From positions 7,311,246 to 7,375,245 of the forward strand of contig NC_087081.1 in NCBI RefSeq assembly GCF_026151205.1: a DNA stretch of 64,000 nt, read 5' to 3'. Made by a program: the position numbers and the translations under genes. Below the pieces are notes generated by a model. That model was not told the origin of the DNA. It made no database searches and was given only the letters and a program-made list of their open reading frames with translations. Shown piece by piece: positions 1 to 64,000 of this stretch. Origin of the DNA: Bolinopsis microptera (Eukaryota > Ctenophora > Tentaculata > Lobata > Bolinopsidae). Position 1 is the stretch's first letter, and every line of letters starts with the position of its first letter.

Positions 1-1620
1 GTCCTCTTCCTCCTCCCCTCCTCAGTCCTCCTCCTACTCCTCCTCCTCGTCCTCAGTCCTCCTCATCAGTCCTCAACAGTCCTCCTCCTCCCCAGTCCTC
101 CTCCTCCTGAGTCCTCCTCCTGGGTCCTCCTCCTCCTCTTCATCCTCCTCCTCTTCCTCCTCAGTCTTCAGTCCTCCTCAGTCCTCCTCCTCCTCCTCCT
201 CCTCCTCTTCCCTCTCAGTCATCCTCCTCAGCCATCCTCCTCAGTCCTCCTCGATCCTCCTCAGTCCTCCTCCTCCTCTTCCTCCTCCTCCTCCCTCTCA
301 GTCATCCTCCTCAGCCATCCTCCTCAGCCATCCTCCTCAGTCCTCCTCCTTCTCAGTCCTCCTCAGTCCTCCTCCTGAGTCCTCCTCCTCCTGAGTCATC
401 CTCCTCAGTTCTCCTCCTCCTCAGTCCTCCATCCTCCTCCTCAGTCCTCCCCCAGTCCCCCTCCTCCTCCTCCTATTCAGTCCTCCTCCTCCTCCTCCTC
501 CTTCTCAGTCCTCCTCAGTCCTCCTCCTCCTCCTCCTCCTCCTCCTCCTCTTCCCTCTCAGTCATCCTCCTCAGCCATCCTCCTCAGTCCTCCTCGATCC
601 TCCTCAGTCCTCCTCCTCAGTCCTCCTCCTCCTGGGTCCTCCTCCTCCTCTTCATCCTCCTCCTCTTCCTCCTCGGTCCTCAGTCCTCCTCCTCCTCCTG
701 GGTCCTCCTCCTCATCCTTCTCATCAGTCCTCCTCCTCCCCAGTCCTCTCCCAGTCCCCCTCCTTCTCCTCTTCCTATTCAGTCCTCCTCCTCCTCCTCC
801 TCAGTTCTCCTCAGTCCTCCTTCTCATTTCTCCTAAGTCCTCTTCCTGAGTCCTCCTCCAGTCATCCTCCTCAGTCATCCTCCTCAGTCATCCTCCTCAG
901 CTATCCTCCCCAGCCATCCTCCTCAGCCATCCTCTTCAGTACTCCTCAGTCCTCCTCCTTCTCAGTCATCGTCAGTCCTCCTCAGTCTTCCTCAGTCCTC
1001 CTCCTCCTCCTGGGTCCTCCTCCTCCTCCTCCTCCTGGGACCTGGGTCCTCCTGGGTCTTCCTGATCCTCCCCAGTTCTCTTCCTCCTCCCCTCCTCAGT
1101 CCTCCTCCTACTCTTCCTCCTCGTCCTCAGTCCTCCTCATCAGTCCTCAACAGTTCTCCTCCTCCCCAGTCCTCCTCCTCCTCCTGGGGCCTTTTCCTGG
1201 GTCCTCCTCCTGGGTCCTCCTCCTCCTGGGTCCTCCTTCTCCTCCTCAGTCCTTCTCCTCCTCCTCCTCAGTCCTCTTCCTCCTCTTCCTCCTCCTCCTC
1301 CCTCTCAGTCATCCTCCTCAGCCATCCTCCTCAGCCATCCTCCTCAGCCATCCTCCTCAGTCCTCCTCCTTCTCAGTCCTCCTCAGTCCTCCTGAGTCCT
1401 CCTCCTCCTGAGTCATCCTCCTCAGTTCTCCTCCTCCTCCTAGGTCCTCCTTCTGGGTCCTCCTCCTCCTCCTCCTCGTGGGTCTTCCTGATCCTTCTCC
1501 TCCCTCTCAGTCATCCTCCTCAGTCATCCTCCTCAGTCATCCTCCTCAGCCATCCTCCTCAGCCATCCTTCTCAGCCATCCTCCTCAGTACTCTTCAGTA
1601 CTCTTCAGTACTCTTCAGTC
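1..1620. repeat. Pyrimidine-rich low-complexity tract
   Basis: Almost uninterrupted CTCCT and CAGTCCTCCT tandem sequence on the plus strand, with longer blocks repeated within it. For example, the CCTCCTCAGCCATCCTCCTC block near 230-340 recurs near 540-600 and 1300-1360. No gene is visible; open frames here are a by-product of the 3-bp periodicity. The purine/pyrimidine strand asymmetry could support triplex or H-DNA, which is inference. Confidence 0.9.
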
Positions 1621-1623
1621 CTC

Positions 1624-1800
1624 AAAATGTTTTTCCGCTAATGTCCACCAATGTCCGCTAATGTCCACCAATGTCCATCCAAGTCCGCCAATGTCCGTCC
1701 GGGTCCGCCAATGTCCGTCCGAGTCCGCCAATGTCCGTCCGAGTCCGCCAATGTCCGTCCGAGTCAGCCAATGTCCGTCCGTGTCCGCCAATGTCCCAAA
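1624..1800. repeat. 20-bp GTCCG/ATGTCC minisatellite
   Basis: About eight imperfect units of AATGTCCGTCCGAGTCCGCC type, preceded by shorter ATGTCCACCA units. The array is open in several frames on both strands because of its periodicity, so I do not call those frames genes. Confidence 0.85.
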
Positions 1801-1861
1801 AAACACGTCCGTTGTCTAGAATCCAAAAAGGACAGGACATAGGTGGACATAGACGGACATG

Positions 1862-1886
1862 ACACCCCCCCCCCCCCCCCCCCCCC
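1862..1886. repeat. Poly-C homopolymer
   Basis: An uninterrupted C run of about 25 bases just after the minisatellite. Runs like this are prone to length error, so the exact length is unreliable. Confidence 0.85.
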
Positions 1887-2463
1887 AATATTATGCTACG
1901 TACCAGTCATATCAATTGAATATTCCCTTCATTGACGATTCAACATATCTCAATAATTCCCACTAGCTGCCGTCTCAAAAACATCCACCAAATTTATACC
2001 AATTTAGATCTAATTCAACGATATACTTTATAATGATGATAGGAGTTTCTTATTTACAATTCCGTCACCCGTTCTACCTTATCACCCTACACCTGGAATT
2101 AATTTAAAATTAATTTTAAATGAGAGGGCTCATAGTTCGAGTAGACTAACGAAACAGATGACGTACCACGTGCGTGGTCTGTTTAAATTGTGCAGCTCTT
2201 TATTACTGCAACAGATGTAGTGGGACCGACAATTTTACTAAATCTACAGTTCACTACTTCTTAACATCAACTAATCTCTATTTAACCTAGTTCACGTCGT
2301 GTAATTGAGTTGAGTTTGACAATTAAATTGAACCGAATTGAATCTTGTCTAATTATCTCGTTTGCACCTGGGAAGAAGAGTGGAAGTGAGATTTGTTCCT
2401 CGGCAGACATCACGTGATTTCACGTGATTCTGAAGTGTGACTTATCACACCTGACCAGGAGAA
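1887..2463. other. Intergenic, upstream of the Cys-rich gene
   Basis: AT-rich sequence with no coding exon that I can support. It contains two CACGTG-type palindromes near 2168 and several CACGTGATT words near 2411-2427. These may be promoter-proximal elements, but that is only inference. Confidence 0.5.
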
Positions 2464-2470
2464 TATAAAG
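2464..2470 (+). promoter_or_regulatory. TATA box of the Cys-rich secreted protein gene
   Basis: TATAAAG lies 94 bases before the ATG at 2558, with a purine-rich start region near 2495. The spacing fits a focused RNA polymerase II promoter with a 5' UTR of roughly 60 bases. No initiator or transcript evidence is available from sequence alone. Confidence 0.5.
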
Positions 2471-2557
2471 GTAAAGAATAGTATTTGGACCAGAGATTTT
2501 GTAAACTGTTGGTATCTTATATTATTAGTGAGTTTGTGACTGATTGGAGATTGAACT

Positions 2558-4325
2558 ATGAAGTTGGCAATTGCAGTTTGTTTTGTTATTCTTGTTGCTG
2601 CTTGTAAGTCTGAACTTGATTTGAGAAATAAAATCTTATATCTAAAGCTCTTTTTTAAGCATTCCGATTTCTAATAGAACACCACGACAGAATATTCCAA
2701 TGCGTTGCATCTTAAGAGTTAAGGCCTGATATTTTCGACGGTTTGATTCTAACGTTAACTTTTATTAATTAATTGTAGTAGAGAAGTTCATTATGCTATT
2801 TAACTATTGATCTATTATTTCAGACGCTGAAGGGGACTGGTCTGAAAACTGTTACTTTGGTTCAAGTCTGTGCAATGCTGACACAGGTTGCTCATATGGC
2901 TGCTGGAAGAATGTTTGCTGGAGCCAGTGCAACGGAATTTGCTCGTGCGTTTCATTTCTTGTTTCTCCATTTTCACTTGAATGCTGGTCAAATTACCATT
3001 TCAATATTTTAAATTGGGGGTTCTGATGTTGCGATATAATTTAATTTCTTCTCATTTTGCAGTTATTTGTAAAACGCCTCTTAAAAACAGGATAGCTGAT
3101 ATCATTGAGCAGATGAAGAAGAAAGATGAGATTCATGATGGACATGACATCATTGACAAGCTCACTCCAGATTCGTAAGTTACAGTTCTTTCGCTTATTT
3201 AATGTTAAATGTTATTTTGTAAAACCAAACTCAGTAGTTGAGAGGCTGGATACAATTGGAAACTCAGCTCCCTACCAAGTTTCTAAAAGAGCACATGGCT
3301 TTATGAAACATTCTACATTAGTACATTCTATGAAACATTCTACAAAAATACCCTATTAAAACTACTCCTAATATTGAAACCGTTTACGATGGACCTGCAT
3401 TTTTATTAAATTCCTGGATCTACATACTCCATATTTTATGAATATTTAATATTTATCTAACATAATATTTATAAATGTTATATTTCTTTAACATAATATT
3501 TATAAATGTTATATTTAACTTTAACATAATATTTACTAGAAACCCGCTAGTCGAAAGCTTTGTTCGAGGAAATTTTAAAAATCAGTTATGTTTTAATTTC
3601 TCTTCATCATATAGCTCTGTTATACTGTAGACATAATGGAATTTATCTAACAATGGCGACAGCGTTGTTAGTATTCGGATTCCCAAAACGATACTTTTTA
3701 CCGCATCAAAAAATACCAATCACAACCAAAGTTATGAATATAAGTCATAGCGTGAGCGTAAATGTGAGCTAGTTTTGAAATTATGACGTAGCATACAGCA
3801 TAACAACGCGCGTGGTTAAGATGTTTTTGCTCGCGCACGTGCATTTTAACGTTGCTACGCAACAGCGCAGTAAACCTTTGCTAAAATAACGACATTATTC
3901 TAACGGTTATTTTACCTCACTTCCGACGTTAATTATAAAAAATCTAAAGCCTAAATCAAAATTCTAAGAATGCTATAGCCTATTCCTATCCTTTTTCTAC
4001 AACCCTGCTAAAAATGGCGAGGTTTCAACTCCATTTGCGAGCTGGGTTTGATTTCACCAGAGGGTCATTTTGAGGTCGATTTTCGGTGTTTTTTCTTCTA
4101 TGTCCCCGTTGCCGGGGAAATTTCGTCAAGTTTAAATTATAGTATAGATAAATGTTATATTTAACTTTAACATAATATTTATAACTTGTCAGATCAACCT
4201 GTGCCAAGTGTGCTGAATGGTGTTACCTTGACGACGGAGAAGGTAACTACAACCCCTGTAACAGTAACTCTGACTGTGATGCAGTCAAACTGCACCAGTG
4301 TGTTACTCATTGTGCTGTTATCTAA
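2558..4325 (+). CDS. Small cysteine-rich secreted protein, four exons
   Basis: Proposed exons are 2558-2603, 2824-2944, 3091-3174 and 4193-4325, giving 127 codons plus stop. Exon 1 is a hydrophobic signal peptide (MKLAIAVCFVILVAA). Exon 2 carries seven cysteines in a spaced pattern with several tryptophans. Exon 3 is a charged cysteine-free linker. Exon 4 adds eight cysteines and ends at TAA 4323-4325. Introns 1, 2 and 3 have GTAAGT, GTGCGT and GTAAGT donors. The third exon start is the weak point. The stronger-looking acceptor at 3062 puts a stop three codons into the exon, whereas the acceptor at 3090 keeps frame. The product is probably disulfide-rich and exported. I do not recognise the family and assign no function. 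A single-base assembly error near 3063 is an alternative to the later acceptor. Confidence 0.65.
3985..4135 (+). repeat. Interspersed repeat, copy 1, in intron 3 of the Cys-rich gene
   Basis: About 150 bp containing the hairpin CCCCGTTGCCGGGG and the phrase GAGGTTTCAACTCCATTTG. A diverged copy lies in opposite orientation at 35275-35415. Clear terminal repeats were not found, so the class is unknown. Confidence 0.6.
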
Positions 4326-4745
4326 GAAGGGAGATAAGAGATGAGATAAGAGATGAGATAAGAAGTTACACTTCTGCTGGATTACGGGGATTTGATATGG
4401 TGATGTTTTGGATGCTTCTTATTTTATAATCTGTGATCATCTGAGTCTGTTTGGTTTATGTATGGTGTTTGATTTGTTTATATTACTTTTAGACTTACAA
4501 GGAAGCTAAAATTGATCAATGGGCGAAAAATTGATACGTGATATTTTAAGCCATCACAATTCAAAATACATTTAAGTGGTTATATTTTGTCGTGGACGAC
4601 CTTTATGCTGTTACTGATGAATTGTCACGAAATTGAATATATCTTCACGTACATTATCAGTCATTATAAATCTCTGTCTACTTTACAATCTACCAGTCCC
4701 GCAAACCGATTATAATCACCTTTTGAAGTGGTGTTGATGTAAATC

Positions 4746-4751
4746 AATAAA
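4746..4751 (+). promoter_or_regulatory. Candidate polyadenylation signal
   Basis: AATAAA about 420 bases after the stop of the Cys-rich gene. It is the first canonical hexamer downstream in this orientation, but there is no transcript support. Confidence 0.35.
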
Positions 4752-5246
4752 GTAGTTCTACAATAGGACTATAAGAATACATTACATCCTTCTGAAAGCA
4801 TGGAAAGTCAGGCAGGACATCGTGTCAAGGCCAGAGGGCCAGGGGGAGGAAAAGTCACCTTTCTAGTTTTTACCTTATATGTCATAGAGCTGCTGGAGAT
4901 AAACAGGTAGAAAAAAACCGCATAAAATTCTGACCTTGCGTTGCTGCGATATTGAGGCCAAAGTTTGAGGTTTACCTGTAATTACATGAAAAACTTTAAC
5001 TGAAATCGAAAAAGGTAAACCTTAACTTTTGGAAAAGACTGGCCACACCCATGACCTGAGACTTGGCACAGGTGTTCCTTGGGCTATTACCCACAAACAG
5101 TATGCACAGAATTTTTATATTCGCCTCTGTTCTTGAAATATGAGGTTTAATTATATTTAAATATATTATAAATATATATATGCTTTCCGGATCCGAAATT
5201 TCACTGTTTTGACGCAAGTGACAAATACAACAAAAATATTTGAATA

Positions 5247-6848
5247 TTGCCTCAACTTAATGAAAGTAATATTACTGTCCTGTTTAGTAAGATGTCCGGT
5301 AGTATCGACCCCTCAATTCCTCCCTTCCGGTACACACTGACAGCTTCCCCAGACGGTGAAATATGGGACCACACTGACGACACCAACAAATTCCAGGTAA
5401 TCGATCAAGAAATAATTATAAATTGCTAATTAATATTTCATTTTATTACATGTCATTGCCGGCCGCCTTTTTTCGTTGACCGATGCTAAGTCAGGGTGAG
5501 GTACTTAAATTCGGACAACAACTTTTTTCTAGGATTATATTGTCAAAATGCCGCCCCAAAGGTAGCAGAGTCGGTCGTTGCGCTATTGTATTCTCAGGCC
5601 CTTGTCATAGCATGCAGTACTAGTAGCATTACAAAATAAAGCTACCTCGTGAGCCCTTTGCAAAGGGTTGCTGTGTGGGGTTTATTTTTATCTGCCTAAA
5701 TATCTGTATATGTTTATCTGCAAAAACCACCTTAACTTATATCGTTCTTATGTACAGAAGTTTGGTTGGAGGACCACAACCACGGAAAACGCTTACGAGA
5801 CTAAAACTAGGATAGGCAACTGGAACGAAAGGTGTTTTGGTATTGATGAGATACAAAAGAAACATCAACCTAAATCTCAGGTTCAAATTGTGCTCCTAGT
5901 TATTTTACTATTGTAGATCTTCGTTAATCGTTATCTTATGGAATCAAGATATTCTATTCGTGAAAAGTTACAATAATGCCACCATTCCGTACTTCATAAA
6001 ACATCATGTTTTCAGTACGGGCACTACTTTGAATCAACTCAGAAAGTTATGACCTCTGCAGTAAAGGCTCCCGACTATCCTGACTCAATTAAGTATCTTT
6101 TAAGTAAGTATGCCGGAGGGGGGGGGGTGCTCGGCGGTGGGGGGCAAGTTTGATTTGTCACACATGACTGGTTACAAAAACTTTAACTGACTACTTATAC
6201 CCTAATTATTGACTATTTATTCGAGTTGAAAAATTTTATAAATGAATTATTGAACAGGGAATCTAAAAATGGAAATGTAAGAAATGTAAGAAAATAGGGG
6301 GAATTTTTTGTCGCGCACAGTGCCAAAACACAGAATCGCATACAAATTACGTAGCGCGCAACGCAAATATTGTAATTAAAAGTTTTATTTTACGCACTTA
6401 CTTTGACATAAATGTATCACATTAACAACAAGGTATGCATTACAGGCTGCGATTTAATTTTCATCAAATTCCATAAAGTTACAAAAATTTACTCCACATC
6501 TTTTTGAAAACCCTTGTCCGCCTCATTTCGAATCCTAATTCCTAGTCCAGTAGAACTTGCTCACTGCACAGGTATTATACTCGACAGTGCCTCCGAATTC
6601 TAGTGTGACCGTTGTTATGCCAACCAATTCTAATTAAGATATTGCATTACCTGAGAGCAAAGTGTGCTGCTATGATGGATTTATCATTTTATGCACAGCA
6701 TGGTATTATTTTATCAATATCACTGTGCACTGCAGGGAAGGAAGCGACAGCGTTTCCATGTCACCAGCCAGAGTTGTGTAGTGATTACACAAACCAGCTG
6801 CTTAGTGACATGTACAAAACCAACACTTCAAGCAACTACTGCAAGTAA
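5247..6848 (+). CDS. CFAP68 (C11orf1 family) ciliary microtubule inner protein
   Basis: Exons are 5247-5396 (or start at the in-frame ATG 5292), 5758-5880, 6016-6103 and 6736-6848, and all phases agree. The product is about 142-157 aa, close to the vertebrate protein. Family-typical blocks in order are a GEIWDHTDDTNKFQ motif in exon 1; KFGWRTTTTENAY and IGNWNE in exon 2; YGHYFESTQ in exon 3; and FPCHQPEL in exon 4. These match human CFAP68 blocks that I recognise from the family (GEVW, YGWRCTTNENTY, MGNWN, FGHYFETT, FPGHQPEL). The family protein binds inside axonemal doublet microtubules, so a motile-cilium role is expected. The exon 2 donor GTTCAA is weak. Which ATG is used is undecided; the 5292 ATG gives the shorter N-terminus. 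Confidence 0.88.
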
Positions 6849-7169
6849 GTCCCATTATTTCGCTATTCTAATACTTACTACACAGACAAATTTCAAATTT
6901 ATAATTATATAAAATTAAAATCGATCAGTATATTGCTGCGACAAACTTCTTCGGGAAAAATAGATAATAACAAGATGAAAAGTTTTAATGCAGTGACCTT
7001 GTACCAGGCACGCTATCTCGACCCCAGCTGAAGCTAAAGAAGAAGGAGAACAGTCCTAATTACCAGATTTGTATTCCTCCCAAGTACCAACCCTGGCCTC
7101 ACACCTTTCATACGTTTTAAAATGACTGATAGCGTGTTGCCAGTTTTTGAATTTTCATAAAACTGGCAG
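6849..7169. other. Intergenic between CFAP68 and the hAT element
   Basis: No exon, RNA gene or repeat that I can support. It is AT-rich with scattered stops in all frames. Confidence 0.5.
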
Positions 7170-7177
7170 ACACCAGA

Positions 7178-8801
7178 CAGGGGTGTAGGAATGATTTTCT
7201 TCATGGGGGGGCCAAATTCTAAATATTTTTTGGCGCTTCGCGCCAAAGCCTGAATTGTGAGGGTAAGGTCGGATAAAAGGAAATTGCAGCATGTGCGGCA
7301 TCGCGATTTTTTCACGTTTCCGCAACAAATCGCGATTTTTTAGATCCTGGCCTCACGACAAATCGCGATTTTTTTCAGTTCTTCGCGTCAAATTGCGCAT
7401 TTTCCTTCAAATCTGAGGACCAAATTTGCGTACTTTCTTTCAAATCTGTGGGCCAAATATCACGTTTTCTACAGGGTGGGCCAAAAGTCAGTGTGCAAAC
7501 GTTGGGTCTTATACCTCCGCCGTGTTTTATATTTGAGAGCTGTTGCTTTGCAGATGGCATACTGTACTTACTGGTTCGAGGATTCCGTCGTCAAAATTTG
7601 AAAATTCGAATATTTTAGACCACGCCCATTCAATATTAAAACACCTATATTGTTTTCTCTGAACATGCTGAACGCCTAATTTTTTCAGAGACGGTAGATT
7701 ATCAAATGTTGCATATGATCTGAAAACATGAGGCAAAACGGATTAGAAATGACGAAGTTATCAAGCATTTTGTGTATCTCGTTAACAAAATTGACTGGGT
7801 GATTATGTGACACCGTGACACGACACCTTAATTGGGCACCCTTAACAATTCCCATAATGTTTAACGGGGTAGTTAACGGGGTCACCTTATCACGTGATTA
7901 GGTAAACCAATCACCTGATCACACGTAATGAATAAACTCGTTATGCTTCATATCTCGGTCATCTGAGAAGCTACAGTTCTAATTCTTTCAGGACAAACGT
8001 AATTCGAATGGCCAAACACAATTCAATAACATTTAGCTTGATCCGTCTATCCAAAATATCAAATAAATGTGAAAATGAACCTCCATTTGAAAAAAATGAA
8101 CGCGAATATTTTTCGAGTTGACAAATTCCTCGAACCAGTGGTGGTACTAAGTCATACCAGAAGGAAGTATTTCAATTGGGCACTCAGTGACTGAGCTATT
8201 AAGGCCAACGTTTGCACACTGACTCTTGGCCCACCCTGTATAATTAGTACATGAAACCAATCAGTATCACATCCACAACTTTCCGAATGTAGGTACGGAC
8301 TTCAAAAAAACCGGAAAAAATATTTTCGGCTCAGAATGATCAGGGTAGCATGAAACATGAACAAAAGTAGTTTGCAGAAAAAGTTTGAAAAATTTTGACT
8401 TAGAAAATTTTCGGTCCGAGTCATTCTCGATACGTACCTCTGACAGAAGAGCTCCCGCTTCCGAGCTCATATTGCGAAGGGGAGGCCTGCCCTCCGAGAT
8501 CGCATTACAAAGGGGAACCCTCGAGTCCAAAATCGTAAATCGAACTTCGAAAACCGAAAAAATATTTTTGGCTCATAATGATCAGGGTAGCATGAAACAT
8601 GAACAAAAGTAGTTTCCAAGAAAACTTTGAAAATTTTTATCTTACAAAATTTTCGGGGAAAAAATTGTTTTCCCAAAATTTTTAGAAACCTAAATTAAAA
8701 AGTTGGCCCTTTTTGGCCCCTTGTCCAGATTTCATGGGGGGGGGGGGGGGGGGGGGGGGGGGGCGATGGCCCCCCCTGCCCCCCCGCTTCCTACACCCCT
8801 G
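7178..8801. mobile_element. Non-autonomous hAT element with 8-bp target duplication
   Basis: Inverted termini CAGGGGTGTAGGAA (7178-7191) and TTCCTACACCCCTG (8788-8801) are perfect complements. They are flanked by the 8-bp direct repeat ACACCAGA at 7170-7177 and 8802-8809, the target size of hAT transposases. There is no transposase ORF. The total is 1624 bp, but 767 bp of this is a second element nested at 7472-8238. Internally, two copies of a roughly 90-bp block (ATGATCAGGGTAGCATGAAA, near 8336 and 8576) are direct repeats. A long G run sits near 8738-8763. Confidence 0.88.
7472..8238. mobile_element. TA-target MITE nested in the hAT element
   Basis: The 34-bp inverted termini start CAGGGTGGGCCAAAAGTCAG (7472-7505) and end at 8205-8238, with one mismatch. 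They are flanked by TA at 7470-7471 and 8239-8240. A TA target and termini of this kind point to the Tc1/mariner group. No transposase is present. Because it interrupts the hAT element, it inserted later. Confidence 0.85.
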
Positions 8802-8809
8802 ACACCAGA

Positions 8810-9334
8810 ACTAATTAGATTTTACTATTCATGCCAGTCAATCACAAATTGTTTTATGATAGATCAGTGACTTGTAATAAGTAGAGCTTCCATTTTATTT
8901 ATCAAAGTTTACCGATTTTACAGCGTTATTAAATGTTAATAGTGTACATTTGGAAAAGGTTTTAAATACAATGAAATCTACTTTTAATCACGCATCTTCT
9001 TTGTTACACCCCAATAACAATGTACATTTTTAAAAATATCAAAGTTGCTGGTTATCATGGTACAGTAAAACGGTAGTTTTTGTTTAAAAGTTGGTGTCGA
9101 AACAATTGAATTGTTCTACAGCACAGTGGAGTTCACTAAACATTGTTCAATAAAAATAAAAGTTTTGATATTCTTTATTCACTAAGTCTCATGCATGTTG
9201 GAAGTGTGTGGCCACTGCTAATTAAATTGAGTCACAATTCATATGTAAAGCACATGCACATGTGCTTAGAAGTTTGTTCCGCTTCACCTGGAAATAGTAT
9301 GACTCCTCCGTTTCAGTAACACGGTAGAGGTTAA
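8810..9334. other. Intergenic, nothing recognised
   Basis: AT-rich sequence without exon-like open frames, repeats or RNA genes that I can support. Confidence 0.45.
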
Positions 9335-9535
9335 TCACTGCGGATTTCTCAGCTTAGTACAAATTACGATGCACCGACCGGCCGTCGATGTCTCAAGTCC
9401 GTAGGATTTGAAAAGCCACGGCTGCCATTCGATGTTGTCTCCTTCCAGTTCCAACCCAAAGTTTAAACCTTTTCCATCCTGTAGTACAGAGCGGCCGCTC
9501 GGGTAATGAATAATGCTTTGACAATTAATGTCCAA
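9335..9535 (-). CDS. Isolated coding-like exon or gene remnant, unrecognised
   Basis: A 66-codon minus-strand open frame whose composition is more protein-like and GC-richer than its surroundings. It includes GRSVLQDGKGLNFGLELEGD, IEWQPWLFKSYG and three cysteines near its ends. There is an ATG and a stop but no recognised family, no signal peptide, and no neighbouring exon that I can join to it. It may be a retrocopy fragment, the last exon of a gene whose other exons I missed, or chance. Confidence 0.3.
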   Translation of the reverse strand: MDINCQSIIHYPSGRSVLQDGKGLNFGLELEGDNIEWQPWLFKSYGLETSTAGRCIVICTKLRNPQ

Positions 9536-10851
9536 TCCATGCTATGTAGGGACTCCCGTGAAGTCATTCCGATCCCGATCTCATTTTTAAATCCCTGAAA
9601 ACTTGCCGGTTGACCTGTAGGGTTATGTCTAGCGACACAAATTGCGTACCTAAACGATTTTGGTTAAGAATGATCTAACAAACAACAGCAACACTGTGTT
9701 GTCAGAAATCGTATACATCGAAGTGCACACTCAACTATTCCCTGCTACTAGAGTAGTACTATCATGTCATATTATGTCGAAATGATACGTTTTTAATGAT
9801 ATTTCAGTGGGCGAAACTTTTACAAGTCCGAGAATAAACTATGAGCGACAGTCTTAAAATTTTCTTAAAGTTTTGCTAGAACATCTCTCCGGTCTTTCTG
9901 CTAGTTAGAGTGAAATACATATCAGTACGAGGTCTTCTAATGTACGAGGTCGAGGAATCTAATCACAACACAATTACATGACCGGGTGAAGGGGATTATT
10001 GTTATTGATCAAGTATTTTTACTGAAATGTTATGGTGTACGAGGTCGAGGATACTTTACTCACTAGTTACTGGGCCGCGCTCAGCCTGTCATTACGCCTA
10101 ATCTCTACTCATGTTAATGAACATGATAGCCTGCAGGTAACTCACTAGGTGATATTAGGAAGCGAATTACAGAGTCTATTTTTACTTTAATACGCGTATC
10201 GATTATTGCGTGCAAATTAATACTGGCATGGAGCTTTCCTAGCACTGATATGACTGCAGATATGACTGCAGATCCCGCACATGCCGCGATTTCCTTTTGT
10301 GTATCATGCTTACCATTATATTGTATCATGCTTACCATCATATTTCAGGAATTATTAGATTGCTGAAAGACATACTGTCCCATATGGGTATTCATCGTCG
10401 TGATTAGTTGATCTTCTGTTGATAGCTCCACGTTATTGTACGCTTGCTTTATGTCCATGGCTGAGAACTTTTCTCCTCCTGAAACGCTCGCAAAACATTC
10501 TTCAGTTGTTGGTAACTTTGGGGTTTTAACATAAAGGATTAACTTTAATGCAATTATACGTTGAATAAAAAATATTTAAAAAGTTTGGATGGAGGACACA
10601 ATCACACTCATATCATAGCGAATCAAACACCAGAGCTTGCTAGCGAGGACAATTAGGATGATGAAAATGCTTATCTTTTAAAAGGCTAAAAGGTAAAACA
10701 CACACAAGTTTTGTGTGTGTTTTTATAAGTGGGCATAGATTTTACAACTCCATCATCATGATCCACCGCCCTGTCCCCTTATAAAGTGGCCATCTATAAG
10801 CAGTAAGCAGGTTGGTCGTCGACAAACACTTATAACCGGAACAACTTTCAG
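9536..10851. other. Intergenic with short local repeats
   Basis: No gene recognised. It holds the 73-bp micro-element at 10067-10139. It also has tandem ATGACTGCAGAT (near 10250-10273) and GTATCATGCTTACCAT (near 10299-10340) duplications and a CACACACAAG/TTGTGTGTG inverted repeat near 10699-10722. A first exon of the MFS transporter should lie here but could not be identified. Confidence 0.45.
10067..10139 (+). mobile_element. 73-bp micro-element, copy 1, with 9-bp target duplication
   Basis: Starts TTACTGGGCCGCGCTCAGCC and ends GCAGGTA. It is flanked by ACTCACTAG on both sides (10058-10066 and 10140-10148). An inner palindrome CATGTTAATGAACATG is present. A second copy at 20531-20609 has its own 9-bp duplication. 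There is no coding capacity. The class is unknown; a 9-bp target would fit Mutator- or Merlin-like transposases, but the terminal inverted repeats are very weak. Confidence 0.75.
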
Positions 10852-13083
10852 TTTCGAAACCAAGGACTAGGGACCTGTTGTTAGTGCTAATTTTCGCCTG
10901 TCTTGGAAATGTCGCCTGTTTGGCTACCAGGATATTTCCTTCTGGATTCTACATACGGTTTTTGGAGGAGAAAAACCTTAACAAAACATTTGGTAAGAAA
11001 ATGATTTATCATTATCTGTTCGCTAGATTAGATGTCACGAAATGTTAGGATTCAAAAGTTTTAAACAAAAACCATTTTGTTACGGAATTAAACGGTAGAT
11101 ACAATAATGCTGCAGACAGAAAATGGAAGTGATCCTTGGACCTCCATACTTGTTTACTCCAATTTCAGTACAATGTCTCTAAAAATACAATTCTCAGGTA
11201 CGGTCTGTATTTCGATGACCCTGATTACTTCAGCAGCCAGTCCCTACCTCTTCAAATGCTTTCCTAACTCAATAAGAACAATATCACTAGCCAAGAGATG
11301 TACAATATTGTTCGTGTCCAATGCTATCTTCCTCGCGCTTATGGGATCTGTGGATGTTGTTCTTGAAAGGTATCAAAACGGAGAGCTTGTCTTTGGGATA
11401 ATATTCGTGTTGAGGTCTCTTCAAGGATTTGCAGTTGGGCTTATATTTCAGATAGTTCAGGTAAATCAATTGCTCATCTGCATTCGTTAGGCATAAATAT
11501 TGCTGACAATCGTCGACATTTTAAATGCTCCCAACTTTCCAAGTTAGCTATTGAACAATAATTAGTACATGTAAGTGTAGTAGCTTTTAATTAATCAATT
11601 CAGGGTGAGGTAGTGGATCTGTATCTCAAAGAACACAAAATGTTCATAGTTATAATCAGTAGCGCTACGCACGTGTCTTCTATCGTATGTAGCATACCTT
11701 ACAAGACTTTTTTATAACGTACGAAATGCGACGGTTTTCCCGAAATTTCGCCATATTTTCGGACCGCCAAAATTTCGGTCGTCGTAATAGAATCCGTCGC
11801 ATTATTTTTAGCTTATTCCAATAATTGTGGCTTCATCGATTCATTTTGTTTTTGAAAAATTAGTGATATGATGGTGGGACAAATAAACACAATATTCCAT
11901 GATGAATTTAATGTCAAGTAATACGTTTTAAATTTACAATAAATTACATTTATGTGCTAACATAAACGTCTTATAAGAGACCAAGTCAAGATAAACAATT
12001 TAATACCAAACTCAATAAGTGAAACTGAAAGAGTCGAGCCGGACCCCTTAGAGGAAGATGAAGAAATCGATTTATAAGTTTCATTTTGTTTCAACATGAT
12101 TTTACCGATTTTTAGAAAATTTTGAATTTCCTTTGTGTTAGAAAACAAAATGATGAAAAATACCCTTATTTTCTGTGACGTCCGAAATGTGACGGTTTTT
12201 GTTCAATTTCGCCATATTTTCGGACCGCCAAAATTTCGGTCGTCGCAAATTGGTCCGCCACAAAAATGTCTTGTAAGGTACTGGGAGTATGGCTTTATAT
12301 GCACGGAGGGTGGGTCTTAGTTGGTCCTGGTGTAGCAGCCTTGAACATTCCCCCCTTACTACTAATCATCCCTGTTATGAGACGGATAAAAAGCCATGAG
12401 GATCCAGTGGAAGATACTACAGAGGGTAAAGACAGCTCCAAAGATTATGAAAAGGAAGAGGAACCTCAGAAGATTAGCAAAATGACACCATTGAGAAGAT
12501 TAGCATATTACATGCCCGAAGTAGCTGTATTTATTAACAATATGATGTTTAACCTACTTATTTATGTCATTCCAGCTAGGATGGTCATGTACACAGGACG
12601 AAGTTTAAAAACAGCTGTTATTTTTACTAACTTACTTAACTTATTCTCATTAATATCAGCTATTATATTAGAGTATTAGGATACCTTGCTGAGAAAATGT
12701 TCAATGTTTTCAACATAATGATATTTGGGAACATAGTATTTCACATTGGCTGCATCCTAGCATTCGGATCAACAACTAAGTTTTTACATTTCCGATTTGA
12801 CTTCGAAGTGGGATCAGTGTTAGTTGGCTTTGGAGATGCAGCAATAATAAACCTAGCGATTATGAGCAAATTTTTGTTGTACGAGAAATGGGGCGAGTCT
12901 GTCGCGGGACTAGGAGCAAGGTCCACGGCAGTGAATAACGTAGTGCTCAATCTTGCAGCTGCTGTTGGAACCATTCTCTCAAGTCTTACTCTCACCAGAG
13001 AGAGTGAGATACCGGCATTAGGAACAACTGGAGGGGCCTTTTGGGTTGTGACGATCAGTCTCGTCTTGTGCAAACTTGTTTAG
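10852..13083 (+). pseudogene. SLC18B1-like MFS transporter, interrupted twice
   Basis: Visible exons are 10852-10992, 11198-11460, a split exon 11604-11696 plus 12281-12678, and 12679-13083 (stop TAG 13081-13083). Phases agree at the splice junctions. The product is a multi-span membrane protein of roughly 430 aa without its first exon, close to the ~456 aa of SLC18B1. The order of hydrophobic segments (RSLQGFAVGLIFQIVQ, GGWVLVGPGVAALNIPP, then a charged loop, then more spans) fits the major facilitator fold. Substrate is unknown; SLC18B1 proteins are vesicular polyamine-type transporters. Two lesions are seen. One is a 582-bp TA-flanked element at 11697-12278 inside an exon, and removing it with one TA restores the frame. 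The other is an extra 8 bases near 12670-12680 that shift frame before the GYLAEKMFNVFN segment. The start exon was not found. Confidence 0.72.
11697..12278. mobile_element. TA-flanked DNA element inserted in the MFS exon
   Basis: Termini CCTTACAAGAC and GTCTTGTAAGG are inverted and flanked by TA (11695-11696, 12279-12280). Inside, two direct copies of a ~85-bp block occur near 11720-11805 and 12180-12262. Both contain TTTCGCCATATTTTCGGACC and CCAAAATTTCGGTCGTCG. There is no transposase. A diverged partial copy of the block lies at 41870-41965. The TA target suggests a mariner-type MITE. Confidence 0.78.
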
Positions 13084-13380
13084 TGAAAATTATACGTTTG
13101 TCAGGGGAACTGCATTTTAATTATTTCCGTTTTTTTCTAGAGAAATATTAGAAATCAAACAATATAAATCTTATTTTGTTCGTACAGTGCAACTGTTGGC
13201 AGATTGAACTAATCTTATATTTTTACTAAACTCGATTTTCATTGCCTTAAAAAATAAAACCTAAATGTTCGCCATATGAATATATCCAGATATCCCGACC
13301 CCTGTTCGCGAACAACTCGGAGGAAGCTCACAGCAAAAAACGTTGTCTTTATAACGTTTTTATAACTCAGTATTCAGATT

Positions 13381-16272
13381 CTAAATGAGCACAATGAGAT
13401 GTCGAAATCTAGCCTCAACGTCTGCGTAAAGGAAGATATTCAGATATATCTTTTCAATGTATTTTAGAAGTTCGATCGTCTCCTTGGTCATTGTAACCCC
13501 GATAAGACGGTCTGAAAATTGAATATGAAATAATGGTATCCTAGCCTGGGTCTAAAAATATTTACCCCGACCTGCCGACCATTTCGCAATTCGCAGCCGA
13601 TGAAATTGACAAAATTTGTCAAACCCGAAAAACTCGGACTAGTAGTAGTATACAGATTACAGACTAGTATACGGACTAACATACTGGTATAGGAATTAAA
13701 GAATTAATGATGCTTATACTTATAATTAGTAAAAAGTATTAGTAAATTACCACTGATTCCGTCCCACATGGTGGTCAGTTCGTTGGCCGTCTCTCTAGTG
13801 AAGACCTTGTTCAGGTACCGGTCAGTAAGTAGCATCGACCAAGGCCTCTGATCTGTGCACTGATCAATGTGTTGCCAGAAGGAGATAAACTGTTCGGTAA
13901 CTTTAAACCCAATCATCCTCTCTGAAAATTTAAAAAATTTCACGGCTGCTTTCCTCAATTTATTTATCAATATCAGTTAATTTATTTGAAAGCGATTGAT
14001 TTAATATAATTATAACAAGCAATTTTTTAGATTAAAAAGTTGTATAGTAGTTTGTTTCACTATCGCCATCGGAGAGAGATCTGAAAAACAATTAAAACGT
14101 TATAAATTCAATTTCTTTACCAGCTATATCGTCCCAACTAGAGCGAAGCTGCTCAGCAACCTCTGAGGAAATTGTCGTATTCACGTAGCTTTCCTGGAAG
14201 AAAAGATCCCAATCCCACTTTTCATCTTGAAAAAGATCTTGGAGTACATATCAATAGTAAGTTAGATTGGTCACATCACTGTGATATGATATACTCTAAG
14301 GCTAGTCAGAGGTTAGGCCTTCTAAAAAGAACATGTTACTTCACCAAGAACACTAAAAAACGTCGGGCCTTCTATCTATCTCAGGTTAGAAGTCATTTCG
14401 AACACTGCACAATTGTCTGGCGGCCTCATTCAGAAACCTCGGTGGAGAAACTTGAATCGATACAAAAAAGAGGTATCAAGTGGATCCTTAATGATATTTA
14501 CTTGAGCCTTAGGGACAAAAAAAGGTATTTCATAGCGTGTAAGGAACTAAATATCCTTCCACTCTCGGTAAGGTTTGATTACAAGGATATATTATATTTT
14601 CATAATATTTTTTATGACATGTCAGTTGTGACATTTCCACCTTACTTACGACGTTTCATGGGAAGTAGGTTAAGGCGATCACATCTAGACGATCTCAGTA
14701 TGATTAGTGACATTTCTCCTCAAGTTCCACAAAACCTTACGTCAAGCCAGACCAGATGTTCAGGCATATCTAAGTCTTACTTTTACAGAGCACACATTCT
14801 TTGGAATAAACTCCCTTATGAATTAAGGGAAATCTCAAGGCCATCCGTGTTTAAAACCCATTTAATTAGGTACCTCTGGACAGTTCTAAACGACCATATA
14901 ACATCCTCTGACAGTTAAACAATTTACCTTAATGTAACTATATTGTCTAAATATAAATTGATAAAAAGTATAATTAATAAAATATGTTAAATAAAGTGTT
15001 TATAATTATGATTTATGGTACATTGTTATTTATTATATTTATATTTTAGGCTGTAACCTTATTAGTTCAATGGAATAAACCTAGCATGCCCTGGTTGCAG
15101 CATCGCTTCACTTATAGGTGCATTTAGGGCCCGATGTAATTGCTATGATCAGTTTACTGGTCAACTGGTGTTTCGGTGTCCCTAATTTTGTTTACACTCG
15201 GTCACTTGTGACTTGTCAAGGCATGTAAGGTCATTCGGCGATATTTTCTTTGAAATAAAATGATGTATTTGTGTAACAATTTGAAAGTTTATTGATAAAA
15301 AAAACTAGTCTGGTTGCACTGCTCAAGTTGTTTCAGGGCCGTTTGAAGCTTGTCAGAAGTCCTGGTCAAGTTCGAAGAGATGTCTTGAATCTCCAACTCC
15401 GTTGTGTTTAGCTTTGTCTGTGTCTGGTTCAGGGTCTGTTCAATTTCTTCATTTTCCTCAAGTGTTTGCTCCAATGATTGCTGGGTTTCTTGTAATATCT
15501 GCTGGGTTTCTTCTAATGTCTGCTGAGTGGCTAAAAGTTGTCCTTCTGCCTCGTTGACCTTTCGCTCTGTCAACGTTAGTCTGATAATCAACGTCTTAAC
15601 GCATTCATGAGAAAGGTATATATCGGTAACGGTCCCCGTTCTACTTTTCTTCAACATGTCCTCCCATTTCAAGACTCGCACGTCCTCATTCTCGTCTTCT
15701 TTAAGAGAACACATACCATCGTCTGCCATTCTTCTTATTTCTTCTGCAGTCAGTTCTTTTGCGTAAGCATTTAGCTGGAACATCTCTCCACCAAATGCAT
15801 ATCTGGCCTCAAGTACATTTGCATGATTTCCAAGTACGACTTTGTGCCCAGTTGTTAGAGTCCTAGAATCTGTTGCCATGGTCCCCAAAAGTATACCGTC
15901 AGCGTAGTATCGTAAGGAGCGGGAGGCGGTGCTCCAAGTAAGACATGCATGGAACCATAACCCCTTAGCCACTGTGAGTTTGCTCTGTACGTTCAGAGAA
16001 CATTGTTCAGCAACACAGTTGTGATTACCGTAACTTGACAACCGGAATCTATTTACTGGACCGTAGTTAAAAACTGTACGATAAAGGTTAGACCCGATGT
16101 CTCTCAACCAGACACACACTGACATCTTATTGACAAACCGGCTCATATCAGGTTCAAAGAGGATATACCCGTCATCGGCAAACTTTAGACCTTTGAATTG
16201 GTCCGCATAATCACTGTTGGATTTTACAGAGCAGGAGGCGAACACAATGCATAAGATCAAGGAGAAGATCAT
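13381..16272 (-). pseudogene. Secreted pentraxin / coiled-coil protein, copy A, LINE-interrupted
   Basis: Exons on the minus strand are 16272-15305 continued at 14224-14121, then 13921-13751 and 13511-13381 (stop at 13381-13383). Introns interrupt codons in phase 1 and all junctions agree. An N-terminal signal peptide (MIFSLILCIVFASCSVKS) is followed by a pentraxin/LamG domain. That domain contains HACLTWST, which fits the pentraxin signature H-x-C-x-[ST]-W-x-[ST]. A Gln/Glu/Leu-rich coiled coil follows, then two short related C-terminal modules (RMIGFKVTEQFISFW and RLIGVTMTKETIELL). It is probably an oligomeric secreted lectin-like protein. A 1080-bp LINE on the opposite strand (14225-15304) splits exon 1 just after CNQTS, so translation stops four codons later. 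A tandem paralogue without the LINE lies at 18524-20330. Confidence 0.82.
14225..15304 (+). mobile_element. 5'-truncated CR1/jockey-like LINE in pentraxin copy A
   Basis: It encodes the C-terminal part of a reverse-transcriptase protein, ending at TAA 14916-14918. Typical blocks are LGVHINSKLDWSHHC, FYLSQVRSHFEHCTIVW and LESIQKRGIKWI. A 3' UTR of about 385 bp follows, ending in an A-rich stretch. The boundaries come from comparison with the uninterrupted paralogue at 19388-19389. No clear target-site duplication was seen. An open frame starting at 14172 fuses host exon sequence (antisense) with the LINE and is an accident of insertion. Confidence 0.85.
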
Positions 16273-16458
16273 CGTTCACTATGCACTATTGTTATGTTAT
16301 TGTCATTAAATACTGTTTTATAAACTATTATCAATGTTTTTTTGGTTTATCTCAAAATATGTAGCTCTAACTTATAACGAAGAAAAATAATAATAAAAAC
16401 CTTAAAAGGCGTATGATTTCCGCACGGATAACTATTATATATATACACCCAGTAATTA

Positions 16459-16467
16459 ATGGGTTTA
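16459..16467 (+). other. Empty target site of the micro-element (paralogous)
   Basis: ATGGGTTTA occurs once here, while the paralogous copy B has it on both sides of the 79-bp insert at 20531-20609. The surrounding sequence is otherwise alignable between the copies. This defines the insertion boundaries directly. Confidence 0.8.
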
Positions 16468-16642
16468 CTGCTGTACTTGAATGATAAATAGTCAAAAATC
16501 CGCTAAGTCGAGAATTTGTTATTTTCCGAAAAGTCACGTATATATTTTTTGTTGAAGTAACATTCACAGGGTTATAGATAAGTACTGTAATATACAACCC
16601 GCTTCTTTTCAGGCTAATCTGCTATCTAGAGCCTCAGTGATA

Positions 16643-18039
16643 ATGACTGGAGACAGTGCACCAGAACCACCCAAACGGATTAAAAGAAGGAGCACTCTCT
16701 CAAGCTCACAGAATCCAGGTTAGTAACCAGGTAACCAGACTAGTACCGCAGTTTAGTAAACAACTTACAACTTAGTAACAAGATAACCAGCTTAGTTACA
16801 AAGTTAAAAGTTCAGTATCTAGAGACCAAGCTTGGTAACTAGTTACCAATTTATTAACCAGGTAATCAGCTTAGTGTCTAAGTAACCAGCTTAGTATCTA
16901 AGTAAACAGCTTAGTAGTACCCGGATAGTACCCGTCTGCCAAATCAAAGACACTACAAATTAATAATCAATAGATACAATTAATTAATTAATTAATTAAT
17001 AGATACAATTAATTAATTAATTAATTAATAGATACAATTAATTAATTAATTAATTAATTAATAGATACAATTAATTAATTAATTAATAGATACAATCAAT
17101 TAATTAATTAATAGTTACAATCAATTAATGATATTCCAAACTGACTCAGAGTCAGGCTTTTCCGCCGTGGCTAAATGGATCGGCGGCGGCGTTTCACTAA
17201 AATTACACCGGCGGCGGCGGCGTACGCCGGCGTGAGCCGTGAAATCAAGGCCAAATAAATTGAGGTCTATGAAATATGAATATGATCATGTACTTAGTCA
17301 GAGTATCAGTCACCGTTATATTTAACATTATGTATCGGAGGAGTAAACTACTAAACAAGTATGCAGGTCAGGGGTTATGATTTAGATTAAACTACGAGTC
17401 ACAGAGTCACCAATTAGAAAACCATTAGCCCTTAAAACTCATGTGTGACTTTCAAACTAGGGCTGATGGTTTCAAAGGGCCGTGGATGAGGACTGGGGAG
17501 GGAGCGTTGGGAAAAAACTCTACTGCCACAGTGAATTCATAATTACTCCCATATTACATTAGTTATCTTGTAATTTGATGTATTATAATAACCCTTATCG
17601 TCTTCTTTTTTAGCATACGCGTTCTTCATTTATCAGGGAAACGACTTGGTTAATTACTTGTTTATTGTTACTTCATAACACTGTTCGAAAAATTGTCCAA
17701 AAATTTTTAATTTTGATTATTTATCGCTCTTTGTTGAAATTTGTTCAGGAACAATGTTAATGATTTGCTCCTTATCTTAACCAATGTGTCTGGGTTATGC
17801 CTAAATTTCATTTGTGAAATTCATCATCTTTTGCCGTTTAGAATAAAACAGACCATTAAATCTGGCAGATTTCCAAAGAAGTCTGGGAGTGGAACTCAGT
17901 GGTAGAAGATGAAGACGTCTTCACAGTCCCGTGTGCTGACGCGTACGTCCCATCCGTACAGACAACTAAAGCTAAGAAAATACTGGAGGAGCAGGAGAAG
18001 AGGAAGCCACCACCGGAAAAGGGACGAACTTCAATATTA
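16643..18039 (+). CDS. Small basic protein gene, partial, divergent from the pentraxin
   Basis: Exon 1 (16643-16718) starts MTGDSAPEPPKRIKRR, a proline and lysine/arginine cluster that resembles a nuclear localisation signal. It ends in a GTTAGT donor, phase 1. A second exon is proposed at 17879-18039 from an acid-then-basic open stretch containing EDEDVFTVPCADAYVP and KKILEEQEKRKPPPEKG. Its acceptor CCAAAG is unusual but the phase fits. No stop is reached with confidence after 18039, so the 3' part is missing. Exon 1 lies head-to-head with pentraxin copy A, about 370 bases away, and is duplicated with it at 20793-20868. I do not recognise the family. Confidence 0.45.
16722..16930. repeat. 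Degenerate GTAACCAG/CTTAGTA repeat
   Basis: Loosely repeated TAACCAGCTTAGTATCTAAG units run through the intron. The sequence is related to the GGTAACCA minisatellites elsewhere in the window. Confidence 0.5.
16975..17128. repeat. TTAAT/TAAT simple repeat
   Basis: Blocks of (AATT)n are separated by AATAGATACAATT, six imperfect higher-order units. AT-only, no coding value. Confidence 0.8.
17150..17240. repeat. GGC-rich patch
   Basis: CGGCGGCGGCG clusters around 17180-17230 stand out sharply from the AT-rich intron. They include the palindrome GCCGGCG/CGCCGGC near 17213-17231. It could be part of a repeat element; no ends were defined. Confidence 0.4.
17240..17820. other. Intronic or intergenic, nothing recognised
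   Basis: AT-rich sequence between the two proposed exons of the small basic protein gene. No repeats or exons that I can support. Confidence 0.4.
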
Positions 18040-18480
18040 GTAAACCGTGTTTGTAACTTTAATTGGATAACCAGCTTAGTAACCATACATTTTCCGATCA
18101 ATTGCCTGGTCTAACTTTGACGTACATTAATCAATAAGGTTAAATTTTTAAAACGAGTTTAAGATCACTATCAATTAAATTCATGATGATATAATGAAGC
18201 AAATGCTGAAGGTATGAAAATCGAGCACCAAAATTTGCCTGTTTCAATAAATAAATATCGAATACACTTAACATGAAATAAAGACCATGCTAACTCATCA
18301 AGACATTAGCTAAAAATTGTATAACGAAAAACAAAAATATCACACCATGGTAAAATAACTAAGTGCTCTATATCAAGGCAGAAATTAACTGGTGAAAAGA
18401 CATTTTTGCTACCAAAAAGTTTGAGAAAAGTGTCACTATCTATGTCAAACCGAACTGTTTTGTACCCAAAAGGCAAAAAC

Positions 18481-18522
18481 GTTGTTGAGGCTAGATTTCG
18501 AAATCTAGCCTCGCAACGTCTG
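18481..18522. repeat. Near-perfect palindrome at the edge of duplicate B
   Basis: GGCTAGATTTCGAAATCTAGCC (18489-18510 region) is a perfect 22-bp palindrome. It extends outward to about 20-bp arms with a few mismatches. The right arm is the end of the duplicated pentraxin segment; the left arm is an extra inverted copy. In copy A the matching position (13395-13420) has only one arm. Confidence 0.75.
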
Positions 18523-18523
18523 C

Positions 18524-20330
18524 TTAAAGGGAGATATTCAGATACATCTTTTCAATGTACTTTAGAAGTTCGATCGTCTCCTTGGTCATTGTAACCCCGA
18601 TAAGACGGTCTGAAAATTGACGATGTTATAAAATATTGGTATCCTAGCCTGGGTCTAAAAATATCTACCCCGACCATTTCGCAGCCGATGAAATTGACAA
18701 AATTTGTCAAACCCGAAAAACTCGGACTAGTATACAGACTAGTATACGGACTAGTATACTGGTATAAGAAATAATGATGCTTATACTTATAATTACTTTA
18801 AAGTATTAGTATAGTAATTTACCACTGATTCCGTCCCACATGGTGGTCAGTTCGTTGGCCGTCTCTCTAGTGAAGACCTTGTTCAGGTACCGGTCAGTAA
18901 GTAGCATCGACCAAGGCCTCTGATCTGTGCACTGATCAATGTGTTGCCAGAAGGAGATAAACTGTTCGGTAACTTTAAACCCAATCATCCTCTCTGAAAT
19001 TTAAAAAAATTTCACGGCTGCTTTCCTCAATTTATTTATCAATATCAGTTAATTTATTTGAAAGCGATTGAATTCATATAATTATAACAAGCAATATTTT
19101 AGATTACAAAGTTTTGTAGTAGTTTGTGCAAACGTTTAAATTAAATTGAAAGCGATTGAATTGAAAGCAATCTTTTAGATTACAACGTTTAAATTAACGG
19201 CACTAGTTTTACCGAGTCACTATCGCCATCGGAGAGAGATCTGAAAAACAATTAAAACGTTCTAAAAGTCAATGTCTTTACCAGCTATATCGTCCCAACA
19301 AGAGTGAAGCTGCTCAGCAACCTCTGAGGAAATTGTCGTATTCACGTAACTTTCCTGGAAGAAGAGATCCCAATCCCACTTTTCACTAGTCTGGTTGCAC
19401 TGCTCAAGTTGTTTCAGGGCCGTTTGAAGCTTGTCTGAAGTCCTGGTCAAGTTCGAAGAGATGTCTTGAATCTCCAACTCCGTTCTGTTAAGCTTTGTCT
19501 GTGTCTGGTTCAGGGTCTGTTCAATTTCTTCATTTTCCTCAAGTGTTTGCTCCAATGACTGCTGAGTGGCTAAGAGTTGTTCTTCTACCTCGTTCACCTT
19601 TCGTTCTGTCGCCCCTAGTCTGGTAATCAACAACTTAACGCATTCACTTTCAGAAGGGTATATATCGGTAACGGTCCCCGTTCTACTTTTCTTCAACATG
19701 TCCTCCCATTTCAAGACACGCACGTCCTCATTTTCGTCTTCTTTAAGAGAACACATACCATCGTCTGCCATTCTTCTTATTTCCTCTGCAGTCAGTTCTT
19801 TCGCGTAAGCATTTAGCTGGACCATTTCTCCACCAAATGCGTATCCGGTATAGTATTAAGTACATTTGCATGATTTCCAAGTACGACTTTGTGCCCAGTT
19901 GTTAGAGTCCTAGAATCTGTTGCCATGGTCCCCAAAAGTATACCGTCAGCGTGACAGCGTAGTATCGTAAGGAGCGGGAGGCGGTGCTCCAAGTAAGACA
20001 TGCATGGAACCATAACCTCTTAGCCACTGTGAGTTTGCTCTGTACGTCCAGAGAACATTGTTCAGCAACACAGTTGAACCAACCGTCACTTGAGAACCGG
20101 AATCTATTCACTGGACCGTAGTTAAAAACTATAGGATGACCTCTTATAGACCCGACGTCTCTCAACCAGACACACACTGACATCTTATTGACAAACGGGC
20201 TCATATCAGGTTCAAAGAGGATATACCCGTCATCGCCAAACTTTAGACCTTTTAATTGGTCAGCATAATCACTGTTGGATTTTACAGAGCAGGAGGCGAA
20301 CACAAGGCATAAGATCAAGGAGAGGATCAT
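18524..20330 (-). pseudogene. Secreted pentraxin / coiled-coil protein, copy B, frameshifted
   Basis: Tandem paralogue of copy A with the same three exons: 20330-19282, 18993-18823 and 18609-18524. It keeps the signal peptide, the HACLTWST pentraxin motif and the coiled coil. Three lesions are visible against copy A. An 8-bp near-duplication near 19947-19961 shifts the frame inside the pentraxin domain. A net 5-bp gain with substitutions near 19841-19858 shifts it again. A Tyr-to-stop change at 18524-18526 would remove 15 C-terminal residues. Exon 1 lacks 14 coiled-coil residues present in copy A, exactly two heptads. The exon 1 3' end here is uninterrupted and shows the pre-insertion state of the LINE site in copy A. 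Confidence 0.82.
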
Positions 20331-20530
20331 CGTTCACTTATATTGTTATGAGTATTGCTGAATGTTATTATCATTAAATACTGTTTTATAAATTATTATC
20401 AATGTTTCTTTGGTTTATCTCAAAATATATAACTCTAACTTATAATGAAGAAAAATAATAATAAAACTTAAAAGGCGTTTGATTTCCGCCCGGAGAACTA
20501 TATATATAAACCCAGTAATTAATGGGTTTA

Positions 20531-20609
20531 TTACTGGGCCGCGCTCAGCCTGTCATTCCGCCGAATCTTTATTATGTTAATGAACATAATAGCCTGGGGT
20601 CCTCAGGTA
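20531..20609 (+). mobile_element. 79-bp micro-element, copy 2, with 9-bp target duplication
   Basis: Starts TTACTGGGCCGCGCTCAGCC and ends CTCAGGTA. It is flanked by ATGGGTTTA at 20522-20530 and 20610-20618. It is absent from the paralogous position in copy A (16459-16467). It shares the inner palindrome (TATGTTAATGAACATA) and termini with copy 1 at 10067-10139. Confidence 0.82.
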
Positions 20610-20792
20610 ATGGGTTTACTGCTGTACCTAAATGATAAATAGTCAAAAATCCGCAAAATCGAGAATTTGGTATTTTCTGAAAAGTCACGTATACATTTTT
20701 GTTGAATTAAAATTCACACGGTTATAGATAAGTACTGTTATATATAATCCGCTTCTTTTCAGGCTAATCTGCTATCTAAAGCCTCAGTGATA

Positions 20793-20868
20793 ATGACTGG
20801 AGACAGTGCACCAGAACCACCCAAACGGATTAAAAGAAAGAGCACTCTCTCAAGCTCACAGAGTACAG
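20793..20868 (+). pseudogene. Duplicated first exon of the small basic protein
   Basis: Same MTGDSAPEPPKRIKR start and splice-donor position (GTTATT here) as 16643-16718, with few substitutions. The similarity to copy A stops just after the donor, so this copy lacks any recognisable second exon. It is therefore an orphan first exon left by the tandem duplication, though transcription from the shared promoter remains possible. Confidence 0.6.
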
Positions 20869-20917
20869 GTTATTAACTTGCAAGTAAGCAGCTTAGTTCA
20901 TTGGCCTTCAGGTATTA

Positions 20918-21140
20918 AACGGGAAAAACTAGCAATACAACGGGAGCCGGGATTATTAGAATCTATTCCGCCCGCCCGGCTGATTATTCTAACCCGAAGG
21001 TGTTTATAATTATAATACCTTCCGGGAATTATATCCTCTAAAACTCGGGGACACCGAGGGCTGATAATTTGCTCATTTTTCCCGCAAGAGAGGCGAGGGT
21101 ATTATCAGCCCTGACTCCCCGTCACCTTGATGAGCGGGGA
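20918..21140. mobile_element. Fold-back repeat fragment
   Basis: Contains GGGAGCCGGGATTAT, AGAATCTATT and an AACCCGAAGGTGTTTATAA end that match the element at 36943-37040. GC-rich hairpins (CCCGCCCGCCCGGC; CTCGGGGACACCGAG) are embedded. Exact ends are not defined. Confidence 0.5.
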
Positions 21141-22380
21141 CGCGCTACGTTTAAACTAATAAACCTACAAGACTGGGGTACCCCACTCCCAACCAAGCCA
21201 TTAGCCATACCAACTGTCAGTGGTGCCATAAAATCTTGGCAAGGGCCGGCGGAAAGGGCCAACATTTTTAGGCTCATTTGGTCAATCCGTCATTGCATTC
21301 TCCTTCTTTGCACCCTTTTTGAAACCTATTATTGTTAGTATATTTTCAAAATTTAAAGGATTTTATCCTTTGACCCCTAAATTGGCACAACAAATCCAAA
21401 ATCTTGCTTGATTTATCATTTCACTTAATTATGAATATGATTTCACATTATTATATTTAAATCCTGAAAACAAACTTTCTGAAATTTTTCCAAAGAATAC
21501 AATATGAGAATATGGGACCGTTCACATAATCAGCAGCCGAGGGGGTAGGGGTGGTTTCAGGTTTGGAAATACTGACGGTTGGTGACGGTTGGTGACGTCA
21601 GCAGAAATTTTATTAACAATAAAATTAAAACTTTGCTAATTTCCTTAATGTTAGTACTTCGGTGAACTAAACTCTGTTGACCAACTGTTTAAATCAGTCG
21701 CTTAAGCGATTAGTAATTACTAATCTTCCCTGCCTACACTCGTCAGCATTTCTATACGAAAAACTTACTAATCGTACTAATCAACTGTCAAAGTCAAGGC
21801 GTAATCAATCAAAACGTGAAAAATCGAAAATAAGTTCAAAGTTAAGTAATAAATTGGAAAGGATATAATATGGTTTATTAAGTATAGCTGCGGTTAGTTT
21901 ACTACCGCCCTCATCAGATACAAATTTCACATGCGTCAGGGCAATTGTTTCATATTTTAGCTCAAACTTGACTCTCCTTCAAAGTTTTACCTACATGTTG
22001 GTTTTGTACCCGTAAACTCTTTATAACTTTCACGTCTTTGTTTTTTTTGAGTCAGTCGATACTTTCCTTCATCGCATCATGACTTAATACCACCTAGTCA
22101 TATAGTATATAGTACTATTATAATATATAATACGGTACTATTATAATTAGAACTATTATATTATACTCTAATAGGGTCACTTTACCGGACATTAAATGAA
22201 CGGACATAATTATGAACGCTCGAGGGCATTCAAAACCATCAAAAATTGTTCTACAATAATAGGAAGAAAAGCAGTCGTTACGGTTAAGCAGTAAAAATGT
22301 CAAAATATCTGAACTATATATCAGTGTCTATGATTATGAAAGTTGTTTAAAAACAACAGATACGAAATATGTTTCGACAA
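21141..22380. other. Intergenic, nothing recognised
   Basis: AT-rich sequence with an ACGGTTGGTG tandem duplication near 21576-21596. No exons or RNA genes that I can support. Confidence 0.45.
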
Positions 22381-22383
22381 GAG

Positions 22384-22640
22384 TTAGTATAACTCGGAAA
22401 CCAAAGGGTTTGAGACCTTGAAACCTTTATTCGCCTACATTAATGTGCTCTTTCCGGTCATTTTGATGGGGGTTTTGATCTTCTAAAACCTTTTATAAAT
22501 AAAGTTACAAAATTCTGATTTTTTGGCTTCGTGACACAGTTTTTAGCTTATAACTTGAAAACTAAATGGTTTGAGACCTTGAAACCTTTATTTGCCCTAT
22601 TAATGTGCTCATTTTGGTCATTTTGATGTGGTCATTGACC
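22384..22640. repeat. Two diverged direct copies of a ~90-bp unit
   Basis: The phrase GGTTTGAGACCTTGAAACCT recurs at about 22408 and 22569, followed in both by ATTAATGTGCTC and GGTCATTTTGATG. The spacing is about 160 bp. It could be a remnant of a satellite or of a duplicated element. Confidence 0.55.
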
Positions 22641-23282
22641 TCAATTAGTCAATCATAAGCATAGTTAGACACATTTGAAGCATCCTTCAGTCGCGATTGG
22701 GTAACTCAACTTCAAAGCGATTTACATTATCAGGATTACACTTATAGATGGAGAGGGAGAGAAGGTAAATTGTAACTTTATCTGCAGTAATATACTAGGA
22801 GGTGACCCAAATTATTAAAATACACCACCTAGATATTTAGAGCTATGAGCTGTGAGAGGATATCTATCATTATCTCACTACTATAATGTAATGTCCGGAT
22901 GTAATAGCAGTATATAGTGGATTAGAGTATGCTATGTACAATATGCATAACTGTCAACACTTCCAGTTAGCTGCTAGGAATCCATGTTGTAGTTTCAATT
23001 GCCACTGTTACGAGTTTATTGTGAACAAGTTGCTGAATCTTCCATTTGTGTCGGCCGATTATTTCACCCGGCAGATAACACTGCTTCACGCCCATATCAA
23101 ATCATTATGTCAATGTGTGCACTATACTATATGTATGCACTAATACTAATATTGATATTCTTTAGTTAATAATAATCGTTTACAGCATTCACACATTACG
23201 TCAGCAACATTTTGCGGAAGCTCCCTCCTCTCTGTTGTAAACTATCTGCCTTGTATCCGTTTACTCACCCACTCTGCCCATT
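22641..23282. other. Intergenic, nothing firmly recognised
   Basis: One short open frame (22934-23143) is cysteine- and histidine-rich but has no splice context or family resemblance. From about 23220 on, the sequence matches the flank of the minisatellite unit (CTGCCTTGTATCCGT). Confidence 0.4.
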
Positions 23283-23375
23283 GTAATTATATCAATCAGG
23301 TAACCAGGTAACCAGTTACCCAGGTAACCAGGTACCCAGGTAAACAGGCAACCAGGTAACCAGGTAACCAGGTTA
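23283..23375. repeat. GGTAACCA minisatellite, first short array
   Basis: About ten 8-bp units of CAGGTAACCAGGTAACCA type lead into TTACACACTCTCTGCC. They are the truncated start of the same higher-order unit repeated downstream. Confidence 0.8.
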
Positions 23376-23486
23376 CACACTCTCTGCCTTGTATCCGTCT
23401 ACTCACCCACTCTGCCCACTCCCCTTGTAACAATGTTAATACTCACATTAAAGCATCAATCAGTAATAATTACCCAGTACTATATG

Positions 23487-23639
23487 CAGAGTGGGCCAGA
23501 GAAAACTGAACATTATAATTTCAGCTTTCAAAATATGTGTGTATATTCAGCTGGGGATGATGAGGTGAAGAGGTGTTTCATTGCTCCGTTATCAAATAAG
23601 AGCACCATGAAAATGATCAGATTTCTCTGGCCAACCCTG
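23487..23639. mobile_element. 153-bp MITE, copy 1
   Basis: Begins CAGAGTGGGCCAGAGAAA and ends with the imperfect complement TTTCTCTGGCCAACCCTG. The termini resemble the CAGGGTGGGCC ends of the mariner-like MITE at 7472-8238. It forms the constant part of a larger tandem unit together with the adjoining minisatellite. Confidence 0.7.
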
Positions 23640-24074
23640 GCAACCAGGCAACCAGGCAACCAGGTGACCAGGCAACCAGGTGACCAGACAACCAGGCGAC
23701 CAGGCAACCAGGTGACCAGGCAACCAGGTGACCAGGCAACCAGGTGACCAGGCAACCCTGGCAACCAGGCAACCAGGCAACCAGGCAACCAGGTAACCAG
23801 GCAGCCAGGCAACCAGGCAACCAGGCAACCAGGTGACCAGGCAACCAGGTGACCAGGCAACCATGTAACCAGGCAACCAGGCAACCAGTCAACCAGGCAA
23901 TCAGGCAACCAGGCAACCAGGCAACCAGGCAACCAGGCAACCAGGCAACCAGGCAACCAGGAAACCAGGCAACCAGGCAACCAGGTAACCAGGTAACCAG
24001 GCAACCAGGCAACCAGGTAACCAGGTAACCAGGTAACCAGGTAACCAGGTAACCAGGTAACCAGGTAACCAGGT
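23640..24074. repeat. AACCAGGC/AACCAGGT minisatellite, main array
   Basis: About 54 units of 8 bp (GCAACCAG, GTAACCAG, GTGACCAG variants). The array starts directly at the MITE end CAACCCTG. Long minus-strand frames reading PGCLVAWLPG repeats come from the 24-bp codon periodicity and are not genes. Confidence 0.92.
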
Positions 24075-24185
24075 TACACACTCTCTGCCTTGTATCCGTC
24101 TACTCACCCACTCTGCCCTCTCCCCTTGTAACAATGTTAATACTCACATTAAAGCATCAATCAGTAGTAATTACCCAGTACTATG

Positions 24186-27100
24186 CAGAGTGGGCCAGAG
24201 AAAACTGAACATTATAATTTCAGCTTTCAAAATACGTGTGTATATTCAGCTGGGGATGATGAGGTGAGGAGGTGATTCATTGGAACATCCACGACTCGGT
24301 TATGAGCCAAGAAGGGCCCAAAATGGAAGACAGTGACTTTGTCAACATCCTGACACAAAGCAGCGTCTTTTGCCTGCAAGAAACCAAACAGGAGTTTTTT
24401 CTCCCCAACTATGAGTGCTTCAACAGCACAAGAAAAGGCTCTCGATCGGGTGGAATTTGCATTGGGGTACATCGCTCAATTTCAAAACAAGTAAAGCTAG
24501 TCAAAACAAATTGCCCTGACTTCCAAGCTATTACTTTCTATCCCAATGATATGGAAAACAAGTTCACCATCATCAATGTCTACGACTCACCAGAGCAGTC
24601 GTCGTACAAGTCAAAACGCAAGGCTGGAGATGGCTCCCCTTACATGACAACATTAGAGCACCTCCTTGACTTTAAAGCTCAGAATCCCGATCTTGGCAAG
24701 ATCTTGCTGGTGGGTGACCTAAATGCCCGTACTGGAAACACAAACTTCGACTTTGAAGATGACGACCCTAACTCTGAACCAGATGAAATCCCCTCCAGCC
24801 ATCCAAAGACTAGCGGGAGAGTAAGCAAGGATCAAGTACTTAACTCTAGGGGTAACCTACTGTTAGATTTCCTCGCTTGTAATCGACTATCACTGCTAAA
24901 TGGTAATACACTGGGAGACATCTTTGGGGAATATACCTCTGTCAACTACAATGGTGCCAGCGTAGTTGACTATATGGCAGTCACACCTGAATTGTTGGAA
25001 TCAGTGCTGTCATTCCAAGTGCAGAATCTTAACAAATTTTCTGACCACAAGCCGTGCATCTGCAAAATAAAGCACAAACACAACTTGGTTGATGCAGAGG
25101 ATCTACTTGAAACACTAGAAGACGCACCTAAAAAATACAAATGGGATAATGAGGACGAGAAACTTCAATTTCAGTTTCATGCGATCCAGAACTCGCCAGA
25201 ATTTGTTCAGAAAATAACCCGAATCGCGGAAACCCAATGCACAGACAGAAAACAAGTTTTGTGTCTTAATGAAGAACTCGTATCTATCTTCCAAGACATT
25301 GCCGATGTTATTCTTCCGACAAAGGGTCCGAGGAACAAGCCAGATAGGAAAATAGTGAGCGGAAAAAGAAAAAGGAGACAAAGGATGAAGCCCAAAGCTC
25401 CGTGGTTTGATATAAGCTGTATAAACGGCAAGCGGGAGTTGAACAAACTGTCCAAAAGTTACGGCAAAAATCCTACGAATAAAAAACTCAGAGACTCTTA
25501 CTATGAAAGTCGACGATCATATCGGAAACTCATAAATCTTAAAAAGTCTGCATTCATAGAGGACCTATGTAGTGACATCGAACGAGGCAAAAATATTAAC
25601 TGGTCCCGTTTCAAGAGGCTTAAAGATATGAAGACAAATGGAAGCAAATTGGACGTCTTTGATATGCTTAACTTCAGCAAATTCTTCAAAGAGCTGTATA
25701 GTAAACCATCGATCAGCCCAAAAGAAAATAAAAGAACTACAAGACGAAATGGACAGAGATGCCACCCAGCAAACACTCACAGAAATCCTTGACCAAGACA
25801 TCAGCTCCGAAGAACTGTTGGCTTGTACTCGAGTGCTCAAGAAAGGGAAAGCAGTGTCGGAGGATTTAATCCCCAATGAATTTCTCAAACTCTCTGGAAA
25901 ACATATGCAGTGCGCTATACTGCATCTCTTTAACCTATGTTTATCACACAGAGTTTATCCCTGGGGAACATCTGTTGTGACGCCTCTGCACAAAAAAGGC
26001 AACATCTACGATCCCAACAACTATAGGGCAATTGCAGTAGCCAGCAACGTGGGAAAACTGTTTGCAAGTATTCTCCTCCAGAGACTTATAAAATTCCGTG
26101 CTGAGACAAACCCTGACACCCCCAATCAACTGGGGTTTTGCAAAAACGCGCAAACAGCAGATCATATATTGACACTGTCGACTTGCATAGAAAAATATGT
26201 AACAGCTAACAAAGGCAGATTGTTCTCCTGTTTTGTTGACTACGCCAAAGCGTTTGATACAGTCTGCCGGGAGGCACTCTTGTACAAACTCTGGAAACTA
26301 GGCATCAAAGGAAGATTCTTTGGTTGCATGGAGTTCATGTACACAAACTCCAAAGCAAAAATCAAGCTCTTGAACAAGCTCTCTGAAAAGATCGATGTTC
26401 TTTGCGGGACTGAACAAGGACACCCCATGTCTCCAGAACTCTTCAAATGCTTCATACACCAACTATCAGAAGACCTTAATTCTATGGAAAATGTCGAAGT
26501 ACCGTTACTGAAAAGTACTAGAGTAACCCACCTCCTCTGGGCCGATGACCTGATTCTGTTGGCTCTCGATCAAGAGAGTCTTCAAAGAATGTTAGAAGTT
26601 TTACACACCTACTGTCAAGAGTGGGGGTTATCGGTTAACATATCAAAAACAGCAATTATGGTGTTTAACCGGGCAGGACGGGTGCTCAAGGACAGTACTA
26701 ATTTTGTCTACGGGGAAATGACCTTGCCATCAGTGCGTGAGTACACATATCTTGGAATTACGTTCACACTCACGGGATCATTAAAACTTGCTCAGATAAA
26801 GCTTAGACAAAAAGGGCTCCGGAGCTACTTCTCTCTCAAGAGTATGCTTGACCTTCGATACCTCCGGAAGACAACTGTGTTTAAGCTTTTCGACACTCTG
26901 ATTGTTCCTGTTCTATCCTACGGGTGTCAGATCTGGCTTCCCATGACAAATTTCATGTCTATCTTTGCTTCGGGGAGTTATCCGGCTACTCAGGATACAG
27001 CAAAAGACCCCCTGGAGAAAGTTCACCTATCATTTATGAAATGGACTATGAATGTCAACAAATCGACTTCAAACACCGCTGTGTGGGGTGACACTGGAAG

Positions 27101-28101
27101 ATACCCGCTTGCCATCGAGCTTACGTCCCAAGTCTATAGCTACCTCGGGAGGTTGGAGGGACTGGACAAAGAGGGATGCTCTTCTTTAGTGAGGCACGCT
27201 TACGCCGAGCAGAGGGATCTGAAACTGTTATGTTTCTCCCGGCTGGAATCCACCAAGAACACAGTGAAAGAACTGACAGGAGGAAGTGATATTTCAAACC
27301 CGCACAAAATCAGCGAGGCTATGAAAACCCTTTTCGTTCAACAATGGAACAAAGAGCGAAAACTCAACAGAAAACTAGGATTCTACAACCTCATCAAGGC
27401 AAGCTTCGGTTGCGAAACATACCTGTCGATCAACTTACGGCCACAGCAGACTAGGAGACTTGCGCAACTCAGAACAAGCTCGCATCAATACAACATCGAA
27501 ACTGGAAGACACCGCATGCATCGACAAAAACTTTCGAATAGGGCATGCAAACACTGTTCTACTACAGATGTGGAGTCACTCGATCTTCTTCTAGAGCTTC
27601 CTTTCCCTGATCCAATCATCGAAGATGAACTTCATGTATTGCGTACTTGCCCTCTCTATGAAGATCTCCGCCACTGTTTGTCCCAACAAAGTAAAACATT
27701 ACTCTTCTCTGACATTGGACAGATCTTCGCACACCCTACAACCATCGGAGACCTAGGAAGGTTCCTTACCAAAGCTCATGAACGAAGATTCCCTAAAGCG
27801 TCCTCCAAACAAATTCCTAACATTAACAATATTGCCAAATTATAATCTATGACTCGGAACACTTTCAGAAAAGTTCATTTAAATTATTAAGTATTTTGAA
27901 TCTCACTCTTAAGATTTACGGGGTTCATTGTATATATATACTTTATGACTTTTGGGTAAATTTATTTTTTTATATCTGGTCAGACATTACCATTGTAATT
28001 TGACTTTTGAATCGTTTAATCCGTTTAATCCGTTTAATCCGTTTGCTCCGTTATCAAATAAGAGCACCATGAAAATGATCAGATTTCTCTGGCCAACCCT
28101 G
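24186..28101. mobile_element. 153-bp MITE, copy 2, split by a LINE
   Basis: The left part is 24186-24282 and the right part about 28045-28101. Joined, they match copies 1 and 3. The 3.8-kb LINE lies at the TTCATTG/CTCCG junction. Confidence 0.75.
24283..28044 (+). mobile_element. Nearly full-length non-LTR retrotransposon (LINE), one frameshift
   Basis: An APE-type endonuclease comes first: WNIHDSV near the start, CLQETK, VGDLNARTG, VVDYMAV and SDHKP, so the catalytic Glu, Asp/Asn and Ser-Asp-His are all present. A reverse transcriptase follows: FVDYAKAFDTV, GTEQGHPMSPELF, and WADDLILLA as the catalytic ADD box. Near the C-terminus is a Cys/His cluster (CKHCSTTD...ELHVLRTCPLYEDL). The two halves are in different frames. 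The shift falls in the A-rich stretch near 25717-25737, which is either a one-base indel or a frameshift site. The stop is near 27843. The 3' tail is about three CGTTTAATC repeats and not poly-A. The clade is uncertain. Confidence 0.88.
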
Positions 28102-28372
28102 GCAACCAGGCAACCAGGTAACCAGGCAACCAGGCAAACAGGCAACCAGGCAACCAGGCAACCAGGTAACCAGGCAACCAGGCAACCAGGCAACCAGACA
28201 ACCAGGCAACCAGGCAACCAGGCAACCAGGCAACCAGGCAACCAGGCAACCAGGCAACCAGGCAACCAGGCAACCAGGCAACCAGGCAACCAGGTAACCA
28301 GGTAACCAGGCAACCAGGCAACCAGGTTACCAGGCAACCAGGCAACCAGGTAACCAGGTAACCAGGTTACAC
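28102..28372. repeat. AACCAGGC minisatellite, third array
   Basis: About 33 units of GCAACCAG/GTAACCAG, again beginning exactly at the MITE end CAACCCTG. It ends in the same TTACACACTCTCTGCC flank as the first two arrays. Confidence 0.92.
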
Positions 28373-28478
28373 ACTCTCTGCCTTGTATCCGTCTACTCAC
28401 CCACTCTGCCCTCTCCCCTTGTAACAATGTTAATACTCACATTAAAGCATCAATCAGTAGTAATTACCCAGTACTATG

Positions 28479-28631
28479 CAGAGTGGGCCAGAGAAAACTG
28501 AACATTATAATTTCAGCTTTCAAATTACGTGTGTATATTCAGCTGGGGATGATGAGGTGAAGAGGTGATTCATTGCTCCGTTATCAAATAAGAGCACCAT
28601 GAAAATGATCAGATTTCTCTGGTCAACCCTG
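28479..28631. mobile_element. 153-bp MITE, copy 3
   Basis: Same length and termini as copy 1 (CAGAGTGGGCCAGAG ... CTCTGGTCAACCCTG). No minisatellite follows this copy; the sequence changes to TTTAATAGTTACC directly after the terminus. Confidence 0.7.
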
Positions 28632-29425
28632 TTTAATAGTTACCACATACGTCAGGAAGAATGCACACATACCCACCCAGTTCTCCCTTTCTAGTCTGCA
28701 CCCACTCTGAGATGATGGTCCATTAGCATGTTACCACGTGATGTCCAAATAAGGAGTTTGGTCCATTAGCATGTTCCTTAATGGTCGTGTGATATTACAC
28801 GTGATTGAGACAAATTGAGAACCCCTTCATCCACTGTAGGTTATTTTTGAGTATTTTAGACATAATGTTGAGTTAAAATTACAAAGCTTTTCAAAGTCCC
28901 TCCCACCAAGCCCCTCCCTTTTAGGCAGGCTAACGCGTGAACTGTTGGTCAGCTGATGTACCAGCTGATGTACCACGTGATGAACTAAACCCATGATGTT
29001 AATCGTGCTGACCTCATATTATACTCACATTATATACTGTTATACTAGTGAATTCCTTGACACCTGTATAAACGTTGACTTGTTGGTTGTTTTATAGATT
29101 TTGTATGCTCCGTGTTGTCGTATCAATCCTTCTCAGTTTAATGATATTTGTATCTATAATCTATGAACTATTACGCCATGTAATGCTATGATTCACAATA
29201 CTTCCCATTAAAACCATTTAGAGCGAACTTCGATACTTTGATGTATGTATCAATTGTATCTGTAGTATCATTATTAAGTTTTAGTTTAATTTGCTGAAAT
29301 AGTTTGATATTTAAATTTGCTAACATATCTATTATCTTTATTAATCTTATCATTTACCTCGAACTACTTATTTCCTTCTCGATTTAGGATCTACAGGACC
29401 AGTGTGAATTGTGAATTGTATCTGG
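28632..29425. other. Upstream region of the unrecognised gene
   Basis: It contains an ACGTGATG(T/C)CCA(A/T)ATAAGGAGTTT phrase near 28737 that recurs near 58932, in both cases just downstream of a MITE end. A tandem AGCTGATGTACC lies near 28951-28974, and several CACGTGAT words are present. No exon was found before 29430. Confidence 0.45.
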
Positions 29426-29429
29426 AGAA

Positions 29430-31630
29430 ATGACACCACAGCCACCCACAAGACCAACTACTGCTCCTTCATCAAGAAATGCAGTGGTCCCTTCCTCGAG
29501 ACAAAAGTCTCTTCCTTCATCAAGGCAAACAGTTGCTCCTTCATCAAGACATACAGTTGTTCCTGTATCAAAGCAAACGTCTGCTCCTTCATCAAGGCAA
29601 GCAAGTACTCCTTCTAGACAGACAAATACTATTTCAATTAGGCAAAAAATTGCTCCTTCATCAAGACAAACTATTGTAACTTCACCAAGACAGTCATCTG
29701 CTCCTTCATCACAACATCACCCGAATGCTCCTTCATCAAGGCAGCCTGCTGTATCTTCCAAACAACTTCACTACGAGGCAGACCGGTTAAATATGGCTGC
29801 AAACAGCAACAACGATCAGGTGTGTATACGTATTTTAAAACTTACTCAATTATACACTTCATTAGCTTATAAACGGTGATAAATTATATCGTATACTGGA
29901 AATACGATGAAGTGAACCTTTTGTTTTTTAATAGGAGGGAGAGGGCTCAGGTCGGCGAAGTACTGCTGCTTTGTTGATTGAGAGTGTTAACCGTACCGTG
30001 TTGGACAATTCAGAGTTACCAGTCATGCCAGTATGTCCGGTCATACCCGTACTATGTCAGGCAGTACTACACATACCAGTATGTCAGGAAGCACTACACA
30101 TATAATTGTTAAAAAAAATCTAGAGCCATCGATCAGACATCATAGCTTTATCAAAATTAATTTAGATTTTAGATTTGAACTTTTGGACAATCTTCGATCG
30201 AATACAGATTTGCGATAAATACAAATGTTGAATAAATAGATACTCTTCAGATAAGTTATAGATTCCAAATTGTAATTTTAGCCATTTAACAAACCATAAT
30301 ACCAGATGTCATGAAATTATGGCACCAAGATCATGGATAATTAAAAGTTTTGATTTAGCCCGAATCACTGCTTGTTAACATCGACACGACTAGAGCAACT
30401 AAAGGTTTCCGAGGCAGGTTATATCTCGACAATTCTAAACTTTGTAAAAAAGATGTCGCTAACATTGCAATTATGTGACAAATCCGACCTTCTTTTTACC
30501 ACAAAATTGTTCAATAAACCTTGTTTATCTGTACTAGGAGAGATTGGACAACCTGAAACTGGACAACCGCACTACCGAGCAACCTTCCGACCTCATCTTG
30601 CGAGCCATGAACGAGACACGAAACATCGAGAGGCTGAGCTTATCAGTTGGTAAATATTAGTAACCAGGTAACCAGGTAACCAGTTAACCAAGTAACCAGG
30701 TAACCAAGTAACCAGGTAACCGAGTAACCAGGTAACCAAGTAACCAGGTAACATCGAGAGACTAAACTTATCAGTTGGTAAATATTATCAGTTGGTAGTG
30801 TCAATATTTAATAACATTACTAATATTGTTAAGTTGTAGAAAAATCAAGTTGTAGAGAATTCCTCGATGAGAAAAAATATATACATACATATAAAACATA
30901 TACATACATATAAATCATTCCATCTTGTGGGCCAAAGTTCCTAGATTAGTTACTTCCACACACCCTATTACCCCTCTATTTCCCATACTATACTATACAA
31001 ACGGTTAATTGTGCAGGCAATGACCACAGCGAGGACCCTGCTCTAAAAATGGAGGTACAGAAGTCGGCAGCTGTTCTGAACAAAAGTCTTAAACAGCTCA
31101 TGACGACCACAATTGCAGACAGTCTTAATATGACCATGTTAGTTTACAGACTATTACCTTATATGGTAGTGTCACTATGGTGATGTTATCTTATATGGTA
31201 GTGTCACTATTGTGATGCTACCTAATATGTTAGTGTCACTATGGTGATGCTACCTTATATGGTAGTGTCACTATTATGATGCTACCTAATATGGTAGTGA
31301 AACTACGTTGATGTTACCTTATATAGTCAATTTAATTAATATGACTTCCATGACAATTGCAGACTTATGACTATGTTATGGTGTAATTTTATCAATACCT
31401 TAGTTTACATTGAAGATGACATGTTGATTTATAGGCTTCAAAATACTTTATCACTTCTTACTTTATTATCGCAGTGACATTATGTAGTTTAAATTATGCA
31501 CTAGCCTCATATTTACAATTTAATCATTTTCAGTTTGGAAGCACACACCGCACAGACAGACAGTAGAATCACCATGTTGAAGAGTCTTCTTGATGATCAC
31601 GGTATCGATAGTGGGTTATTATTTGATTGA
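29430..31630 (+). CDS. Unrecognised protein with Ser/Pro repeats and helical C-terminus
   Basis: Five exons with fully consistent phases: 29430-29819, 29935-30030, 30538-30649, 31017-31137 and 31534-31630 (stop TGA 31628-31630), about 272 aa. Residues 1-130 are low complexity, built on repeated APSSRQ-like hexads with many Ser, Pro, Thr and Arg and almost no acidic residues. The remaining ~140 residues are charged and likely helical (RSTAALLIESVNRTVLD; LRAMNETRNIERLSLSV; MLKSLLDDHGIDSG at the end). No signal peptide or membrane span is seen. This looks like a disordered basic tail joined to a short coiled-coil or adaptor module. I do not know the family. Confidence 0.72.
30658..30755. repeat. 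GGTAACCA minisatellite in intron 3
   Basis: Eleven or so 8-bp units (GTAACCAG, GTAACCAA). The following AACATCGAGAGACTAAACTTATCAGTTGGTAAAT repeats the end of exon 3 and its donor, so exon 3's 3' end has been partly duplicated downstream of the array. Confidence 0.75.
31145..31325. repeat. ~32-bp tandem repeat in intron 4
   Basis: About five copies of TTACCTTATATGGTAGTGTCACTATGGTGATG with small changes. Confidence 0.8.
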
Positions 31631-32780
31631 TAAACCAATTATATATCTAATTAGTCGGTTGATCAAGTAAATAATTTGTTACTTAAAAGTTAAAGGAAAC
31701 TGTTTATTAGATAAAATCCCTGATTTTACGATTATTTGGTTTTGAAGCGTCATTCATATGTACCTTTTTGATTTCTTGGATGTTTTTGTTGTTAAAATTA
31801 TTAACATTTAAAAAAAAGTTTAAAAGCCATCATAAAATACGGTACAGCCAATGCAATATTCTTTTTGTGTTTTTAAAATTTTATTTTGTTTTCATAATTA
31901 TAAGATATTGATTTTAATTTTTCTAAAATAACTCAAGATTGTTCTTATTATAAATTGGCATACTAGTATTTTCATATATTTCACAAAGCTTGTGTCATGT
32001 GCAAAATTATCAGAGTCTAATTCAAAATTAAACAAATACATTTTAATGGATGCAATTATAATGTTTCACGTAATTACACGCTATAAAGAAAATATAACTT
32101 ATCTGAATCATTATAAAATCTCATACAATTTATTATTTATACTGAATTTTACTCAATTGTTACTATCAGCAGTGTCGTAAACTTTTAGTCGTAATACTCA
32201 TAATAACATCAATCATTTATTGTATTGATAACTCTTAAGTTAATGTGTTTAAAAAATCAAAATCTTTTAGTTAAATAAAATTAAAATTGTGACAAATTTT
32301 CAGCCAACACAAGTAATTACCCTAATTTCGTCATCGTCATTAATAGTTAATTTTAGAATATTTCAAATAACAATATTCAGATTAAGATCCCAAAACATAT
32401 TTTATTTTATGCATTACTTATGACGCATAAATCGCTGGACTTAGTTATCGATCCTTCGGGTTCCTGTAAGTGCTGGTGCCGGCCATGGTTGTCCGAAGTA
32501 AAAGAAAAAGGGTGGGTTTTATAGACGACCCTGCTGCCTTGCAGCTAAACAACGTAAAGTAAAGTAAAGTAAATACATCATTTAACATCATTTAAAAGAA
32601 TTTTGATGTGTTTAACGACTTAAAATTAAATAAATAACTGTGAAAATAAAAGAAAGCTCCAATAACTTGCTAAAGTCGCATTGTTATTTTGCCTCTGCTT
32701 CAACCATAATAAAATAATCATCGATAATTATTAAACACTAATCAACAACACAAGGGAAATCAAGAAATTGTTAACAGTAA
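31631..32780. other. AT-rich intergenic
   Basis: Very AT-rich sequence with no exon. A short GC-richer patch near 32440-32550 (CCTTCGGGTTCC; GTGCCGGCCATGG) is followed by an (AGTAA)n stretch. It might be a degraded SINE, but no tRNA-like boxes were recognised. Confidence 0.45.
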
Positions 32781-32888
32781 TTAAAAATGTTAAAGATGTT
32801 CACTCCTCCAGAATGGATCACCATGATGCCATTGATTACCATGGTTACCATGTTGGCAACGGTCACCATGGTTACCATGGTTACGCTT

Positions 32889-35800
32889 CTAGTCCTCTTC
32901 GTGAAGGTCGTTGATATCCTGCATATGATCGGAATTAAGAAACACGTCCAGATAGCCCAAGTTCTCCTTCATGTGAGAAAGCTTCGTGGTTCGTGTTATT
33001 AATATTACTTCTCTCCTGATAAGATGTTCTTGTAAGTTTAAGGGGGTATACACCAAAATTGTCCAACCCAAATGGGATACACTCCACTTAACATCGTTAC
33101 AACAATATCATATTGTGCTGAATCTCTAAAAATACTGACGACTGAGGGTGAAAGTGAAAGTGAACTCACTGAGCAGCCCAATTGTAGAGAATGGCATGTT
33201 TGGAGGTATGGTATAGTTCCGACAAGTCGGTTATCAGAGGTTCTTCTAACACGGGGTTTATGGCTGCTCCTTCTTTGATGTAGTAGTCCCCTGAGATAGT
33301 ACATATGAGATAGTATTATAACCGTATAATACAATGAGATAGTAACCATGGTTACCGTATAATATCATGAGATAGTAACCATGATTACCGTATAATATCA
33401 TGAGATAGTAACCATGATTACCGTATAATATCATGAGATAGTAACCATGATTACCGTATAATATCATGAGATAGTAACCATGGTAACCGTATAATATCAT
33501 GAGATAGTACCTATGGTAACCGTATAATACCATGAGATAGTAACTATGGTTACCGTATAATATCATGAGATAGTAACCATGATTACCGTATAATATCATG
33601 AGATAGTAACCATGATTACCGTATAATATCATGAGATAGTAACCATGATTACCGTATAATATCATGAGATAGTAACCATGATTACCGTATAATATCATGA
33701 GATAGTAACCATGGTAACCGTATGATACCATGAGATAGTAACTATGGTTACCGTATAATATCATGAGATAGTAACCATGATTACCGTATAATATCATGAG
33801 ATAGTAACCATGATTATCGTATAATATCATGAGATAGTAACCATGGTTACCGTATAATATCATGAGATAGTAACCATGGTTACCGTATAATATCATGAGA
33901 TATTAACCATGGTAACCGTATAATACCATGAGATAGTAACTATGGTTACCGTATAATATCATGAGATAGTAACCATGATTACCGTATAATATCATGAAAT
34001 AGTAACCATGATTACCGTATAATATCATGAGATAGTAACCATGGTTACCGTATAATATCATGAGATAGTAACCATGGTTACCGTATAATATCATGAGATA
34101 GTAACCATGGTTACCGTATAATACCATGAGATAGTAACTATGGTTACCGTATAATATCATGAGATAGTAACCATGATTACCGTATAATATCATGAGATAG
34201 TAACCATGATTACCGTTTAATATCATGAGATAGTAACCATGATTACCGTATAATATCATGAGATAGTAACCATGGTTACCGTATAATATCATGAGATAGT
34301 AACCATGGTTACCGTATAATATCATGAGATAGTAACCATGGTTACCGTATAATATCATGAGATATTAACCATGGTTACTGTATAATATCATGAGATAGTA
34401 ACCATGGTTACCGTATAATATCATGAGATAGTAACCATGATTACCGTTTAATATCATGAGATAGTAACCATGATTACCGTATAATATCATGAGATAGTAA
34501 CCATGGTTACCGTATAATATCATGAGATAGTAACCATGGTTACCGTATAATATCATGAGATAGTAACCATGGTTACCGTATAATATCATGAGATAGTAAC
34601 CATGGTTACCGTATAATATCATGAGATAGTAACCATGGTTACTGTATAATATCATGAGATAGTAACCATGGTTACCGTATAATATCATGAGATAGTAACT
34701 ATGGTTACCGTATAATATCATGAGATAGTAACCATGATTACCGTATAATATCATGAGATAGTAACCATGGTTACCGTATAATATCATGAGATAGTAACCA
34801 TGGTTACCGTATAATATCATGAGATAGTAACCATGGTTACCGTATAATTTATAATGAGATAGTAACCTTGGTTACCGTTTAATATATCATGAGATGGTAA
34901 CCATGGTAACCTGGGTTACATAAATATTTAAAAGCATGCTAATTACCATTACATGAATTTGCTGTTTTAAAAAATCAAATTATCATCTGAAGAAATAAAA
35001 ACAGCTTTAACTTCTCAACATGAAATTCAAATCAAGTTTGCATTTATAATAAACATGAACGCTAAGCTATAAGATATTATACCTGATACTCCATAAGCCA
35101 TAAACAATATCTCATGTTCCAAGCAGAAGTTGTAGACATCTCTATCATGTTCGAAGGGGGTGAAGATATTCTGAACAATGCTGGGAGGAGTCAAAATTAG
35201 ACGAGGTAAATGCAGTCAATATTGGGATGCAGTGAAACTATATGCGATTAATCATTTTTACATCTATATTATATTTTGAACTTGACGAAATCTCCCCGGC
35301 AACGGGGACATAGAAACAAACTCAGAAAATTGGCCAAAAAGTGACCCCTTCGTTCTGAAAAATTTTAGCTCACAAATGGAGTTGAAACCTCGCGAGTTTT
35401 AGCAAGGTTTTAGAAAAATAAATCAATTATCAATTGATCATTAATTGATTAAGTAATTAACTATTAATCAATTAAGTAAACCCAACCTGATGGGAACAGA
35501 AGCAACAGATTGCACGTGCATAATATAAGTAATCTCAGTGTTGCTCAGTCCAATAGCTAGTACCTTTCCTGACAACACGAAACTTTCCATAGCTTTCCAA
35601 ACAACTGAAATAAAACTTTTAAAGTAAAGATAGCTGATACTAGGGCTGAACTGGGGCCCCTTGCAAAATTGTTAATTACTATCATTTAAGTAATCTGATG
35701 ATCATGCTGAAGTTTCGACCACCAAAAGCTCAGCAGCCAAGATGAAATCGTGCAACAAAAGATGACATTAATTTATGTTCTTAAATTTGATCCTTCGAAC

Positions 35801-38800
35801 AGCTGTTGAGCAATGAAACGCAAACATAATCTTAGCAATAATTTATGTTGGTATATTACAAAATGGGGCAGTTTTAAAGAAACACTTACCAGTTAGCTGC
35901 TCGAAATTAGGAATGTGATCTGTATTATGAAGGAGCAATATGTCAATGTACTCCAGATCCAATCTCTGTAAGGACCCTTCTATCAATGCAACCATTTCTT
36001 TGTGTAGATCAGCTTCCCCTGTATTTCTCCACTGAACACAAAACATTTGTAAATTTATATATTATATAAATTATGATTATAACACACATAACCCCGGCAA
36101 GCGCAGGGATTATATTTAAATTTTTCCCGCGACGCGCGGGAAAAATTCATAATAATTTCGAGTGCGAAGCACGAGGGATTATTATGAAAATAACCCCGAC
36201 GTGCTTTAGCACGAGGGGTTATTTTAATATAACTTAAGCGTGCCGGTGTTATGTGTTATAAACCCCTCCGGGTTAGTGCTAGGACCAGCAATTTGACATT
36301 TTACTCTTAATTCTAGCTATATGATTATGAGATCAGTATGGACAATATGAAATGGAATTGGGGACTACCAAATAAATACAACTAAGGACCTAAGGTACTA
36401 TGACATTTGAAATTGGCGTTATATCTAAACATTATTCCTCAGTCAGAACGTTGAATGAATATGAATATCGATAAGGGGCGTCGAGTTAAGCCTGGCAAGC
36501 GATAAAAGGTGGAGCTAATAATGATATCGTGTCATGAAGTCCATCAAAGTAGACGACTATATATAATATAATACATGGCTTATAACAAACACGACAAAAT
36601 TAATCGGACAAAATCAAATGTAACCGTCGAGACAAGTTCTGGAACTGGTCCAATTAATGTAAGAGTTTAAGTAATTTAAGCAGTGTGTTGGAGTTTTGCC
36701 AGCGCCTGCAGTTAGACCGATACGTAGATAAAGTGTATTAAATAGTTCTTACGTTAAGCCATAGGTCACGTGACATTTTTTACCAATGCGCGTCGTAGTA
36801 GTTAGTCACGTGATACACGTCATCAAAACACGTGACAGTGCGCGGTTGAAATTCTCATGTAATATCAAAACAGAACAAATCTAGTTGAGCCAAATAACCG
36901 GGGCGGGATTATAGAAGCTGTGCTGGGGTTATTTATTCAGCGGGAAAAAACTAACAGCGGGAGCCGGGATTATCAGAATCTATTTAGCGGGAGCCGGGAT
37001 TATCAGAATCTTATTCTGACCCGGAGGGGTTTATAATAAGACAAAATTTGAAATAAGTTTGATCATTTTAGCCCCTTGCTTATTATAGACACGTCAATTC
37101 ACTCACACTTGTGACTTTTTGTTTGTGTTTTACTTACCATTATTTTAGTGACAACTTTAACTGAACTTCTCATCCACTTACAATCTCTCACAGCTCTACC
37201 TAAAAACATTTAATTAAACAATCAATCAACTAATAAATCAATCGACCAAGTTGCTCCAAATATAATAGACACCATCTGAATAAAGCTAGCAAACGAACCT
37301 ATTTCTTCCTCGTTACCATACATAACAGCTGTGTCAATAAGCTTGTATCCCATATCTAGGGCTGCCCTTGTGTTCAAATACACGTTATCTATTGAACCCC
37401 CTGCAATGACAATTAACAAACCTTACGGTCACACATGTTATAAGATTTGAGCTTATTATCGTTAAAAACAGCTTGTCAAAATTTCAACTTTTCTAATTAT
37501 TGGTGATTTTGAGGTTTAAAATAAAACAACAAAGTAAACGATAAGATGTATCACTACATTACCAGGAAGCCCGGTCCCGAATGCAATTCCAGGTATGTAA
37601 GCAGTCTCACTGTTGTATTGTTTTATAGGGAACTTAGCAGGAGGGGGAACATCTGAATCTCTACTGTACTGCTCGGATTGTTCAGACACGTGGGCACGTA
37701 GTGAACCAGCACCTGGGGAGAGACAGGGGTTTAGGGGGACAGCACCTGAGGAAGACAGGGGTTTAGGGGGACAGCACCTGAGGAAGACAGGGGTTTAGGG
37801 GGGCAGGATCTGAGGGAGACAGGGGTTTAGGGGGACAGGACCTGAGGGAGACAGGGGTTTAGGGGGACAGGACCTGAGGGAGACAGGGGTTTAGGGGGAC
37901 AGGATCTGAGGGAGACAGGGGTTTAGGGGGACAGGACCTGAGGGAGACAGGGGTTTAGGGGGACAGGATCTGAGGGAGACAGGGGTTTAGGGGACAGGAT
38001 CTGAGGGAGACAGGGGTTTAGGGGGACAGGACCTGAGGGAGACAGGGGTTTAGGGGGACAGGATCTGAGGGAGACAGGGGTTTAGGGGGACAGGACCTGA
38101 GGGAGACAGGGGTTTAGGGGGACAGGATCTGAGGGAGACAGGGGTTTAGGGGGACAGGATCTGAGGGAGACAGGGGTTTAGGGGGACAGGACCTGAGGGA
38201 GACAGGGGTTTAGGGGGACAGGATCTGAGGGAGACAGGGGTTTAGGGGGACAGGATCTGAGGGAGACAGGGGTTTAGGGGGACAGGACCTGAGGGAGACA
38301 GGGGTTTAGGGGGACAGCACCTGAGGGAGACAGGGGTTTAGGGGGGCAGGATCTGAGGGAGACAGGGGTTTAGGGGGACAGGACCTGAGGGAGACAGGGG
38401 TTTAGGGGGACAGGACCTGAGGGAGACAGGGGTTTAGGGGGACAGGATCTGAGGGAGACAGGGGTTTAGGGGGACAGGACCTGAGGGAGACAGGGGTTTA
38501 GGGGGACAGGATCTGAGGGAGACAGGGGTTTAGGGGGACAGGATCTGAGGGAGACAGGGGTTTAGGGGGACAGGACCTGAGGGAGACCGGGGTTTAGGGG
38601 GACAGGATCTGAGGGAGACAGGGGTTTAGGGGGACAGGATCTGAGGGAGACAGGGGTTTAGGGGGACAGGACCTGAGGGAGACAGGGGTTTAGGGGGACA
38701 GGACCTGAGGGAGACAGGGGTTTAGGGGGACAGGACCTGAGGGAGACAGGGGTTTAGGGGGACAGGACCTGAGGGAGACAGGGGTTTAGGGGGACAGGAC

Positions 38801-41800
38801 CTGAGGGAGACAGGGGTTTGGGAGGGGTAATTTTTGTAAACAAATATTTCAGAAAGGGGCCAGAGAGTTAGGTCAAAGTATGGAGGTGAGAAAGTAAAGA
38901 GAGCGTTACACTAACCAAGGGGAGAGCACTCGGTAATATCACAAGGTTTAGGTCTAGACCCCACATGTTGCTGATACAGCGCCAAACTCCCCGAAATATT
39001 CCTCCTGTCTATCTCGAAGAAGCCAGCCTGTTCTAACAACATATTATAAGAGTCCAGGTAGAACCACATTCCTACTGCCATGTTCCTGCCGGGGGGACTG
39101 TACACGTGGTGGGGGTGGAGGAGTGGCACAAACAGGGTGTCTCCTGGAGGTATAACCATGGTTACTATCTCATCATATACGGTAAATATAGTGGCACAAA
39201 CAGGGTGTCTCCTGGAGGTATAACCATGGTTACTATCTCATCATATACGGTAAATATAGTGGCACAAACAGGGTGTCTCCTGGAGGTAACCATGGTTACT
39301 ATCTCATCATATACGGTAAATATAGTGGCACAAACAGGGTGTCTCCTGGAGGTATAACCATGGTTACTTTCTCATCATATACGGTAAATATAGTGGCACA
39401 AACAGGATGTCTCCTGGAGGTATAACCATGGTTACTATCTCATCATATGCGGTAAATATAGTGGTAAATTGTTCATGTTAGAATATTGTGAATCAATAGT
39501 ATCACGAAAATTTGTGTCAGCCTACATGATGATTGTTACTTAGTACAACCTGACTCTACCATGATAGCTCATTAATACATAAACATCTGTATATTTCAAT
39601 GCTTTTAACATCTGGGTAATGGCTGGGAAATATCTCCCCCGCATTCCACAGGATCTAAACTGCTAAATACCTGGTTCTACTATAGCACGTTTCCATGTAA
39701 CATTACAAAGTCCCGGGTGGTCTGCAATAGAGAAGTTAGTAACATTGAGGGGGGACAGGTTGGGGAAGTCTACCCATTGGTCCATCTGAAGTTGGAGAGA
39801 GGCGTCTGGTTCTGCTATTATCCACTGAATAGAACGTTGGAATGAGATGAAATGTACAGTGTACTGTATAGTGTTTGGGAGAGTGTAGGTGGTTGATTCA
39901 ACTGATAATTGCCCATTTTTATACCTTAAATTCTATGCGGTGAACGTAATAGAATCCGTGTGTTTAGCCCGAAGTATACCGCAATACACAGTTCATACCC
40001 ATTTATTATGAATTTTGTGGAGCCTTATCGTGGGTTTTAATTAGAAGACGGCGAAACCACCTAGTTTTGCCCCGTGTAAAACGATAAGTTGAATCGATGT
40101 TTTACTGAATGTAGAATTTGTAGATAATAGAAACAAGTTTTCCTGTATAAAAGATGGTAGGAAGTAAAACATAACGGACAAAGATAGTTGAACATTGTTA
40201 TTTACGCTTTGAAAATCAATAATTGAACGACTTGCACAGTTGCACGGTAACAAGCCGTTGACACGAACTTTGAAAGTTTGAATCCCATGCAATACGCGCG
40301 CATTAAATTTATCTACGATGTGATATTTTCTGCAGTTTTATGTCGCCGCCGATTCCGTTTATTTATTTGTAAATGCGGTCATATAGTTTCATGAATTATA
40401 CGTATCTTCTTCATGCGAGTACACTATTATACATTAGAGATTCAGTTCCTACATGAAATTTTACATGAAAATGTACTAAGTAATTTGCAAATCTCACCTC
40501 TTTAGTACCATCTAATACTGTCAGTAAGTTAGCAAATCCGTCAAAGTGAAGAGGGGAGTTAGTATTTCCCGAGCTCAGATAAAAGTTTTGATAAAAATCA
40601 TTTTCGTCTGTAAATTCGAATAGCCCAGTCAGATTCAGATAGCTAGGCACTGAAAATATGGGGTTAGGATAATAAAACAGCTTTATTTACGTGATTTAAT
40701 CTTGAATAATAGTAATAAAATAATAATTAAAGTTAATAAAATCATAATCCAAGTTTATAAAATAATTCCCTAAAGTTACAATGAAATGTGGTCATTAGAC
40801 ACATTACATTAGCCAGTAATTTAATTCAATAGAATTATACAGACAGAATGATCTGATCAATTGGCTCCAGATCTGTGCAGACTAAAATAATTCAAATATA
40901 TCACCAAAAGTGTATTACTCAACCCAAGGATACCTTACTAATCTGTACAGTTATAAATAACTTATCATTACTAACTTATACTGTTGTAAACTAAGATTCA
41001 AACTTATTACAGCTTATCTATCCTATTGTTAACTAAAGTACTAAGTACTAACCTATAAGCTCATCTAAGAATCTATCATCTGAAGTCATTGAGTCTAAAT
41101 ACCAGTCGTTATCTCTGAAATATATTGGATAAGAGTAAGTTGGCAGACTGCCAACAGTTGGCTACATTTGGCTACAGTTGCATTTCGTAGTTTTAGATTT
41201 TATGTTCCTTTGAATACTTTGGTTAAGCTATACACCTATAAAGTAATCATCTGAAAAAAACGACCAGAACGTAGGAACTACTTAGCTAAATAGCCAAAAA
41301 ACTATTCATACGTTTTAGTCTTTTACGTAGTCATTAATAAGTTAAAGGCTAATTGAACACATAACCCTTTAACTTAATAACTGATAAGTAAAAACCTTTG
41401 TACTTATATAGTCAGAAAGACGAACACCATGTCGCAATACCGACTCGAAGTTGCGTAACGAATGCCTATTGCCCAACATATTAAGATGCATTAAAACTAA
41501 CGGGCTGCGACGAATGGGAACTTGCCACTCCATGGCAATATAAATTATATTGGCTCTGTTACATCGCTTCGTGTTAATATAAAACTCTGTAATATGAACA
41601 TGTATGGGAGTTGGAGGTAGCATATTTTAAACCCTTCCACGGTGCAGAGCTCATACAGTGTAGTTTAGTAAACCGCCAGATTGAAAAGTATGCTCTCTAG
41701 CTCTCTGTATACTCTCTGTGAGCCAAGGACAAAAGAAAATCGCGAGTTAGTATAGTTAGACTAGAGAGCGATTAGAGAGATTAGAGAGCGATAGGCGTGC

Positions 41801-44800
41801 CAGTCAAAACAATAGCATTATATTTAAAAAATCTCGAATATATTATTGCTATAAAGTTATAAAACAGCATATCTTACGAGACATATTTAAATGGTACGAA
41901 AGTCGGTGGTTTTTCGAAAAAAAAACACTGTATTTTCGGACTACCAAAATTTAGGTCACTATCATTATTTTCTCCAAATTATTTTTCACGTATTTTCCTT
42001 AATGATGACTTTATCGATTTACTATCAACTTATCAATATAGCAAGTTATAAATATGATTCATCAAACAATTAATAAACACTAGTATTCGATCATGAATTG
42101 CTTTAAAAATGATTTTGGACACGTTCCATTAAAAATAAGCAAGCTCTGTCACTATTTTATTGGCCACGGCCAGGTAGGTAACATTATTATAAGCTATTAT
42201 ATCCAGGTAGATGCGAATCGATAAAACGGAGTACAACGGAGACTTACAGTCGTCTATTCTCAATCAGCTTGCCTTAAGGAATCTCTAATACAATCTTACA
42301 ATTCCAACAGCATGGGGTACGTACAAAATGTTATAAAACAAAAGTCCTCAGGAGACCGGTACTTTGTCTTTACCCTTAGCTTGTACTACAAGTTGCATCT
42401 TCAAGTTGTAGATGCAATACTGCGAGTGTGAGAGACTGTGACAAATTGTGATGTTAGCGGTTTTAGTGAATATTATTACTATTATTGTAGTTAATCCGGA
42501 CAATGGGTGTGGTTCTGATAACCACATTTAATATTCATAACAAATATTTGATAGTTTAAAAACATAATTGTCTGCTAGATGCGCTTGGAACTTTACATAT
42601 ACTTCAAATTTTGAGCGCAGAATAGATGAACATTTTGTCCGGTAATGTGTATTTGATGGGCTCAGAAAATCTTCATCTAAACATCTACCACATACCTCTA
42701 CACATACCTCTACACATACCTCTACACATACCTCTACACATACCTCTACACATACCTCTACACATACCTCTACACATACCTCTACAGTCTACACATACCT
42801 CTACAGTCTACACATACCTCTACACATACCTCTACACATACCTCTACACATACCTCTACACATACTTCTACACATACCTCTACACATACCTCTACACATA
42901 CCTCTACACATACTTCTACACATACTTCTACACATACCTCTACACATACCTCTACACATACCTCTACACATACCTCTACACATACTTCTACACACACCTC
43001 TACACATACCTCTACACATACCTCTACACATACCTCTACACATACCTCTACACATACCTCTACACATACTTCTACACATACTTCTACACATACCTCTACA
43101 GTCTACACATGGTTTTGGTTTTGGTTTTGGTTTAAAGAGCTTATACTTGCCACATATGTCCAGGGGCATTATAATAATGCAGGACTTCTAGGCAATGAGC
43201 TTGGTTGTGGGACACACTCAACTAGGGAAGTTGAGAGGCCTCCAATCAAGTCTCATTAAAGAGATATCAACAGAGTGTGAACCACTGCCAGACTTACCTT
43301 TGATTCGAGTTTGCCAGGCTCTATAAGTGTGGCAGAGAGTGTCTTCTTCGTCCTATCCTTTGTCCGTGATGCTGATAACAGACTCTTGTTGTATGTGGTG
43401 GTGACAAAAACTCATTTGCATGATTGGGTCTAGAGATGGGTCGATTGTGAAGTGTGCTATAAATAAGTAGTTGTGATAAATAGTACTGCTCAGTACCGTA
43501 ATTATAAAACCATAATCTGAGAACTTGTCTCAACATAGAAGATCTAAACTGGGTCGAAACTGGGTCTAAACAGTCTACACATACCTCTACACATACCTCA
43601 ATACCCCTGGCTTATTATAGTCCCCTTTACATTCCACTCAGCCTGCACATGCTCCTTTAAATTAAATTTGGTTCAAGTTTACATAATAGTAAAGATAATT
43701 ATCTCAGTCTAATTGCTGATCACGTGCCTAATTAAGATTCAATAGAAAGGTTTGTAACCATGTTACCAGTTACCTCGGAATTACCGCGTTAATTACACAC
43801 TTATTATCAGGTAGTGCGGGTGTACAGGTGCCTGTGTATACACAGGTGTATAGTGTAGTGTGTAGTGTGTATAGTGTAGTGTGTACTGTGTAGTGTGTAC
43901 TGTGTGTACACTACACAATGTACACACTACAGTTACACTACAGTGGGTGGTATTATAGAAACCACTGCCAATCCAACACCTGTAGAGTATTATAGTATTA
44001 GGAACCAAGGTGAGACTGCAGACTATCCTGGCAGCTGTTATAGACTGTAGATACAGGGCGAGATTATAAGAACAGTCTATTAGTCTATTGTAGGGACAGC
44101 AGTATTAAGAAACTATTCACGGTTAGATTGCAGATTGCAAAATAGACTGGCGGCTGTAGACTGTGTAGAGTGCAGAGTCAGGGCGATATGATAGGGACAC
44201 TGGACTGTCTGGTAACCATCATATAACCAATTTAAATTACCATTTAATTTAGATAGACTTGCAGCTGTAGAGCAAGAGTAAGAATGTAACATTACAGGAA
44301 CAGTATGGTTGCTGAATGCTGAGTTATATAATGTAATTTATTAATTATAATTATAATTTATTAGAATAAAAGGAATATATTGTTTTGATATCATTGTTAT
44401 ATTATTAAATTGAGCCTCAACTATTCTTTTGAAATATTATTATCTTAAACCCTAAAAACGTAGGTAGCTTGAATATTGCGCAGCTATGCAAAAAACTATA
44501 CACTACGCACAACCGTGAAACATTAATCCACACAACAGCTTAAAGTTCACACGACAACATGCTACGCTGAGGAGGGGGAGGCGTCAATTTAGTGTTTATA
44601 CATTTACCAGATCGAAGCTGAGGATTAAATTTGTATTGTAAGTGATGTTACAGTGATGTTACAATAGGGTAGCCTATCAGCTGTGTCGAGTTTGTATATT
44701 GTATGACTTTTCTCTTAACCTAAATGTTTGAGGAATGTTCGGCAGAATGTTTTCAGAAATCGTTTGACTTACTGTCATTAGCACCTAAGTTCTTTATAAG

Positions 44801-47800
44801 CATGATTCTAGGTCATACTATTAAAAAAAGGGCGCTTGCGGCAAATATTATCGCAGAAAGGTAGTAGGGCGGCTACTAGTAGGGCGGCTACTAGTAGGGC
44901 GGCTTCTAGTAGGGCGGCTACTAGTAGGGTAGTACTAGTAGTAGGGTAGATGTCAATTCACTTTTAGACCAGACACTCACGGTGTTATGAAATATGACAG
45001 AAAAAAAGTTCCGAATATTTTAAAATCAAGTACTGACGAATAGCTTAAATTTAAAAGAAATATTTTCCCTAAGAATTTTCCAGAATTCCTGTGGTGTGTA
45101 CTGTAAAATATAGTAAAGTTGTTCACTCATGCAGTGTGCAGTACGCAGTGGTGAAACATTCATTCTTAGGCTTTCTGTACCAGACACATACATACACCCC
45201 AACATTTCAATATGTCAATTTGTACTGAAAAAACCTCGGGTACTTGATGGTATTGCTAAATTGAAGAGGTATGGTTTAAAAAACGGAGTTTTATTGTTTC
45301 TCCCAATGAGTTGATATGTAGAGAAGAACTAGATAATATTTAATATAATAATAATTTAATATAATATATAATATATTATATATATCTAATATAATAACAT
45401 AATAATTTAATATAATATATCTAGTATAGTAACATAATAACATAATATTGTAACATTGTACCTTTTTACAGATCAGTGTGACACCCCAGACACCATACTA
45501 TTCCTGAGGGGCGAAGCAGCGAAGGGGGCAGCAAGGCTTCAAGCCTACGGCAGCCTCACTCTTGAAACTATCGCCCACAGGAAGGGAACTATCAAAAACC
45601 ACACCACAATCAACAAACAATTCATGGAGGATCTCAACATACCACCTAGAGCCACAAGAGACCTCACAGCACCAACCATGATGCTGGGACGGCACTTCAC
45701 CGTCACCACTCCTGGAACTAACAAAGCTGAATACAGAACCGCACTCCAACACACCATCGACAACATTACCAGTGAAACGATCACCTGCTACACAGACGGG
45801 TCTCTATCAGACTCCGGAAGTGGGGCTGGGTACATCATCACGACTGACAACAACAACACCACCCTGGAAGAGAGATCATTCAAGCTCCCTGATTATTGTA
45901 CTGTCTACCAGACAGAGCTCACTGCAATCATTGAAGCCTGCAAGTATCTCTCATCCTACAACAATTCACACATCATTATATGGTCTGATAGTCTCTCCTC
46001 CATACAAGCTATTTCCTCGCTTTCAACGAGGAGCAGAACTACTAGAGACTGTTATGACACCCTTAACGCACTCGGATCGAACAACACTCTAGAGATCCGA
46101 TGGATCGCAGCCCATATTGGGTTGTGGGGAAATGAAAAAGCGGATGAGCTGGCCAAGCTTGGCACGACCAGCGAACACGTTTTGAAATGCCCAATCCCTC
46201 AATCTTACATCAAACGACAAATCAACAACAAAGTCCACAGACTGAATCAGGATATCTGGTTAACGGATGGTCCTAGACACACCAAACTAACACTTGGCCA
46301 AAAGCACACCAAAATAATCAATAATATAAACACGTCACTCATCAACAATAGACAAGACTATAGAACCGCAGTCCACCTAATCACGGGCCACTGTGGCTTA
46401 AACAAACACCTCCACACCATCCGCAAATCAAGCACCAGTGCTTGTCCTATGTGCGGTGACGGAGAGGAAACTGTCTCACACTTTCTTGGACAGTGCCCAG
46501 CTATTGCCCAAATAAGAGGTCAATACTTTCGGGACTACTACCTCTCGGTCAACGACATATTCGACAACCACCACATTACCACAATCGTCAACTTCACAAA
46601 CCGCACCAAACGCTTAATAGTACCAGAAGAACTGGATCAGACTGGCGTAACTTAGCGCATTAACACATTACATATGCAGCCTTGCCTAACTGATTTATAA
46701 ACTCATCTGGTACCAAAGCGCGGTATTCCCATTCAGATCATTACCACCACCGTCCTCCACAATTCACACTGTTGTCTCCGATAAACCCCCCCTCATCCCA
46801 GAGGTAGGCAAAGCATCTTAATGCTATCCTCTAGTGGGCTTTCTATGCCCAGCCTCTCTTAAAAAAAAAAAAAAAAAAAAAAAAAAGATCAGTGTAACGA
46901 GTTAGTAGCATGGTTGGAGAACTTCTAACTCATTTGAGAATGTTCCAGAAACTAAAGTTAATCTCTGTTATTAGAGGGGGTCTAGAGGGTGTAGATTGGG
47001 AGATTATTAGATTAGAAGATTACACAATACGATGTGATACAATATATGATATATATTTCCAAGGAGATTTATATATTTATGAAGGAGTACGGGCTTGTTC
47101 CATGAGGCACCTGCGTTAAGCGTGTAACAAGATGTGAACTCAATAACTTCATTCTGCACAAGATATTAAGTTAAACATAGCTGTAAGTTTGAGACCACCG
47201 TTCCCTGCATCAGTGGTATAACGGAGCAATTTGCTGCACCACTCCTAAGAACTCAAACTGGCTGCATTGATGGAGGAATGACAGAGAGATCTCCTCTCTG
47301 TGGGGTGGTCACACGATGTGATGGCCCTGTTAAAGCTTAACGGATCTCAAAAACCCACAATTATGCTGGATAATTTGTCTACCGGCCATAATAAATTTTC
47401 AATTTTTAACGAATCTTATGTCCCTAATAATTCTCACTGCTTAACAGTCCGTAAATAATTTGTCGTAATAATTTGTCGTAATAATTTGTCGAGAATCCGA
47501 ATATTAATAAAGATTCGGACCGTTCTAGAACTACGATCAGGGTCCATCTATCTGATTTCATTTTGATTTATCCTATTAATAAAGTCGGTAGTTCGGCGAA
47601 TCAAAGAGGATGAGTTATTACATAATAAGTGGCCGGAGCCCTTGTAGAATTTATTAAAGTGGAGAGTAGCGATGGTTTAGGCTTTTCATTGTAGCAGGAA
47701 AAAGCACAAAATTAACTCAGTGAAATAATGTACGTACTAAATTTTAAGAAAGTTAGATTCTAAAACAAAAAGTTACAGTATTGAAAGTTAAATTCTCATG

Positions 47801-49718
47801 TCGATGTGTTTCATAGCCACGACTTATTTGTGCTATACAGTACAAATGTGCATAATGTGTGCATAATGTGTGCATAATGTGTGCATAATGTGTGCATAAT
47901 GTGTGCATAATGTGTACATAATGTGTGCATAATGTGTGCATAATGTGTGCATAATGTGTTCTCAATGCATGCTCAATCTAAGCATCTTGCACCCAAATTG
48001 ACTAAACTTGCAACAAATAGGGTGGGTAGAGGATGGGAACAAAGCTAGAACTGATGACTGAATTGTATAAATGCTAATTTATGCAATATATGTATAATTA
48101 TATTATATTTAATACTGCAATCCATTTAACAACACTCCTAAATGGTTTGGACGATGTTTTACTTGTATAGTATATAATAATATGTCTAATAGTATATATA
48201 ATATGTCTAATTGCTTCTTTACAATATTTGTGGTGACGTCAAACTGTAGATATTAGAAAAAAGGAAATGTTATTTAACTTCATCTGCATTTGTTTACAAG
48301 TATAAGACAGAAGCATCTAAGGAAATTGTACTGGAAATTTACCTAACCTACAATCATGCAGGAATCCTCCATTGTTCATTTCCACTAACCTGTAATTACG
48401 GAGGAATTTCCCAATGTTCATTTTCGTCCTGACTGGTTTGCTGGTTGAATGATGCTTGCGGAGGTCCACATAGAAGCTGAGGTCGAAGAGGTTACTCAGC
48501 AAATACTCGTCTGTCCAGTGAGTGTAGGCTGGCCAGTGTTTGGCTGCCCCTGGTTAGATATAGGGTTTGTAGCTTAAGGCGACAATTTAAGAGTGTAATT
48601 TAGAGTACATGTATTGTTTTCCGCCACAGGTAGGTTGGTCTGCACGGAGCCCCACAGTTTCAATTCATTGTTTAACTAACCGTACAGCAAGGATATCCGA
48701 TGTGTTCACAAGGTTAGGCACATGACCAACACTACCCTGCCAAAGTCAGCTGTTTACTATGGTTTTCTCGAAAGTATTTCCTTGTATTTGACTTTCGTCA
48801 AGAAAGTACTGTTACTTTCGGTTCAGATGTTATATATATATATTAAAGTCACTATTGTGACGGTACATTAGAACTAGACAGAAACAAAATGTGATGGGCC
48901 TCAGTTTCAGTTCCTTGTTTAACACTGCCGTATAGTATCCTGTTGTGATGTTTTGTAAACTATACCTTAGTTGTACTACTAAATCAGGTAATAACCCAGC
49001 ATAATCGGATGTACACGACAATATCTTGTCTAGAGGTATACAGGTGTCAAATGTCAATTGTCAATGATTTATACCAGAGTAAAGTTTATCCCAAGATAAG
49101 TTAAATGTTGTGACTAAAGTATACAAGTAATGAGTAATCCCCCACCTTTCATGAGAACAGGCTTAGCTTTCCAATAATAAGTGTTGAGAAAGTCATCTCT
49201 AGCAAGTTCCCCATCAACTGTAGTTATATCTTCCCTCACAAATTGATGCAGTTCTTTTAATGAGCTGAACTGTCCACTCATACATGCCTCTCTGTATGAT
49301 GGGAAGTTGTGCTGAAAAAGAGACATTGTACAGAAACAGCAAGCAAATAATTATCAAGAAACTTATGATTGGAGTATTCTATTTCTAGCATTGGACATGA
49401 TGAATATTGGCTGTAATTGTTTTCAATGCCATGATATATTTGATATTTGCAGTGTTATGACCGTATGTATCAACAAACCTGTACGTTCTGGTTAGCATAG
49501 AGAAGGTGAAGGATGATAAATGCCAACAAGGATGGGGCAATAGCTGTCAAAAGATACCAACTAAAATAAGACTGCGATTTGTCTTTGGGGCTCGGGGTAT
49601 CTTTTGTTTCAGCTTGCGGGTCATTTTTTTGTGTACCATTCACTTCATTTATCAGTTTGTCTTCTGAATTGTCTGAATTCTCGTTGTGTGGCTGATCATT
49701 CAACTCATCTTTTGTCAT
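32889..49718 (-). CDS. Membrane-anchored JmjC oxygenase fused to an aldo-keto reductase
   Basis: Fifteen exons, listed high to low: 49718-49479, 49311-49146, 48549-48390, 41114-41053, 40649-40498, 39824-39671, 39143-38916, 37712-37563, 37400-37299, 37199-37138, 36031-35890, 35604-35487, 35180-35083, 33245-33170 and 33015-32889. They total 2037 nt, or 678 aa plus stop, and phase agrees at all 14 junctions. Residues 1-50 are acidic and polar. Residues 53-73 form one membrane span, suggesting a type II protein with a lumenal body. Residues ~80-387 are a JmjC/cupin-8 domain: HFD at 244-246 and HPHHV with His near 323 are the iron ligands, and PGDTLFVP precedes the second. Six N-x-S/T sequons lie in this half. 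Residues ~415-678 are an aldo-keto reductase. The tetrad is Asp460, Tyr465, Lys490 and His527, in the blocks YKLIDTAVMYGNEEEIG, VVTKI and DILLLHN. The linking exon has no Met, so the AKR half needs upstream exons. Function is unknown. Both active sites look intact. Confidence 0.8.
33318..34915. repeat. 33-bp minisatellite in the AKR intron
   Basis: About 48 units of AGTAACCATGGTTACCGTATAATATCATGAGAT. The unit is 11 codons long, so the minus strand stays open over most of the array (MILYGNHGYYL repeats). It lies wholly inside the intron between exons 35083-35180 and 33170-33245. The palindrome GTAACCATGGTTAC recurs in every unit. Confidence 0.93.
35275..35415 (-). repeat. Interspersed repeat, copy 2
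   Basis: Reverse-complement relative of 3985-4135, sharing CCCCGGCAACGGGGACATAG and CAAATGGAGTTGAAACCTCG. It lies in an intron of the JmjC-AKR gene. Confidence 0.6.
36076..36290. mobile_element. Hairpin-rich fold-back repeat, left part
   Basis: Contains several short GC-rich hairpins (CCCGCGACGCGCGGG; CGAGTGCGAAGCACGAG; CGTGCTTTAGCACG) and ends with AACCCCTCCGGGTTAG. An inverted match to that end occurs at 37016-37036, so the two may be ends of one ~780-bp element. Confidence 0.55.
36943..37040. mobile_element. Fold-back repeat, right part
   Basis: A tandem AGCGGGAGCCGGGATTATCA, repeated twice, is followed by TGACCCGGAGGGGTTTATAA. The same family occurs at 20918-21018. The end TATTATAAACCCCTCCGGGT is the inverted counterpart of 36255-36274. 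Confidence 0.55.
37713..38820. repeat. 32-bp minisatellite made of 3' splice-site modules
   Basis: About 34 units of 32 bp; on the plus strand each reads GGACCTGAGGGAGACAGGGG followed by TTTAGGGGGACA. On the gene's strand each unit has CTAAAC (branch-point-like), a C/T-rich run and CAG|GT. The array abuts the real acceptor of the exon at 37563-37712. G runs on the plus strand could form G-quadruplexes. Confidence 0.92.
39118..39475. repeat. ~68-bp tandem repeat copying an exon start and its acceptor
   Basis: Five units, each with GGCACAAACAGGGTGTCTCC (the first bases of the exon at 38916-39143, reverse strand), the acceptor CTGGAGG and ~40 bp of intron. The intron part resembles the 33-bp minisatellite at 33318-34915 (ACCATGGTTACTATCTCAT). 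Confidence 0.88.
41870..41965 (+). mobile_element. Diverged fragment of the MFS-exon element
   Basis: Shares CTTAC(G)AGACAT at the start and GTATTTTCGGACTACCAAAA with the element at 11697-12278. Only one block is recognisable. Confidence 0.5.
42683..43108. repeat. 12-bp minisatellite TACACATACCTC
   Basis: About 35 units, with occasional TTCTAC variants and CTACAGTCTACACAT interruptions. It lies in the 7.3-kb intron between exons 48390-48549 and 41053-41114. A single further copy appears near 43570-43600. It is followed by (GGTTTT)n at 43111-43132. Confidence 0.93.
43800..43935. repeat. GTGTA-rich simple repeat
   Basis: Irregular TGTAGTGTGTATAGTG units next to the complementary-looking GTACACTACACAATGTACACACTACAG, which could fold back on itself. 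Confidence 0.6.
44857..44952. repeat. 15-bp tandem repeat GTAGGGCGGCTACTA
   Basis: About five units, the last degenerating into AGTAGTAGGGTAG. Confidence 0.85.
45480..46886 (+). mobile_element. 5'-truncated LINE with RNase H domain, poly-A and target duplication
   Basis: The open frame to 46655 ends a LINE polyprotein of the I/R1-like type. The RNase H domain is YTDGSLSDSGSGAGY (Asp), TELTAIIEAC (Glu), WSDSLSSIQAI (Asp) and GNEKADELA (Asp). A Cys-His cluster CPMCGDGEETVSHFLGQC follows. A 27-base poly-A (46860-46886) ends the element. GATCAGTGT flanks it at 45471-45479 and 46887-46895. It lies antisense in an intron of the JmjC-AKR gene, so it does not interrupt coding sequence. Confidence 0.92.
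47245..47350 (+). mobile_element. LINE 3' end fragment
   Basis: CTCCTCTCTGTGGGGTGGTC and GATGGCC match the 3' end of the LINE at 57650-58790 (TTCTCTCTGGGGTGGTCAGC). Only the tail is present. Confidence 0.5.
47848..47962. repeat. 11-bp minisatellite GTGCATAATGT
   Basis: About eleven near-perfect units in an intron of the JmjC-AKR gene. The minus-strand frame reading THYAHIM repeats is an artefact. Confidence 0.9.
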
Positions 49719-49850
49719 GCTATAATAATTATTGGACTATGTTTAAGTTTGCTTAAATAATTGCTGAAAAAACACATGTTTTTGTAAACATCTTTAATCG
49801 AGAAGGTTAGAGCAATGGAGATGTCAGCTGCTCTCCAAGAATTTAACTAC

Positions 49851-49910
49851 AGGGTGGCCCAGAAGTAACTACCCACATGCAAACCTTTAATAACTCACGG
49901 AATTCATTTC
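49851..49910 (+). mobile_element. Possible TA-target MITE end
   Basis: TACAGGGTGGCCCAGAAGTAACTACCCACATGCAAACC resembles the CAGGGTGGGCCAAAAGT terminus at 7472. No second terminus was found. Confidence 0.35.
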
Positions 49911-50214
49911 AGAATTGCTCTGAGCCAGGTATAGTGATAGCTTCAAGACTCCAGAGGTCTGTTGCGGTAATATTTATTTTTTATGATTATGTATATACAC
50001 TTTGGGAGTCCTGGCGTGTAGCTAGCAGGAGTTGCACTCTGTGGGCACGGCGAGAAGGCTTCCCTCTTATAGCAAGAGGCCAAGGTCTGTTGAGCGTAAC
50101 GAAGAGAGAGAGATGAATACAATAAATCGTAATCTAGACACGGGTTCACCCAGTTAATCGAGGGTATTGGCACACTGCCATACAGCAGCAGGTGGGAAAT
50201 TATGAATTCAACTA

Positions 50215-50580
50215 CATTAGTTGAGAAAGAAAAGACAATTTTATTATTTATCACCAATTCATTACATAATCAATTTATAAATATATATCCGAATAAGTAA
50301 TACCAAACTAAATTTTAGCGCTAAATGGTAACATCAAACATACAATTATAAATATATTTGATCTGAGTGCAAAGTAAATGAGTATGCTAGAGCAGATAGT
50401 GTGTTGGCATATAATCAATAATACACACGCACCGTTAAGCTTGTATTGTATGAGCCCTGGTTTGAGCCCTGGTTGACAGCTGACAGTCAATGATGAATGA
50501 AACAAAAAATTTTGTATTTCTTCATGTGATATTTAAGTTACAGCTGCTTGCAACCCCATGACATACTGTTAAAATGCTAC
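50215..50580. repeat. Segmental repeat, copy 1
   Basis: Shares GAGAAAAGACAATTTTATTA, TATATATCCGAATAA and GAGCCCTGGTTGAC, in order and orientation, with 52795-53170. An extra GAGCCCTGGTTT tandem is present here. Confidence 0.65.
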
Positions 50581-50700
50581 TGGCCCTGGCAAGATATTGG
50601 CAACAAACTGCCTCGATCATCACGTGATATGACTGTATAAAGCCCAAGACCAAGAAAGTTGATTTATAATTTTGTCAGGGTTAGAGCTATAGCATGCGCA

Positions 50701-50805
50701 TTGTCATACGTTGTATGACCCGCCGCGCACGAAGTGCGCGGCTCCCCCTGTAGCGTCGAAGACGCTACAGTGTGAAGCGGCAGTGGGGGTCACCGCGTGA
50801 TACAA
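50701..50805. mobile_element. 105-bp hairpin MITE with 8-bp target duplication
   Basis: Flanked by CATGCGCA at 50693-50700 and 50806-50813. The element begins TTGTCATACG and ends CGTGATACAA. It contains perfect hairpins GCCGCGCACGAAGTGCGCGGC and CTGTAGCGTCGAAGACGCTACAG. Two more copies lie at 52308-52409 and 52472-52571. Confidence 0.75.
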
Positions 50806-50984
50806 CATGCGCAAACACTTTTGTAAAAAATTGAGTTAGGGTTAAGGCCGGTTGAGATCATATGAAAAGGTTAAGGTTTTTGGTTTTGAATAGTCATTTA
50901 GGGCCAGCTAGAAAATAAACGGGTTAAAAAATGTAAATGACATGGTCAAGTGTAATATAAAGCATAAAGTGATTCATTCATTCA

Positions 50985-51141
50985 GCATGGATACAGGAGA
51001 CCGGGGAGGCCCCACCTTACGTTTCTGGACATGCTAAAGAAGGACACCAGCCTTTCCTGTGTTGAAGAGATAAGATCTGTTATGCTTGACCGCGACGTGT
51101 GGCGAGGAATTGTAGTTGCTCGGACCAAGAAGCCGACTTAA
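50985..51141 (+). mobile_element. LINE C-terminal fragment
   Basis: Open stretch ending at TAA 51139-51141 with RPGRPHLTFLDMLKKD and MLDRDVWRGIVV. This is the GRP..T..D......DR..WR pattern seen at the very C-terminus of many LINE reverse-transcriptase proteins. It is followed by GTCAGTCAGTAAGTCA. Confidence 0.6.
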
Positions 51142-52300
51142 GTCAGTCAGTAAGTCAATGATTCATTATCATTGTATTTTATTGGGTTCAATTTACTACG
51201 GACATACTTCATTATGTGTTTACCGTGTTTGGGTGCTCATCAATCATCATATTTTACAGATGGGGGTGATATTTTGAACAATTCTATTTTATATTAATTT
51301 ATTGCTGTACTCTGTAAAATTTGAAAAGTATTTAATAAAATTTAAAAAAGAATAACAAGCTCAAAAACGCAAACTATATATTGCATATTGTTTTATTTTT
51401 TCTTACAAAGTATTGGAGCAATTATATAATGCAATGTATATCTCCATCATAATATAGGCTAGTGTAAACATATATAATCAATAATACAAACAAATGGTAT
51501 TAGTAACTCGCTAGATTATAGATGTTATTTAAACACATATGTTTACGTCAATTATTACTAAAATTAATATTCATTTTGCTTTAATATAATTACATGTCAC
51601 ATAATGGATTAGTTGAATGAAACGTGTGCTACAAATGTCTACGTCTCACGCAAAACTGCGTACCGCTTAGTACTTCATGCTTGAGCGGTACTGCGGTTGA
51701 CAGTGGCGCGCACTCAATTTAATCACAAATAACGAGCGCGCGGTTTTTTGGAATCTCTCCATTATTATATTAATTAGGTCGCAGTGTTCACGGCCTGTAC
51801 TGCGTGAACGACAGAAATATATTTTAAATTATTTTGCTTCTGAAATTTTGGCTCTAGAAATTAAGAAATGTGACATGTAATTGTAAGATATGTATTGACA
51901 TGTATTGTAAGATAACAATTAAATAGATCATGTGCGCGGCGCCTACAGCTGACCTACGAATTTCTGAACAATTTTAAATTGTGGCTGTGTGCGCGGCGTA
52001 CTGTATATGTGTTTGAAATTGAAATTTGAATTTATTTATGAATATAACATTATGTATTGATTGTTTTGTGGTAAATAAAAAATTTTCTTTCCTAAAAAAA
52101 ATTTCTTTCCTAGTACAATAGCGTAGTTAGCTTTTGACATGTCAAAATTTTGACATACGTTGCATGCCACTTTTTGCGCGCCGCCGAAGGCGAAACATGT
52201 ATCAATTAAAATGCATCAAAAGTGTTTTAAAACGCAATATGATGCGATTAATAAAATTTTTTGTTTCATTTTGGTCGCTGCAGCATGCAGCTGCACAACT
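51142..52300. other. AT-rich intergenic
   Basis: No exon recognised. A CATACGTTGCATGCC motif near 52150 with a GCGCGCCGCCGAAGGCG hairpin looks like a decayed relative of the nearby MITE family. Confidence 0.4.
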
Positions 52301-52307
52301 TAATTTT

Positions 52308-52571
52308 GTTTGTATCACGTGGTGACCCCCACGGTCGCTTCACTGTAGAGTTTCGACGATACAGGGGGAGCCACGCACTCGTGCGCGGCGGGTCATACAA
52401 CGTATGACAACATTTTTTTCGAAAAAAGCGCCCGCGCGCATAAAATATGCACTCCTGGTACTTATTTTGTTTTCATACGTTGTATGACCCGCCGCGCACG
52501 AGTGCGTGGCTCCCCCTGTATCGTAGAAACTCTACAGTGAAGCGACAGTGGGGGTCACCACGAGATACAAG
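52308..52571. mobile_element. Two inverted copies of the hairpin MITE
   Basis: Copy 52308-52409 is the reverse complement of copy 52472-52571, with about 60 bp between. Both contain CATACGTTGTATGACCCGCC and GTGGGGGTCACC (or complements). Together they form a long inverted repeat able to fold as a cruciform. Confidence 0.75.
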
Positions 52572-52794
52572 TTTTTTGTGAACTCATTTGAGCTGAGCTA
52601 GCGACATAACTTGATTGACGGTGTCAACCTATCGAGATCGTTGCTCTGCGATCCGAATTGCAAAGCAACGATCAACGGATTGTTGCGAAGCGGCAAAGTC
52701 CTCCAACGATATGATTAAATTTAATATTTTATTCTGTGTGTCTGAAGTTTTAATTGGCACAGGACTTTTTAAATTCTACAAATTTTGAGAAAAG

Positions 52795-53170
52795 ACAATT
52801 TTTGAGAAAAGACAATTTTATTATTTATCACCAATTCAATACATAATCAATAAATATATATCCGAATAAATTTGATTAAAAATTAAATGATGCAAGTATG
52901 CTAGCAGCTAGCGCGCTTATATTTAATAAATATTCACGCTGTTAAAATGGGTTTTACCACACCGCCACTCACATTAGCACAGTTGGTGAACGGACCCAGG
53001 CGCTGTTAAGCTTTTATGAGCCCTGGTTGACTGCTGAGAGTGGCGAAGGGGCTGATATTAATTTTATTTTAGTTTAACATAGATTCCAATAAAATTTTAG
53101 TTTTGTGTTATAATTATATGATTTTTATGCGATATTTAAATTACAGCTGCTCGCAATACATTATTGCTTA
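52795..53170. repeat. Segmental repeat, copy 2
   Basis: Match to 50215-50580. The stretch between the two copies holds the inverted MITE pair, so the region may have arisen by duplication around a fold-back element. Confidence 0.6.
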
Positions 53171-53230
53171 AAAATTGTTAAATATGCTCGCTATACGCTT
53201 AATTTTAGATACCGTATGTATATATACATA

Positions 53231-53477
53231 TCAGCTCATAATACCAAATACCAATAATAAATAAATTAAAAGCATTGAAGAGGTCCAAAACCAATTCAAG
53301 CATGACACAAAGTTGAATACATTTTCATCGGAAGCTGCAAGCTTATTAACGTTTGATTCCGTACGTTCATGATCCGTTATTATGCATTCACCTTCAGGCG
53401 GTGTCGACGGATCATGCGAAAAGGGTTTTTGACAGGCTGTGCCCTTACCATAATTAAACTGAACCATTGCCTGATAC
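53231..53477 (-). CDS. Possible last exon of a membrane or GPI-anchored protein
   Basis: Open minus-strand frame after an acceptor-like ATCGTATCAG near 53478. It reads AMVQFNYGKGTACQKPF, a polar cysteine-containing stretch, then a C-terminal hydrophobic tail of about 20 residues (MLLIYLLLVFGIMS) before the stop. Such a tail would suit a GPI signal or a final membrane span. No upstream exon was found and no family is recognised. Confidence 0.35.
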
Positions 53478-53639
53478 GATGTAAACAAGAGTGTTGGATA
53501 GGTGAGCCGCGCAAGCGCTCGCGCATTTGTGTCGCTCTGACAAATAGCACTTGAATAATTTAGCTACCAAGACGTAAATCGCGCGTTACGTAAAGTATTA
53601 TTTTTCCCTTCGGATAAAGTGAACGTTACACCCGCGTGT

Positions 53640-54010
53640 AACCTGCTTTAATGTTTAGTGTGCATGTGTGGTGGAGTGAGTGTATAATGTAATGATTGAA
53701 TGAATCTTTTTTCTTTTGTGGTGCATATATGATGTGAGTGACAGGTGTAAAATCTAAAATATATAAATATAAATGGGGGTCTTTTCATAGGAAAGTGTTG
53801 AAGTTTAAGTCCTGCCAGTTAATATTGTCAGGTTGGTGTTGAGCCTTCATGATAGAAAGCTTCAATCGGGATTTAATTGAACCTAGTGAACCTATTTTAC
53901 CACGTGCATTTGACTGCTCAAGAAAACTATTCCATAAATTTGCCCCTTTATATGCGAAATTGTGAGATGAGTGTGGTGTCACAAATCTGTCATCTCTGAG
54001 CTCAGACTTC
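53640..54010 (-). mobile_element. LINE 3' fragment, minus strand
   Basis: A minus-strand frame (53785-53982) with FAYKGANLWNSF and GSIKSRLK matches the conserved LWN...FK tail of CR1/jockey-type reverse-transcriptase proteins. About 150 bp of 3' UTR follows to the left. Confidence 0.6.
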
Positions 54011-54970
54011 TTTTTGTACTTAACTTTTTCAAACTTATTAAGCTAAGTGTGTTTTTAGATTAAGCAAGTGCGACAATTTCCACTGTTTACGAAACTAGAG
54101 CATAGCAGACACTGTATTTACAAAAACATAAAGTTAGGATAAACCTATTGTCCAAGAACGGTATCATGCAGACGTACTTATGAGGTAACACAGGTCACAC
54201 TAACCAGATCATGGTGAGATAGCAAGTAGGAACCAGATTGGACACACCCAGGCCATGCCCGTTCGTAATGAGGTGGATGTGAAGGTTATAACAATAAATA
54301 TTGTCACAGTTTTTGACAGGTTCTATTTGTATTGTTGATCATGTTGTTTTCAGTTATTTGCTACGTGTTATTTGCCTATTGTTTTCTCCCATAATTGTAA
54401 GGTAGTCGAATAAAATAGCATATTTAAACAATTGTCATGACATGGACAATGAATTATATCTAGAAATAGAAAATGGTACAATACATTATTTTGATTGCTC
54501 TTCCATCTTCGCTACTATGCTACAGACAATTCCTTAAAATCTCTTCAAAATACGGCATCACTGGACCTGTCACGTGGTTCCACGTACTGCTTGAATAAAA
54601 TCTCACTCTGAAAGAGAAACGGTACAACATTGCACACAAAAAGTGCAGATGTACTGCAAAAATGAGAAATTGTCTCTATAATTGATTTAAATAAAAATTT
54701 GTTGATTTCTTGAAGAAATGTGTTGTTTTCTTGAAAAAAATGTATCACAGAGAAATATTTGGTACTATGTTCTATGGTATAAAACTGCTGCATGTTTTAT
54801 TTAACTAAGATAATAAAGCTTTTGCAAGCTTCAGTTATCTAAGCAAAGTCAGTTTTATTTAAAACATTTGATTTTTGTCAAAAACTATACAAGGCTAAGT
54901 TCCAGTCCAATAGTTTGTTTTATCCCCAAAGCAGCAGAAGAAAACTCGAATATTTGGCCGATAATAGCAT
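54011..54970. other. AT-rich intergenic
   Basis: No exon, RNA gene or repeat that I can support. Short open frames here lack splice context. Confidence 0.45.
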
Positions 54971-54972
54971 TC

Positions 54973-55220
54973 ACAGCTGTGGCGTAACAAAGGGCTCGCT
55001 GACCCTGAGGGGGTGGGGGTTGTGCCATCTTAGGGGAGCACCAAATCGTTGTTTAAATGTGGGATAATTTAAAAAAGCTTAACTCAATTACTAGCAAAAC
55101 ACACTTTTTTTGAGATATTACTGCCGTATCCTTAAAATCATCTAATTTGTTCAATTTTAGGTAGGGGCACCAAAGGAAGGGGGGAGGCACAAGGGGGCAC
55201 CTTTGGGTGGAGGCGCCAAC
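54973..55220. mobile_element. hAT MITE remnant, inverted relative of 62903-63190
   Basis: GTGGCGTAACAAAGGGCTCGCTGACCCTG and TCTAATTTGTTCAATTTTAG correspond, in reverse complement, to the element at 62903-63190. The second terminus is missing or decayed. Confidence 0.6.
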
Positions 55221-55629
55221 ACGCTTAAACTGAACAATCATGTGAGAAGAAGAGGGGTAGTTCAACTCAATAAAATGATTACAACTAACTTCTATGTGTG
55301 TTATTGTAAGGAGAAACTTAAAATTCGCTGTATTCTAGCTGCCCATAAAAGCATAAAGCAATTTTAGGCAATTTAGGCAGTTGCAGGATCTTACTATTCG
55401 GGCAATTTTGACGCACTTAAATTTTCTCCTCCCTGTGGTCAGTACTACAGGGGTTTGAGCCGTGGTTAGATTTATTCGGATAATTTACCCTTTTTACCCC
55501 TAGTACGAGAAACGAAATGTGCTCGCTGGATCTTATTTTATTTTATATAATAATGATAGTCGATGTGAATTAACTTTCTGTTTTTCTTAAACTCTGTCTT
55601 ATATCATTATACTCACTCTATTTTCTAGG
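55221..55629. other. Upstream region of the SDR gene
   Basis: No repeat or exon recognised. No clear TATA box is placed within 100 bp of the ATG at 55630. Confidence 0.4.
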
Positions 55630-58600
55630 ATGGATGTTATTCACTTCTTGTTGCTGGTTGCAACTATAGCAGCCCTCAGGATTCTCCTATTTTTTATCGC
55701 CAGAGTTCCCAAACCCTTGAATGACTTAGTGTGTGTTATCACTGGGGGAGCTGGGGAAATTGGCCAAATTGTAAGTTTTATTGAAAATATAAAAAACATT
55801 AAAATAATCAGTCTGCATACAAGATGTTTGAGTTTGACACTGACATGGAATTAAGTAAATTATACAATTAAGTAAATTATACAATTATGTAAATTATACA
55901 ATTATGTAAATTATACAATTATGACTATTGACTGTAACATTTATAGAAAGTTTGCTACATCTGGCTACATTAAAGGTTGAAGGTTGTTGAATGAGTAGTG
56001 TTAATTGTGCACAGTTAATGATTTATTGTGTAGCTTAGGTAATATGTACATTGTATAATGTAGGGAGCTGTATAATTAAGGTCCTATATATAAATATATA
56101 CAGTCTATAGTCGGTGGAAGGTAATATATGTTAAATAATGTGTACACAAATAGGGTGAATTTATCCTTGATCTTATTGTTTATGGGCCTTATTGACAAAT
56201 ATTATTATTAACTAGCAGGAAATGTTATTATTAATAATTTTGATACAGCTTTTTACAGCTTTTAGCAGCACGTTCACGAAATACAGTCACAACATGAAAT
56301 CCGCAGTTTAATAACGATATAACCATGCGCCATGTCAAAATACCTTAAATACCTTAAATACCTTAAATTAAGCTGTCTCCTAAGATGCGATCCTATTGTG
56401 TTACAAACATTTCACCAGGTGACGAGTATTTTGCTAGAGAAGGGAGTGAGGATGGTGATTTGGGATAACAATGAATCCAACATTGAGAGAATGAAACAGA
56501 GGATGTCTTCTGATATGATTTATTATTTGTGAGTAGTGTGACACGTATAATATGAGTATTTCAGACATGCATATACTTGAACAGATAAAATATGTTAAAT
56601 TGTTCAAATGTATTCGCATCATAAAAGTTTCAGAATTAGATCAAGTTACCGCTGTTCTAGTAAATCAGAAACCGTAACAATTAACCAAAGTAATGACCTA
56701 CAGTAATAATTGAATAGTTGCTGCAACACTACATGTAACTAAATAACCTGTCTGACAATGGCCAATGCACAGTAATAAAGTCTAAAGAAATTGTTTGCAG
56801 CAAAGTTGACGTTTCCAACAGTAGTGAGGTTGAAAAAGCAACTGAAGAAGTAGTGGACCAGTTAGGAGGGGTAGATATCCTTATCAATAACGCAGGTAAA
56901 GAACTTGGAGTCATTTCTGATAGTTACATTCTTGTTTTAAATATTGCATTTTTATTAAAAATAAAAAATTGCACTGGTGTGATCTCATTCAGAACTACAG
57001 AGCGGCTCAGATAAAACTTATTATTGTGAATTACTCACCATTTCCATATTTTAAGTCTGATTCTCACATTCTCTGAATTATTTTGTACGTTATAAAAATA
57101 GTTTTTTAGAGTTTGTTTTTGGTCTAAATGAGTTCCAATATGCTTGAAAGTTACAAACATAGTCTGATTGTGTCTAGAGTGTACCCAGAGTTTACCATTA
57201 CACCGTAGAAAACTTCAATAATAGGTTTGTGATGGAGGAGTACTTGTTTGAAAATCACATCAGCGGCGTAAATCGAGCTTTTCCTGTGCTCAGAGGTTCT
57301 TGTATTCACTCTGATGTGAAATAAGCGAGTCTGTAACAACAAATATTAAATCAAACGTAGAATTATGTTAAGTTTAGGGGTTGAGTAAACCCGAAACCCA
57401 AACTTCGTGATTTTACTACATTTTGCGCAGTTTCTGGTACGTTTTTGGGCCTATAATTCATAGATTTAATCATCCTGGACTACCAAAGCTAAGCTAAAGG
57501 TTATATTCATTTGGTTTTTACGGTTAAAAATTATTCTGGGAGTTTTGATGAGGTAAAAACCATCTTGTAAAAAATCGCAAAAAATGCGAATCATGCAAAT
57601 CGCTCGGCTTCGGCTCAAAATTCAACTTGAGTTTTTTGTTTCGCAACTTGAGTTTTTTGTTTCGCAAAATGTCTATCATTGCTCTTATTATGAGTGGTGT
57701 CCCCCAAGGAACAGTTTTAGGTCCCATACTGTTTTTAATATTCATTAATGACATTGCTAGCTGCGTGTTGCATTCAACGTTAAGATGTTTCGCTGACGAC
57801 ACAAGAATTTGCAGATCCATCAGTGATTCACATAATGTTACTGAGCTTCAGTCTGATCTTGACAAAGTCACTGAGTGGTCATCAAGAAACAACATGGCAC
57901 TACATGAGGATAAGTTTGAGTACATATGCCATCTTGCCAACAAACGTAATCCTCTCTATGAGCTTCCTTTTGTCCATGAACAGTTCCAATACAGAACATC
58001 AACTGGTACTATACTCAGTCCTGTGGATCAGCTCCGTGATCTCGGTATAACAGTATCCAGTGATACGTCCTGGACATCACACATACGATCTAGTTGTGAT
58101 AAAGCGAGGAAGATGGCAGCATGGGTATTCAGTGTCTTCCACTCTCGCAATACTGGTGTTATGTTAACACTATACAAGTCACTAGTCCGTAGCCACTTAG
58201 AGTATTGCTCTCCTCTGTGGAATCCGGCGAAAGTGTATGAAATTCAGGAGCTTGAAAGTGTACAAAGAACTTTCACTTCAAAGATCCATGGTTTACAGCA
58301 TCTCCATTATTGGGATCGCCTAAAAACCCTGTCCCTCATGTCACTTCAGAGGCGCAGAGAACGTTACATTGTCATGCACATGTGGAAAATCCTACATGGT
58401 TTCACATTCAACGACCTTGAAGTACAGTTCACAGTAAATCCACGATTGGGTACCCTTGCTAAGGTTCCAGCTGTCCGTACAAAAAGCTCAGCTGCTCACC
58501 AGACTCTATATGAAACATCATTTGGTGTAATGGGTCCCAGACTCTGGAACTGTATACCTTCGCACATACGTGCAGTCTCCAAACATGATGGCTTCAAGCA

Positions 58601-60718
58601 TCATATGACGGCATTCATGCTTTCCTTGCCGGATAAACCGCCAATCCGGGGCTTCACATCACCGAACTCCAATTCTATACTGGACTGGCGTAACGATCGA
58701 GAGGCATCTTCTCTCTGGGGTGGTCAGCAACTCTGATGGCCTGTCGAGTTTCGACGAAGCAGATCAAAGGTATCAAAGGTATCAAGGTAAAGCTATTCGA
58801 TCATATCTTAGTGTTTACAGAACTACTGCTTTTTATTGCTCCGTTATCGAATAAGAGCAAAATTAAAGTGATCAGATATCTCTGCCCACCCTGTAAATGG
58901 CAGTTAGCTAGTGGTCAATAACTGCACCCACGTGATGCCCATATAAGGAGTTTTCACTGGTAAATATGTATTTAAAATCACTTTTGTAACGATAAAGTTA
59001 CCAGGTTAAAGCCCTGACATTGATTCTGGGATATCATTGGTGACTGCTAGATTATGCTGGAAGCTGATTGGTTTATCAAAAATTTATTGTCTGGAAATAT
59101 TACTTCTGGTTCTTTAAAACAATTTAAAATTAATGAGGGAAGATGAGGGGGGGGGTGAAGGGGGGGGGGGGATAAATACTGCAGTTCAGTCTCACTTAAA
59201 TCTGCGTTTTAAAGGATGACTCCGGATAATAAACTTGCAGGTTTATTTCTACAGAAACTAACATATCTGAGTTATTAGAACAGCGTAATGAAAAGGAGCC
59301 CGCACATTGGTTTTTAATGATTATTATTTATATTTAAAGGGATCATGAAGTGTCCCCGACTTAATCGTCAAAACATTTCACATATACTATCACATAGAAA
59401 CACTAATATATACGAATAGGGCTCGGAATTCCCATATTCGTAACTTAATTATGTCGCATGATATCGATACAGGAAGATCGCTCTAATTTGTTGGATTGTG
59501 GCTAACTGTCAGACACTGCAATAGAAACAGTGTTAAAATTCATGAGCTATTTTGGGATTGCGGCAGAATTACCGAGCCTAGCTCACTGTAAATTTGCGAA
59601 TTCTTCGAGAATACCAAGTTTCGAGTATTTTCGAAGAATTCGCAAATTTACACTAATTCATGATCTCTTTAAACTGATATAATATATGCAATGTAATTTT
59701 ATCTAGTTATATACTTTTTCAGCTATTGCAAATCCGTTTGATATAGAGGAATCGACAGTGGAAGAGCTAAGAACAACAATGAATGTAAACCTGATGGCAC
59801 ATTTCTGGACGATAAGGGCTCTTTTACCTCATCTGAGGAAATCTAAGATATACAATGGTGCGTGAAACTCTGCGTACTTTTTAAGTTTTTACTTTGATTT
59901 AAGAACCGATCGGTAACTCATCAACCGGTAACTCCGCACGCCGGTAACTCCGCACACCGGTAACTCCGCACGCCGTTAACTCCGCACACCGGTAACTCCG
60001 CACACCGGTAACTCCGCACGCCGTTAACTCCGCACACCGGTAACTCCGCACACCGGTAACTCCGCACACCGGTAACTCCGCACGCCGGTAACTCCGCACG
60101 CCGGTAACTCCGCACACCGGTAACTCCGCACGCTGTTAACTCCGCACACCGGTAACTCCGCACGCCGGTAACTCCGCACGCCGTTAACTCCGCACACCGG
60201 TAACTCCGCACACCGGTAACTCCGCACACCGGTAACTCCGCACGCCGGTAACTCCGCACGCCGGTAACTCCGCACCCTGTATTATAGAGTACACTGTATC
60301 TCTATATCGACCACATACCACATTTGAGATAATCGCAAACTTAACCGAGTACCAGTCTAGAGATTTGGCTGCTGTACCGGAAACAGTCGGGTATCAACTA
60401 TCAATCTATTAATAGATTCTATTTTCCTGTTTTTCAGACTGGAACTGAGTGGCGAAATTAAAATTTTACTGAAATGTTTTAAAATTTCCGACCGCTTTCA
60501 GAAAATTAATTTAGTCCAAACCATGGCTACATTGCATGTTAAGCTGTGTTCATTACTTGATGAACTAAACGCAGCGCAAATTAAATTAGAATGCTACAAT
60601 TCAAATATGTCAAGAATGAAATACTTGTTGCTTTATTAAAGTGGCTGAGAGCACAAATAATTATTCTGTTTAATTTCAGGGTTAAAAGGTTCGATAGTAG
60701 GGATGTCTTCTGTTCTGG
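55630..60718 (+). CDS. SDR16C-like short-chain dehydrogenase, 5' part only
   Basis: Exons are 55630-55770, 56419-56528, 56801-56895, 59723-59857 and 60680-60718, with all phases consistent (~173 residues). An N-terminal hydrophobic anchor (MDVIHFLLLVATIAALRILL) precedes the cofactor-binding motif TGGAGEIG. Acidic WDNNES follows, then the DVSN segment, NNAG, the catalytic Asn region MNVNLMAHFWTIRALLP, and GSIVGMSSVLG carrying the catalytic Ser. This is the order of the RDH10/HSD17B11/SDR16C group, membrane-bound enzymes acting on retinoids or steroids. The substrate cannot be read from sequence. The exon with the YxxxK active site is not found in the remaining 3.3 kb, so the gene probably continues past the window, but loss is possible. 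Intron 3 carries a LINE and two MITE-like elements. Confidence 0.85.
57622..57670. repeat. Tandem 24-bp duplication
   Basis: CAACTTGAGTTTTTTGTTTCG occurs twice in a row just before the LINE body. Confidence 0.8.
57680..58790 (+). mobile_element. 5'-truncated CR1/L2-like LINE in an SDR intron
   Basis: Open frame to 58736 begins inside the reverse transcriptase: SGVPQGTVLGPILFLIFIND, then FADDTRICRS as the catalytic box. The thumb and C-terminal blocks DLGITVSSDTSWTSH, YKSLVRSHLEYCSPLWNP, ELESVQRTF, GPRLWNCIP and HHMTAFML follow. The 3' end is short AAAGGTATC repeats, as in CR1/L2-type tails. The exact 5' break is uncertain. Confidence 0.85.
58835..58892. mobile_element. Fragment of the 153-bp MITE family
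   Basis: ATTGCTCCGTTATC(G)AATAAGAGCA ... TCTCTGCCCACCCTG matches the right end of the MITEs at 23487-28631. The flank after it (CCACGTGATGCCCATATAAGGAG) also resembles the flank at 28735-28757. Confidence 0.65.
59338..59668. mobile_element. 331-bp MITE flanked by TTAA, with a large central hairpin
   Basis: Termini AGGGATCATGAA and TTCATGATCTCT are inverted (one mismatch) and flanked by TTAA at 59334-59337 and 59669-59672, as with piggyBac-type targets. Inside, arms 59588-59614 and 59625-59651 pair over 27 bp with one mismatch around a 10-base loop. No coding capacity. Confidence 0.7.
59918..60282. repeat. 16-bp minisatellite CCGGTAACTCCGCACA
   Basis: About 23 units with A/G and GG/GT variants in the SDR intron just after the exon at 59723-59857. 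Open frames across it on the minus strand are artefacts of three-frame openness. Confidence 0.93.
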
Positions 60719-60737
60719 GTAAGTTCAGAGACTCGTT

Positions 60738-60973
60738 ACTATAGTTACTATAGTTACTATAGTTACTATAGTTACTATAGTTACTATAGTTACTATAGTT
60801 ACTATAGTTACTATAGTTACTATAGTTACTATAGTTACTATAGTTACTATAGTTACTATAGTTACTATAGTTACTATAGTTACTATAGTTACTATAGTTA
60901 CTATAGTTACTATAGTTACTATAGTTACTATAGTTACTATAGTTACTATAGTTACTATAGTTACTATAGTTAC
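60738..60973. repeat. 9-bp repeat TTACTATAG, first block
   Basis: About 26 near-perfect units start 20 bases after the donor of the SDR exon at 60718. It is followed by a T run. Confidence 0.93.
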
Positions 60974-61055
60974 TTTTTTTTTAATCTAGACACTTATTTT
61001 ACTTCGGAGTATTCCAACAGCCATATTGTTATACAAGTGCAACCAGCCAATTACA

Positions 61056-61331
61056 GGAAGCCGAAGGATTTGTTTTTAGCCAGTGACGGTTAAGGTAGTG
61101 TGTACCATACTTTCTTCGCCCGAGACTTTGCTGCAATGTGCAGCTCCTCATTTAACCCTCACACCCGATTTCTCGAGTATTCGGCTGAGTAGACCGGGGG
61201 GCTGCATAGACCACTCACGATCCTTAGCTGAATGTCAACGACACTCACCCCACGACCAGGCAGGCAGTGGGATTTGAACCCGCAACCTCACGATTGCAAA
61301 GCTGGCTAACCAACTGCGCTACCTGGCTAAA
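61056..61331 (-). mobile_element. tRNA-derived SINE between two TTACTATAG blocks
   Basis: On the minus strand the head (61331 downward) reads GCCAGGTAGCGCAGTTGGTT, an A-box, and then GGTTGCGGGTTCAAATCCC, a B-box. An unrelated body follows. The 3' acceptor-stem half does not pair with the 5' half, so this is not a functional tRNA gene. Confidence 0.75.
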
Positions 61332-61332
61332 A

Positions 61333-61516
61333 GTACTATAGTTACTATAGTTACTATAGTTACTATAGTTACTATAGTTACTATAGTTACTATAGTTACT
61401 ATAGTTACTATAGTTACTATAGTAACTATAGTAACTATAGTAACTATAGTTACTATAGTTACTATAGTTACTATAGTTACTATAGTTACTATAGTTACTA
61501 TAGTTACTATAGTTAC
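61333..61516. repeat. 9-bp repeat TTACTATAG, second block
   Basis: About 20 units, including a short run of TAACTATAG (inverted sense) near 61420-61446. Confidence 0.92.
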
Positions 61517-62902
61517 TGCTCTTAGAAGTAAACTAGTAATAATGAGAAGTCCTTTTAGGATATAATTGTTAAAAGAATATAATATGTTTGATGGACTTTA
61601 TTTAAAACTAGCAGGAACCCGTATTACTCTAAAGTGGTGTCAAGACTCAAGAGACTAAAATAATTATTACCTATTTAATTCGCGTTTTTGACACCACTTG
61701 GGGGTCCAAATTTTGGGAACTAAAATAATTATTCCTTGGCCAATTTTTTATTTTTTCATGCTGATTTGAAAAGCATAAAAGCATTTGACTCAGTCAAAAA
61801 AATTTCAGTTGTATATCTTTTACGGTTTTTGCGGAAATTTGCGTTAAAGTTGATGCCGTGGTGTCAGTAAAATGGCACAGATAAATATATATATATATAT
61901 ATCGTCTCGCTTTATATATAGTAAGATGGTGAATATCTTCCAATTTAAAAGAGTCGACAATTCGCCGAACACCTATATTTTAATAAAGGACCAGTTAACT
62001 GAAAAAAAAGTTATCCTCATATTTTGACAGATTGTGACAAATAGCAAACTAAGCAACGAGTCGAAATTCCTAAATCTCTAACTGCTCTCTAACGCGTGTA
62101 AATAGCGTTTGTATTATTTTGGCGATGACGTCATAAAGTCCCTCTTGCGCGCAGAGTAGCTCGTGAGACTGTATTTTACAGGTAAAAAATGGACATAATA
62201 CAATCTTTTCCCCCGAATAACTCGAAAAGTAAGTAATTTAGGGTACATGTTGCTTCATAAGTTGTATATAAACATGGCCATTCTGCACAATTTGCACACA
62301 TTCAAAAACCTTTAGGGCTTTCATAGCCCAATTAACCAGATACCCATAGTTTTTCATGATTTCTGGAACCGAAAATCAGTTTTTCGCCAATAACTGAAAA
62401 AGTAAGCACTTTAAGGCATATTTTTGTTCGTAAGTCATATATTAATATGCTAATTGCGGTTCTTTTGCATCCTGTCTGAAGACTCCATCACGATCATATC
62501 GAAAATGGGCTTAGCACCACGCCCAAAATGGTTTTTGGCGAATTTATCGAAAAGTAATGATTTTAGGCCATGTGTTGCTCAATAACTCCTATATAAACAT
62601 GCATATGCGGCTTCGTTCAAGCCTATTTTGAAGTCTCTACGACCTTCAGAAGCAAGGGGTCGGTTACGTTATTGGGTCAATATGGGCGTGGCCCTCCTGG
62701 GTTTTCTCCACGGTCAAAAAATGTCTCCAAACGAAAATCGTTTAATCATAACTTCGGGAAGGTCTGTGAATCAGCTATTCCTTTAGTTAGGATGATAGCC
62801 ATAAAAAAGGTATTTTTAGATTAAAGTGCTAGCTCATAGTTTTAGAATTGTATAGATTAACGTTGGTCATTTAGCCATCTAACAATCGATCGTGCCGTAA
62901 TA
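61517..62902. other. Non-coding, with three diverged ~150-bp repeats
   Basis: The phrase CGAAAAGTAA(G/T)xATTT(A/T)AGG occurs near 62223, 62395 and 62550. Each is followed by a CATGTTGCTTCATAA-like phrase and TATATAAACATGC, so the segment is an old tandem duplication. A (TA)n run lies near 61886-61902. No exon recognised. Confidence 0.5.
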
Positions 62903-63190
62903 CAGTGGCGTAACGTTGCCTGTTGGCGCCCCCCTGCCGAAAAGGCGCCCCCCTGTTGGCGCCCCCTCTCCTTTTGGTGCCCCTCCCTAAAATTGAACAA
63001 ATTAGGCGATTTAAGAGGATACGCCGGTAAAATCTCTAAAAAAGTTTGTATCTAGAGCAAAACGCGCAGTTTTGCTAGTACTTTAGTTAAGTTTTCGAAA
63101 TTGTCCCACATTCAAACGACGATTTGGCGCCCCCTTAAGACGGCGCCCCCCTGCACAGCAGGGTCAGCGGGGCCCTTCGTTACGCCACTG
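62903..63190. mobile_element. 288-bp hAT MITE with 8-bp target duplication
   Basis: Inverted termini CAGTGGCGTAACG and CGTTACGCCACTG are perfect. CCGTAATA flanks the element at 62895-62902 and 63191-63198. The interior is rich in GGCGCCCCC. Its relative at 54973-55220 is inverted and incomplete. Confidence 0.88.
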
Positions 63191-63198
63191 CCGTAATA

Positions 63199-64000
63199 TA
63201 TGGCCAGAGAATAATAGGGTCTTGGAAATTCTATAGTTGTTCAGTGGGTCGATCGACTGAACACGTTTGCACTTGGTATTTACTATTTAAACTTACCAGT
63301 AGTTTATTTATGTTATGCACCGATGATAATGCAATAAGGATAACAACTAGGTAAGCCGGAAGTCTAATTCAAAAAACACCTCACACCGTACACACCTCCA
63401 ATCAGTAATTTTACTATTTGGTAGACCGGGTATTTTGGCGGGAATTCTGTTCCCACGGCACTGTTCTGATAGAAGCTACTTCTACTAATGGTCCCAGAGG
63501 AACGGCCGTAAAGTAGCCAGACTTCTTGTCTCCTGTACTGGCAGACACTTGCAGATTAAAGTTAGAAATTTCGCTATGCTATAAATATAATTGCTCTCGG
63601 AATTGAACAAACTCTTACTTATCTGTATCCTTTCTAAATTCGTTAGAGTTTCATGGACTGGGGAAAAATAATCGGTACAGTCTCCCTGCTTGTGTAATTA
63701 AGCAATGAAAACAATCCACAATTATCACATATGACATAAGTTGTAATAGCAGAAACTTTCTAACCGTACATTCACCCGCCACTGTTCAAGAACCTATATC
63801 ACTGTTTAAAATCATGACGTGAGCACTGTACATCCAATCAGCTATTCCTTTAGTTAGGATGATAGCCAAAACTATAAGGATTTTGGAGAACTAGGGTAAT
63901 AGTCATAATTCTAAAATTTGAGTGAGTTACACGTGTTTTATTGACGATGATAAACATTTGTAATGTAAATTACGCTATGCAAGCGCGCACTGAGGGACTT
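63199..64000. other. Window end, nothing recognised
   Basis: No SDR exon, RNA gene or element end was found. A 35-bp phrase (CAGCTATTCCTTTAGTTAGG plus ATGATAGCC) at 63837-63872 is a direct repeat of 62772-62806. Confidence 0.45.

Follow-up and report, generated by a model that had tools for sequence, protein, structure and literature searches.

JmjC enzymes use Fe(II), 2-oxoglutarate (2OG), and O2, and aldo-keto reductases (AKRs) reduce carbonyls. Does a comb jelly gene encode both enzyme types in one membrane-anchored protein, or do the two halves belong to separate genes or messages? The question is raised by the minus strand of a 64,000-nucleotide stretch of the Bolinopsis microptera genome (contig NC_087081.1, positions 7,311,246 to 7,375,245; hereafter, the window), for which an earlier sequence-only reading had proposed such a fusion. 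The answer that we consider likely is a single gene, the product of which would be a bifunctional type II membrane protein with a JmjC and an AKR domain. The frame, splice sites, domains, catalytic residues, and hydrophobic span of this gene are observed, and we infer its transcript, the topology and activities of its product, the coupling of the two halves, and the history of the fusion.

Gene model and coding frame

The coding span of the JmjC-AKR gene (32889–49718, minus strand, as are all its parts) is an open frame that begins with an ATG at 49718 and closes with a stop ending at 32889. Its 15 exons have AG/GT borders and agreeing phases at their junctions and, when joined, form a frame of 2082 nt including the stop, which encodes 693 amino acids and contains no internal stops. 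The 15 phase-matched minus-strand exons of the sequence-only reading could be located, and the joined frame measures 2082 nt, not the 2037 nt given there. A sixteenth exon, 49029–48966, was dropped because joining exon 2 directly to the exon that starts at 48549 yields MKGAAKHWPAYTHWTDEYL, which lies within the Cupin_8 match; the frame is broken when 49029–48966 is included.

Exon 1 (49479–49718) encodes an acidic N-terminal tail and a single membrane span, as read from the spliced frame and its hydropathy. According to the spliced frame and Pfam, the Cupin_8/JmjC domain starts in exons 2 and 3 (49311–49146 and 48549–48390, together spanning 48390–49311). The rest of the domain, with H244, D246, K259, and H323, and a tail past the Cupin_8 match occupy exons 4–7 (41114–41053, 40649–40498, 39824–39671, and 39143–38916, spanning 38916–41114), as placed by the spliced frame, Pfam, and alignment. 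The joining exon, exon 8 (37563–37712), consists of a Met-free linker followed by the first AKR strand, IPGIAFGTG, and is delimited by the spliced frame, AKR alignments, and the coding score. Exons 9–15 (37400–37299, 37199–37138, 36031–35890, 35604–35487, 35180–35083, 33290–33170, and 33015–32889, spanning 32889–37400) encode the remainder of the AKR domain with D460, Y465, K490, and H527, on the basis of the spliced frame, Pfam, and alignments.

Pfam places Cupin_8 (PF13621) at residues 121–340 (E 7.8e-24, 85.4 bits against a cut-off of 27.4) and Aldo_ket_red (PF00248) at residues 448–689 (E 8.8e-38, 130.5 bits against a cut-off of 24). A leave-one-out coding score, for which the introns of the gene itself serve as background, is positive in all 23 successive 29-codon windows with a minimum of 1.8, the final 26 residues lying outside these windows. 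On the strength of both Pfam E-values and the uniformly positive windows, the coding frame exceeds chance. One spliced frame carries a membrane span, a JmjC oxygenase domain, and an AKR domain, as had been claimed, with Pfam matches and catalytic residues in both enzyme halves; that the two domains lie in one protein is well supported by the sequence of this one genome.

The two enzyme halves and the membrane span

JMJD5/KDM8 is the top match of the first half among solved structures (E 2.3e-14; 22 distinct sequences at E <= 0.001, a list that does not include JMJD8). In the single alignment shown, JMJD5 has counterparts to H244, D246, H323, N250, and K259. We take H244, D246, and H323 to be the iron ligand positions and K259 and N250 to be 2OG contacts. 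The JmjC motifs picked out by the earlier reading, HFD (244), PGDTLFVP (311), and HPHHV (321), are all present. A match to JmjC_2 (E 0.0017, 18.3 bits) stays under its cut-off of 22, and NCBIfam profiles assign no family to this half. JMJD5 and the JmjC-AKR protein have in common the JmjC domain, the iron ligands, the 2OG lysine, and an aligned Asn. They differ at the N-terminus, where the JmjC-AKR protein has a hydrophobic span; to our knowledge, JMJD5 has neither a membrane span nor an AKR half.

JMJD8 is reported to be located in the ER lumen and is described as a JmjC-domain-only protein with a signal peptide and no reductase (PMC5684140). A JmjC domain in the secretory pathway would thus be common to JMJD8 and the JmjC-AKR protein, for which this location is predicted. 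The JmjC-AKR protein differs from it by its reductase half.

The sole strong hydrophobic span lies at approximately residues 52–76, with a 19-residue Kyte-Doolittle peak of 2.14 at residues 55–56; the next separate peak reaches 1.24, in agreement with the single span foreseen. This hydropathy profile suggests that residues ~52–76 are an anchor. The JmjC part carries six N-glycosylation sequons, where 2.45 are expected from composition, the AKR part none (1.72 expected), and the N-terminal tail one (1.2 expected). The span and the six sequons fit a secretory type II protein with a lumen-facing JmjC part. The AKR part is placed in the lumen solely because no second span follows.

The closest solved structures to the AKR half are MGS-M4, prostaglandin F synthase, and aldehyde reductases (best E 6.6e-27), judged from the best 60 of 200 distinct sequences at E <= 0.001. 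Several of the matches listed extend back to residue 34–40 of the second half, i.e., into exon 8. The full Asp-Tyr-Lys-His tetrad that had been called is there as D460, Y465, K490, and H527. It is fully aligned in two of the four AKR alignments shown (MGS-M4 and prostaglandin F synthase), and Lys is displaced from the tetrad position in the other two. Homology to AKRs of the prostaglandin F synthase, 2,5-diketogluconate reductase, and aldehyde reductase type begins near the first strand and reaches the C-terminal region, and the catalytic residues are common to both. The best NCBIfam models, DkgA and DkgB, score far under their cut-offs (100 of 425 and 93.7 of 327 bits, respectively). In AKRs, Lys-Ser/Thr … Arg is presumably the site that binds the NADPH 2′-phosphate. 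At the corresponding segment here, RTTKLSHMKEN, the Lys and Arg of all four relatives shown are replaced by Arg and His, a change that may affect which cofactor is preferred. The AKRs that we know of are stand-alone, cytosolic enzymes, and we know of no lumenal AKR; this AKR half, in contrast, is preceded by an anchor and a JmjC domain.

In the reading that we favor, a short acidic tail would remain in the cytosol, a single span would serve as an anchor within the secretory pathway, and the remainder would reside in the ER/Golgi lumen. The lumenal portion would begin with a JMJD5/JMJD8-like JmjC domain dependent on Fe(II), 2OG, and O2, most likely a protein hydroxylase, and continue, after a linker of ~30 residues, with an NADPH-type AKR acting on carbonyls. 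Features that count against a lumenal bifunctional protein include (i) the lack of sequons in the AKR part, (ii) the location of one sequon, out of seven in total, in the tail assigned to the cytosol, and (iii) the His that stands in for Arg at the presumed 2′-phosphate site. The likeliest reason for retention of the fusion would be a lumenal substrate or an oxidative load common to both enzymes. That the JmjC half passes an oxidized product directly to the AKR half is conceivable but rather doubtful, and any chemical coupling of the two halves is speculation.

The joint between the halves

The halves are separated by intron 7 (37713–38915, minus strand), which is 1203 nt long with only ~96 nt of non-repeat sequence. 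It is filled by a tandem array (37707–38819, minus strand) in which a 32-bp unit recurs ~35 times, every copy resembling a 3′ splice site with its pyrimidine-rich sequence and AG. Searching the 264.65-Mb genome for exact copies of a 29-nt core of the unit yields 28, each of them in this array; with exact matches as the measure, the array probably grew in place. Given the ~96 nt of non-repeat sequence and one unit, intron 7 probably measured ~100–130 nt before the repeat expanded, which leaves little room for the end of one gene and the start of another. No ATG, AATAAA, ATTAAA, TATAAA, or TATAA occurs on the coding strand within its 1203 nt, partly because the repeat fills the intron. The fusion would have originated as AKR gene exons joined the frame of a secretory JmjC gene across this formerly short intron.

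With exon borders marked by a slash, the intron 7 donor TTG/GTTAGT scores 8.8 and the acceptor CTCTCCCCAG/G scores 7.8, ranking sixth and joint fourth of 14 under a leave-one-out matrix trained only on the other 13 introns of the same gene. Exon 8 lacks Met and its phase fits, as the sequence-only reading stated, and the first in-frame Met after the joint is found in exon 9, past the first AKR strand. When read in the AKR frame, the 29 codons of exon 8 that precede the AKR homology have a coding score of 11.0, versus −7.6 and −27.0 in the other two frames, low values that are mostly due to one and three stops, respectively, at −8 each. The 62 overlapping windows without stops that were taken from three introns all stay under 11.0, and 294 known-coding windows have a mean of 8.8 (SD 3.5); for these comparisons, the linker was outside the training set, the coding windows were inside it, and the introns also supplied the background. 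The score of the linker relative to the intron windows indicates that coding sequence reaches the acceptor.

These observations bear on four other accounts of the locus. The halves could be two close but separate genes, with the JmjC gene ending at the TAG at 38911–38913 (minus strand) and the AKR gene having a promoter and first exon of its own. This TAG, part of the donor site G/GTTAGT and one codon past exon 7, is indeed the first in-frame stop, and a search of introns 5–7 yields two candidate AKR first exons, 40172–40061 (37 codons) and 39562–39550 (4 codons), which are open, in the right phase, and have donor scores of at least 4. These candidates, in introns 5 and 6, are weak. Set against them are the lack of ATG, polyadenylation, and TATAA signals in intron 7, a gap of merely ~100–130 nt once the repeat is removed, the coding-like character of exon 8 up to its acceptor, and the position of the first in-frame Met beyond the first AKR strand, all of which make separate genes unlikely. 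An operon-like pair, in which one primary transcript is made and the AKR message is freed when a spliced leader is trans-spliced to the exon 8 acceptor, would suit a gap of ~100 nt. The ctenophore Hormiphora makes common use of spliced leaders, according to PMC8527503, which gives the Hormiphora leader as free of ATG and both the Hormiphora and Mnemiopsis leaders as ending in TGAG. A leader of this kind would leave exon 8 still without a start codon, and the gap holds no polyadenylation signal. The end of the Hormiphora leader is not clearly enriched in the B. microptera genome (376 matches with up to three mismatches versus 321 for the reversed control), so leader use in this species is itself unproven. 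An operon-like arrangement is very unlikely. The location of the joint inside a long tandem array could also point to two genes misassembled within a repeat. However, phase and splice sites fit across the joint, and with all 28 exact copies of the core located here, no second array of exact copies is known that could have mediated a false join, rendering an artifact extremely improbable.

The remaining account is compatible with a single fusion gene and adds a second product: a JmjC-only protein, arising from retention of intron 7 or from splicing to an AG further upstream in the array, next to the fusion made from one of the last two AGs. Because the TAG lies one codon past exon 7, unspliced RNA could yield a JmjC-only protein of 388 residues. 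Thirty-five AGs of the array, chosen by pattern, were tried as acceptors; with 33 of them, a stop follows within 4–36 residues. The other two maintain the AKR frame: an exon start at 37712 gives 693 amino acids, and one at 37745, 33 nt upstream, gives 704. On the other hand, mRNAs spliced to the upstream AGs might be decayed. A gene with two products may be entertained tentatively, at less than even chances. A more elaborate proposal, that of a lumenal two-step enzyme in which the JmjC half introduces an aldehyde or ketone into a secreted or membrane substrate, the AKR half reduces it to an alcohol, and the ~35-unit array of 3′-splice-site-like repeats sets the ratio of fused to JmjC-only product, would be distinctly unlikely.

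Two other introns of the gene hold tandem repeats. A 68-bp repeat of ~5 copies at 39122–39464 carries the 3′ splice site and the first 22 nt of exon 7, generating several near-identical exon 7 starts in series. Intron 13 contains ~48 copies of a 33-bp unit (33321–34911), the core of which is, by eye, common to the 68-bp repeat of intron 6.

Relatives and significance of the pairing

The fusion protein returns 22 matches in the B. microptera genome at E <= 1, of which 15 are its own exons and seven lie elsewhere. Each of the seven corresponds to one half: C9 (34%) and C3 (27%) on the AKR side, C2 (30%) and C3 (25%) on the JmjC side, and three weaker matches with E 0.004–0.28. No second locus with both halves is found among the 22. 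Genome-wide family lists, comprising 18 AKR matches (one in the JmjC-AKR gene) and 10 Cupin_8 matches (none in the gene), contain no other adjoining AKR/Cupin_8 pair; the Cupin_8 list missed the JmjC half of the gene itself and is therefore a weak control, from which exon-split pairs elsewhere may escape. Viral contigs searched with the whole fusion give no match within the close relatives that such a search reaches. Prokaryote genomes, searched with the AKR half only, give 49 stretches at 39 loci, with 27–35% across most of the half or 44–67% in shorter pieces. In the B. microptera genome, a COX1 search gives no match and a homeodomain scan gives 111; zf-C4 returns none, a result that does not prove absence, and ctenophores are not known to have nuclear-receptor zinc fingers.

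The single-exon JmjC gene of B. microptera at C2:9287836 is 30% identical to the JmjC half over residues 108–327. It has, by eye, a signal-like N-terminus, from which it follows that secretory-type JmjC genes are present in this genome. Its frame stops right after the JmjC domain (LNAW stop), whereas the JmjC-AKR gene continues into the AKR half. Several Cupin_8 (JmjC) matches, including this single-exon secretory-type gene, cluster at C2:9274791–9328150. AKR exon matches cluster at C3:19195789–19209673 and perhaps represent tandem multi-exon AKR genes.

The literature searched on the combination of JmjC and AKR, on the domain architecture, and on JmjC proteins in ctenophores, a scope that leaves most subscription papers and domain-architecture databases outside, returned no enzyme that combines the two, in line with the earlier reading, to which no described enzyme of this layout was known. 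An annotated but undescribed JmjC-AKR fusion may exist. The protein is probably a genuine new pairing of two known enzyme families. If the mRNA exists, a 2OG oxygenase and a carbonyl reductase are paired, in a manner absent from the literature searched, in comb jellies, which branch close to the base of the animal tree. The favored topology, if true, would make this AKR a lumenal enzyme of the secretory pathway and provide a naturally occurring way to ask if JmjC products undergo further reduction. The tandem 3′-splice-site array between the halves offers a ready case for the effects of repeat expansion on the splicing of a fusion gene.

Elsewhere in the window, retroelement pieces with RNase H, endonuclease, and reverse transcriptase frames occur on the plus strand at 24263–27842, 45441–46652, and 57552–58733, as identified among 10 scanned frames of the 92 listed; the piece at 45441–46652 sits in intron 3 of the JmjC-AKR gene. 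A minus-strand frame at 15292–16275 matches Laminin_G_3 (3.9e-10) and, more weakly and under the cut-off, pentraxin, and is probably part of another gene.
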